Source of the DNA: Bolinopsis microptera
Lineage: Eukaryota; Ctenophora; Tentaculata; Lobata; Bolinopsidae
Direction of reading: 5' to 3'
Assembly (NCBI RefSeq): GCF_026151205.1
Contig: NC_087083.1
Coordinates: forward strand, 7,852,460-7,916,459
Length of the DNA stretch: 64,000 nt
Positions 1 through 64,000 of the stretch are shown here, one piece after another; the stretch's first letter is position 1, and every line of letters begins with the position of its first letter. The notes beneath the pieces were generated by a model that was not told the DNA's origin, made no database searches, and saw nothing but the letters and a program-made list of their open reading frames with translations. The position numbers and the translations under genes were made by a program.

Positions 1-859
1 CCAGACATATCACGTCTCAGCTCTCATAAGCAATTGAATCTTACGAGAGAGAAACCGTTTCAAATTAATCAGCGACACACCGGACAACCGGTCATAATTA
101 GAAAACAGGATATTACGTGCAGTTTATTAATTGTGAGTCGCCATGCAATTCACGTTTTGATATGTTGACTTTAGTAAAGTCATTTTAAAATAATGTTAGA
201 TAGCAAGCACACAACATTACACTATCGGGAGTTAATCTAGTTTATATAGATCTGAATAAAGCGGATATATACAGAGAAATTGTAACGTGTTTGAAACTTA
301 GTAGATATTTGTGTTCGTCCGATAAGATAATTACTACCAAAATTTAATTACATAATTAACTGATTAATTAAATTGACAGAGATTTGGGGGTTTATTTAGT
401 TATGATTAGATCTTCCAAGTAATGTTGAAATGGAAATATAACGAGGTCATCTTCTTACAGCGTTACTTACTACAGAAATGGAAATATATCCATTCTTCCG
501 TTTTCTGACAGCATGAGTGCCTAAGACCATTTAAAGATCGGAGGTCTTTTGACACATTTTTGACACATTTTTGACAAATGTTTGCATTTTAGGCTTTTCC
601 AAAAGGGGGTTTCTTGGGGCCGGCGATTGATTTTAATGAATTATGATGGTTTTTTAAGGATAGTTCTTGACCCAAAAGAATTAAGGTTAAAGAATTCGGA
701 ATTTCAAAAATGTTAATTTAACACATTTGTCAGAAAACGGAAGCATTCGAATGAAGCAGAATACCAATACATTTAAATATAAATTGCACAAAATCTATCG
801 ATTATTGATTGAAATAATACCCGTACTACACATTACCAAGTACGTTACGTGGGAGATTG
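1..859. other. AT-rich noncoding stretch
   Basis: I see no exon, RNA gene or transposon end here. The only structure is a few tandem copies of a short tgacacattttt unit near 550-580. Confidence 0.5.
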
Positions 860-1035
860 TGCGAAATAAAATGAAATAAAGTGAAATAAAGGGAAATAAA
901 GTGAAAGAAAGTGAAAGAAAGTGAAAGAAAGTGAAAGAAAGTGAAATAAAATGAAATAAAATGAAATAAAATGAAATAAAGTGAAATAAAGTGAAATAAA
1001 GTGAAATAAAGTGAAATAAAGTGAAATAAAGTTCA
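860..1035. repeat. 10-bp tandem repeat (gtgaaataaa)
   Basis: About 17 copies of gtgaaataaa / gtgaaagaaa. The long reading frames on the minus strand here are products of the repeat, because 10-bp units run through all frames without stops. A short relic of the same repeat precedes the related block at 2631. Confidence 0.9.
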
Positions 1036-1166
1036 CACGGTACAGCAATCTGATGCAGTACATTTGACAGAGTGAACTGTAGAAAGCTTAATAGTTTAGC
1101 TAATAATGACACGGTTAATAATAATTAACGTAATAAAATAATGGGGGGTTACGAGCTGTCTAGACA
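1031..1166. repeat. Direct repeat copy 1 (about 135 bp)
   Basis: Matches 2631-2766 in the same orientation with scattered substitutions. Shared blocks include cagcaatctgatgc and ggggggttacgagctgtc. The two copies bracket the 43-bp minisatellite, and each is preceded by gtgaaa-type repeats, so the whole block looks like an old segmental duplication. No LTR hallmarks (TG...CA ends with a target duplication) were found. Confidence 0.75.
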
Positions 1167-1269
1167 AATAACCTGCCATTATTATTTGTAATATTTGTAA
1201 TTCAATGTGGCATATTCAATGAGTTCAATCAAGAAGTGCGGTTAAGATGGGAGCTTCATTGATTAGAAC

Positions 1270-2250
1270 AGTAAAGCGTTATGAGCTATAAAATCACATA
1301 CCTAACTATGCATTAAGAGTACAGGATTTTGTAAACCACAATCACATACTGTGCACTTATAGTGCAGCGTTATGAGCTATAAAACCACATACTGTGCACT
1401 AATAGTGCAGCGTTATGAGCTATAAAACCACATACTGTGCACTAATAATATAGCGTTATGAGCTATAAAACCACATACTGTGCACTAATAATATAGCGTT
1501 ATGAGCTATAAAACCACATACTGTGCACTAATAATATAACGTTATGAGCTATAAAACCACATACTGTGCACTAATAATATAGCGTTATGAGCTATAAAAC
1601 CACATACTGTGCACTAATAGTGCAGCGTTATGAGCTATAAAACCACATACTGTGCACTAATAGTGCAGCGTTATGAGCTATAAAACCACATACTGTGCAC
1701 TAATAATATAGCGTTATGAGCTATAAAACCACATACTGTGCACTAATAGTGCAGCGTTATGAGCTATAAAACCACATACTGTGCACTAATAGTATAACGT
1801 TATGAGCTATAAAACCACATACTGTGCACTAATAATATAGCGTTATGAGCTATAAAACCACATACTGTGCACTAATAGTGCAGCGTTATGAGCTATAAAA
1901 CCACATACTGTGCACTAGTAGTGCAGCGTTATGAGCTATAAAACCACATACTGTGCACTAATAATATAGCGTTATGAGCTATAAAACCACATACTGTGCA
2001 CTAATAGTATAGCGTTATGAGCTATAAAACCACATACTGTGCACTAATAGTGCAGCGTTATCAGCTATAAAACCACATACTGTGCAATAATAATATAGCG
2101 TTATGAGCTATAAAACCACATACTGTGCACTAATAATATGGCGTTATGAGCTATAAAACCACATACTGTGCACTAATAATATAGCGTTATGAGCTATAAA
2201 ACCACATACTGTGCACTAATAATATAGCGTTATGAGCTATAAAACCAAAT
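1270..2250. repeat. 43-bp minisatellite, about 22 copies
   Basis: Each unit contains gcgttatgagctataaaacc followed by acatactgtgcactaat. Two unit types alternate irregularly: one ends in agtgca, making the perfect palindrome tgcactaatagtgca, the other in aatata. Point changes are few, which suggests recent homogenisation. Confidence 0.92.
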
Positions 2251-2630
2251 CTTTTAAAGGACCACTTTAGTTAATGAGAATTGGGTCATTTTTCATTATG
2301 TTATGAAAAAAAGGCTGTAGAAATATGTGCGGTGTTTTTATTTCTTGATGTGATTAAAAAAGGTATATTCCCCCGCTTTACTCGGTTTTCATGTTTATTC
2401 GGAGCCGGTGCCACCACGTTTTATATTTGGCAGTTTTCAAAAATAAACAAATATTTGATTGCTTTTTCATGTAAAACTACCTGGCTAGTAGCCAGAAAGT
2501 TTCGTAACAAATGTGCACATTTTAATCTAACTTCGTATGGGAATTCTGTGAATCGGATCACACACGATTTACTTAATTGCAAGTGAAAGAAAGTGAAAGA
2601 AAATGAATTATAGTAAAATAAAATGAAATA

Positions 2631-2766
2631 AAGGTCACTCGGTTCAGCAATCTGATGCGGTAGATTTGACTGAGTGAACTGTAGAAAGTTTAATAGTTTA
2701 GCAAATAACGACACAGTTAATAATAATTAACTTAATAAAATAATGGGGGGTTACGAGCTGTCTAGA
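2631..2766. repeat. Direct repeat copy 2 (about 135 bp)
   Basis: Partner of 1031-1166. The best conserved part is the end, aaaataatggggggttacga and onward, nearly identical in both copies. Confidence 0.75.
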
Positions 2767-2967
2767 CACACATCAAGAGCGATCCACTCAATTCTCTCTG
2801 TGAACGAACAATTTACAGCCTACTATAAGAGCCCAGATTTCCACTTAAATACTGGCCAATGCATAATGCTATAGGACCTCAAAATAAGATCGAAATCTAC
2901 AAATCCGATCTATTCATAGAAAAATAGTATTATAAAACATTTCTATTTTATCCCTACACATCCTTTG

Positions 2968-3030
2968 TACATTATTTGTACATTATTTGTACATTATTTG
3001 TACATTATTTGTACATTATTTGTACATTAT
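2968..3030. repeat. 11-bp tandem repeat (tgtacattatt)
   Basis: About six perfect copies of tgtacattatt. Confidence 0.9.
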
Positions 3031-3124
3031 TTCTATCACGCTGAATGCATACATACATGATAAATAATAAATGGCCAGTAAAGGAGGTTTCAGCTAATTC
3101 CTGGCTATATTGAGGGGAGTATAC

Positions 3125-3426
3125 TAGTCTAATATATACTTTACACTAGTTTAATATGTACTTTACACTAGTTTAATATGTACTTTATACTAGTTTAATA
3201 TGTACTTTATACTAGTTTAATATGTACTTTACACTAGTTTGATATGTACTTTACACTAGTTTAATATGTACTTTATACTAGTTTAATATGTACTTTACAC
3301 TAGTTTAATATGTACTTTACACTAGTTTAATATGTACTTTACACTAGTTTAATATGTACTTTACACTAGTTTAATATGTACTTTATACTAGTTTAATATT
3401 ATGTACTTTACACTAGTTTAATATGT
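3125..3426. repeat. 22-bp tandem array, left part
   Basis: About 13 copies of a unit built on actagtttaatatgtacttt. The array is interrupted by the TIR element at 3427-5529 and resumes in register at 5530-5615, so it predates the insertion. Confidence 0.9.
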
Positions 3427-5529
3427 GGACACGTTCATTTGAGTTTGAGGATATTGGTAAATATAAGTGACCCTATTAAAAGGCACAGTGTAGTTGACTT
3501 TGTCACACTATTGAATTACTTAAACCCTTGATGGTTAGGATAATCGTCTCATCCTCTAGGCTAACTTTGTCACATAACGATATCTTAATCAGGTGATAAG
3601 ATATCGCTTAAATACGGCCGGCACGGAAATGGTTACATTGTCACACTATAAACATGTGACGGAGTAAATATGAACCCCTTGCTGCCGTTTTTGACCAAAT
3701 TTTTGAGTGTCCAGTTGATTGGATGGGTACATATGACCATTACCTACATATTTGACGACTTTTTTCGTTATATGGTGCATTCAGGTTTACTCTGTCACAC
3801 ATTAAAGAAAATATGTGATGAATGTTTAGGGCACCCTGATAAGCAATGCTGAGTAGTGTAAGTTTATTTGATGGCCTGGAAGTGCTGGGAATTGTTATTA
3901 TATCATATAATAGTCGTAAGGAATTAAAACACAGAAGGCACAACCAAGCTTATTTTGTCACACAATCTTGATGATATCTGAACATGTGTGAAATTGAACA
4001 AATAATGGTATACCAGCTTAAACCCCTTATATTATACGTACTATGGATCAAACAACACTGCTAGTACCATGCACCATGCCAGTCACATAAATCATTATCA
4101 GGTGGTAATATGTTAACAGTGTCACAATTAAACTACCGCTACATGATCAAAAATAGGGTAATTTCGTCACAAAAAATTATTATAACTCTGTTAGCTCCTT
4201 GCTGGCAAAATAACTAGTTTATCGAAATTTTTTTGATGATAAGGTTACATGGTATTCTAATAGAGGTATAGTTCTTCAAAATAGGGGCAAGACATGTTTA
4301 CTTTGTCACATCAGTTATTATAAGAGTTAGGTAATCGTCATCAGATTAAAAGATATTTTTCGTAGTTTGGATCGATTAATACTTTAATATACCTGTAATA
4401 AATCCTATGCCAATTTTAACACACTATCTTGATACTGTTGGGGCAGAAAAAGTTAATTTTGTCACATTTTCAATGTCTTTGACAAATTAATCTAAATCTA
4501 GGGGCAAGACATGTTTACTTTGTCACATCAGTTATTATAAGAGTTAGGTAATCTTCATCACATTAGTTACATATATTTTTTTGTAGTTTGGATTGATTTA
4601 TATAGGTAATAAAGCAGCCTATGCTAATTTTTATACACTATCTTGAAATTTTTGGGGCATGAAAAGTTAATTTTGTCACATTTTTAGTGACTTTGACAAA
4701 TTTAACCTAAAATTGTTAAACTTAAGCTCTGATGTTCTGGACAATATTCTAATAGAGGTATAGAATATAGATCTTCAAAATAGGGGCAAGACATGTTTAC
4801 TTTGTCACATCAGTTATTATAAGAGTTATTATTAGAGACTATTTCATTCTATAATCATTGTTTTTAATCTATTTACGATTTCGTATAATTTTTTGTGACA
4901 ATGTAAACATCAACTGATCTTAACTTGCATCAACTACATTGTCATCATATAAAATTTTCCCGCCTTTCAAACCAAAATCAGATATAAATAATTCGCCCAA
5001 AATTTTAAATTTCATTTATTGTGACAGAATTAACCTCATTTCCCAATAACCAAGTGCCTGTATAAGCTAAATATTCAAAACAACATATTTTAGGGCTATG
5101 ATTGGTAGAGCAACCATCAAATAATGAGTTGAAAGGGTTTTTAGGACACCTCACAGTAGAATAGAGGTATGGTATCATGAGTGTGACAAAGTTACCTAAA
5201 TATTGCCTTGTAACCGTTCGATCCGTGCCCATTAACCAATGTTGTATCATAATTGTTAGATTGACCTAATTTACTATATTTCAGACCAAGGAATGATAAT
5301 TAGACAAATGCAGTTAACTAAGTCACACAAAATGTGACATTTGAAACATTATAGTGCCTAACAACAATAGATTTTCTTTCTGAGCGGTGCATATGGGAGT
5401 ATGGGTTACGTGGCTAATGTTCAGAACTTCTGAACGTGCTAGGTTAATAGATGTCAAAATTAAGCCACTATCGTCAAAAACGCTATTATTTTTGTTTACC
5501 AATATCCTCAAACTCAAATGAACGTGTCC
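3427..5529. mobile_element. 2.1 kb TIR element with a repeated internal motif
   Basis: The ends are perfect inverted repeats of about 35 bp starting GGACACGTTCATTTGAG. ATGT lies on both sides (3423-3426 and 5530-5533), a 4-bp target duplication inside the 22-bp array, which confirms insertion. No transposase ORF is visible, so the copy is non-autonomous. The interior is dominated by a motif close to gtTaActttGTCACA, present about 13 times on the plus strand from 3491 to 5327 and about three times inverted between 4892 and 5201. One block around it, beginning ggggcaagacatgtttac, occurs three times (near 4285, 4500 and 4785). A related end lies near 12138-12168. The superfamily is not assigned. 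Confidence 0.85.
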
Positions 5530-5615
5530 ATGTACTTTACACTAGTTTAATATGTACTTTACACTAGTTTAATATGTACTTTACACTAGTTTAATATGTA
5601 CTTTACACTAGTTTA
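5530..5615. repeat. 22-bp tandem array, right part
   Basis: Continuation of the array at 3125-3426 after the TIR element, about four copies. Confidence 0.9.
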
Positions 5616-5867
5616 CAACAATTTAAGGTATGAGTTAACATACATCAGCCCCATGGATATTCGGATAGAAACATTATTTATGAGTCGCATTACTACTTTA
5701 CTATACTGTTTAAAGATCAAAATGTCTGATAATTACTCTTCAGGAAAGAAGATAATGTTCTCCCTTCCCACAAAGACAAGCAACACTAAAAACACTGGCA
5801 GCTACGGGGAACGATTAAAACACACCAGGTAACAAACAACAAAGATTAGTAGATGTGGATTCTGGTG

Positions 5868-5914
5868 AGGGGTGTAGGAATACCCCCCTCCCCCGCCCCC
5901 GCTTTCTACACCCC
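5868..5914. repeat. Small C-rich hairpin insertion
   Basis: A segment of about 46 bp with inverted ends (ggggtgtag and ctacacccc) and a C-rich centre. It is flanked on both sides by gattctggtga, as if a tiny hairpin element inserted with an 11-bp duplication. Confidence 0.5.
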
Positions 5915-6301
5915 TGATTCTGGTGAGGAGGTGATGCACGTGACAGCTGCGATTATCCTTCCACTACTGACTGATTACGTCACGTCGTCATTAGTCATGG
6001 GCATCGTCGTACTTGATAATATTATAATATGAGACACCTGTTCAGCAAACTGCTTCTTATAAAGTTATTTATAAAGGAGTATTATAAAGAATTACAGATC
6101 TCTGAGTAAACAGAGAAATTACAAACTACCTTGTATGTACAATATTATTTTTGTGTGACGTACAATCATTAAGTCCGTAGATCTCGTAAGACTGAGCGTG
6201 AGTTTTTTAAATTATAGTGTTCAGTAGGGAGCATCGCGGCTCTCGACAGACAAAGTGAAACAAGGCAAATAAGTGGTGAAAACTAAATGAAAATAATCGA
6301 C

Positions 6302-6360
6302 GTTTCAGCACTCATTGGCCATTTAAGTAATCTTAGTAAAAGGCCAATGAGAGCTGAAAC
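6302..6360. repeat. Hairpin with 19-bp arms
   Basis: Arms 6302-6320 and 6342-6360 pair with one mismatch around a 21-nt loop. The 89-codon ORF covering it shows no domain and is probably chance. Confidence 0.6.
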
Positions 6361-6717
6361 TAAACACTACAATCTTTTATATATATATAAGTCACACCTG
6401 CCCAAGCTAGAGAGCCATGGCAGGGTCAGCAAGCAAGGCCCGGACCAAAACAAACTGAGCCGACTGGTTATAGAAACACTACAATCTTACCCACCATATA
6501 AATATTATACTATTAGAACGGGTCATTGTTCTCTTATATCTGAACAATTCGACTAATGGCAAATTAAGATTTATAATGGTTTATACAGGTTAAAATCGTT
6601 AGTAAGAAACTTAATCTATTGACCATCACCATATGGTATGAGCATTAGCAAACTTTGAGCAAATGTTTGTACCGTATGTATCTAATATGATAACCACAAC
6701 GCGTTGAGGTAGATGTA

Positions 6718-6982
6718 AAGGTGAGGTCGATGTAAAGGTGAGGTCGATGTAAAGGTGAGGTCGATGTAAAGGTGAGGTCGATGTAAAGGTGAGGTCGATG
6801 TAAAGGTGAGGTCGATTTAAAGGTGAGGTCGATGTAAAGGTGAGGTCGATTTAAAGGTGAGGTCGATGTAAAGGTGAGGTCGATGTAAAGGTGAAGTCGA
6901 TGTAAAGGTGAGGTCGATGTAAAGGTGAGGTCGATGTAAAGGTGAGGTCGATGTAAAGGTGAGGTCGATGTAAAGGTGAGGT
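6718..6982. repeat. 17-bp tandem repeat
   Basis: About 16 copies of gaggtcgatgtaaaggt with only a few substitutions. Confidence 0.92.
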
Positions 6983-7982
6983 ACCTTGACTATATTTAGT
7001 AAACTGGTAGGATATGGGAAATTATTACAAGTTAATATCTTATCCTTAATGAGAAACTTAATCTTTAGCCCACCAGAAAGAAAACTTTGAGCAGAAAATA
7101 AAAACGACTATAATTTAAAGGATTGAGGTTACATTCACCTTGTTTTTAAGATTTAACCTGTTTTTCTGACGTGTCTACTTACCAAAGACCCATATTAACT
7201 TTTAAAAGCATTATAATTTAGTGATAACTGGGCATATTTATAGTATGGTGAGTAAACGTTAGCTTAAAATAGAGCCAGTCTATTTATTAATTGAATGACA
7301 AAAACTTCATTTAGATAATCGCTAAATGCAAAAGTCCTAAAATGTTGATTGGAATTACCTTGGAGGTTCATATTATATTGGAAGTAAAAGGTCCTTTAAA
7401 CTATAAAGCTATAACGAATAATTAACAAATTTTGATTACGTAATCAACGACCAAAATGAAGGAAATGAACGAAATAAAGGAATCAGCAACTATTAAAGTT
7501 AAGAGAACCGCAACAGCCTACTGGCGATGTGACCTAAGCATAAAGCATGACAAAACACGCTCAACTATCAAATCCCTATGAGTTTATGAAATGTTATTGT
7601 TTACTGTAGACATCTGACGCTCGCCAGTCGGCAGTCATTATACCAAACCTTGAGCTTCTCTCAATTGCCAAAAAGAATGGCTCTGTCAGCTGTCTTCGGC
7701 ATTTGTATCAATTCTTTTCTTTTATCTTAGAGACAAGAGTAAAGAGAAAGGCCACAATTGGCGCCAGAAATCCTTGTATTTAAGTCAAAAAGATCTGCCT
7801 TATGCATATTTATCAATCGAATGAAAAAAACGTGCAATATTCTGAGCTATAAAAGTATAAAGACAAAAGAGCGGTTTTTACTTTTAGTCTTAGATCATAT
7901 TAGTCTTTTAGTCTTAGATCATATTACTATAAAAGTATAATAAATGGTAGATTTGGTAAAAACAGCATACTCTAGGCCCCAT

Positions 7983-8290
7983 ACCACGTGTAATATCACG
8001 TGTAATATCACGTGTAATATCACGTGTAATATTACGTGTAATATCACGTGTAATATCACGTGTAATATCACGTGTAATATCACTCGTAATTATGTAATAT
8101 CACGTGTAATGTCACGTGTAATATCACGTGTAATATCACGTGTAATATCACGTGTAATATCACGTGTAATATCACGTGTAATATCACGTGTAATATCACG
8201 TGTCACGCCACGTGTTACACCACGTGTAATATCACGTGTAATACCACGTGTAATATCACGTGTAATATCACGTGTTTCACCACGTGTGTG
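7983..8290. repeat. 12-bp tandem array of CACGTG sites
   Basis: About 26 copies of cacgtgtaatat, a few with changes in the spacer. Each unit carries a palindromic E-box CACGTG at 12-bp spacing. The array ends about 50 bp before the acceptor of the exon at 8342, so it probably lies in that gene's last intron. Confidence 0.9.
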
Positions 8291-8341
8291 TAGCTATATT
8301 AATGCTTGTATTCCAATAAAATAACACTCCTCTCCTCTCAG

Positions 8342-8558
8342 CACAACTGCAGAAAAGAAGAACACAACCCAAGGACACGGCTTCACACAACGAGGGATAA
8401 AATACATTGCACTCAGTCTTATCTGCTGTATTATCGGGATACTCTTTTATCTGCTAGCTGCTGACGCTGATAACACTGCACGGTTACTTGTGTTGCTGAT
8501 AGGGGCCGGGTTGGGAGTCTTCTTCTTTCTGTGTGCTAATGATTACGTTTGTAGGTAG
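8342..8558 (+). CDS. Terminal exon of a two-helix membrane protein
   Basis: I do not recognise the family. The exon follows a good acceptor (ctcctctcctctcag) and reads 72 codons to TAG. It has no start codon of its own. It starts with a polar stretch (TTAEKKNTTQGHGFTQRG), then a hydrophobic helix (YIALSLICCIIGILFYLLAA), a short turn with DADNTAR, a second helix (LLVLLIGAGLGVFFFLC) and a short tail ANDYVCR. This is a membrane hairpin with both ends on the same side. The incoming phase needs two bases from the previous exon, which I could not place upstream, although the E-box array probably lies in that intron. AATAAA follows 117 nt after the stop. Codon use is protein-like, with no rare-codon runs. 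The name and function stay open. Confidence 0.65.
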
Positions 8559-8674
8559 TGAGGGTGTCACGTGGCATGTCACGTGTTCGTGATCAGACAC
8601 TGTTAATTAAAGATGAAGTATATGGTGAAGATAGGCTGTGTTAATTATGCTGACTGATTGTGTAGTGTGTAAAT

Positions 8675-8680
8675 AATAAA
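8675..8680 (+). terminator. Poly(A) signal AATAAA for the exon at 8342
   Basis: AATAAA about 117 nt after the TAG stop. A second AATAAA lies near 8701. Confidence 0.5.
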
Positions 8681-9130
8681 TTAAATGATGATCAGATGAT
8701 AATAAAGTAAATAAACTTCATATATCACAACTTTCTCCCTTAACAGTTAATACTTTAATAGCCGATCGGCGATCGGCATTGTACATATTTGTCGAGCAAG
8801 ATCATCTTATATACTCCTGGTTAAATAAGTGGCTGGTATTGGAGATTTGTCAGATATGTGGGGTTGCTTTTATCTTTAATCATCGTGTTGTGAATAATGC
8901 TGTTACCATGGCAACTGATAGTAACCATGGCAACTGTTTTTCAGTAATATTCTGGGTTCTTTTCTCTGTTCGAATAAAAAAGAATCTTCATTCATTTTAA
9001 AACTTAATAACTAATATTTAAAATTAATCATTGATTAATTAAATAAAACAGATGCTGTTACCAGGCCAGTATTGAAAAAGTGACCGCTATCTCCATTAGT
9101 GTTATACCTGTATTCGCATGATAGCAGTTA

Positions 9131-11273
9131 GGGTCGTTCACATATTACGTAATCACTGAGGGGAGGGATGGGTGTCTTAATCACTAAGGGGAGGGAGGGG
9201 TGTCTTAATCACTAAGGGGAGGGAGGGGTGTCTTAATCACTAAGGGGAGGGAGGGGTGTCTTAATCACTAAGGGGAGGGAGGGGTGTCTTAATCACTAAG
9301 GGGAGGGAGGGATGTCTTAATCACTAAGGGGAGGGAGGGGTGTCTTAATCACTAAGGGGAGGGAGGGGTGTCTTAATCACTAAGGGGAGGGAGGGGTGTC
9401 TTAATCACTAAGGGGAGGGAGGGGTGTCTTAATCACTAAGGGGAGGGAGGGGTGTCTTAATCACTAAGGGGAGGGAGGGGTGTCTTAATCACTAAGGGGA
9501 GGGAGGGGTGTCTTAATCACTAAGGGGAGGGAGGGGTGTCTTAATCACTAAGGGGAGGGAGGGGTGTCTTAATCACTAAGGGGAGGGAGGGGTGTCTTAA
9601 TCACTAAGGGGAGGGAGGGGTGTCTTAATCACTAAGGGGAGGGAGGGGTGTCTTAATCACTAAGGGGAGGGAGGGGTGTCTTAATCACTAAGGGGAGGGA
9701 GGGGTGTCTTAATCACTAAGGGGAGGGAGGGGTGTCTTAATCACTAAGGGGAGGGAGGGGTGTCTTAATCACTAAGGGGAGGGAGGGGTGTCTTAATCAC
9801 TAAGGGGAGGGAGGGGTGTCTTAATCACTAAGGGGAGGGAGGGGTGTCTTAATCACTAAGGGGAGGGAGGGGTGTCTTAATCACTAAGGGGAGGGAGGGG
9901 TGTCTTAATCACTAAGGGGAGGGAGGGGTGTCTTAATCACTAAGGGGAGGGAGGGGTGTCTTAATCACTAAGGGGAGGGAGGGGTGTCTTAATCACTAAG
10001 GGGAGGGAGGGGTGTCTTAATCACTAAGGGGAGGGAGGGGTGTCTTAATCACTAAGGGGAGGGAGGGGTGTCTTAATCACTAAGGGGAGGGAGGGGTGTC
10101 TTAATCACTAAGGGGAGGGAGGGGTGTCTTAATCACTAAGGGGAGGGAGGGGTGTCTTAATCACTAAGGGGAGGAGGGGTGTCTTAATCACTAAGGGGAG
10201 GGAGGGGTGTCTTAATCACTAAGGGGAGGGAGGGGTGTCTTAATCACTAAGGGGAGGGAGGGGTGTCTTAATCACTAAGGGGAGGGAGGGGTGTCTTAAT
10301 CACTAAGGGGAGGGAGGGATGTCTTAATCACTAAGGGGAGGGAGGGGTGTCTTAATCACTAAGGGGAGGGAGGGGTGTCTTAATCACTAAGGGGAGGGAG
10401 GGGTGTCTTAATCACTAAGGGGAGGGAGGGGTGTCTTAATCACTAAGGGGAGGGAGGGGTGTCTTAATCACTAAGGGGAGGGAGGGGTGTCTTAATCACT
10501 AAGGGGAGGGAGGGGTGTCTTAATCACTAAGGGGAGGGAGGGGTGTCTTAATCACTAAGGGGAGGGAGGGGTGTCTTAATCACTAAGGGGAGGGAGGGGT
10601 GTCTTAATCACTAAGGGGAGGGAGGGTGTCTTAATCACTAAGGGGAGGGAGGGGTGTCTTAATCACTAAGGGGAGGGAGGGGTGTCTTAATCACTAAGGG
10701 GAGGGAGGGGTGTCTTAATCACTAAGGGGAGGGAGGGGTGTCTTAATCACTAAGGGGAGGGAGGGGTGTCTTAATCACTAAGGGGAGGGAGGGGTGTCTT
10801 AATCACTAAGGGGAGGGAGGGGTGTCTTAATCACTAAGGGGAGGGAGGGGTGTCTTAATCACTAAGGGGAGGGAGGGGTGTCTTAATCACTAAGGGGAGG
10901 GAGGGGTGTCTTAATCACTAAGGGGAGGGAGGGGTGTCTTAATCACTAAGGGGAGGGAGGGGTGTCTTAATCACTGAGGGGAGGGAGGGGTGTCTTAATC
11001 ACTAAGGGGAGGGAGGGGTGTCTTAATCACTAAGGGGAGGGAGGGGTGTCTTAATCACTAAGGGGAGGGAGGGATGTCTTAATCACTAAGGGGAGGGAGG
11101 GGTGTCTTAATCACTAAGGGGAGGGAGGGGTGTCTTAATCACTAAGTGGTGGGAGGGGTGTCTTAATGCTATGCTGAACGATACCTATTATAAAACTGAT
11201 CGGGGGGATGGAGGGGGGAGGGGGGGGGTTGAAAATAGGCAAAAGAGTGATTACGTAATACGTGAACGACCGC
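9131..11273. mobile_element. TIR element swollen by a minisatellite
   Basis: Left end GGGTCGTTCACATATTACGT and right end (reverse complement) GCGGTCGTTCACGTATTACG pair over about 27 bp. TA flanks both ends (9129-9130 and 11274-11275), which fits a Tc1/mariner-type TA target. No transposase is present. Nearly all of the 2.1 kb interior is the 28-bp minisatellite, so a short MITE probably expanded internally. Confidence 0.65.
9152..11166. repeat. 28-bp G-rich minisatellite, about 70 copies
   Basis: Each unit has ggggagggagggg followed by tgtcttaatcactaa. Copies are almost identical over 2 kb. Rare variants are a G-to-A change (gggatg), two copies lacking one G, and one actgagg copy. The plus strand carries three G-runs per unit, giving a long array able to form quadruplex or triplex structures. 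Confidence 0.95.
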
Positions 11274-11934
11274 TAGTGTACATAATATAGTTGGATTATT
11301 TTGAATCTGATTTGTAGAATAGTTTGTATATTTTTGATAAATTTTTATTTTTCGATTTAAACAAAAGTTAAGTGTTCAACTTGGTTTGAGAAGCTGCAGC
11401 TCAATATCTCGGCAGCAAAAAGGGAACTCCTATAAAAAATATATAAAAATAAGGAACATTTTAATTTGCTATTCCTAAATAAAACACTATCTAAAATCTA
11501 AAAGCTTGTGGAAGTGCAGCGGAACATCTGAAGTTAACTTTAAGATAGTGTGTAATGTTCACGTGTGTAATGTCTTTACCGCAATTTTAGCATTCAGTAC
11601 TGAAATTTCAGTGTGTTCCACTCACCTAGGTTCCAATCATAATTTTCCTAGGTTACAACCCCCCAATGTTAGCGATGTATTGCTTTTCATACAAAGTTAC
11701 AACAACGTCTTACGTTATGTATCCTGGGTTTGGACAGGATATTACCCGCTTAAAATATTTCCATCCCGTTACATAATACTCAATAAATGTAATAGATTTG
11801 AAGTGTTGTAATAATAAGTATGTTAAATGTATCAATATCTACCCGTCCTGATTAATGAGACTACAGGTTACTACACCTTATAGGACACGGTGCCTGCTTA
11901 GTGATTATACCGGCTTACTAATCCAGTAGTTATA

Positions 11935-12245
11935 TTATATATAAGTTACATTAATGTGTTACATAATATGTTAATATGTCACAGTATGCGGCTCCCCGCG
12001 AGTATGAATTTGTCTTTGTAAATGACTCTTATAAGCTCCGGTGCTTGCTTATACTGGGCTATTAATATAATAGTTAATAATAATAATGAATTGAAGTTTA
12101 AGAACACCACTGTTAATTAAGATAAACTGATACTCAGCTTATCCTCAAACTTCAATGTACGTGTCCATATAATATAAGTTACATTAAAATGTTAATATGT
12201 CACGTGAACCAATTAGTATGCACCAAGTGTAGGAATTTGTCTTTT
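11935..12245. repeat. Diverged tandem duplication
   Basis: The block from about 11935 to 12020 (ataagttacattaatgtg ... aatttgtcttt) recurs at about 12165-12245. Between the copies, 12138-12168 matches the inverted end of the 3427-5529 element (reverse complement starts GGACACGTACATTGAAGTTT), a solo or damaged relative. Confidence 0.55.
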
Positions 12246-14384
12246 TAATAAGCTTGCACTTTCGCAAATTCAGCTTTAGTGAGAATCATTCTTTTCTCTA
12301 AAGCAGCTCAATTATACATTTCATTCCCATTCTAGTTTCAATGAATAGTTGGAAACATCGAGCTCTCAGATGTACAATTGTATAGTGGTAGTTTATAATT
12401 TGCAATGTTACCATGGTGATAGTTATTTAGAATATATATTCGCATTTATCCACACTATATTTACATTACATTACACGTACAACGTGATATCGTTATCAGT
12501 GCAGTGTGTACAACACCAACTACACCGATTAATTGCCAATCTGCGAAACATTTAATTATTATTATCACTTCGAGATGGCCATGGTGATAGTGTACGTGGT
12601 AATTAATACCTGTAGGAGTAGTTATTTGCTGAGATCATGTTTTGTTCCCATGGTAACCTCTAGTTATCATACTCAGTAAATATATGCTTATTATACCGAA
12701 TGTATGGTTGATATCTAGATATTATGTGCATTCTTGTGGTGAGGTATATTAGTTTGTCACGTGTAACACTGATTCTGGGTTTTGGTTCTGCAATTTGATT
12801 GGTTACTTTCTGTCACGTGTCAAGAATGCACTTCAACTCCAGAACCTTGTAAATATACTTTATATGTATCGTAAAAATATGGTCCAATATTCCATAAAGA
12901 TAAACATATTTGAATTTAACTACTCCTCCATTACTAGAAGTGAAACATTACAATTACAATTAGAGTGTCTCGTATGTGAGTGGTGAAACGTGATGTCATA
13001 TTTCATCAAAAAGCTAAAGTAAAAACGTTAAGCAATGCACGATTTCACAAGCATCAAGAGAGCTGATACTCCTTATGTTGTCTTTTTGTCGACGAAATTC
13101 ACGTGCATTGTGAACTATAGTACAACCGCATCCAGATATCGGTTAACTGGCAACTTAACAAAGTGGTTTGATTACAGGTAATATTTGCAGGTCAATATTT
13201 TAATATTACTAATAATAGTACTGCGTCCTGTTTCCTTAATATTACTAATATTACTAATAATAATACTACGTCCTGTTTCCCTCTTATTTTATTGCAGAGA
13301 CGTCTTAAGGGCAATAAACAGTGAAGGACACTAAATCTTATGTACGTGATTTGTTTCCATGGACACATGGAAAATAATAATTCTCGTAATATGGTATGGT
13401 ATTAGGAGACATTAAATTCTTGATTCAATTCAGGACAATTCCATAACAACGCACATGGTAACGGTGGTACGTTATCAAAACAGCGCGCCTAGCACAATAT
13501 TTGTAGTTTCTTGAGCGCTGGATATTTTCGAAATTTTATTAGGAAAAGTATGACATCAACATCAAATAAAATGCGCGCGTACGCGCTATTGACATATGAC
13601 TTCGTCGCTAACCCTAATGCCTAACCCTGTTCGAAAACACCTGTTCGGGAACACATGTCAAGCTACTTGGTACTGCTGCGCTCTCTTCATCTGACTAGCA
13701 AAATTCAGAAAAACTTTCGGATAATCTCTTCCAAATCAAAAGGCCGAAAATCGAGTGTTTTAGCAAATATATCTTAGAATGATTTTAAATTTTCTGTAGA
13801 TACGCCTACCACTTTTTTTTCGAACTTTCCAGATACTAAAATGGCTATAGCCATATTATAAGTTTGATACTCTGTGCAAGTTTGGGCGAATTTTGGTGTG
13901 CCAAATTTATCACTTCAAACACAAGAAATTTGAGTTGTACCGCTTATTATATACTGGACCTTGAACAATTATTAAGTAACCATAATATTAATATGGATAT
14001 ACGATTTGGCAAATAACTCTGCAATTTTGTATGCAATTTGTACAAAACAATTTGGTTTTTTTGGCATTTTTAATAGGATTATAGGAAGTAAGTCAAGTTA
14101 CTTTTTTCGTTCGGATCATTTATCTCATAAAAGGATGTACTCACGGACTCACTTCCTTATCCCAAAAAATATTCCAGATTTTCTCAGAAAAGTTTGGACT
14201 TACATCCTTCCCTCAGAAATTATTTAGGCAAAACACGATGTTTCTATACTAGTACTTACTTCCTTTAAAATTACATAAAACAACGTTTCCATACAACTGG
14301 TATATGCTCGTGTTTTAAAAAGGACGGTACACCCGGTGGTACGATGATTTCCCCACCTTCCAAGCAGTGTCGTAATGTTGCCTG

Positions 14385-14465
14385 TTGCCCCCCCCCCACT
14401 TACGTTGCCTGTTGCCCCCCCCACTTACGTTGCCTGTTGCCCCCCCCACTTACGTTGCCTGTTGG
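14385..14465. repeat. C-rich tandem repeat
   Basis: Three to four copies of a unit containing cccccacttacgttgcctgt. ORFs across it exist only because the repeat lacks stops. Confidence 0.8.
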
Positions 14466-14501
14466 CGATCCCCCCACTGCTTCCAACCCTGGAGCCACTG
14501 T

Positions 14502-14788
14502 CAGTGGCGTAACGTTGCCTGTTGGCGCCCCCCGGCCGAAAAGGCGCCCCCCTGTTGGCGCCCCCTCCCCTTTTGGTGCCCCTCCCTAAAATTGAACAAA
14601 TTAGGTGATTTTAGAGGATGAGCCGGTAAAATCTCTAAAAAATGTATATCTAGAGCAAAACGCGCAGTTTTGCTAGTACTTTAGTTAAGTTTTCGAAATT
14701 GTCCCACATTCAAACGACGATTTGGCGCCCCCCTAAGACGGCGCCCCCCTGCACAGCGGGGTCAGCGGGGCCCTTCGTTACGCCACTG
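14502..14788. mobile_element. hAT-type MITE with 8-bp target duplication
   Basis: A 287-bp element with inverted ends CAGTGGCGTAACG and CGTTACGCCACTG, flanked on both sides by GCCACTGT (14494-14501 and 14789-14796). CAGTGGCG ends plus an 8-bp duplication are typical of hAT non-autonomous elements. The interior is C-rich with ggcgccccc blocks and has no ORF of its own. Confidence 0.9.
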
Positions 14789-15385
14789 GCCACTGTAGGA
14801 ACTCCAACCAAAACTTCCCAGTTATATGAAAATGGTACGACGCGCTCACAAGAGGTATATATATTAAATTAACGTCATTTAGTTCGATATTTTATTTCTG
14901 TAAAAATACTTTCCTTAAGAGCTCAAATAGTCGACAGTCAGTAATACTATAAATAATCATACTTGCTGACCATTTTCTTACAAATCTGGTTTTAAAACTG
15001 TATTTGAGTCATTATCTGTCTGGTTTCAAACTTCAAAGAACTCAAATTTTTAAATTCCGCAAATGTGAAATTTATGTGATTTAAAAACACTATTTTAGTT
15101 ATTATCTGTCAGATATTAATGTTTTGGAGCCAGGGTGTGGTCAGGGAACTCACGTGGAGGGGGTTGCTTAAATAATTTACTTGTTTTGATATAGACTCCG
15201 AAACCATAGCAGAAAACAGGTAAAAACTTAAAAAGTAAGCAGTTAACTGTTTTCTAATTTCTTAGCTCAGACTACAGGTACTCATGAAGTAATTAGGCAC
15301 TTTAGCACTGATTCTCCTTTTCATAGTAGCAGGCCCATTAAAACATGAAAATAAGCTCACTGCATCCTGATCAAACACTGTTCAG

Positions 15386-15463
15386 GGTAAAGTTCAAGAA
15401 GCTAGAAACTACACATATGTGTTTTGAGACTGCAGATTTCTGTAACATGAAGTGCTCTGGAAG
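15386..15463 (+). CDS. Probable internal exon, Cys-rich protein
   Basis: A 78-nt open stretch between acceptor aaacactgttcag and donor GGAAG|GTGAGG. It enters and leaves in phase 2. It encodes about 25 residues with three cysteines close together (CFETADFCNMKC). It is joined provisionally to the exon at 16413, whose acceptor has the matching phase. Family not recognised. The call rests on splice-site quality and phase agreement, so it could still be chance. Confidence 0.4.
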
Positions 15464-16412
15464 GTGAGGATCGTTACTTAGTGTTGATTTTCGTCCTATT
15501 TTTAATAAAGTAATAATTATCGAATACAATATCTGAATTTTTCGTGGGGATCTTTATTTTAAGTCCGCTTTGCTTTTAACCATGGATTAATATGTTTTAC
15601 TATTATTAATATTACTACTTATTATTAATAATAACTGATAAAATCATATTTCCAAGCTGGTCCAATGTAAGGTATCTTTATCTAATAAGCTAATAGCACT
15701 CAATTATCATGCCGTGTTAATTATAAAAGTAAATTGTGTTTTACTTAATATAATATTATATATACTTATATATAAGTGTTAAGTGGGTCACGAAGGGAGA
15801 GGGGATTTTCAATGGCCAATAACGGCTTACGTAATGTAAAACACAACCATCTGGGGTTTCTTACACGTAATAGGTCAAAAATCTCGAGCACCCAATTAGT
15901 AGGCCGTGTCCTAAGTGGCCGTTATATCGCGTTAAGTGGTAGTTTTCTCTTTAAGTTTAAAAGCGTAATTTTGGAAAAATTGTCTTACATCCGAAAATTG
16001 TAATATTTTCACCCAGGAACAGGAACTACCTATTTAAACGCATTACCTAGGCCAAGTAATTGATCGATTATACATATACAAGATGCAAAGTAATTGAATT
16101 AGATAATGTTCGTTAAAATTCGGTTCAGTGACCGTTTTTATATTTTACATTTCTGACTTTCAGCCGCCGCATATAATGCAATTTTTGCTATCGGTGGAAT
16201 TTTATTTTCTTGGTACTATTCGCCAGGAGTCTCGGTATCTCAAATTACTAAAGACCACATTTAACGGGCTTTATTGTGATAAAATCTGCCACGTTTTAAA
16301 AAGAATTGAAATAATGAAGTAGCGTTGAAAGGTCTGGATCCACACCCCTCCTCCGCAAGATTTGCTCATTCACCCACCACTTACACCACTTTTATAAGGT
16401 TTATATCATTAG

Positions 16413-16599
16413 CCAAGACAAGACTGAGCTGCCGTACAAATGTGAAGTGTGGCGTGAAAGCCGCTCTCTCTTTACAGTTGACACTGGATATGAGTACAGC
16501 GTGTTTCACTCCGCACGCTGTGGACACGTGTTGACAACCAGATCACTTTTTACAGCTGGCTGGTTCAGACCTTGTTACTTACCTGATAAATACTGCTGA
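16413..16599 (+). CDS. Probable terminal exon, Cys-rich protein
   Basis: After the acceptor ggtttatatcattag the frame reads about 62 codons to TGA at 16597-16599. Residues look protein-like, with five cysteines, many aromatics and short motifs such as YKCEVWRESRSLF and AGWFRPCYLPDKYC. The phase fits the upstream exon at 15386-15463, giving the C-terminal part of what looks like an extracellular disulfide-rich domain. The same frame stays open upstream to about 16322, so an earlier acceptor is possible. An overlapping ORF in another frame (16325-16534) has poorer composition and I prefer this one. AATAAA follows at 16812. I do not recognise the family. Confidence 0.5.
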
Positions 16600-16811
16600 T
16601 GTGATGTGAGAATAGGTTCGGTTAATGTGATGGTCTCACTGGCCAGGCGACAGCTGCAGATTATAGTGTCTGGAAAATTTAGACTTTAACATTGTAAAAA
16701 GGCTTAGGATTATTTAAAAAATGAAACTTAGGAGCCATGCTAGATGGTGTAATGTCTTGCTGATACGGAAAGCACAGACTCTAGTTGGGACCTTATTCCT
16801 AAGTGTAATCC

Positions 16812-16817
16812 AATAAA
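16812..16817 (+). terminator. Poly(A) signal AATAAA
   Basis: AATAAA about 213 nt after the stop of the exon at 16413. Confidence 0.4.
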
Positions 16818-17017
16818 ATAGTGTAATTTAATAAGACCAGCTGTTGACAATAACGTGTGCCACTATGTAGTGGTGGTAATCATGTGAACACATCACAATA
16901 CTCACTTTGTACCCGTAAATAATACTGACTTTCTGTACAAAGTAAAATGATTTAAGACCCTCTAATTGCAGCATGTAGCTGAAAGTCGTGGAGACTGACA
17001 CTGGTTTGAGTTACAAC

Positions 17018-17085
17018 TCTTATCCAGTCGCGACGCGCGCACTGGCACGTGACCAGTCGCGATGCGCGCACTGGTCACCATGGTC
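17018..17085. promoter_or_regulatory. CpG-rich tandem duplication upstream of exon 17157
   Basis: Two copies of cagtcgcgacgcgcgcactgg (second with one change) separated by the E-box CACGTGAC and followed by a tandem ggtcaccatggtcacg. This is a CpG-dense island in an AT-rich region, about 75 bp before a candidate first exon. A promoter role is inferred from position only. Confidence 0.35.
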
Positions 17086-17156
17086 ACGTCATGCGGAGTA
17101 GTACACGCGTTTAAAAGTTGAGAGTTAATTGATGACAGCGTAACTACTACAACAAG

Positions 17157-17206
17157 ATGGTGGTTAATTGTCGTGACATTCCGATCTTAGCATTGACTAA
17201 GTTGTG
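17157..17206 (+). CDS. Candidate first coding exon
   Basis: ATG in good context (acaagATGG) opens MVVNCRDIPILALTKL and ends at a strong donor TTGTG|GTGAGTTGG in phase 2. The CpG-rich block just upstream supports a transcription start. The next exon is not identified. The terminal exon at 19757 is on the same strand, but its likely acceptors do not clearly match this phase. Function unknown. Confidence 0.4.
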
Positions 17207-17640
17207 GTGAGTTGGTTCCTAGTTCCGACTCACGTTTAGCTTTCTTTACTATTGAACTCTGTTTAGAGATACGCAACTAGCTGCAACATGTTGGTTAAGC
17301 TGGATGCGTTAATATAAGTTACTAGTTAGAAAGATAGACGAGTAATACTAATTTGTTTAAAAAAATAAAAATATTTATATTAGGTCATGGTAAATTATTG
17401 AATATTACAATTGTAAATATTATACTTATAGCACGATGGGCGGTAAAGAAATTTCTAAAAGATTATTGTAATATTTAGTATTTACGTAATTATCGTAATT
17501 GAAATTTTCATTCATTCAGATTACATTTTTCGTAAGATTTGATTGTAATGGAAATAATTTTAGAAATGTTATATCATGAACTTCTATTTTTACAACTTTA
17601 TGCTTAAAAACCTCGAAATTGATTCCACCAAAGCTTTATA

Positions 17641-18497
17641 GTAGAGGCTCTTACGGGCAAAAAGACGTGTTTTCTGCTACGAGTTTAGAGACCTAACCGC
17701 TAATTGGACACAATAGTATGATGTCTAAGGATCGATAATATGTTAAGAAGTATAAATTTGGCCTTATTAGTCACGTGCTATACCAATGCGCGTTTTAAAC
17801 TTTGACAGTCTATTACTCTAAGGCAAATAAAGTAATTATATTCATATTTTGTCAGCAATAAGATCACATTATTTTCTATTTAGTGTAAAAATATGAGCTA
17901 GAACGGACATAATCTCGCTGAGTTATAGCTGTTTGAAATTTATGATGAACGCGCGGGTGCCAATTGATAACAACTAAATGCTTTTGCGCGTAGTGCGCGT
18001 CGAAAATTTGGCAAAAACGCTTGCGGAGTGAAAATATTCAAACTTCGATAAAGTATATGAAGTGGGTACTTCTCGGAAAGGAAAAATTTAGGCAAACACG
18101 ATGTGACTATTTTTGGGTTGATTTAATACAACTGCAAAAAATTATTCAAACTTCAAGCAAAAAAGTCAAAATTTTTACCACTTTTTTGGATTTTTACCTC
18201 AGAACAAATAGAGGGATTTGTTTTATTTTTATACAATCTTGTGCGGCTGTCTTTTAGCTATCTTTATGCAAGTTTTGCCGACATGCCAACAAAATTAACT
18301 TGCTCAAAATATCAAAAAACATGGTTTTTTGGCCTATTTTTGGCCCAAAAATCGGTTTTTTGCGATTTTACCTCAGAACAATCAGTCCAATCATCTTGAA
18401 ACCACTTTCAATCGATTCTACGGTCAAAAATACGTCTAGTAAGGTGTATCTGGGGTCCCTAACGTATCGAGCAGACAATGCCCGTAAGAGCCTCTAC
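17641..18497. mobile_element. 857-bp TIR element with TA target
   Basis: Perfect inverted ends of about 20 bp starting GTAGAGGCTCTTACGGGC, with TA on both sides (17639-17640 and 18498-18499). The interior has two 67-78-codon ORFs without transposase motifs and repeats of ttttacctcagaacaa. A non-autonomous Tc1/mariner-like or related element. Confidence 0.8.
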
Positions 18498-18670
18498 TAT
18501 TAAATCATATGCTGCTGGAAACTCTACTCAAAAAATAAAATCTATGATGATCTCTCATCAAAGTAAAACTTAATTAATTAAGTTAATACACATCACCTTA
18601 ACACATGCAAACGCGTCTGTCTGAAAATCAAATAACTTACTTAATTAACAATTCCAATAGCACAGAAAAT

Positions 18671-18765
18671 TATATGAAAAAGTTTCCGTATTTTCACAGT
18701 AAATTATATGAAAAATTTTTCATATTTTCACAGTAAATTGTATGAAAAAGTTTTCATATTTTCCT
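18671..18765. repeat. About 34-bp tandem repeat, three copies
   Basis: Three slightly diverged copies containing aaattatatgaaaaa followed by a ttttcacagt-type end. Confidence 0.8.
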
Positions 18766-19756
18766 GTTTTATCTTCAATTTTACAAACGAGCTTAAGTAG
18801 ACTAGAAATATTACAATAATTCGACATATTCCGTCCTCGGTTCGTTGAATAATATTTATTATTCCAATGCTAAATACAATGAGCATTGATGAGCTAAATA
18901 CAATGCAGTCCGATAATCAGTGAAATTTCACCGAATGATGATTTTATTTTACAGACCAGCGTAGTTAAAAAGTCATGAAATTGTTTAAAATACTTTTTAG
19001 GCCGTCATGGTTGATTAATAAGAAAACAGGCTAAAATCTTAAATGTACATATTCAATTAAAGGAAAGGTATAGTATAGTGAAGAATGTCCATATAGAAAA
19101 TATTAACAGACGTTCATTTCATTATGAATTTTCGTTTTATATCTCTATAGCGCCAATTTAATTATTTCAATCAATTCTACGCTAAAAGAATAATTTAAAA
19201 CCATAAAATTCATAACTTTAAACTAACTATAAATATTTCAAGTTGCTAAACTAAAAAATAGTTCATAGAATCAAACACTATAAATCTACATTGACGGCTG
19301 TCTCTACAGAATGTATCATTATCAACTAGCAGAAAGCACATTTGATTCTCCAAACTTTGTATTGTATATATTGACGTACTTAATTGAACTAAATAAGATG
19401 ATGCAATTCCTGCTTAGTTACGTAGCTTTTATACTGTGAACGAATGTGCAAATAAGTCGATGACTTTAAAGGAATTTTCTAGTACTGTCTTTCTCGAACA
19501 ACTCTATAAGATATCTTTTTAAATTGAGGAATCTAAGATTGTTATCTCTGTTGAAATTGACCAATTTCTTTTAATAGATAGCGTACATGCTGTACGTGCA
19601 TATGATGTACGTTTATACGCACACAATACTTTAAACAGATATTCATAACTAACAGGGTGTGGTACTGCTCAGTTGCGTTACTTGTAAGTTTGTAACTGAC
19701 AGCTGCAGCACCCCACCTGCCTGAGGCACACCCTTCACTAGATACCATCATACTGA

Positions 19757-19927
19757 GGTGAAACAGGAAAACTCAGAGGTCATACCTCAAACTACAGTCT
19801 TGAAGTTGGAGGTGTGACGTTAAGAAGGTTCAGTCTTAAAGGGACCCTTGCTGTTTTAGGTAATACTAATCGGCTTCGCAGACTGGTTATAGATGAAATC
19901 ACAGGCGATATTCTCAACTGTCAATAA
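19757..19927 (+). CDS. Probable terminal exon of an unrecognised gene
   Basis: An open frame of about 56 codons ends at TAA 19925-19927 and reads like real protein: LRGHTSNYSLEVGGVTLRRF, then a basic and acidic end (NTNRLRRLVIDEITGDILNCQ without the final residues' context). An acceptor at accatcatactgag, or the stronger one cccttgctgttttag at about 19860, would make it a last exon. In the second case only the final 22 codons are coding. No consensus AATAAA follows closely. It may belong to the gene starting at 17157, but phases do not settle this. Confidence 0.4.
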   Translation, partial: GETGKLRGHTSNYSLEVGGVTLRRFSLKGTLAVLGNTNRLRRLVIDEITGDILNCQ

Positions 19928-20337
19928 GCCAGATTCTCGGGCATCATGCTGTTTGGTTTGATACCAAAAAAATGACAAATCATTCTCCCGGCCTTGCTAT
20001 ATAATATATATAGAGAAGCTGTTCCAACAAACTGTAACGACAAATATTTGTAGAACTGCTGACAGGGGCAATTAGTACAAGTTGTGAAGAGGGGGTAAAG
20101 TGAAGAAAATTGAAGGTTCCGAGTCTCTCTACTATGCTGTTGTCATGGTTACGGGCTCTCTCTCACTCTGGGTTGGAAAGGATTGCCATGGTGATTATCT
20201 GATCACATAATATAACAGAACTTACAAGTCATCAGCTACAATTAACAGGTCACACTTTATTTACTGTGAGCAAGTGTGGCTTATTATAATGGGTGCTGCT
20301 TTACCATGGACACGTGTAACTTTGTGTGTGGACGTGA

Positions 20338-20472
20338 ATGAAGCTACATTCAATCATTGAGAATGAGTGGTTGGTCTTGGCAACCTGCCAGTTTCACACT
20401 AGTTCTCAAGAGTGGTCTAAAAACCTACCGGACGGAGAGAAAGTTCTGCCTGTCAGTATTTGGCGTGTGTGA
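20338..20472 (+). CDS. Small ORF, 44 codons
   Basis: ATG to TGA encoding MKLHSIIENEWLVLATCQFH and then a polar half ending SIWRV. Codon use is balanced and unlike the surrounding AT-rich DNA, but no domain or signal peptide is clear. It could be a short peptide gene, part of an exon, or chance. A stop codon lies directly before the ATG, so it does not extend upstream in frame. Confidence 0.2.
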   Translation: MKLHSIIENEWLVLATCQFHTSSQEWSKNLPDGEKVLPVSIWRV

Positions 20473-21434
20473 GTGAGGGCTATTTATAGATGTAAAACAA
20501 CTATTGCTGTCAGCACATTTCCTGTGCAATCCACTCTCTGCTGGCATTTGCTTATAGTTTTAGACGACACGGGTATCCCTAAACTTAAGAACATCACGAA
20601 ACTAGTGACTTAATCACTTAATCAGGATGTAAATAATATGACACAAGTCTCATTAATCTCAACTTAATTACACGCTGTTTCTTATGTAAAACTAAGGATT
20701 GTGGCTTCTCTATACTCAATATATTGCGAGCATTCTCTAGAACATTTTCTTAGTCACGTGAATAAAGAATTGGAATTTAAAAAATACTTAAGTTATGATA
20801 TCATGCTTACATGAAATAGTACAGAGATGGAATTATTCTGGATATTAGTGATTTGCTTCCATCCTCCATTAAGTAATTCAGTATAAAATCTAGATTATCT
20901 TCACGATTAAGAGGGCAACGTAGATATGTGAAAAGTATAATCTAGTGAGTAGCAATAGATAACGATTCGCATAGCAAATAACGATCAAATAACTAACCGC
21001 ATTGTTAAGATCTAGTAGTATATGATGGAGGTGAACACAGAGGCAGCTGATATTATACTCATGAATATGTTATGCCCAGTTAGCCTAAGAACACGTTATA
21101 TTGAGGCAGAATAAATATAGGCTTGACTGTATTAGCGTATTGCGTAACTCTAATTTCTTAATATCAGAATGGAAGCAAGAACGTCAACCAATAGTAATAA
21201 AAATTACCTTTTTCAAAGGTGGATGGCAAAATGCTATAAATTACCATGCTGTTTATTCCATCTGTCCAATATTACCGTTATAGTTCTGATGAACCCTGTC
21301 ATTGTGACCGTTTCAAAATGTTTTTACTGTCCAGTAAAATCTTAATGTTAGAATAATATTTTAAGATAAAAAATTCTTTCACGTCGAATATATTACAAAG
21401 TAAATTGTTTTGAAAAACTCAATCACCCATTTGA

Positions 21435-21440
21435 TTTATT
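21435..21440 (-). terminator. Poly(A) signal of the fusogen gene
   Basis: TTTATT on the plus strand (AATAAA on the minus strand), about 100 nt beyond the TGA/TAG-side end of the 21542-24004 ORF. Confidence 0.55.
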
Positions 21441-21541
21441 TTCACGGAACAATTCCCTCTACAATGCTACAGTGCTCATTTACAAATACTAATACAGCTA
21501 AAATCTCGATCATAGCTATGGTTACTACTTTAAAAGGATTA

Positions 21542-24004
21542 CTAAAGCTCACTACTGTTCTTTAAAAGCAGCACTCTCGACCCATTCCTTGAGTGGCCTG
21601 GCCTCCTCGGAGCGTCTCTAATAATCTCTACTGCTTGTCCTCCTCTACTCAACAAACTCTCTGTAGAATTAGTCATTAGTTCCATCTCTTGGTCATTAAA
21701 CAGTGCTCTAGTCAAGTGCATTCTCGCTAGATTAGGTGATCCATGTCCCGGTGCTCTAGCTAAGCTTCTGGAGGAGCCAGTGTGATGAGTAGGAACCCTC
21801 TGGAGACTGGGAGAGGAGAGAGCTTCAGTGTCAACTCCGTCTTGTACGGTGTGTCGTCTCCCCATTCTGCTGAGAGCAACCGGTATTCTGGAGGGAGGTG
21901 GAGTAGCGCTGTAGGGGTTAGGGAGAGTGCTGCTCTTCTTTCCCATGATGGGGGTGAGGTTGAAGCCGGGAGTGGCAGCTCTGGGTGGGACAGGAGGAGC
22001 GTTGCTGAGCGAGCTGTTTACTGGCAGAGTGTAGGCTTTCCTCTGAGATTGAGGGGTGGAAGTGGAGGTTCTGGAGGACTGGGGAGTTGAGTTGGCTGTA
22101 GTGGAGAGGGTGGTGTTTTTATCCCACACGAATATGTTAGGGTCGGTTGTAGTCATCAGGGTGACGGGGTTGCCCTGGGCGTCATCTAGTTCGATGTACC
22201 GAGGAGTACTCACTAGGTAGGAGGGAGAGGATTCAGAGGACTGGGATCTGTGCCGATAGTTCATGTTTTGGTGGATTATATTCCCGTCAACAGCTGTTAA
22301 GTGATCCCTTATTTCATCTATTAGGACTCTCCTTTCCCTATCTCTCTCGTTGGACAACTTTGGTTGAACCTTCTCTCTTCGTTTCTTTAAAAAGTCGAAG
22401 TTGATCGGGCCAATAATGCAAGCCCAGCACTTTCCCAGACACCCGAAAACCTTCAATAGTTTCAAAACCACGCCGATAACAGTGAAAATACCCACAAGTT
22501 CTGTTGCCATTATCAAAGCCTCCTTCCAGTTCTTGATCCCGTTAAACCACTCTGCTGGGTTGAGATGTTTGGCCCAAGTTGCAGGTGATAAAATACTCAT
22601 CTTCTCTCCCTTTTCATAGTCAATAGCGGAGTCAGGCAGTTCAAATTCTTGAAGAAGTTCACGAATGCATTCAACAGGCTTGCAAAGTACTGACTCAACC
22701 CCAACCTCAGTAAAGAGGCAAAGCCGAGCTTGTTGGTGTGCTTCACAAAGGGAACTTAATCTGATGTAGAAGATGCTGGCGTCACTCTGATGTTCTGGAA
22801 TATTAATTTTGAAAACGTCAGTTTCACTATCCACTGTCAGGTTACCCCTGATGCTTCCTTCACCCTCGTAGATAGTGATATTGACGAAGTAGTTGGAATG
22901 TTTGTCCATCATGACCACGCCATCAAAATCACGGAAATGAGAGACATCAAACACCTGCACGACGGTATAGTCCCCCTCAAGCGTCAGAGTCAACTCAATA
23001 TTGCTGTATTGTCTGAAAAACGCCTCAACACTCCTCTCCTCGTCGGACCTCTCAACATGAGCAATGGACGTCTTGAACAACTGGTTCAGTTCAGTGGCCT
23101 GGTGGAATGTTTTCTGAGTGTTCTTGTTATCAAACTCCACATTAAGCTCATCACTATCACAATTGTCCACCTCCACGTTGAATGAGTCCATGATCTGAGA
23201 CTTGTCCATCTCGAACATACCCCTGGTGAACTTATACCAGCCCAACTTGTTTGTGTCGTACTCGGACAAACCGTTCAGCTCCACTCCTCCGTACAGCGTA
23301 TCTCCGGTATCAGAGCCAAAATACCAACCCGCTTTTAACGGTGATTGTATTGATGGAGCGGACACAGTTAAGTAGAAAGGTTTTAGTATGGGATGGCCCC
23401 CTTCAATGTCCACCTCAGTTGTAACTGTCCGCTGAGTATTGAGACTGGTGACACTAAACATGGCTCTGTTAGCTCCCGGACCCAGCTGTATAGCCTTCCA
23501 AATAGTCCTGTTCTGCGGGGTAACATTGATACTGCAGCACACTTCAGCACTGCCCGACAGAAACGCGGTACAACCAGAGTTGCTCTTGCCTTGCTCGTAC
23601 CAACTGTAGCAAGTACCTTGAGCTGCGAATATGCCGTTTTCCTTGCAACTGTCTGTGTTGGAACTACAGAAGTCCTCTGCTCCCGGACAATCACACACGC
23701 ACTTAACGTCCACATTGGGGATACCAAAGGAGTAGGAATTCGTGTACCGAAGCACACTTTTCACATCATCAAGTGAGATTCCGTACACTTCACTTTTATG
23801 CCAGTACTTGGCATTTTCGAGTGAAAAACAAGCGGTCTCTTTAAGACCCAGAGATATTGTAACGAGTGTCTGCTCGCTGAGCTTGCCGGTTACTCGGTCC
23901 CTAGTGAGGGTTCCCTTGTGGTGGATGGGCGGGGACTTACTGCAAAGCAGGGAGGAGTACCGGGGCAGCCAGCAGATCACGTGTAGTATTAGTATAATAA
24001 GCAT
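21542..24004 (-). CDS. FF-type (EFF-1/AFF-1-like) membrane fusogen
   Basis: An 820-aa type I membrane protein in one exon. Residues 1-20 form a signal peptide. The ectodomain (about 21-495) holds 16 cysteines if Cys21 is kept, including KCVCDCPG at 101-108, a TCYSWYEQG segment at 131-139 and CCSINVTP at 156-163. N-glycosylation sites are at N165, N375 and N388. One transmembrane segment lies at about 494-532, partly rich in cysteine (GCLGKCWACI). The roughly 285-residue tail is Ser/Thr/Pro-rich, with a PPVPPR SH3-type motif at 670-675 and several basic patches. Size, topology, cysteine count and the CxCxC-P-G block fit the FF family, class II-like fusexins that must sit on both membranes to merge cells. 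HAP2/GCS1 is the main alternative, but its hallmark layout is not evident. The tail is longer than I would expect for the nematode proteins. Family assignment is by memory of motifs, not by search. Confidence 0.7.
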   Translation of the reverse strand: MLIILILHVICWLPRYSSLLCSKSPPIHHKGTLTRDRVTGKLSEQTLVTISLGLKETACFSLENAKYWHKSEVYGISLDDVKSVLRYTNSYSFGIPNVDVKCVCDCPGAEDFCSSNTDSCKENGIFAAQGTCYSWYEQGKSNSGCTAFLSGSAEVCCSINVTPQNRTIWKAIQLGPGANRAMFSVTSLNTQRTVTTEVDIEGGHPILKPFYLTVSAPSIQSPLKAGWYFGSDTGDTLYGGVELNGLSEYDTNKLGWYKFTRGMFEMDKSQIMDSFNVEVDNCDSDELNVEFDNKNTQKTFHQATELNQLFKTSIAHVERSDEERSVEAFFRQYSNIELTLTLEGDYTVVQVFDVSHFRDFDGVVMMDKHSNYFVNITIYEGEGSIRGNLTVDSETDVFKINIPEHQSDASIFYIRLSSLCEAHQQARLCLFTEVGVESVLCKPVECIRELLQEFELPDSAIDYEKGEKMSILSPATWAKHLNPAEWFNGIKNWKEALIMATELVGIFTVIGVVLKLLKVFGCLGKCWACIIGPINFDFLKKRREKVQPKLSNERDRERRVLIDEIRDHLTAVDGNIIHQNMNYRHRSQSSESSPSYLVSTPRYIELDDAQGNPVTLMTTTDPNIFVWDKNTTLSTTANSTPQSSRTSTSTPQSQRKAYTLPVNSSLSNAPPVPPRAATPGFNLTPIMGKKSSTLPNPYSATPPPSRIPVALSRMGRRHTVQDGVDTEALSSPSLQRVPTHHTGSSRSLARAPGHGSPNLARMHLTRALFNDQEMELMTNSTESLLSRGGQAVEIIRDAPRRPGHSRNGSRVLLLKNSSEL

Positions 24005-24028
24005 TCACAGTGTAGGGGGAGGTTTCAT
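24005..24028 (-). promoter_or_regulatory. Upstream ORF abutting the fusogen start
   Basis: Minus-strand ATG at 24028-24026 opens a seven-codon peptide (MKPPPTL) whose TGA (24007-24005) is directly followed by the main ATG. It shares the main frame, so initiation at the first ATG stops immediately before the fusogen start. This layout could permit reinitiation or dampen translation. Confidence 0.45.
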
Positions 24029-24060
24029 TCCCTGAAAGTGAAAGTGGAAGTGAAAGTTTC
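24029..24060 (-). other. Splice-acceptor-like site before the fusogen start
   Basis: On the minus strand a pyrimidine-rich run (ctttcacttccactttcac) leads to tttcag|GG at 24033-24032, about 28 nt before the start codon. It could end a 5' UTR intron or accept a spliced leader. The uORF falls just after the cut and would stay in the mature mRNA. Confidence 0.45.
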
Positions 24061-26478
24061 ATATTCATCATGTGAACCGTGTTTATCAATATCATATTTA
24101 TCATAAAATAATGGTTGTGTGATGTAAGGTTCAGGCGTAATTAACTCGACTACCATGACGCTTATAAACACGTTGAAAACATTTCATTGTGTTTCAATTC
24201 TGTCTTTAGAAGTGATTTAAGTACTGAAAGCAATTGATTGTAACTTGCAATCGGTAGTATTTTTAGCCCACACAGAAGTTTAGAATAAAAAATATTATAT
24301 CCCACGTTGATCGCAGAATTCTTTGCCCCACGCTGTGGGCCTGCCGCGCACAACTGCGTAGCAAATATCCATGTCCACGAACTTGTACCAAGTAGTATCA
24401 AGAAAAAAACAGCATAATTTACTACATTTTAATCAGCAACGAGCGGAAACCTTTAAAGCGTTAACAAAAACTGAACCGTATCAAGAAAAACGCGGCAACC
24501 AGAATTAGCACAAACCAGGATTAGAACATTAAGTTTAACTACCATAAAGTGTGAACTTGACGACACGGCAGTTCTTGCCGCCAATACGAAACACAACCAT
24601 ACGTTTTTATAGTTCACCAATCAAACCATCGGTAATGACAGGTTCTCTATAAATGATTAAACATAATTAACAAATCCCTCCTCCAGATAGATATCACAAA
24701 ATATTCCACGGTAAAATTGGCAAAAACAGGATACAACACCTCCAAGAAATGAGTTCACTGAACGAAATAAAGAGAAAGGGTGGGATGACTTAACCTACAT
24801 CTGACATGACAACATTGCAGAGAGAGAACCCGGCCTAGAGAGAGAGAGAGCTGCTGATATCTCTCTCTCTCTCTCTCCCTCGCTGTGTCAGCAGCTATAC
24901 GCTCAGAACCTCGTGACGTGCCAATATATACTCATTCTGCAACTGCTCTGCTGTTAAAACACTAACATAGCTCACTCTCTGAGCGGGTTATATGGCTTCT
25001 GTTTTTGACATAGCAAGGAGAGAGAGAGAGGTAGAATTAGTCGGGTATAGTGGAATGTAACTGCGGAATTTTAGAAATTTATAGGAGAGGTCTCCACCTT
25101 GACTCACCCTGTTGGGTTGAGCGGTAGAAATTTAGAAAATTGAGGAGTTTGATTGAGGTGGAATTGGTTCCGTGCCATAATTAAAGGGTAAATATTTCGT
25201 ATGCAGGTTTGTTTAGGAATGGGATATGAGAGAGGTTGTGTTATAACTTTATGAACTTGATTTAAAAAGTTCGCGATGTTAACTTGTTGACCGAGTACAG
25301 GGTTAAACAAGAAATGTTTCAAGTTATCAAAGCCTTATAACTTGTTCAATTACCTTCTAGTGCTTAGCTAGATTCACAGAAGAACGATCACCTACTTTAA
25401 TATTCATAAAGATATAAATTATACGGGATTCCTTATTTAGACTTATATTATTATATGTAAAGATGATCTAACTTAGATAATCTAAGCAGTAAATTCTAAC
25501 TTAAATAATAATTTTAGCTTGACGCATCCTATTTTTGGCATCATCCAAATTGGTGAATTTGTGTCGAAAACATTTCAAATAGTCATTATAGATTACGCAA
25601 TAGTTTTGAAATAAAACGAAGCGTAATTTGATTAGAAAGGTGATTATCTTATCGGCCTTATAATGCGCGGAAATTGCTCAATTAATTACAAAGGCTGCGC
25701 ACAAGGTTTAATTTGCATTTGGTGATTTCTTAAGAATAATAAGTTTTAGGATAAAATAATCGTTTTGCTCAGTTAAAAAAATATGATCAGTCTAGGTAAT
25801 CTACATATTTAAAAACACCAGTGCTGCAAAATTGAAGGCAGTGATTCGGATAGGTCTGGTTTAGAAGCACTAAACCGAAACGATAATGACCATAATGTAC
25901 GTGAGACATAACTCAGTACGCACTTAAATATTTACACGAAAATCGAATTCACTGTCACAAGAATTAGCAGTAAAAGCCTAATGTTGAAATATTCATCCAA
26001 ATTGGAAAGATTACTTTTTTAAAATTGTCAGGGCCACTTTAATGAGACAGAGAAGCACAAATTATAATTGGCCGTTAACATGATCGATCAGTAGATGGTA
26101 AATTTCTCTAATTCAGGCAATCAATAAAAAAAGCTGATAGAAATTAATAAATAAAGTATAATAGACCCTGGTCATTATAGGGTCAATATGGCATAATTTA
26201 TCTTATAATGTTTAAACTATTTGACCTTAAAATATTTAAACTATTTTGCCAAATACCAAAAAGAAATTCGATGGAATGCTAGTCTACTCCGAAGCAAAAT
26301 AGCTTCCAGGATTAACTAATGAAACCCAACTTTGTAATGTGCTCTCCTTCCCGCAAGTATTTCTTGCAATATCTTATAATAATATAAATTATTGAAATAA
26401 AGGACAATCACTATGTCGTCCGACATGCGAAAACTCTCATAATCGTCAATAACTACTAGATTTAAAAAAAGTCATTAA
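24061..26478. other. Intergenic region between fusogen and SRCR gene
   Basis: No exon recognised. A (GA)n and (CT)n pair faces each other around 24838-24880 and 25018-25030. The minus-strand promoter or leader exon of the fusogen should lie here, but I cannot place it. Confidence 0.4.
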
Positions 26479-26484
26479 GTTTAT
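26479..26484 (-). terminator. Poly(A) signal of the SRCR gene
   Basis: AATAAA on the minus strand, about 77 nt after the TAG stop in the terminal exon. Confidence 0.6.
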
Positions 26485-26560
26485 TTCTCAAAAATAATTA
26501 TAAAGTTTCCCTTGAAGCTTATTGGTCCTCCTTTCTGTCCCTATATCCGTACCTTAACTC

Positions 26561-33769
<7,209 letters not shown>

Positions 33770-33974
33770 CTTGTTGCACAATTTTCAATAATTGACTCCG
33801 ACTGTTTTGCTTGCTGAAACTGTTATGTAATATCCGGACATTATTTATGAGTCGTATTGTTGTGATGAAGCGTATTAACTCTTAAACGATTTTAGTTTGA
33901 TAGTAATACCGTATTGCGTAATAAAACGTTGCGTAATAGACATTGGAATTTGTTAAGATATGAATTTGTTTGTT

Positions 33975-36150
33975 TCCTGGGCGGTACGAAATAACTATGA
34001 GTGGTTCTTTCGCAAGTATTTAATTTATGAACAATTATTTATGGAATTCCGTCATCACCAGTTCAAAATAAGCACTATCGATGGTGTTTTAGAAAAACTA
34101 TCAAATTTAAGTGTCGAAGTTTGGTGATATAACGATGTACAAGCAAATCTAAAACCGTGGTTCAACGACGAGAATACCAGATCAATTTAACGCAGTACTT
34201 CAGACTTTCAGAGTAAAGTTAGAAAGTCTCTAAGACTGGAATAATCGAGCAGAAAAGAAGTCCCTTTTACAAATCTAATCAATCATTTAGGTAATTAATA
34301 CCCTGTTATCTTGAGTATAATCTTCAAATTCAATTATATTTGAATATAATTATATATTTACATGATCCTAATTCAAGAAATTTTGAAGCCGTTTGAAAAC
34401 ATTATTATAACGAACATTAGCAAATGAAAGGCGCACTCAACAAGAACCAAGATAACGCGGAACATCAAAAGGTTCTGAATTACTGAACCTTACTTCAATA
34501 TAAACGGTTTATTTTTAAACTTTAGAATAACGGTTTCCTGATTAACATTATTTTATGTTATAAGTTATAATTTTGCTAAAGATTCTAGAATAATCGGTGA
34601 TTAAAACGATATCAAAGTTTCTGTTCACTTAGGTTGCAAAAAGCATATAAATCCCATAAAGATGTGACCTCATGCTGCCATTATATTTATGATTTTATAG
34701 ATGTTTTGTTACAAAAACAATAGTTTCATTCTCAATCACTTTCAATACTTAAGAATCTTTTAATGTTCCATTAAATGATTAAACTAAGTCACGTGGTAAG
34801 AAATGCTCAAATATCATTGGTCAATAAATATAAGTTATATTATATGTATGTTTGAGCAGCGAAAGATCGGGGGTTTTTTCTTCACATCATTTACTATTTT
34901 AAACCTATTCATGGGCTCATGGGGGAAGGAAATGGCGGCTATTTAAATGGCCATGGTAAATCAGGGTTTATAGTGAATCGGGGCGCGACAAAATGGGGTT
35001 TTGTTGTATCATGCTGTAAGATCATTTGAAATTTCCCATGACCGTAACACACTCTAACACACTCTCATGCACTCCTGGGCGGTACGAAATAACTATGAGT
35101 GGTTCTTTCGCAAGTATTTAATTTATGAACAATTATTTATGGAATTCCGTCATCACCAGTTCAAAATAAGCACTATCGATGGTGTTTTAGAAAAACTATC
35201 AAATTTAAGTGTCGAAGTTTGGTGAATGGTGATATAACGATGTACAAGCAAATCTAAAACCGTAGTTCAACGACGAGAATACCAGATCAATTTAACGCAG
35301 TACCTACTTCAGACTTTCAGAGTAAAGTTAGAAAGTCTCTAAGACTGGAATAATCGAGCAGAAAAGGAGTCCCTTTTACAAATCTAATTAATCATTTAGG
35401 TTATTATAAATACCCTGTTATCTTGAGTAATAATCTTCAAATTCAATTATATTTGAATATATATCCTAATTCAAGAAATTTTGAAGCCGTTTGAAAACAT
35501 TATTACCACGAACATTAGCAAATGAAAGGCGCACTCAACAAGAACCAAGATAACGCGGAACATCGAAAGGTTCTGAATTACTGTTTCAATATAAACGGTT
35601 TATTTTAAAACCTTAGAATAACGGTTTCCTGATTAACATTATTTTATGTTATAAGTTATAATTTTGCTAAAGATTCTAGAATAATCGGTGATTAAAACGA
35701 TATCAAAGTTTTTGTTCACTTAGGTTGCAAAAAGCATATAAATCCCATAAAGATGTGACCTCATGCTGCCATTATATTCATGTTTTTATAGATGTTTTGT
35801 TACAAAAACAATAGTTTCATTCTCAATCACTTTCAATACTTTTAATGTTCCATTAAATGATTAAACTAAGTCACGTGGTAAGAAATGCTCAAATATCATT
35901 GGTCAATAAATATAAGTTATATTACATAGTTATATGTATGTTTGAGCAGCGAAACATGGGGGATTTTTTAAACATCATGTACTATGTTAAGCCTATTCAT
36001 GGGCTCATGGGGGAAGGAAATGGCGGCTATTTAAAAGGCTATGCTAAATCAGGGTTTGTAGTGAATCGGGGCGCGACAAAATGGGGTTTTGTTGTATCAT
36101 GCTGTAAGATCGTTTGAAATTTCCCATGACCGTAACACACTCTAACACAC
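33975..36150. repeat. 1.1-kb tandem duplication
   Basis: 33975-35066 and 35067-36150 are near-identical direct copies, both starting cctgggcggtacgaaata. Small indels separate them. No coding potential was recognised. The second copy runs into the 10-bp array. The pair lies just upstream of the SRCR gene. Confidence 0.88.
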
Positions 36151-36590
36151 TCTAATGCACTCTAACGCACTCTAACACACTCTAACACACTCTAACACAC
36201 TTTAACACGCTCTAACACACTTTAGTACACTCTAACACACTCTAACACACTCAAACACACTCTAACACACTCAAACACACTCAAACACACTCTAACACAC
36301 TCAAACACACTCTAAAACACTCTAGTACACTCTAACACACTCTAACACACTCTAGTACACTCTAACACTCTCTAGTACACTCTAGCACACTCTAACACAC
36401 TCTAGTACACTCTAGCACACTCGAACACACTCTACTACACTCTACTACTCTAGTACACTCTAACACACCCTAACACACTCTAACACACTCTAACACACTA
36501 TAACACACTATAACACACTCTAGTACACTCTAACACACTCTAGAACACTCTAGTACACTCTAACACACTCAAACACACTCTAATAATACA
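36133..36590. repeat. 10-bp tandem array (acactctaac)
   Basis: About 45 copies with common variants (tagtacactc, aaacacactc). Confidence 0.92.
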
Positions 36591-37029
36591 CTTCAGTATC
36601 TAATAATACACTCTAGCATCTGATATTTTGGTGAGCGGACGTTCAGTTTGAAATTTACAAATCATTACTGGTGTGATCTAGCGAGTGTGCTAAATCACTC
36701 TACAATCGATCTTCGAGATTTTTCTAAAAGGGCCCCTGACAGTTGAAATCTTCCTGGTTCGATGTAATTTCGAACGCTGATTTCAAATCACCCCACATGA
36801 CTTAGGGTTAAAATACTCCCCTAGCGAGATCTTGATCACGTGATATTACCATATAAGGAAGTTGGTCTAATTTCTCGTTAGGGTTCCAGCATATGCTTCA
36901 GTTAGGGATTGGATTAGGTTTAGAGTTGAGATCAGATTAGAGGGCTAGGATTTCGAAAAGTCGTTCAGGGCCAGCTAGAGAACGTTTTTAAAAAGTCGCG
37001 TGATACTCGAGTGTAGAGTGATTAATCAT

Positions 37030-37325
37030 AATCCCGTTGTGAGACTCCAACTATATATTCTGATATTTAAAATAAAAGTGCCGCGTTGTGAGACTCCAAC
37101 TATATATTCTGATATTTAAAATAAAAGTGCCGCGTTGTGATACTACAACTATATATTGTGATATTTAAAATAAAAGTGCCGCGTTGTGAGACTCCAACTA
37201 TATATTATTCTGATATTTAAAATAAAAGTGCCGCGTTGTGAGACTCCAACTATATATTCTGATATTTAAAATAAAAGTGCCGCGTTGTGATACTACAACT
37301 ATATATCCTGATATTTAAAATAAAT
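37030..37325. repeat. 49-bp tandem repeat, six copies
   Basis: Unit includes gtgccgcgttgtgagactcc and ends in tatttaaaataaaa. Copies 3 and 6 share tactacaact changes, suggesting duplication of a three-unit block. Confidence 0.9.
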
Positions 37326-37339
37326 ATCACTCTACAGTG

Positions 37340-38067
37340 ATTAATCATCATCCGTGATTAAGCCGCAGTCGCCTCCAGAGTACAAATACTCCAGGGTAGA
37401 ATATTAAAATAATGGTAATGATAAGGTCATGATTAATTGTCCGTTCAAATAAAGTCCGGTAAAGTACGTTTTCATGATCACCATTAATCTAATAAGGGAT
37501 ATTATAAAGTTTACTCACCTTTGTATTCGTCATTCCAGTTTTTTTGCAAGAGCAGAGCATTAAATGGAGATTACGAAGAAAAACGACGTAATCTTATCTC
37601 AAAGCGACCCTCCTGTATAAAACTAGTTATACCACTTCCAGCCAGTACTAGTTGTGGTGTTATAATCAGACATCACATGACGACATTAAAAGTTTTAATG
37701 TAAGTTTTAATTTAAAACTTAGTATCTCTAAGTGACAGTTGATTCACGATTTCAATCCTTCGCATCTCGACCCAGTTGTGCATCGCGCTACAAAATGACA
37801 GCTGCTCCAAGCGGAAGTTAATTAAACACTTCAAATCTATCGCATTTAAACATCTATTACATTTATTGACGTAATCCTAAATACTCCCGCGTGGGTGGCC
37901 GTAGAAAGCCGATACTATTGGAGTAGTATAGGCTAACGGTTCACCTGATCGCACTACATCGTTTTTATCATATATCTTCATGATCGCCATTTATCTAAGG
38001 GATACTAATATTACTAAGTTTACTCAGCTTTGCATTAGTAAATACACCTTTCCAGATTGCTTTCTAG
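37340..38067. other. Old diverged duplication, no gene recognised
   Basis: About 37441-37560 resembles about 37920-38080 (ttcatgatc...agtttactca...). A donor-like minus-strand site AATACAAAG|GTGAGT at about 37517 is intact in one copy and lost in the other. No exon could be confirmed. Confidence 0.35.
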
Positions 38068-38243
38068 AGCAGAAAAAAATTTTTTATTCCTTTCTTTTTT
38101 CATTTATTTTTTCATATCTTTTTTCACATCTTTTTTCCTTTATTTTTTCCTTTCTTTTTTCCTTTATTTTTTCCTTTCTTTTTTCCTTTCTTTTTTCATT
38201 TCTTTTTCCTTTCTTTTTTCCTTTTTTCTTTTTTTTTCTTTTA
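38068..38243. repeat. T-rich polypyrimidine tract
   Basis: Irregular ctttcttttttcctt repeats. They give long Phe-rich frames that are not genes. Confidence 0.85.
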
Positions 38244-40181
38244 CACTATAAAGGTACTCAGAACATGCCTCCTATAGTTATACCAAGACCAGTCTCTTCA
38301 CAAGGATGGACCTTCTATATTCACTGACACAAAACTTCAGAAGGAGATTTCTAAGTTTTTAATTGAAATAATTAAACGACATTTCCCGAGTAGTAGAGAG
38401 AGACAGGTTAAAATATCATCTAAAAATTTGAATCTGGCTGGTCTTACACCCATTGTATAATGTAACTAATTTCTGGGTGTACTTTTTCGATCCTTTGCCT
38501 CTTTTCTTTGCACTTTTTATTTTCTGTTTCGTTTTTTGAAGATCGTTCATTCTTGTATTCCCAACGTCGTGGTGCTGAGAAGCTAAGAGGCAACGATATT
38601 TACTTATTTTACGATTTTGACACTAATTAAAGGTATAAATTTGGGACCCAAAGTTCTATATTGGTCAATTTTGTATTTCTTCTGGTCAAAATGCAATAAA
38701 AACTTTCGATGCAGACAAAAAACGTTTTGATGGAATATCATTTACGGTGTTTGCGGAAATTTGTGTTGAAGTTGATGTCGTGGTATCAGTAAAATGGCAA
38801 CAGATATATTTCGTCTAGCTTTATATATAGCAAGATTACTTTAAAATCTCATACTTGTCTTTTACCAACTGAGATTTAAGTGTAATTCTTTATTTAACTA
38901 CCTTGACCTCAAACATTGAAGTTAAAATAAAGAAACTTACTAAAATGCGATAAAGTGCACTGAAACCACTGATAGTGATACACGATAGATACTTAGATGA
39001 GTGAAGCAAATCTCAATTAAGATAATTTTACAATTATAGGTATTAGCTAACAATACTCATTACTCACCTCACTCACTATTAACCCCAGACCCACATTAAA
39101 TTCACAAAAAAAGCCTCCATAATCAATGTTTAAATTAAACTTTAATGCAACCGCTCACAACATTAAACCGAAATAATGACAAATTTAAAAAAATTAAAAA
39201 AATTTGTTTTTTTAAATTAAAAAATAAATAGATTTAACTGAATACCCTGCACAGTATGCCTACTAATTAAGTAATTTAGCTGTTTTCCCTGGGGGCTGGG
39301 GCTACCTGAAATTAACTCTTATATATTTATTATTATTATTAACTCTATTGATAATTAACCCTTATTATTTTCACTCGATCTTCCACGTGATTAAAACGCG
39401 TTTTTCTAACGACAATCGTGTGTGCACGTGTATCCTCCGCTGCTTAAAAGAGCGGATAAGTTCCAACAAAGATCAGCAAACCTTTTATTATCCATTTGGT
39501 GACAAACTCGCGAATTTTCCTCACGCATAATTTAGTTTTGATCTTGAACAAAAAATGTTGTGTAATCTTAAGAGTACAATGTACATGCACTATTATTTAC
39601 TTTTATAAGACATCCACCATTACTATTAGATACCTGATTTTTGCAATGTTTTTATGTTTAATGCGACGGGACATGCAATTTATAATCTTGAGGGATATAT
39701 TTTAAAAACATGTTGCAAGTATAATAATGCTGCGGAAGTACGTTGCCAACTATTTCCAACTATCTATTTATAGTTTATCACGTCAGCTGCGCTAAAACTT
39801 GATTTGTCTAGACCGGACCTGATATTTATCTTTATTAATTGGTTATCTTGCTGCACACATGTCCATTTAAGGAACTTTCTACTGTTAGTCTTTAATTTGT
39901 GAGCAATATTACCAATTTTGAGGTTAAACTTTGCAAAACGTATGTTTAACCTTTTAACTGTAGAATTTGATTAAAAGTAAAAAGGTGGTCCGGTAAGGAT
40001 TGTATTAATTTTGATGGGCAGAACGTAAACTGACAATTTTTCAAAAACCGCCGATTTTAAATATTAGGACGCAATAATGAAACTACCGGACCAGTATAAT
40101 ATATACTTATATAGTTCTGCAGAACCAGAATTCTGCTAATTCTTTACCAATTCGGTATAATGGCGGTGATTTTCATATTAA
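38244..40181. other. AT-rich region without recognised genes
   Basis: A 25-codon open end at 38253-38327 (after acceptor-like tacactataaag) was considered but is unsupported. Short ttctgcagaaccagaattct at about 40116 recurs with one change near 62534, beyond the split RT gene, and may mark old retroelement ends. Confidence 0.35.
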
Positions 40182-40273
40182 CATTTTTCTGCCTTCGACA
40201 TCATTTTTAAATGTTTTGTCGAAAGTCTTCTGTCTGAACTCATTGATCTCCTTTTCAGTAATACAAATAAGTT
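40182..40273 (+). pseudogene. Reverse transcriptase remnant, 5' piece
   Basis: An open frame beginning after TAA at 40179 (HFSAFDI..., ...LLSELIDLL) is cut at 40273 by the 21 kb element and continues in the same frame at 61381. It belongs to a widespread invertebrate RT family with a GIPMG motif, which I would place near Penelope-like RTs. No N-terminal domain is recognisable upstream, so the gene was already partial. Confidence 0.7.
40266..40273. repeat. Target site duplication AATAAGTT, left
   Basis: Identical to 61381-61388. It abuts the TIR start GGCACTATC. Confidence 0.88.
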
Positions 40274-41352
40274 GGCACTATCCGTCGCGGAGTCGAGTCC
40301 GCGGCGGAGCCGCCGGACTCCGGGCGGACTCCGAGCGGACTCCGGCGGAGCCGCCGGACTCCGAGCGGACTCCGGCGGTGCTCCGCCAAAATGTATTTAC
40401 AGTGGACTCGAGTACATTTTGGCGGACTCCGAGTGGAGCCGAGCGGACTCCGAGCGGACTTTAAAGTCCGCCGCGGACTCCGAGCGGCTCCGCGGCGGCT
40501 CGGCGGAGTGTCCGCCGCGGACTAAGCCACTAGGCGGACTCCGGTCCGCCGCGGACTCCGGCGGAGTGCTTGGCGGACTCCGCCGGACCTCTCCGCCAGA
40601 CTTGAATCCGGCGGAGTCCGGCGGAGCTTGGCGGAGTCCGCCAGCTCGGCGGACTCCGCTCGGAGTCCGCCGGACTCCAACAGAGTCCACTGACTTCCGA
40701 CCTCCGTCTTCCGACCCTCGGCTAAATTTGTCACGTGACATACAACATAGCATTTTGCAATATTGTGGTCAGATGAAAAGGTCGCTAGTGATAAACCTTA
40801 ACCATTACCCTCACAATGTCAATAGTGTACAACTCTAGTCCTAACTTTGACCCTATAATGTATAAACGTTGACCCTAACCCTCCACCAAACCGTCCGCAG
40901 CGAAATATCAATGTCATTGACTGGTCACGTGACCAAAACAATTTTTGTCATATTATCTCGATCATATGGGGAAGCGTTTTTAGCAAGCAAAAATACGTCG
41001 ACCATCACAGGACGACGCCAGCCAGCACTCTCTACGCTCTTCGAGCTCCGATCGTCCTGTGACGAAGTAAGGACGAAGCCTGAGGTCCTCAGGTAACATC
41101 GACCACCGATTGAAAATTTTTTTGACATAAAGGTCAAATGTAAAACTAAAATCTTGATGTTGATTGATTGACGACGTCAATTTTTGAGCACAGCGCGACT
41201 CGCGAACGCATATTGCGGAAAAGGACCGCGTAGCTAGTCAAGATGTTGATAAATATTTGGCTTGTTGCGCGATGTGTTGCTCTAACTATAGCCCTCTCGC
41301 TTGCAGTAGCGCGCGACCGCCGCGCCGGAGGCGGAAATGACCTGGTTAGCTA
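40274..41352 (+). repeat. Left TIR of the 21-kb element
   Basis: The first 420 bp are packed with short self-complementary blocks of cggactccg / cggagtccg type, GC-rich against an AT-rich background. The rest contains CpG-dense unique sequence with cacgtgac. The 188-codon ORFs here come from the stop-free GC-rich triplets and occur in both TIRs. Confidence 0.88.
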
Positions 41353-41710
41353 GGTAAACGCGATGTGCCTTGTAGGATGAAATCCTACTACATACTAGCT
41401 GACGCCATTCGCAGCTGTGCTGCTCGCTGTACGTCAGCTCGTTGCGATGCGCCGCGCAATGAGCTGCCAGGCTAGGACATCGTCCTGGTCCAACAAATTT
41501 TGGCGAGCGATTTTCTCCAAAAATTTAATGAGGGCGTCGACGTGCGACGAGCAACGAGAAAAATTGCGTGGCGCGTCGGGTGGCACATCTTAACGGGTGA
41601 TACGCGTATAAATTTCGATCGCTGACGTACAGCGAACATCACAGCTGCGAGTGGCGTCAACTAGTAGGATTTCATCCTACAATGCAAGGCACATCGCGTT
41701 CATTTAGCTA
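41345..41710. repeat. Imperfect palindrome of about 365 bp
   Basis: 41345-41450 pairs with 41600-41710: gttagctaggtaaacgcgat against its inverse with small indels, and gtaggatgaaatcctac in both arms. It sits directly inside the left TIR and has no counterpart at the right TIR, so it is a separate hairpin element. Confidence 0.7.
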
Positions 41711-42181
41711 ACTTGTATCACGTTGCGACCCCCACGGTCGTTTCACTATAGTGGGTGTCAAGTAATTTGCGAGCCGCACGAGAAATCTCAGGTGCAACTG
41801 TAGGAGAAGAACTCGCGTGCGCGAAGCGACCATTTCAGTCCTAAAACCTTTTTGATGGTGTGATCGCTATGTTGACAAAAAGCTTATCTCTGGGCTCTGG
41901 CTTTTTAAATTTTTTGACTTGCAGCACTTTCTTAATCAATTATTCTTATTTGCTTACATGGGGACCCTGGGGTTTACTGTATAAATACTTAAGTCTTGGT
42001 ATTGAGACTATAAAATCAGTTAAAAGCCACAATTTTAGTCACAATATTTACAGAATGGAGCTTCCAAACTAGCCACATAATTCAAATTTGTATTACTATT
42101 ATTGGTATCCTAAGAATAATACATAATATGTAACAGAACTAAAATTCATCTGTATAATAAACTAACAATATTACATACGTC

Positions 42182-42513
42182 GGGGGGGTACCAATGGCAT
42201 AAATGGCATAATGGAGAATTGGCCAATAAAAATTTTCATTTATGCCATGAAACGTATGCCATTCATGCCATTTTTGATATAATACATTTCTATTTTCTTT
42301 ATTTGTCATATGAATCTTTAACGATCATTCCAAGCGTTATAAAGCCTAAAACATGTCTCTTATTCAAGTACTAATAATAATTTGCGAATTTAAAGTCAAA
42401 TATGAAGACCTAAATTCATGACATAAATGGAGAATTGGCCAATAAAAATGTCCATTTATGCCATAAAACGTATGCCATTTATGCCATTTTATGCCATTGG
42501 TACCCCCCCCCCC
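42182..42513. mobile_element. 332-bp MITE with 8-bp target duplication
   Basis: Inverted ends GGGGGGGTACCAATGGCAT, flanked by CATACGTC on both sides (42174-42181 and 42514-42521). Inside, a block with ggagaattggccaataaaaa and several atttatgccat repeats occurs twice. Confidence 0.88.
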
Positions 42514-43620
42514 CATACGTCAGTGCTTCAAAGAACTATGTTTTTGAAGAAGTTTCAAAGTTAATATTTGGTTCCATATCGGGTAAAACTATTAAAGGGC
42601 ATGATAACAGGAAAATAGACTGATATCATACTGTTTCCGGTCAAGTAGCCAAATCTCTAGACGGGTACTCTGTTACTTGTCGTTTGTGATAACATAAAAA
42701 GGTGGTATGTGGTAGATATTTATGTAGCATACTCTACAATCTAGATCTTTAAAACGAAGTAAGAGTTATCACGCCTATATTAGTCGTTTATCTCCCCGTT
42801 AAATCTACAATTCTAACATCATTGGGCAGCATGAGACAAGCGAAAAAAAAACAACATACGAATAGATTTCAAGCTCATAAAGGATCGTTGTTGGAGACAG
42901 GAGATTTCAAAACTAAAGTTTGATAGTCGAAGTTCTCCTGTAGAATTTGAGTCCAGGTAGAGCACTTTCGTTCGACAAAGTCCAACCTTAGGGTTTGTCG
43001 AACTACAGTTGTACGTGTCGAACTTGAGTATGTGTACCGAATTTACCGTGGTAAAAAACATCTCCACACCGTGAAATGTGCTAAAAACTACAAAAGGTTC
43101 GCCTCAAGATAGTCTATCAATAATTTAAGGAGGCTTTGCCGAGACAACCTATACGCCCGTTTAATTTTTACAGGCAGCCCAGAAGTAATTGGTTCTGAAA
43201 CAATTCAAGATTTAAATCTAATCCCTTTAAAGTAGGCGGCTCAGTTACTTACACATTATTACCAAAACAATTAAAATATACCCAACTACCATCTATAGCC
43301 TATTTTCTAATAATAGAACAATCTTCAGCTAACATGGCAATTAGAATGTTACGGGAGTATGTGTGCAAAATAAGAATTATTTCCTGAAACTTCTATACAA
43401 ATTTCCCTGTCAACTTTACCCTTAACCCGATTCCTGACCAATGTTACTTCCTCAAACAATTAACTACACCATTAACAACTGAGCTTCTATACTTGATATT
43501 CAAATGAAGCGGTAAGTAAAAATTGATAATATAACTAAATAATTTCCTAAAGTTTGGGAGCATCTCTTGACATATACAGTCGTAGATCTCAACCCAGCTT
43601 CTTCACAATATAATATGTCC
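42514..43620. other. Element interior, no feature recognised
   Basis: AT-rich, with ORFs of 62-82 codons lacking any family features. Confidence 0.4.
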
Positions 43621-43873
43621 CTAGAGAAGACAGAAATGCCGCGTTGACTGAACGGTAATTGTCCTGAGAAGATTTCCGATAACGTCGGTAAACGAGTTGG
43701 GGCCAGAAGTCTCTCCATCAAATGCAATGAATTAAGTGTCTGAATGGCAGTTCTATGCTGTGAAGGCAGCAAATACATCTTTGCAATTCCCGTCCAAGAT
43801 TCTTCTCCAAGAGGGCTATAATCCCATTGTGACCGGTAAGGTCACAAGATCTAATTGGCGGTGTCCCCACCTC
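43621..43873 (-). pseudogene. Decayed transposon-associated ORF
   Basis: Two minus-strand frames join at a shift near 43718. The first has LLEKNLGRELQRCICCLHS followed by IELPFRHL, the second DGETSGPNSF. This order (LGRxLQ, C-x-LH-x-x-ELPxRHL, DGxTSGP) recalls a multicopy protein of unknown role that I have seen associated with invertebrate transposons. A stop and a shift show it is dead. Family recall only, unchecked. Confidence 0.45.
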
Positions 43874-44017
43874 CTTACAATGCGTTCAAGGTGGCAGCAG
43901 CTGAAAGTGGAAAACTGAGCAAACATTTGAAATAGTTTTTTAGAGTTAAGTAGAATTTTTACGAGCAATTTTACAGATTATTTTGATTTAATTGACTTTA
44001 ATGTTGATGAAAAACTT

Positions 44018-44248
44018 ACCGGTTCCATTCTCCGTGGCTGCAAATCCAAGGTAACGACCAGATGGCTGCGTTACAAGGGTCGTGTTTCTCAGTAACCTTC
44101 TGTCTAATCTTGTGTTGATCCAAGGCTGGTTTAGGTTCTGCTGGAAGTTGAGGTTCTGCTGTAGGTTCGGATGGGGATACTTTTATGAAGTAAGGTCCAG
44201 GAAACGAGCTGCGGAGCAATATCTGTTCATCCAGCTCGGCCCTTTTCT
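44018..44248 (-). CDS. Possible exon inside the element
   Basis: Acceptor gaaccttaacag and donor AACCG|GTAAGT enclose an open frame with a Pro/Glu-rich middle (SEPTAEPQLPAEPKPALDQH) and an end CNAAIWSLPWICSHGEW. It could be part of the same old gene as 43621-43873, since it lies just upstream on the same strand. No family recognised. Confidence 0.3.
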
Positions 44249-44299
44249 GTTAAGGTTCATAAAATTGGTCCTCTGACTGTCTTTATTGGCTCTATCTTT

Positions 44300-45480
44300 G
44301 GATTTCTTCAGTCTCCTGAAATATATTAAGCCACATTATATGATACGTAAAGATTTGTTTAAGCATACCCAAAAGGATTTCTTTTATATTAATAGCTTAA
44401 TAAAAATCCAACATTAAGATGTATTTGAAAAGTAACTTAAAAGGACATGCAGAGCGACCAATATCGACTGAATCAATGCTTGGTAGCACAAACCGGAGGT
44501 TAGAAATGAATACTTGACCACATGGTTGTTGCATGGGTCACTTGCAACATATATCACATACCTTGGTTTTACATTTCCTTTTCAATAACTAAATCAGAGC
44601 GACCTCCAATCTCCATAGATTTTCAAACGCATGGTCCGACCATATCGACGAGAATTTTCAAATGATTTCGGTATTTCAATTCCGGCCGCGGTTGCTGAGT
44701 TTCTGAAAAATAAATCATTATAAAACATTATTGGGATTTTATATTGTCTGAAATATTCGAATTTTCGAATGTTGACGACGGACTTCTCGAATGAATACTT
44801 ACATAATGCCATCTGCAAAATTACAGGTCTCAAAATATTGAACACGTGTGTAACGGCGTTACGGCACTTTTGGCCCCCTCTATTATTCCTAGTATATCTA
44901 TAATATTAGAGCTATTCTGGTGTATCTGAACATTGAACAAGGTTAGAGCTACTAAAGTCTGGTGTATCGTAACAATATAAATACTAGTAAGGTATGGTGT
45001 ATCTTAACAATATAAGAACTAGTGACGTCTACGTCTGTCGTCTGGTGTAACTCAACAATAGTGTATCTGAACAGTAAACAACGTTAGAGCTATTAAAGTC
45101 TGGTGTATCGTAACAATATAAATACTAATAAAGTCTGGTGTATCTGAACAATATTAGAGCTAGTAAAATGTTGTGTATCTGGTGTATATTATAGCATAGC
45201 CATTCTTTATTATGTAGTTTATATATTTAGCGTAAAAAACATTGTTTGGGTTTTAATAGCTGTAATGATATCCCAGATATGACTTAATATGTGGGATGAC
45301 TTGCATGCTATTGTGTCTTATTGTGATAGTGTGATCGAAAACAGCTCGATATTATTTACATCACCCACCAAATGCGATATGACTCATATCGCATTCGGTG
45401 GGTGATGTAATTATTATGAGCTATGATAAATCACATTTGTTGAGGAAAAGAAGAGGTAGATGGTAATCCAGGTAAGCCGG
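44300..45480. other. Element interior with tandem tctggtgtatc motifs
   Basis: 44900-45190 has loosely repeated tctggtgtatctgaacaata units. At 44600-44812 a minus-strand donor/acceptor pattern exists, but the spliced frame stops at once. Confidence 0.4.
45358..45408. repeat. Hairpin with 24-bp arms and 3-nt loop
   Basis: Arms acatcacccacc... and ...ggtgggtgatgt pair with one mismatch around act. Confidence 0.8.
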
Positions 45481-45489
45481 TTCAGATTG

Positions 45490-46100
45490 ACACAATTGAC
45501 GGTACAGAGGTTTTATTTAATACATATTATGCGCTTATCTTAACTCCACTGATTCATTAAACTAATTACAACACTACTATTACATTTATTGAGGATACAT
45601 AACATGAAGACTTTGTTGTAACCTTGTATGAAAAGCATTAAAGCATTAATAGCACAGCAGGCTATCGGTTCGATCTTAAATGTGCCTTTGGTGCAGTTTC
45701 TGTGAAAATCGATAAGGATGTACTGTAATTAATTATGAAACTCTAATAGTATTATCCTGTGGTTAACGTTTTTCAGTTTCAGCCCTTTTGACTTAGTAAT
45801 TGATTACTAAAAACTACTTTTCTCCGTGTTTTAAGCTATTCCAATCATTTTGAGTCAAAAAGTTTATAAATTTTTGCTAATTAGCTAATTTATAATTATC
45901 CAATTAACTGATTATCTGACGTAAAATTGTCTTCCTGATAATATGAACACCCTCGATTAATCTGCAACCTTTTAAGATGTTCACAACTAAAGATATTCGA
46001 CAAACAAGAAAAGTGGAAAAGTGGTAAAGTGGCAAAAAGTGGCCTAAAGACAAGTGGAAAAGTTTGGAAAAGTTGGTCAGCCATAAAGGGCACCTAATGG
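45490..46100 (+). repeat. Older diverged copy of the palindrome arm
   Basis: Resembles 49260-49760 in the same orientation (ttgacggtacagag, ggttcgatcttaaa, gttcacaactaaagatatt). It is much more diverged than the two arms below. Confidence 0.55.
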
Positions 46101-48282
46101 GATTCAAAAACGTCAAAAATCTTTTGTAAGCTTTGTGTGTCGGCAGATCGAATTTTTCAGACGGATCTGTCTGTACCAGTACAACTCGACAATTCACGCA
46201 ACGTATTATACACTGAGAAAAATCTCGAAGTTCCTGTGATGCGCACTCAAATTTTGTAACGAATGCTGAAGGAAGTGTGATTTATATGAAACTTTGCCAC
46301 ATTTTGGTCTATAATTCGGTGTGTCTCTAATATGATATTTGGCAAATAATTGTGGCGTGGTCAGAGCCGCGCACACGTGCGAGTTAAGCGAGTATCATCA
46401 ATGGAATGTACAAATGTGTGTGGTGTGTGCGAAGCAAATTTCAGCGTAGCCGATGTAATCTATAAAAACATATTATGCTATGATTCCGTTTTATTACAGG
46501 ATCTGGCATCTGCCGTAAATATTACTGATTTTATCAGTGACACACACTAACTATGCAATGTTACCTGTTTCTCTGATAAACTGCTCGGACAAGTATACGG
46601 CTATTATAGGGACTGCGATTCTATCAGCTACACCAATATCAATAAGGAGTACTCGGACTCCTCTAACGGAATTAAATAATGAAAGTAGTAGTAAGGGGAA
46701 AAGTGGCATTCCGTTGGATTTAAATGTTCACAAGGATTTAGCAACGGAATATGGTAGTTAAAACCCCTACGAACATAATTAGACTTGTCACCAATTTTGT
46801 ATCTCGACAGAAACACCACTTTTTACCACTTTTTACCACCTTTGTACCACCTTTCTGGTTTGCCGAATATCTTTAGTTGTGAACGTCGTAGAAGGCTGGA
46901 AATTAACCTAGAATGTTTATCTTATCAAGGAGTAAAACTTTTATAAGAAAAATTTTTACATTGGACAATCAGCTAATTGGATAATTACCAATTAGTTAAT
47001 TACCAAAAAAAGTGAAAAATTTTTATTGGCTAAAAATGATTAAAATCGTTTGAAACACGGAGAAATGTAGTTTTTAGAAAAACTTCAAAACTTTTTCACT
47101 TACAAATTTTTTTCGAGACTTCGAAAAATTTCGAAAATTTGAAAAAAAATTTTTCCGCCAAAAGTGATCGAATTGCATGATACGTGGATAAAAATGCTTT
47201 GCAGAAAAACTTCGAACCTTTTTAGATTGGGGAATACTAAAATCATCAATATTTGAAGTTGGAGTTCAGTAAATCTCGGCATATTTTAGTAATTAGGAAT
47301 AGCTTAGCGGAAAGGGCTGAACCTGAAAAACGTTAACCACACAATATTAGAGTTTCATAACTAATTACAATACAGCTTTATCAAATTCCACATAAAGAAA
47401 CAGCACAAAAGGACCGTTTAAGATCGAACCGATTTTACCTGCTGTATACTATCATTTTATTGATTTCAATGATCAAAACCTCTCTGTACCGTCAATCTTG
47501 CCAATCTACACCGGGTATCTGAATGTACCGGACCTCTTCTTTGCCTCTATAATAATTAGACCCAGTTGTGCAAGAAATGCGATTTCTCACAGGGGCTTCT
47601 TTTAACTGTGCACCTTTTGTCACTCTCGCAAGAGGCCTGGTATAATTATAGGGGGGTATAGGAAGTGTAAATATACCTTCCATCATCCACTGTGGCTTTT
47701 TTGTGTTGTGAATGCACATGCCGCTTCGTTTGCTATGCAAGATACCTCGAATAACCCCCATATGTCATTGCCAGGGTCGGGATAGAGCTGGAGATAGCAT
47801 TGAGAGGTTGCTAGAAATAGCTAGACTTAGAATAAACTGGTGGTAGCTGGGTGGTGCTAGCATGGAGGTAGCAGAACGTAGCTACACGGGGTTTCATTGG
47901 AGTTGGTTATTTTAATGGCCAAAGAGTGCCGGAACTAAAGTTACTTAAGATTGCAGTTTAGGGGCAGTGCAAACCACGGTGGAGTCAGGGACACAGAGCT
48001 ACAGTGTAACAGTGCAGGAGTACTGCAAAAGAACAGTGCAAGTGATACAGTCTGCAACAGTAAAACGCCGAAGAAGGAGATAAGATTTCTGGCTGCAGAG
48101 GAGGAGAGGAGCAGGAACCTGATTGTGTTTGGGTTGAAAGAAGAGGAGGAAGAAGAGTTTCCTGCTCTGGTAACCGCATTTTTGGAAGAGGTGGGGTGAT
48201 GACTTAATTCCAAGCGACACGGTGGGCTGGAACCAATCAGGTACAGCTATCCGACCTATCAAGATCACCGTCCTGAGCTTTG

Positions 48283-48880
48283 TACCGCGACAATTGACCC
48301 CCTAACAATTGACCCCCCGACAATTGACCCCCTATGTAATTACACTGGCGTCAAATGTCGCAAAATCTAGGGCTTAGTACGACAATTGACCCCCCATGTA
48401 ATTACACTGGAGTCAATTGATCGGGTTAGGGTCAGGGTCCTGGGTCAGGGTCAGGGTCAGGGTCAGGGTCAGGGTCAGGGTCAGGGTCAGGGTCAGGGTC
48501 AGGGTCAGGGTCAGGGTCCTGGGTCAGGGTCAGGGTCAGGGTCAGGGTCAGGGTCAGGGTCAGGGTCAGGGTCAGGGTCAGGGTCAGGGTCAGGGTCAGG
48601 GTCAGGGTCAGGGTCAGGGTCAGGGTCAGGGTCAGGGTCAGGGTCAGGGTCAGGGTCAGGGTCAGGGTCAGGGTCAGGGTCAGGGTCCTGGGTCAGGGTC
48701 AGGGTCAGGGTCAGGGTCAGGGTCAGGGTCAGGGTCAGGGTCAGGGTCAGGGTCAGGGTCAGGGTCAGGGTCAGGGTCAGGGTCAGGGTCAGGATTAATT
48801 ATATTAAATTATATTTCCGGGGGTCAATTGTCGGAGGTCAATTGTCGGGGGTCAATTGTCGGGGGGTCAATTGTCGCCTA
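48283..48880. mobile_element. MITE-like unit with CGACAATTGACCCCC ends
   Basis: The left side carries repeated gacaattgaccccc, and the right side its reverse complement gggggtcaattgtcg four times. The hexamer array lies between. No clear target duplication was found. Confidence 0.6.
48424..48792. repeat. (TCAGGG)n hexamer array, about 60 copies
   Basis: Nearly perfect agggtc hexamers broken only by three cctggg steps. The first unit reads gggtta, the animal telomere hexamer. Long RV and QG frames are repeat artefacts. Confidence 0.95.
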
Positions 48881-49999
48881 CCCCTAAGCTTAACCCCTAA
48901 GCTTAACAGCCTTTCATCATAATCTGATAGCTAGACTTTATTCTAAGTCTAGTTATTTCTAGCAACTCTCAATGCTATCTCCAGCTCTATCCCGACCCTG
49001 GCAATGACATATGGGGGTTATTCGAGGTATCTTGCATAGCAAACGAAGCGGCATGTGCATTCACAACACAAAAAAGCCACAGTGGATGATGGAAGGTATA
49101 TTTACACTTCCTATAATTATTCCAGGCCTCTTGCGAGAGTGACAAAAGGTGCACAGTTAAAAGAAGCCCCTGTGAGAAATCGCATTTCTTGCACAACTGG
49201 GTCTAATTATTATAGAGGCAAAGATGAGGTCCGGTACATTCAGATACCCGGTGTAGATTGGCAAGATTGACGGTACAGAGAGGTTTTGATCATTGAAATC
49301 AATAAAATGATAGTATACAGCAGGTAAAATCGGTTCGATCTTAAACGGTCCTTTTGTTTTTAGTATTCCCCAATCTAAAAATGTTCGAAGTTTTTCTGCA
49401 AAGCATTTTTATCCACGTTTTATGCAATTCGATCACTTTTGGCGGAAATTTTTTTTTTCAAATTTTCGAAATTTTTCCAAGTCTCAAAAAAAATTTGTAA
49501 GTGAAAAAGTTTTGAAGTTTTTCTAAAAACTACATTTCTCCGTGTTTCAAACGATTTTAATCATTTTGAGCCAATAAAAAATTTTCACTTTTTTTGGTAA
49601 TTAACTAATTAGTAATTATCCAATTAGCTGATTGTCCAATGTACAAATTTTTCGTACAAAAGTTTTACTCCTTGATAAGATAAACATTCTAGGTTAATTT
49701 CCAGCCTTCTACGACGTTCACAACTAAAGATATTTGGCAAACTAGAAAGGTGGTACAAAGGTGGTAAAAAGTGGTAAAAAGTGGTGTTTCTGTCGAGATA
49801 CAAAATTGGTGACAAGTCTAATTATGTTCGTAGGGGTTCTAACTACCATATTCCGTTGCTAAATCCTTGTGAACATTTAAATCCAACGGAACCCTTAAAT
49901 CGACCACTTTTCCCCTTACTATGGAAAGTGATCGATGGAGCGGATTTTTAGAAGAACAGGAGAGTAAAAACTCAACGGTTGCCATCGTGTCTTCCGAGA

Positions 50000-51340
50000 C
50001 TAGTGATTAAGGCGCAGATCAGCGGGATGCTGGAGAACAGAACCATCAATTAGTGATCAAGAGATACCGGAACCAGAACTTAACCACGATATGGGTTGAG
50101 AAACAGAGCAAGTTTGCGACCTCCGGACTATTACAGTGATAACCATCATCTACAATTAGACGGGTGACTGATTAACAATCACAAGCAATATTTCAGTAAT
50201 GCCAGATAATCTGGCACGGTTTCAAAACTGGGATTGGATATTACCCAGGCCCAACCGAGCACAGTTCACATATATCATAATATCAATTATAGTTGGCATA
50301 GTTCTAGCCACACTGCTAGATTACATCAGTATGAGTCAGGATGTTTATAGTATTTGTCTTTGCGAGGGGTGTCCGGGGTGGGGGGTCGTGAATTTGATTC
50401 TGACAGCAGCTGACCAACAAACTAGGACAAATCTGATATAGAGCCGATAAACTCAAGCAGGACTGGTACTGTCTTATTGGAAAGTCTTTGTGGCCGTGTA
50501 AACTGACTTGTTCTGATATTTGGACTTATGTGGGTATGGTGGTATCATTTCGAACCCATTATATGATGTATAATAGGACCTCATAATAAAATTAAACCCT
50601 ACAATTTTTCTCCTTATTGCTAATTGCTTTGGTTGTACCTACATTCCGCAGCTCTCTTATTGATAAAACGATATTACTCTGTGCTAACCTTGTGTACAAC
50701 GTGTGTAACTGTAAAAGAAGTATAGGTACAATGTCAGGCGATAACTCTAATGAACTGGCTATTGGGAACCTGCTTCTCCGTACAGGAAGTAATGAGTAAT
50801 GAAATTGTGAAACGTTTTTGACCACTCTGCAAAGAGTTTAGCAAATGTCAAGTCAATATCTGCTTTTAATCTTGATATGTTGTGTAAGGGCCGCCTTTTA
50901 TGCCTTGGGCTATCGGTTGGAGAAATACTATGATGGTCATTGATTGGGATATCTAGTTTGCTTAAAAGCATTATCTAAGAGCTAATTAGACGTTGATTAT
51001 AAAATAAAGAAAGGGTACATAACCTGATGTGAAGTTAAGTCGATGAGAAGGGAGAGGTCAGGATTGGATCATGATGAATCAGCACCAAGACGGTTAAAGG
51101 GTTCCAGCTAGGGATTGGCTGAGTTACCAAAACTGTAACGAGGAAGCGTTACAATAATCTTAAATTAAGCTACAATATAATATTAGTAATGAAATATTTA
51201 TAATAAGTAAATGAAAATGTTCATTAACTCTATGACTCTTTAATAAAGTTATCATCCTAGAATGTCATGACCATATTCAATCACGAGTTACAATGTATAA
51301 CTTAGCTTCGTTGAGTGTTCAATCTTCAAATTTTCAACCG
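50000..51340. other. Element interior, no gene recognised
   Basis: An 80-codon ORF at 50199-50441 contains one hydrophobic helix (FTYIIISIIVGIVLATLLDY) but no family features. I give it low weight. Confidence 0.3.
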
Positions 51341-51344
51341 CTAT

Positions 51345-51660
51345 AGAGTCCTCATGTTATAGGAGGGTACCGCTCTAGAGTCCTCATGTTATGGGATCTA
51401 TAAGAGAGGGCCGCTCTCCAGTCCTACTTCCGACCTTCACCGGCCTACAGTCCACCGCTCAACAGTCCACCGCTCTACAGTCCTCATTTTAGGATTGTAC
51501 CGCTCTAAAGTCCTCATGTTGTGAGATCTAAAAGGGCGGCCGCTCTAGAGTCCTACCCTGGTGATTTGACACCACTCTACAGTCCTACTTCCGACCTTCA
51601 CCGACCTACAGTCCTACGCTCAACAGTCCACCGCTCAATAGTCCTACAGCCGTTCTACGG
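51345..51660. repeat. Irregular minisatellite (accgctctacagtcc)
   Basis: About 12 variable copies of ccgctct(a/c)agagtcct-type units, plus a repeated block with cttccgaccttcaccg. Confidence 0.75.
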
Positions 51661-52178
51661 CCATGGTGAGGTGAATAATCTCCTCCAAACTAAAATTGTC
51701 CGGGGGGCTACTGAATCAAAAATCTCTTATCCCGTGGAGCTCCCAGACTTCCGAAGCCTTATAATTGTGTTGAAATCTTTTAGTGGATTTGTGCTCGGAA
51801 ATGGCAACAGGGGCTCGCCCTGTTGTCCAGGAAATTTCTTTATAAAATCTTTTTAATCAAAATTTCTGTCAACGTGTTTTGGAGCCGGTCAGTTTTACAT
51901 TTCTAAGAGGGCTAAATTAGTATCGGGCTCGAGTCGGCTTCCCTAATAGGGGATGATTTAAGAAGCTTCATGGCACTCCGCTGGACTGGTGCAATATGTA
52001 ATCTCATAGCGTACCGTGCGGGGTTGCCAAAACATTAATTACCAGAGTGGGAGCTGGATGAGAGTGGGGCTTAAATGTAACTTTAAGTTCCATCTGGATT
52101 ATTGTGGCTTAATAAGTTAATACTATAAAGTGCCGTGATTTAATATAGATTTTCACTTGGCATAGCCGGGGCCTGGGA

Positions 52179-52243
52179 ATGCACACGGTTCCAACATGTA
52201 AGTATCCCAGGCTGGGATACTTACATGTTGGAACCGTGTGCAT
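52179..52243. repeat. Perfect 65-nt hairpin
   Basis: 32-nt arms with no mismatch around a single G at 52211. The left arm starts atgcacacggttccaacatg. The perfect match implies very recent origin or selection. Confidence 0.95.
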
Positions 52244-52319
52244 AGTTTTTGAACATTGATTTAGCTGACTCAGACGGGAACAAACTGTATACAAAGGACA
52301 GTCTTGTCAACAGAATTCA

Positions 52320-53346
52320 ATTTGAGCTCCGTGCGTTACTGCCATCAGAATGCTTGGAATGTAACGAAACGTACATTGTTGAGTTTGAAGCCGATTAGAA
52401 ACCTGTTTTTCACTGTCATATGTGTTTTCGGGGATCACACAACTGTTCTGCTGTTACGAGTTTCCACGATGTTTTTACTAGTGCTACTGTTCTTTCTAGT
52501 TATGTTTGGTTGTGTAAATCATGCAAGGAATCAAGTATTCCTATTAAACCACGGAAATTGAAGAGCCGGCATGATAGTACTGTGAACAAATCAGATCCCG
52601 AATCTCAGCAACCCAAGGAGGATTTGATTGCGTCACAAATGTCCTCATCCGAGGAAATCACGGACCACTCCACTTTTCAATCCTGGACCCCACACGTCGA
52701 CAGGATAGCTGAACGTGCAGGAAAAGTTGCTTCTTGGGTGCTAAGTGCGTTCAAAACGAGAGACAAAGCCACCATGATGACTCTAAACAAGTCTCTCGTT
52801 AGAAGTCATTTGGAGTATTGCCGTCCTCTGTGGAATTGCTCTAAGAACAAGGAAATCCAACAGCTAGAAGGGATTCATATTATGGCACCCAGCACCTCAA
52901 CTACTGGCAGAGATTAAAGGCCCTAGATCTGATGTCATTGCAAAGAAGAAGAGAACGGTATTTAATCATCAACATGTGGAAAGTTCTGCATTGCAAGTGC
53001 CCTAATGATATTGGTATCCAGTTCTCGGTCACTCTCAGACATGGTCAAAAAGCAGTTGTGCCCAGTATAGACTATAGTTAAGTCCAGCAGTCAACGTAAT
53101 CAAGCACTACATGACAACTTTGCAGTCACTGGACCTCGATTATGGAATGTAATCCCAACACATATGCACACCATCGAGGATCCTATGCAATTCAAAGCAA
53201 CTTTAACGAACTTTGTGAAGTCATTTCCGGACGAGCCTCCAGCTCCCGGATACAGCCGTCGGAATGGAAACTCCTTGCTGGATTGGAGTGGTGATAAAAC
53301 AGTTTCTATACTGTCCGGGGGGTCGACTTCTTCGATGGCCCGATAG
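52320..53346 (+). pseudogene. Internally deleted CR1-like LINE
   Basis: The first part (52336-52560) is a zinc finger of PHD-like spacing: CLEC, then CHMC, HNC and WLCKSC, with one internal TAG. It jumps straight to the C-terminal part of a LINE polymerase (LNKSLVRSHLEYCRPLWN) with frame changes near 52877 and 53060. The tail ends with SFPDEPPAPGYSRRNGNSLL. The endonuclease and RT core are missing, so this is a 5'-plus-3' deletion derivative, not a simple 5' truncation. Confidence 0.75.
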
Positions 53347-53349
53347 AGG

Positions 53350-54068
53350 ATTCTATGAAGCCCAACAAAGTAACAAAGTAAGTACAAATTCGATATATTT
53401 AAAATTAATTCTCACCTCTTATTCAAAGATCAACAGATGTATAGATCAATATCGGCATATCCCAAGATATGATTTTTTTCTCTGTTCGTCAACTGCAAAG
53501 TGGGCGTAATGTGTTAAGGGTTACAAGAATTTTTATCATAACTTATTATTGTAATCATGGTATTCACCAGGCAAACCATGTACAGTAACACCAGGATTTA
53601 CTGCACAGTTTGCTGTTTGAGGGAAAGACAACTTGTGCGATTATTCGTCGTGTATGATAAATCAGGGTTTTGATGTGGTTCACAAGCACTCAGCTCAAGT
53701 TGGGGGTAATTAGGGAAGCAGTGAGATATTACGAGAATATTAGAATAAGTCTACAACTCACCTTCGGGTTTCATGCTTTGAACATGAACATGTACAAATA
53801 GGTTCCAAGAGAGGTATTGTACGTGTCGACCGTCATGGAGCTTCAGCAGAAAAATATAAGGTCGAACAACAATCCAGCATAATTTTTGACTGCAAGACAT
53901 CTAATAGAGATACTGGGTTTTCGTTTGAAAATTCAATTAATTAGTATATATAAATCAAGGCTCGTTATATTTCAGCCATGCAAAATTAAAAAGACATATT
54001 TTGATATACTAATTGATGAATGGTGCTGTAATACTAATATAAGTAGCTTATAATTGTGTGGCCGGATG
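53350..54068. other. AT-rich spacer, nothing recognised
   Basis: Lies between the LINE remnant and the LTR element. No ORF, RNA or repeat structure stood out. Confidence 0.4.
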
Positions 54069-54178
54069 ACAACTGTAATAGCTCGCTTAGCTTGAACAAT
54101 GGATACACATAGCTGTTACTCTAATCAGAGGCTGAAGATAATATCATTAATAATACATAACATAAATAATACATAACA

Positions 54179-54188
54179 CCTTCCCTTC
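54179..54188 (-). promoter_or_regulatory. Polypurine tract
   Basis: gaagggaagg directly before the 3' LTR, the plus-strand primer in LTR elements. Confidence 0.75.
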
Positions 54189-54572
54189 GCAAATGAATTT
54201 ACTTTCATGATAAAATCGAACAAAAGTTAAAATAATACGTGCGTGCTTCGCGCATTAAAATTACCTAAAATGCTCGTGGTGTTAAAAATCGTACACTAAA
54301 ATCCCGTTTGGCGTCGCGCCCTACGTCGATAAATTCCTATTTATAAACAAAATCCCTGGATTACACTGTCATAATAGCCCTAAATAATCTTTTTAAAAAC
54401 TATTACTGTTTCTGAACTCCCTGGATTGTTTACAAATTCCATTAAAAACAATTAAATGCTGTATAAAAAGTATAAAAGTGTACTACATGTGTGCATAAAA
54501 CATGTGCTTTACAAAACATAAAAAATGTGCTTTACAAAACGTAAACAATGTGCTTTACAATACATGCAAGAA

Positions 54573-57500
54573 TCACGGGTTCACAAACCCGGTGTTAGCA
54601 TTATACCTGATCTTAGGTTTTGAACTCAACCTCCCCGAGCGTCTAACTGGCTCCTGACTACTGATCTGAGTGTTTGGTTGTGTCGGTTGGTTACTAGTCA
54701 CGACTGGCGATCCTTCTCTACTTGGACCCGGCTGCTGCCCCACTGTTATTACAGGTTGCTCAATATTCCTCGGCTCAGTGTTTCTTTCCGGTATCTCAAT
54801 TTGCTGCTTCTGTAACTCGATTACTGGCACTAACCGTTTCTTCATCGCCTCTACATGTTTCTTTATGATCCTACCCTTGTAGTTCACATCATACCACAAT
54901 GATTCTCCGTGTCTTTTTTCAATCGTTGCTGGTTCGTACTCTTTCCGAGTGTCAGGTCGAACCCATACTGTTTGTTTCTCCTCAAATACACGTTCGTTTC
55001 TTCTACTGTCAACAACTTTCTGTTCATTATCAACATTTAGTCTCTCCGCTTCCATCTGATCACTGGGTCTGAGGTGATGTAACTTAGATCGTAAAGTTCG
55101 TCCGTACATCATTACTGCTGGTGGTTGCTTAGTTACAGAGTGTGGAGTATTCCTATATGCCATTAGGAAGTTAGCGAGATTTAAATCTAAATCCTTAGAC
55201 TTTTCGTACATCTTTTTCATCGCTGACTTAAAACTCTGGACAAACCGTTCGCAGCTTCCGTTACTCCTCGGGGAGTATGATGGGCACAAAACATGTCTTA
55301 TCTGATTCTTCTTTAGGAAGTTCTTGAATTCTTCACTGATAAATTGCGGTCCGTTATCGCTGACTAGAACCCAAGGTACCCCTGTTCTTGAAAATACTCT
55401 TCTCATTGCTTTTATCGTAGCTGGCGCAGTAGTGTTATGAGACATCTTGATAACTTCCGGCCATTTTGAGTAAGTATCGTACATCAGTAACCAATAGTTA
55501 TTTTGGAATTCTCCAGCGAAGTCCACATGTACTCGTTGCCAGGGTCTTGTTGATTTAACCCAGGGATGGTCGATGACTTTTGGTAACTTTTTCCCGTGTT
55601 TTTGGCAGGATGCACATGCTTTAACTAAAATCTCTATATCTTGGTCTATTCCTGGCCACCACACATAGCTTCTAGCCAGGCTTTTCATTCCAGTCATCCC
55701 TACATGTGTAAGGTGTAGCATCTTAAGAACCTCTGCTCTTAGTTTATGTGGAATGATTACACGATTTCCCCATGTGATACATCTTTTTTCAGTCGTGAGT
55801 TGGTTCTTTCTGTCGTACATGGCTTTCATCTCCTTGTGATCTTTGTCTATCTTTTCCGGCCAGCCATCTACAATGTACATCGCTATCTTGCTCAGAATAA
55901 TGTCTTTGGATGTCTCCCGGGCAACTTCTTTTGCATCTATCAGTGCGTCCTCCATGGTCAAAGAAAATGCCTCTTCACATTCGTTTGGCTCGTCCACATG
56001 AATGACTTTTTTCGGGAATCTGGACATTACATCAGCATTAGCATGCTCTTTTGTATTTCTGTATACTATGTTATAATCGTAATTTTGTAACAGCAGTGCA
56101 TATCTGGATAATCTGTTCGCCGTCATCTCTGGAATGCCTCTCTTAGGTCCAAATATATGTACTAACGGTTGGTGATCCGTCACTAGTTCAAAGTGTCTTC
56201 CATACAGATACATATGAAACCTTTTTATAGCCCAGACTATCCCTAAAGCTTCTTTGTCAATCTGGCTATATTTTTTCTCAGCATTCGATAATGTCCTTGA
56301 AATAAATTCAACCGGACGTTCATTTGTTCCATCATCATCTATGTGTGACAATACAGCTCCCAAACCCACGCTGCTTGCGTCTGTATCCAGCTTCAAACGT
56401 TTCAGCGGGTTGTAGAACGTCAATACTCTGTCAGAACAAAGTAATTTCTTTAATTCTTCGAAGGCTTTCTGTTCAGTCTTTGTCCATCGCCATTCAACTT
56501 CAGTCTTTCTCAACTCGTCCAATGGAGCGATTATTGTCGACAAATCTGGTAGATACTTGCGATAATACCCAACTGCTCCCAGAAATGCTACTAAATTTTT
56601 CACATTTTCAGGTGCCTGTACTTTTAACAGATCGTCTATCTTGCTGTTGACTGGTGACATACCATGCTTGTTCACCTTGTGTCCTAGATAAATCACTTCT
56701 TCATGCATCAGCTTAGATTTATTCAGTCTGCATCTGAAACCGTTTGCTTCCAGTCTTCTCACAACTTTATTCAGATTATCTAAGTGCTCTTTATCGTTCT
56801 TTCCTGATATTAAAATGTCGTCTATCCTACAGCAAACCATAGGTATACCCCGTAGTACATTGTCCATCAGATTCTGAAAGATTGCTGCGCTGCTATTTAT
56901 TCCATACGGTAAGCGCGTCCACACATACTGTCCCATATGCGTATTCATTGTCGTGATGAGTTGATCTTCTGTTGATAGCTCCACGTTATTGTACGCTTGT
57001 TTTATGTCTATGACTGAGAACTTTTCTCCTCCCGAAACGCTTGCAAAACATTCTTCTGTAGTTGGTAACGGGTGATGTTTCATTTCCAATAGTTTGTTGA
57101 CTGCTTTAAAGTCTCCACATATTCTCACACCGTCTCCTTTTTTCACTGGCATAACTGGAGTTCCCCATGGGCTCTCTTTGACTTTCTTCAAAATTCCTTG
57201 TTTCACCATGTTGTCTAACTCCTTTTCCAGTAAGTCTTTAATAGCAAAAGGTACTGCTCTTGATTTCTGCGTGACAGGTCTGCTTCCCTCCTTCAATTGG
57301 AGTTGCACTTTATAGTTCTTTACCAGACCTAACTCATCTTTGAAGATGTCACTAGACATTATCTCTTGTACTGTCCGTATCTTTGTTGGTGTTCCAGGAT
57401 CTGTTTCATCGTCCACACTAACAAAATTTCTCAACTGATGTGTTCTAGGAGCAGTCTCTTCGTCCTCACATCGTTGTCCAGTTTTAAACTTTCTCTTGGC

Positions 57501-59222
57501 GGTATCTGTCACTGGTTCTGATTCCATAACTCCCAACACGTTCACTGTTCGTACTCCTTCTTGAGTCCCAGGAAATTCTCCTTCGTGTGCGCTACAGTTT
57601 CCATCAGTTCTCTCCAGTTCAACCTCTTTTGTTGGTCTCTGTCCAACTTCTGCTGTTTGGCCCTGTGTTCTCGTTACTAACTTTTCTAACCAGTTTTCAC
57701 CACAAAACTCTGTAATCCAAGAGCGTCCAAACAGTGCTGGAAAGTGATTATCCACCACATACAGTTCCAACCCTTTCACAATCTGGTTGTTTATCGCCAC
57801 TTCCACAACTGCTTTACCGCATACCTGCTGGTATTGACCATTCGCCACACGCAGTTGCCTATCACTACTTCTCAACTTAAACTCCACACCAGCTTTCTTC
57901 AGCATCTCTCTACTGCACACAGATACACTTGATCCACTGTCAAACTCCATCAGACACTCTCGGCGATTGATCCAAACCTTGATCAGGGGTCTAGAATCAC
58001 GCAAAAAGTTCACGTTATCGAAGTAAACAGTGTTATCATGCCAAAACCTGTTATCATGCAAAATAATGTTATTGTCATGCAAATCAACATGCGAATCATC
58101 ATGCAAATTACTACCATACAGAACACTATTATCATCATCCTGAATTTTAGAATCATCAATACTTGTCAGGTTGTTGCCCAAATTTGAAGATTTTTGAAAC
58201 AAAACATTTAACTGGTCATCTAAACTTACGGATTTCTCCGACAATTCACAATAGTAAATATTTCGACTCACAAACTGTTCTGTGTCCTGGTTTGAATCGC
58301 TGTTTGAATCGCTGTTGTTGCAGTCTGTTGATACATGATGTGTAGATTTACCACTCTGTTTCCAGGACTTGCGTTTCGTCTTCTTACGGCAGTCCTTAGC
58401 AGTATGATACAATTCACCACAGTTGAAACATTTAGTATAGCAGTCCTTGGTTGCATGCGATTTGAGTTTGCATTTATTGCATCTTGTCTCCTGATTGGAA
58501 CTTCCCTGTGAAGATTTCCCTTGAGACTTCTTGCTGATCTGTACCTTATGTACAGTTTGCTGGGAGTTTTTAATCATTGCAGCCTCTGATTTAGATCTGT
58601 CCATTGCCACCACTTTTCTATACGCTCTCTCTAGTGTCAGTTGTTCGAAATCCTCCTCCAATAGCAACTCCTGTGCTTCTGAGTTAACAATTCCCATTAT
58701 AAATTGATCTAACATTGAACTGCCGAAGTCTGTAAACTTGCATTTGACTGCCAGTTTTTTTAACCTCGCAACAAAGTCTGCTGTTTTCTCCGACTGCTTT
58801 TGGTGGCATTTGTAGAATCTGAATCGCTCTGCCAAAACAGTCGGTTTCGGGACCATGTGATTTATGAGAATTGTCTTCATCTCGAAATATGTAAGTTCGT
58901 TGACGTCATTTGGAGATGCTAAAGACGTAAGTAGGGAAAAGATTTCTGGATCAATGCTCGTTAAGAAGTGAGGTTTGATCGTTTGACATAGCTGATTATA
59001 TTCCGCTAACAGTTGTGCATGCGCGGTTCGTTGCGCTTCATTCGGATTCTCTACTAACGGTTCCGGTTCAACCGGATAGGATTTTTGGGACTCGAGAAAC
59101 CATGTGTACTGCTCGAACCAGTCTTCCGGCGCGCTGACTGTAGCGGTCAGAGGATAGGGGTAGGATTTTGTCATACTCGTCGCCAATTGTAATAGCTCGC
59201 TTAGCTTGAACAATGGATACAC
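54573..59222 (-). CDS. Gag-Pol polyprotein, Ty3/gypsy type
   Basis: One 1549-codon frame with no stop, gag and pol fused. In order: a capsid-like region, two zinc knuckles (CX2CX4HX4C-like, about 247-275), a protease with DSGSS (about 427), reverse transcriptase (about 690-860), RNase H (TDAS about 947), integrase with an HHCC finger (about 1166-1204) and a D-D-E core (about 1235, 1290, 1325), then a Pro/Gln-rich tail. RT before integrase defines the Ty3 order. The frame opens inside the 5' LTR; the first ATG is codon 17, which overlaps the primer site. The catalytic YxDD motif reads RIDD (Arg799), so activity is doubtful unless this is a sequencing or copy error. Confidence 0.92.
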   Translation of the reverse strand: MYPLFKLSELLQLATSMTKSYPYPLTATVSAPEDWFEQYTWFLESQKSYPVEPEPLVENPNEAQRTAHAQLLAEYNQLCQTIKPHFLTSIDPEIFSLLTSLASPNDVNELTYFEMKTILINHMVPKPTVLAERFRFYKCHQKQSEKTADFVARLKKLAVKCKFTDFGSSMLDQFIMGIVNSEAQELLLEEDFEQLTLERAYRKVVAMDRSKSEAAMIKNSQQTVHKVQISKKSQGKSSQGSSNQETRCNKCKLKSHATKDCYTKCFNCGELYHTAKDCRKKTKRKSWKQSGKSTHHVSTDCNNSDSNSDSNQDTEQFVSRNIYYCELSEKSVSLDDQLNVLFQKSSNLGNNLTSIDDSKIQDDDNSVLYGSNLHDDSHVDLHDNNIILHDNRFWHDNTVYFDNVNFLRDSRPLIKVWINRRECLMEFDSGSSVSVCSREMLKKAGVEFKLRSSDRQLRVANGQYQQVCGKAVVEVAINNQIVKGLELYVVDNHFPALFGRSWITEFCGENWLEKLVTRTQGQTAEVGQRPTKEVELERTDGNCSAHEGEFPGTQEGVRTVNVLGVMESEPVTDTAKRKFKTGQRCEDEETAPRTHQLRNFVSVDDETDPGTPTKIRTVQEIMSSDIFKDELGLVKNYKVQLQLKEGSRPVTQKSRAVPFAIKDLLEKELDNMVKQGILKKVKESPWGTPVMPVKKGDGVRICGDFKAVNKLLEMKHHPLPTTEECFASVSGGEKFSVIDIKQAYNNVELSTEDQLITTMNTHMGQYVWTRLPYGINSSAAIFQNLMDNVLRGIPMVCCRIDDILISGKNDKEHLDNLNKVVRRLEANGFRCRLNKSKLMHEEVIYLGHKVNKHGMSPVNSKIDDLLKVQAPENVKNLVAFLGAVGYYRKYLPDLSTIIAPLDELRKTEVEWRWTKTEQKAFEELKKLLCSDRVLTFYNPLKRLKLDTDASSVGLGAVLSHIDDDGTNERPVEFISRTLSNAEKKYSQIDKEALGIVWAIKRFHMYLYGRHFELVTDHQPLVHIFGPKRGIPEMTANRLSRYALLLQNYDYNIVYRNTKEHANADVMSRFPKKVIHVDEPNECEEAFSLTMEDALIDAKEVARETSKDIILSKIAMYIVDGWPEKIDKDHKEMKAMYDRKNQLTTEKRCITWGNRVIIPHKLRAEVLKMLHLTHVGMTGMKSLARSYVWWPGIDQDIEILVKACASCQKHGKKLPKVIDHPWVKSTRPWQRVHVDFAGEFQNNYWLLMYDTYSKWPEVIKMSHNTTAPATIKAMRRVFSRTGVPWVLVSDNGPQFISEEFKNFLKKNQIRHVLCPSYSPRSNGSCERFVQSFKSAMKKMYEKSKDLDLNLANFLMAYRNTPHSVTKQPPAVMMYGRTLRSKLHHLRPSDQMEAERLNVDNEQKVVDSRRNERVFEEKQTVWVRPDTRKEYEPATIEKRHGESLWYDVNYKGRIIKKHVEAMKKRLVPVIELQKQQIEIPERNTEPRNIEQPVITVGQQPGPSREGSPVVTSNQPTQPNTQISSQEPVRRSGRLSSKPKIRYNANTGFVNP
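59168..59185 (-). promoter_or_regulatory. tRNA primer-binding site
   Basis: TGGCGACGAGTATGAC begins two bases after the 5' LTR end. TGG matches a tRNA CCA end. The gag ATG (59174-59172) falls inside it. Confidence 0.7.
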
Positions 59223-59297
59223 ATAGCTGTTACTCTAATCAGAGGCTGAAGATAATATCATTAATAATACATAACATAAATAATACATAACAACAAC

Positions 59298-60238
59298 TAA
59301 TTAAAAAATAAAAATAAACTTATTATATAATAATTAACGTTGGGGCCGTCTACCAAATTTGAATGAGAAACAATAACAAGAAATGAAACATATCAAAGAA
59401 AATCATAATTATTTTGTTCATTACAATTCTGTCCCAACGAGCTGAGAACAAGAAAAAAGTTAAAAATTAGTAGAAATTTAAATAACAATTATCCTTCGTG
59501 GACGGTAGTTGTTTCAAATATGAAGAAGGCAAAATCTCAAGAACCGACTAAGTTATTAATATTAATACAATAGTCACGTCAACAGTTTTGACCGACACTC
59601 TATAATAAATAAATAATGATGTCTTTGTGGCAAAGAACAGAAACGCCACGCAGGGATTTACAATTACAAAGTAATCGTGTGTTAAACGCTATTATAATGT
59701 GACTAATATTTGACAATTTAAGCCAAAACGAGGATGAGAATGCCATACTTTCGACAAATGAAATCACCAATATCAATCTATAAAAGAAGGGCCGAAGTTG
59801 CAGAATTTATTAAAATTAAATGAAATGATGGTGAGGGTCACGAATCACGACGCAAACAACAAACAGTGACAAGGCAGACGGGCATCAAACCGCACACACA
59901 GTGCTATGCAGACGAATCAACTGTTAATTTTACATAGCAATCTGACATTCATCACGTAATATACTCTGCAAGCATTTTAAAATATATTGTATATCGATAT
60001 GTCTCCAAATAATTTAATATTTAAAACGCTTAGCAACCCTCCGCAAATATTTCGTATAAGCAACACACAGATATTCAATACAAAATACGGATGGCGCGGC
60101 GCTTTATTGTGGAGGGAGAATTTTTTTCTCCCTCTGGTTTGTTATTGTTTGCAAATTGACTATGACCCCCTTTATCGTCCTGACGATACAGGGGGAGCCG
60201 CGCACTTCGTGCGCGGCGGGTCATACAACGTATGACAA
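59298..60238. other. Element interior beside the right TIR
   Basis: AT-rich with no gene. A G+C-rich palindrome with ccgcgcacttcgtgcgcgg lies at about 60198-60217. Confidence 0.4.
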
Positions 60239-61380
60239 TAGCTAACCAGGTGCTTTCGCGCCGCTGCGGGCGCGCTTGTTCCACAAGTCATTTCCGGCGG
60301 TCGCGCGCTACTGCAAGCGAGAGGGCTATAGTTAGAGCAACACATCGCGCCACAAGCCAAATATTTATCAACATCTTGACTAGCTACGCGGTCCTTTTCC
60401 GCATGCGCTCGCGCTGTGCTCAAAAATTGACGTCGTCAATCAATCAGCATCAAGATTTTAGTTTTACATTTGACCTTTATGTCAAAAAATCTTTGAATTT
60501 TCAATCGGTGGTCGATGTTACCTGAGGACCTTAGGCTTCGTCCTTACTTCGTCACAGGACGATCGGAGCTCGAAGAGCGTAGAGAGTGCTGGCTGGCGTC
60601 GTCCTGTGATGGTCGACGTATTTTTGCTTGCTGGGATCCGGCCGAATGACGCCACATGCAACGTGTAGGGTAAAACTAAAAACGCTTCCCATATGAGATA
60701 ATATGACAAAAATTGTTTTGGTCACGTGACCAGTCAATGACATTGATATTTCGCTGCGGACGGTTTGGTGGAGGGTTAGGGTCAACGTTTATACATTATA
60801 GGGTCAAAGTTAGGACTAGAGTTGTACACTATTGACATTGTGAGGGTAATGGTTAAGGTTTATCACTAGCGACCTTTTCATCTGACCACAATATTGCAAA
60901 ATGCTATGTTGTATGTCACGTGACAAATTTAGCCGAGGGTCGGAAGACGGAGGTCGGAAGTCAGTGGACTCTGTTGGAGTCCGGCGGACTCCGAGCGGAG
61001 TCCGCCGAGCTGGCGGACTCCGCCAAGCTCCGCCGGACTCCGCCGGATTCAAGTCTGGCGGAGAGGTCCGGCGGAGTCCGCCAAGCACTCCGCCGGAGTC
61101 CGCGGCGGACCGGAGTCCGCCTAGTGGCTTAGTCCGCGGCGGACACTCCGCCGAGCCGCCGCGGAGCCGCTCGGAGTCCGCGGCGGACTTTAAAGTCCGC
61201 TCGGAGTCCGCTCGGCTCCACTCGGAGTCCGCCAAAATGTACTCGAGTCCACTGTAAATACATTTTGGCGGAGCACCGCCGGAGTCCGCTCGGAGTCCGG
61301 CGGCTCCGCCGGAGTCCGCTCGGAGTCCGCTCGAAGTCCGGCGGCTCCGCCGCGGACTCGACTCCGCGACAGATAGTGCC
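60239..61380 (-). repeat. Right TIR of the 21-kb element
   Basis: Reverse complement of 40274-41352 with small differences. It has an extra block of about 45 bp near 60640-60682 and other short indels near 60250-60290. Confidence 0.88.
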
Positions 61381-62137
61381 AATAAGTTTATTTGCGTGTC
61401 TAACTATAGCGACAATTGTTTTTTCTCCAAAAAGGAATACAACGGTTTTATCTGCTTCTCGCTCGATAAGCTGAAAGACGCCATTAAATTTATATTGCTC
61501 AATACTTTTGTTTCTTTTGGAGGTCAGATCCTCAGACAGACGAAAGGTATTCCCATGGGAGGGAATTCAAGTGGTCAGTTCGCCGATCTTTCTTTATGGA
61601 AGTGTGAATTTAACTACATGACCAAACTCATCAAGGAAAAGAAGTTCAGCCTTGGTAAGCTTATCTCTAAGAACTGCAGATGTGTTGACGATCTCGGCAC
61701 TATATCAACTATCTAAAGTTTGCCAATCTCATCAGGACAATCTATCCACCAGACCTACTCATGGAGAGAAGTGGTGACGACAATAAGAACATCAACTACC
61801 TTGACATTAACATTTCTTTAAGTGAGTCAGGTATCGTCACAACCAAGCTATACAACAAGCCATGTTTACCTTCCCTAATAGTAATATTTCTTCTTCTGTT
61901 GGATACAATGTCTTTTATGGTGAGGTCCTACGTTATTCTTCCAACATCACAAGTCTTGATTCCTTCTTAAGGTCTATTAATTTACTGTACAGAATCCTTA
62001 TCTCAAGAGCTTATGATGATAGACTCTTTAAGAAGAAGTTCATAAAGTTGATGAGTGACCGACCCAACGTACTTCACAAGAACGGAATATTTGATGTCAA
62101 CGACATATTCGACATCGCATTCAATGTGGACAGGTGA
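61381..62137 (+). pseudogene. Reverse transcriptase remnant, 3' piece
   Basis: Starts with the second AATAAGTT and continues the frame of 40182-40273. It contains RQTKGIPMGG, then the catalytic region NCRCVDDLGTI, followed by IYPPDLL and NYLDINISL in a second frame and a C-terminal part in a third. At least two shifts (near 61716 and 61865) kill it. The aromatic of the usual YxDD is a Cys here. Confidence 0.75.
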
Positions 62138-64000
62138 TCACTGACGAGTGTTTGCTAGGGGAGCTTGGTAATTTAATATCGGTACAGGTATTAAACCCCC
62201 GAAACCGATAGCCAAGTCATTTGCTGATGATGTCCACTTAGACATTTTTCTTCTTTTTTTGTAATCCTTTATTTCTCCTGATTTACCCAGGACCTGGATT
62301 ACGGAATGGGTTTATTTCTTGGTACTGGCGCCTTTTTTGTTAATTTCTCCCCTATATAAATATTATACAATATATTTTAATATGTTTTTTGAGATTACCC
62401 GATGATTTTACACTTTTTTTTGAGTGTGGAGTCTATGTTGATTTAGTTCGATAGTTCAGTTTTGTATTTACTCGTTTAACTATATGCTATGTGAACATTT
62501 TTCCCGGAAATTGATGAAATATTTCGCAAATTCTGTAGAACCAGAATTCTGCTCATTATAATTATAATGTTTGAATCTCTGTGTTTATGAACATAATAGC
62601 CTGGGGTCCCCCAGGTAATACACTTGTACCCTATTATAGTATATTTATACACCAGACCTTTTCCATTTCCATCAGTTATTATACTGCAGTGTTTCAATTA
62701 TCAAGCAGTTTGTTTGACCAAATTTGATTGGTTCTCGATTCTTGAAGTATAGTGTATACTGGAACAAACTTAAATCGTTCATGTAACGGCTTAAGTTGCC
62801 GACGTTATTTAAATTGTTTGCAAAATGCCTTGAAAGTGGTTAACCCGATCTTTGCCCGATTAGATAAACGATGCTAGATTCAAGTCTGCAACATTGAAGA
62901 ATGCATTAAATTTTGAGTGCCTCTATGGCTAATGTTGATTAATTTTAAAGTTTATCAAAAATTTCTGCATCTAATCTTGGAGCATCGTATATTTTGTAGA
63001 GCTCCGTGCCCGAGCCGCTCTTATCTGGACGCCTGTCTCTTACCTGGTTTTACATGTACAGCAGAGTTTATGGTCTATAATTGCACATAGATTTTATTTG
63101 CTACACGTTGTAAGCCTCTCTCGTGCACGAAAAGGGTTACAACGTGTATCACTATCAAGCTTTTATCGATAACATTAAATTTCCAGCTTACAATAATTAT
63201 ATTCCTAAAATATGCCACGTTACTATCATGTCTTATATTGTGGAATGATATCTTTCGTTTTGTGGAATTGGAGTTTTAAGTTTTAACTGCTATATTTTAC
63301 GGTTAAAATATTTCTCTCCAAAATTTTACTGTTTTTGTAATGTAGTACGCGCTGTGCGCCACAGCCAGAATTTCAAAGGTTTCATAAATTTCAATAATAT
63401 AGTACTAGTAGCGTACAGTTTGCCAAAGATTTTTGAGCATTGTGCTCGTGCAAAACGCCTAAAAGTAATGTGGCAATAAATAAATTTGTGAACTATGCTT
63501 ACACTTACAGTAATTGATCTCGAAGAGGGTGCAAGGAGAGAGAACCTGGAAAAATTTTAAGGTATGAATTCTAGCAATGAGAAATGTAAATTTGGACTAC
63601 ATGGGGTGACTATTGTGCGGACAGTCTGCAGATGGTCTAACTGCACTGTAATAATATCTTTAAAACTAACAAAAATTAATTATTTCTAGGGGCCAAATGA
63701 GGCAAAAAAGTAACTAAAGATCCCTCAGTAAAACTAAGGATACTTTAGTAAAACTAAATGAGTTTGGCCGACATGAGTGTTTAACTCTTGCAGTTTCACT
63801 ATTCCTTAATTCCTACTGAATGTTATCTATTTTTTTGAATTAACCATCCTTAGACCTAAATAGTCGTTTAATGATTCCTCACATATATCCATTTGCATAC
63901 AAATACTAAAATAAGGATCGTTATATAATTAGACTGGAAAACGAAATTTATTTTTAGATGATGATTTATTTTTTATGCGAATGAGTTACTGTTATAACTA
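62138..64000. other. AT-rich region without recognised genes
   Basis: Only small features: ttctgtagaaccagaattct near 62534 (see 40116) and an 11-bp-arm hairpin acacgttgtaa/ttacaacgtgt at 63103-63148. Confidence 0.4.

Follow-up and report, generated by a model that had tools for sequence, protein, structure and literature searches.

A ctenophore member of the EFF-1/AFF-1 protein family with an altered domain II tip and a long cytoplasmic tail

Introduction

AFF-1 of C. elegans belongs to the same family as EFF-1, the FF branch of the fusexins. FF members are known from nematodes, a few arthropods, a ctenophore, a chordate and a protist (PMC4723337). Since that source already names a ctenophore, the presence of the family in this phylum is not new. 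By published structure, HAP2/GCS1 and the viral class II proteins are kin of the FF proteins within the fusexin superfamily, and both carry a hydrophobic tip on domain II (PMC8784728). In EFF-1, the domain II tip bears an acidic EDD motif within a highly acidic loop, and this acidic tip was suggested to touch lipid head groups (PMC4050280). Elsewhere the tip surface was judged unlikely to interact with lipid membranes (PMC8784728). The EFF-1 tip has been contrasted with the hydrophobic loops found in viral class II proteins (PMC4050280, PMC8784728) and in HAP2 (PMC8784728). The view that FF proteins, unlike viral and gamete fusexins, avoid insertion into lipid rests on EFF-1.

A syncytial nerve net was described in the ctenophore Mnemiopsis in 2023 (PMC7617566; PMC10730927). 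In the partial texts of PMC10730927, PMC9816575 and PMC7617566, fusogens and EFF-1 are mentioned in the reference lists only. Among open-access titles and abstract openings, a body of text that mostly excludes subscription journals, we found no description of a ctenophore FF family. Here we analyze an FF gene in a 64,000-nucleotide stretch of the genome of Bolinopsis microptera (the window). The analysis adds the size of the family to which it belongs, signs of selection, and changes in the tip loop and in the last pair of cysteines. Should ctenophores be the sister group of all other animals, FF genes in this lineage also bear on whether the earliest animals possessed this fusogen family.

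Results and discussion

Gene and family assignment

The gene is encoded on the minus strand. A preliminary description of this DNA, which gave no strand, had proposed a single-exon gene, and an uninterrupted frame of 820 codons indeed occupies exactly 21542-24004, with its ATG immediately 3′ of an in-frame TGA. Read on the plus strand, the same stretch contains 27 stops. Across 200 mononucleotide shuffles of positions 20001-26000, stop-free runs reached at most 196 codons. Lack of introns in the coding region is not special in this genome, since 10 of 32 glutamate-receptor ligand-domain matches genome-wide sit in open frames of more than 900 codons. A 5′ UTR intron upstream of the gene is possible, because the pyrimidine-rich stretch ending in CAG just 5′ of the ATG resembles a splice acceptor (Table 1). 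The GC content of the window is 38.25%, against a published 38.5% for B. microptera (PMC11797021). Receptor similarity also agrees with a ctenophore source: a glutamate-receptor frame of this genome scores 432.5 bits with the Mnemiopsis receptor ML032222a, ahead of 4zdm_A (223.7) and GluR2 (176). The halves of the ML032222a ligand domain show 72 and 75% identity to the best-matching locus, which seems low for members of one family.

The protein had been assigned to the EFF-1/AFF-1 fusexins, with profile searches against EFF-AFF and HAP2 proposed as a check. These searches bear the assignment out, and the sequence outcome named as part of its refutation, lack of a significant EFF-AFF match, did not occur. 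Pfam EFF-AFF (PF14884) matches over its entire length (profile positions 1-467 of 467) with 198.9 bits against a cut-off of 25 (E 1.6e-58). The sole other Pfam row up to E 10, Sialidase-like_CBM, scores 13.9 bits and is below its cut-off of 27, and HAP2/GCS1 (PF10699) is not among the rows up to that limit. A search of the PDB with the protein as query returned, up to E 10, only four EFF-1A sequences (4cyl, 4ojc, 4oje, 4ojd), and the best match, to the crystallized C. elegans protein, is likewise significant (E 5.4e-26). A profile built from the window protein and seven relatives from the same genome strengthened the match to EFF-1A (E 1.3e-55) and lengthened it toward the N-terminus. The remaining PDB matches of this profile were a gp160 fragment (E 8.5) and a PGRP domain (E 9.2). 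HAP2 and viral class II proteins were absent from the PDB matches up to E 10 of both the protein and the profile; their kinship to the FF family is known from published structures (PMC8784728).

The homology to EFF-1 (PDB 4cyl, 4ojc) spans the ectodomain, stem and membrane helix, with 120 of 489 aligned residues identical in the phmmer alignment (~25%). As the PF14884, EFF-1A, profile and cysteine matches agree, membership is as firm as sequence allows, and on these grounds we regard the gene as decisively assigned to the FF (EFF-1/AFF-1) branch. A single-sequence AlphaFold2 prediction of residues 23-520, run with no alignment, gave an unusable model (mean pLDDT 33.8, pTM 0.23). The predicted three-domain class II fold thus rests on the ~25% identity to EFF-1, for which the structure has been solved.

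One alternative is a role in the germ line, in which the protein would act as a gamete fusogen in place of HAP2. A search of the genome gave no HAP2-GCS1 (PF10699) match, as this role would predict, but the search detected 0 of 14 controls and so does not show absence. EFF-1 and AFF-1, the FF proteins with an established function, act in the fusion of somatic cells (PMC9259645), and we consider a gamete fusogen very unlikely. Fusion of other cells by an FF protein is the reading that we prefer and develop below.

Protein architecture

Hydropathy fits a type I topology with a signal peptide, one membrane helix and a cytoplasmic tail. The N-terminus is hydrophobic (Kyte-Doolittle 1.81 for residues 2-20), and the top hydrophobic segment peaks at residues 496-514 with a mean of 2.33. 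Outside the N-terminus and this segment, which continues to ~residue 531, hydropathy nowhere exceeds 1.6. The single membrane helix that had been proposed corresponds to the one strong internal hydrophobic segment, near residues 496-518, and EFF-1 also has a single helix.

The region from the probable signal peptide to the helix contains 16 cysteines, the number given in the preliminary description: residues 21, 59, 102, 104, 106, 113, 120, 132, 145, 156, 157, 282, 420, 429, 441 and 446. The count presumes that Cys21 survives signal-peptide cleavage, the site of which is a prediction. Other cysteines are found within the signal peptide (residue 11) and C-terminal to the helix (522, 526 and 529). 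EFF-1 also has 16 cysteines, in its residues 35-560, and 14 of the 16 can be paired between the two proteins: 12 in the phmmer alignment, Cys59 with EFF-1 Cys75 in the profile alignment, and Cys21 with EFF-1 Cys40 by eye, on the likeness of the surrounding CSKSPPI and CSKTPI. The CxCxC-P-G block that had been noted is the CVCDCPG at residues 102-108. The last cysteine pair differs, being C525/C528 in EFF-1 and C420/C446 in the window protein. In the juxtamembrane stem, LNPAxW followed by GI is common to nematode EFF-1 and the window protein.

Table 1 Features of the FF gene and its product in the window, and FF-like loci in the genome
Feature	Position	Strand	Basis or remark
FF-family (EFF-1/AFF-1-like) type I membrane protein, coding sequence, 820 aa, single exon	21542..24004	minus	Open reading frame and Pfam EFF-AFF match
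AATAAA polyadenylation-type signal, ~100 bases beyond the stop	21435..21440	minus	
Pyrimidine tract 5′ of the ATG that ends in CAG (~24032) and resembles a splice acceptor	24032..24050	minus	By eye
Probable signal peptide, residues 1-20	23945..24004	minus	Hydrophobic N-terminus; cleavage position predicted
EFF-AFF ectodomain, residues 52-488	22541..23851	minus	Pfam match; aligned with EFF-1A of known structure
CVCDCPG (CxCxC-P-G) block, residues 102-108	23681..23701	minus	Three cysteines align with EFF-1 C131, C133, C135
Domain II tip (cd-loop equivalent), residues 145-157, C-TAFLSGSAEV-CC	23534..23572	minus	Acidic EDD of EFF-1 replaced
Conserved juxtamembrane stem WAKHLNPAEWFNGI, residues 477-490	22535..22576	minus	Alignment; EFF-1 counterpart LNPAHWIKGI
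Single transmembrane helix, ~residues 496-518, ends approximate	22451..22519	minus	Hydropathy
Cytoplasmic tail, residues 536-820, Ser/Thr/Pro/Arg-rich	21545..22399	minus	
PRYIELD, residues 601-607, contains YxxPhi-type YIEL	22184..22204	minus	PRYIDLD in nearest paralog
PPVPPR, SH3-ligand-like, residues 670-675	21980..21997	minus	Missing from 8 other measured tails
FF-like loci, contigs C12 and C1	C12 (window); C1 at 1.04, 3.64, 11.473, 11.474 Mb		
FF-like loci, contigs C6, C7 and C9	C6 at 4.21, 12.72 Mb; C7 at 13.39 Mb; C9 at 14.59 Mb		
FF-like loci, contig C13	C13 at 10.85, 13.26, 15.73 Mb		

A family of FF loci

The genome that was searched comprises 264,652,675 bases in 232 contigs, and the window is part of contig C12. 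The protein query gave 18 matches, including the window gene itself, and the PF14884 profile gave 13, all above the cut-off. Grouped by position, with tblastn on fetched regions, these resolve into 12 FF-like loci on six contigs (C1, C6, C7, C9, C12 and C13), that is, the window gene and 11 others. Pfam detects 10 of the 12, while C7 and C1:1.04 Mb were found by protein similarity only; in the latter, a fragment, the similarity is confined to the stem and membrane helix. All eight members scanned individually (the window protein and seven relatives) match EFF-AFF, with no other Pfam family in them at E 0.01. Several loci appear to contain introns. The frame at C1:11.473 Mb is without the segment spanning the equivalents of C420 to C446; this copy may be shortened or degenerate.

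A tree built from 10 of 12 alignment rows (rows J and K were dropped), trimmed to window residues 52-530, pairs the window gene with the locus at C1:3.64 Mb (L045) with a support of 100/100; the C1:1.04 Mb fragment stood outside both alignment and tree. EFF-1 is left unresolved by this tree, with long branches, and we therefore make no claim of orthology to EFF-1 or AFF-1.

The distribution of the loci also bears on a rival origin for the gene, either by capture of a class II envelope protein from a virus or as a retroelement envelope gene. Viral class II proteins share the fold (PMC8784728), and a retrotransposon pol frame is located ~30 kb from the gene. The match, however, is to the cellular EFF-AFF family, and the FF loci are spread over several contigs, some of them apparently with introns. 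A scan of viral contigs, sensitive to close relatives only, confirmed no relative, and one of bacterial and archaeal contigs with the same sensitivity gave the same result. A retrogene or retroelement origin was set aside as well, as no repeat of at least 30 bases flanks the gene on both sides within positions 15000-30000 of the window. We consider viral or retroelement capture barely credible and treat the gene as a member of a cellular FF family. The roughly one dozen FF-like loci are candidates for building the syncytial nerve net and other fused tissues of ctenophores.

The domain II tip

The loop that separates the conserved Gly-Cys from the Cys-Cys reads SEDDIPKL in EFF-1 and TAFLSGSAEV in the window protein. 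The EDD motif occupies residues 179-181 of the 658-residue EFF-1 chain and has the published numbering 157-159, which points to an offset of 22 residues between the two schemes; the DDE at residues 91-93 (published 69-71) agrees with this offset.

We selected the tip loops manually in the translated sequences. Nine of the 12 loci gave a readable loop, those at C7, C13:10.85 Mb and C1:1.04 Mb being unreadable. The nine are TAFLSGSAEV (twice), GVFSPMGAAEI, VWITGSGQS, FLDAVKQVAGRSRI, VVVGGEAVS, VWVGGEATT, SITLGRSQL and SIQNYGRSQM; the C9 loop starts at the edge of its open frame and may be misread. EDD is missing from all nine, two of which are identical. The first five residues have a positive mean hydropathy in eight loops, compared to −1.36 in EFF-1. 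The exception is SIQNY at C1:11.473 Mb (−0.92), and over its whole length this loop is as polar as that of EFF-1 (−1.19 versus −1.06). Five of the nine, the window loop included, contain one glutamate and have a net charge of −1, and a sixth contains an aspartate.

The acidic tip is thus a feature of EFF-1 that the window protein does not have. Its tip is hydrophobic, as in HAP2/GCS1 and the viral class II proteins (PMC8784728). Compared with EFF-1 only, the changed loop is a hint of direct membrane insertion. Because EFF-1 is the sole FF protein from outside this genome in the comparison, a hydrophobic tip may be common outside nematodes. Such a tip would test the view that FF proteins do not insert into lipid.

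Selection

The window protein and its nearest paralog, at C1:3.64 Mb, share 66.8% identity over 458 aligned codons of the ectodomain, where pN is 0.208 and pS 0.855 (saturated). The stem and helix are similar in this respect (pN 0.173, pS 0.885, 75 codons). With the ectodomain ~67% identical while synonymous sites are saturated, selection preserves the protein, and the ectodomain is under strong purifying selection. In the tail, identity falls to 28.9% over 173 codons in an uncertain alignment, with pN 0.515 and pS 0.722; subject to that alignment, the tail is under weaker constraint than the ectodomain.

The cytoplasmic tail

The preliminary description had remarked on a tail of about 285 residues, and 285 residues follow from residue 536 onward. 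In EFF-1, the stretch I562-I658, which takes in the helix, amounts to 97 residues (PMC9259645). Counted from where the membrane helix ends, the tails at nine of the 12 loci have 306 (window), 211, 11, 28, 82, 42, 101, 48 and 367 residues, those of multi-exon loci possibly being incomplete. The window tail is the second longest of the nine. PRYI(E/D)LD is common to the window protein and its nearest paralog, the rest of the tail being poorly conserved. The protein ends in S-E-L, which we take to fit a class I PDZ ligand.

PPVPPR is present in the tail at residues 670-675, as had been reported, and was read as an SH3-type motif that could couple fusion to the cytoskeleton. In shuffled tails, PPxPPR arises by chance in ~0.2% of cases and the generic PxxPx[RK] in ~26%, and PPVPPR is not found in the eight other tails measured. 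Given this rarity and this absence, it is a fair guess at an SH3 ligand without conservation, and the cytoskeletal part of the proposal is weakly supported. As main evidence for actin coupling the motif was set aside, since its generic form is frequent by chance and it is unconserved. Precedent for such coupling does exist in the reovirus p14 FAST protein, a fusogen with a tail that triggers N-WASP actin assembly via an adaptor (PMC7244324); for the window protein, such binding would be by analogy. Unlike the window protein, p14, which is unrelated to it, has a very short ectodomain.

Actin polymerization improves EFF-1-driven fusion, and EFF-1 colocalizes with F-actin; EFF-1 is also regulated by internalization (PMC8784728). 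Loss of the EFF-1A tail delays fusion and does not prevent it (PMC4723337). Because EFF-1 is regulated by internalization and its tail only speeds fusion, we prefer, by analogy, a role of the window tail in trafficking over one in actin coupling.

The tail could also be the working end of an FF protein that is past fusing and serves as an adhesion or signaling receptor. Tail lengths that vary from 11 to 367 residues are consistent with this, as are the length of the window tail and its PPVPPR, YxxPhi and S-E-L motifs, and about a dozen loci would allow new roles to arise. Against such a receptor, constraint on the ectodomain exceeds that on the tail (pN 0.208 versus 0.515), and the stem-membrane segment has been kept from nematode EFF-1 to the window protein. 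A constrained ectodomain and a kept stem are what selection for work at the membrane would be expected to produce. A receptor past fusing therefore appears unlikely to us, and fusion remains our favored function.

Proposed mode of action

We think it quite probable that the gene encodes an FF fusogen that merges cells, with lipid contact through a hydrophobic tip and regulation through the tail. The protein would be displayed on both cells fated to fuse, the three-domain class II ectodomain facing outward. The ectodomain would engage its partner, trimerize and fold back into a hairpin, and the conserved stem and membrane helix would draw the two bilayers together until a fusion pore opens. The short hydrophobic loop on the domain II tip probably contacts lipid directly, at the position where the EFF-1 loop is acidic. 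The tail probably sets the place and time of surface display via trafficking signals such as PRYIELD and would be dispensable for the fusion step itself.

The same machinery might instead serve a single cell, in the exoplasmic scission, sealing or repair of its membranes. Nematode AFF-1 is required for endocytic scission and tube elongation (PMC5931541), and the window protein is in the same family. The sequence gives such a role no preference over fusion between cells, and a single protein can have both activities. We rate activity within a single cell as quite unlikely to be the explanation, and cell-cell fusion as the better one.

A broader version of the fusogen proposal, which we put forward tentatively and hold to be doubtful, would extend it to the whole family. 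Here, ctenophore FF proteins would insert hydrophobic fusion-loop tips directly into the partner membrane, as viral class II proteins and HAP2 do. In contrast to nematode EFF-1, they might act from only one of the two sides, and individual members would build different fused tissues, including the syncytial nerve net.

Genomic neighborhood

Ten open frames from the surroundings of the gene, chosen from 191 and the retrotransposon frame, were scanned against Pfam, and four of the ten matched.

FF-family proteins

The window protein, an FF-family membrane protein, ends in the residues S-E-L (window 21545-21553, minus strand), which matches a class I PDZ ligand motif. The C-terminal end of its nearest paralogue, at 3.64 Mb on contig C1, differs from this sequence. 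Another paralogue, L043, adjoins a second FF paralogue on the same contig; its frame has no counterpart of the segment containing Cys420 to Cys446 of the window protein and runs straight into the stem and membrane helix.

Features of the window and the paralogue L043
Feature	Position	Strand	Evidence
FF paralogue L043	C1:11473122-11473838 (source genome, G000)		
28-base tandem array	window 9150-11167	G-rich on plus	
SRCR exon cluster	window 27174-33474	minus	
SRCR open frame 1	window 27666-28091	minus	Pfam
SRCR open frame 2	window 29131-29724	minus	Pfam
SRCR open frame 3	window 31352-31945	minus	Pfam
G+C-rich element, copy 1	window 40182-40835	plus	
Ty3/gypsy-like retrotransposon polyprotein, 1553-codon open frame	window 54573-59234	minus	Pfam
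G+C-rich element, copy 2	window 60819-61403	minus	

Other genes and repeats

Scavenger-receptor cysteine-rich (SRCR) genes are described as abundant in ctenophores (PMC11797021). Beyond the three Pfam-confirmed frames, further SRCR frames of the cluster were recognised by eye; frames 2 and 3 are near-identical copies, and 59-base tandem repeats and long CT arrays lie in between. In the source genome, the glutamate-receptor ligand domain (PF10613) has 32 matches, distributed over contigs C1-C9 and C12, of which ten sit in single open frames of more than 900 codons and some are clustered (C12, 11.78-11.81 Mb; C3, 15.86-15.94 Mb).

The retrotransposon frame encodes aspartyl protease, reverse transcriptase, RNase H and integrase domains (Pfam) and is flanked on both sides by the same 16-base tandem repeat (54141-54178 and 59255-59292). 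The two G+C-rich copies, which lie in opposite orientation and have almost identical translations, perhaps represent a non-autonomous mobile element. The 28-base array comprises 72 copies with 99% matches.
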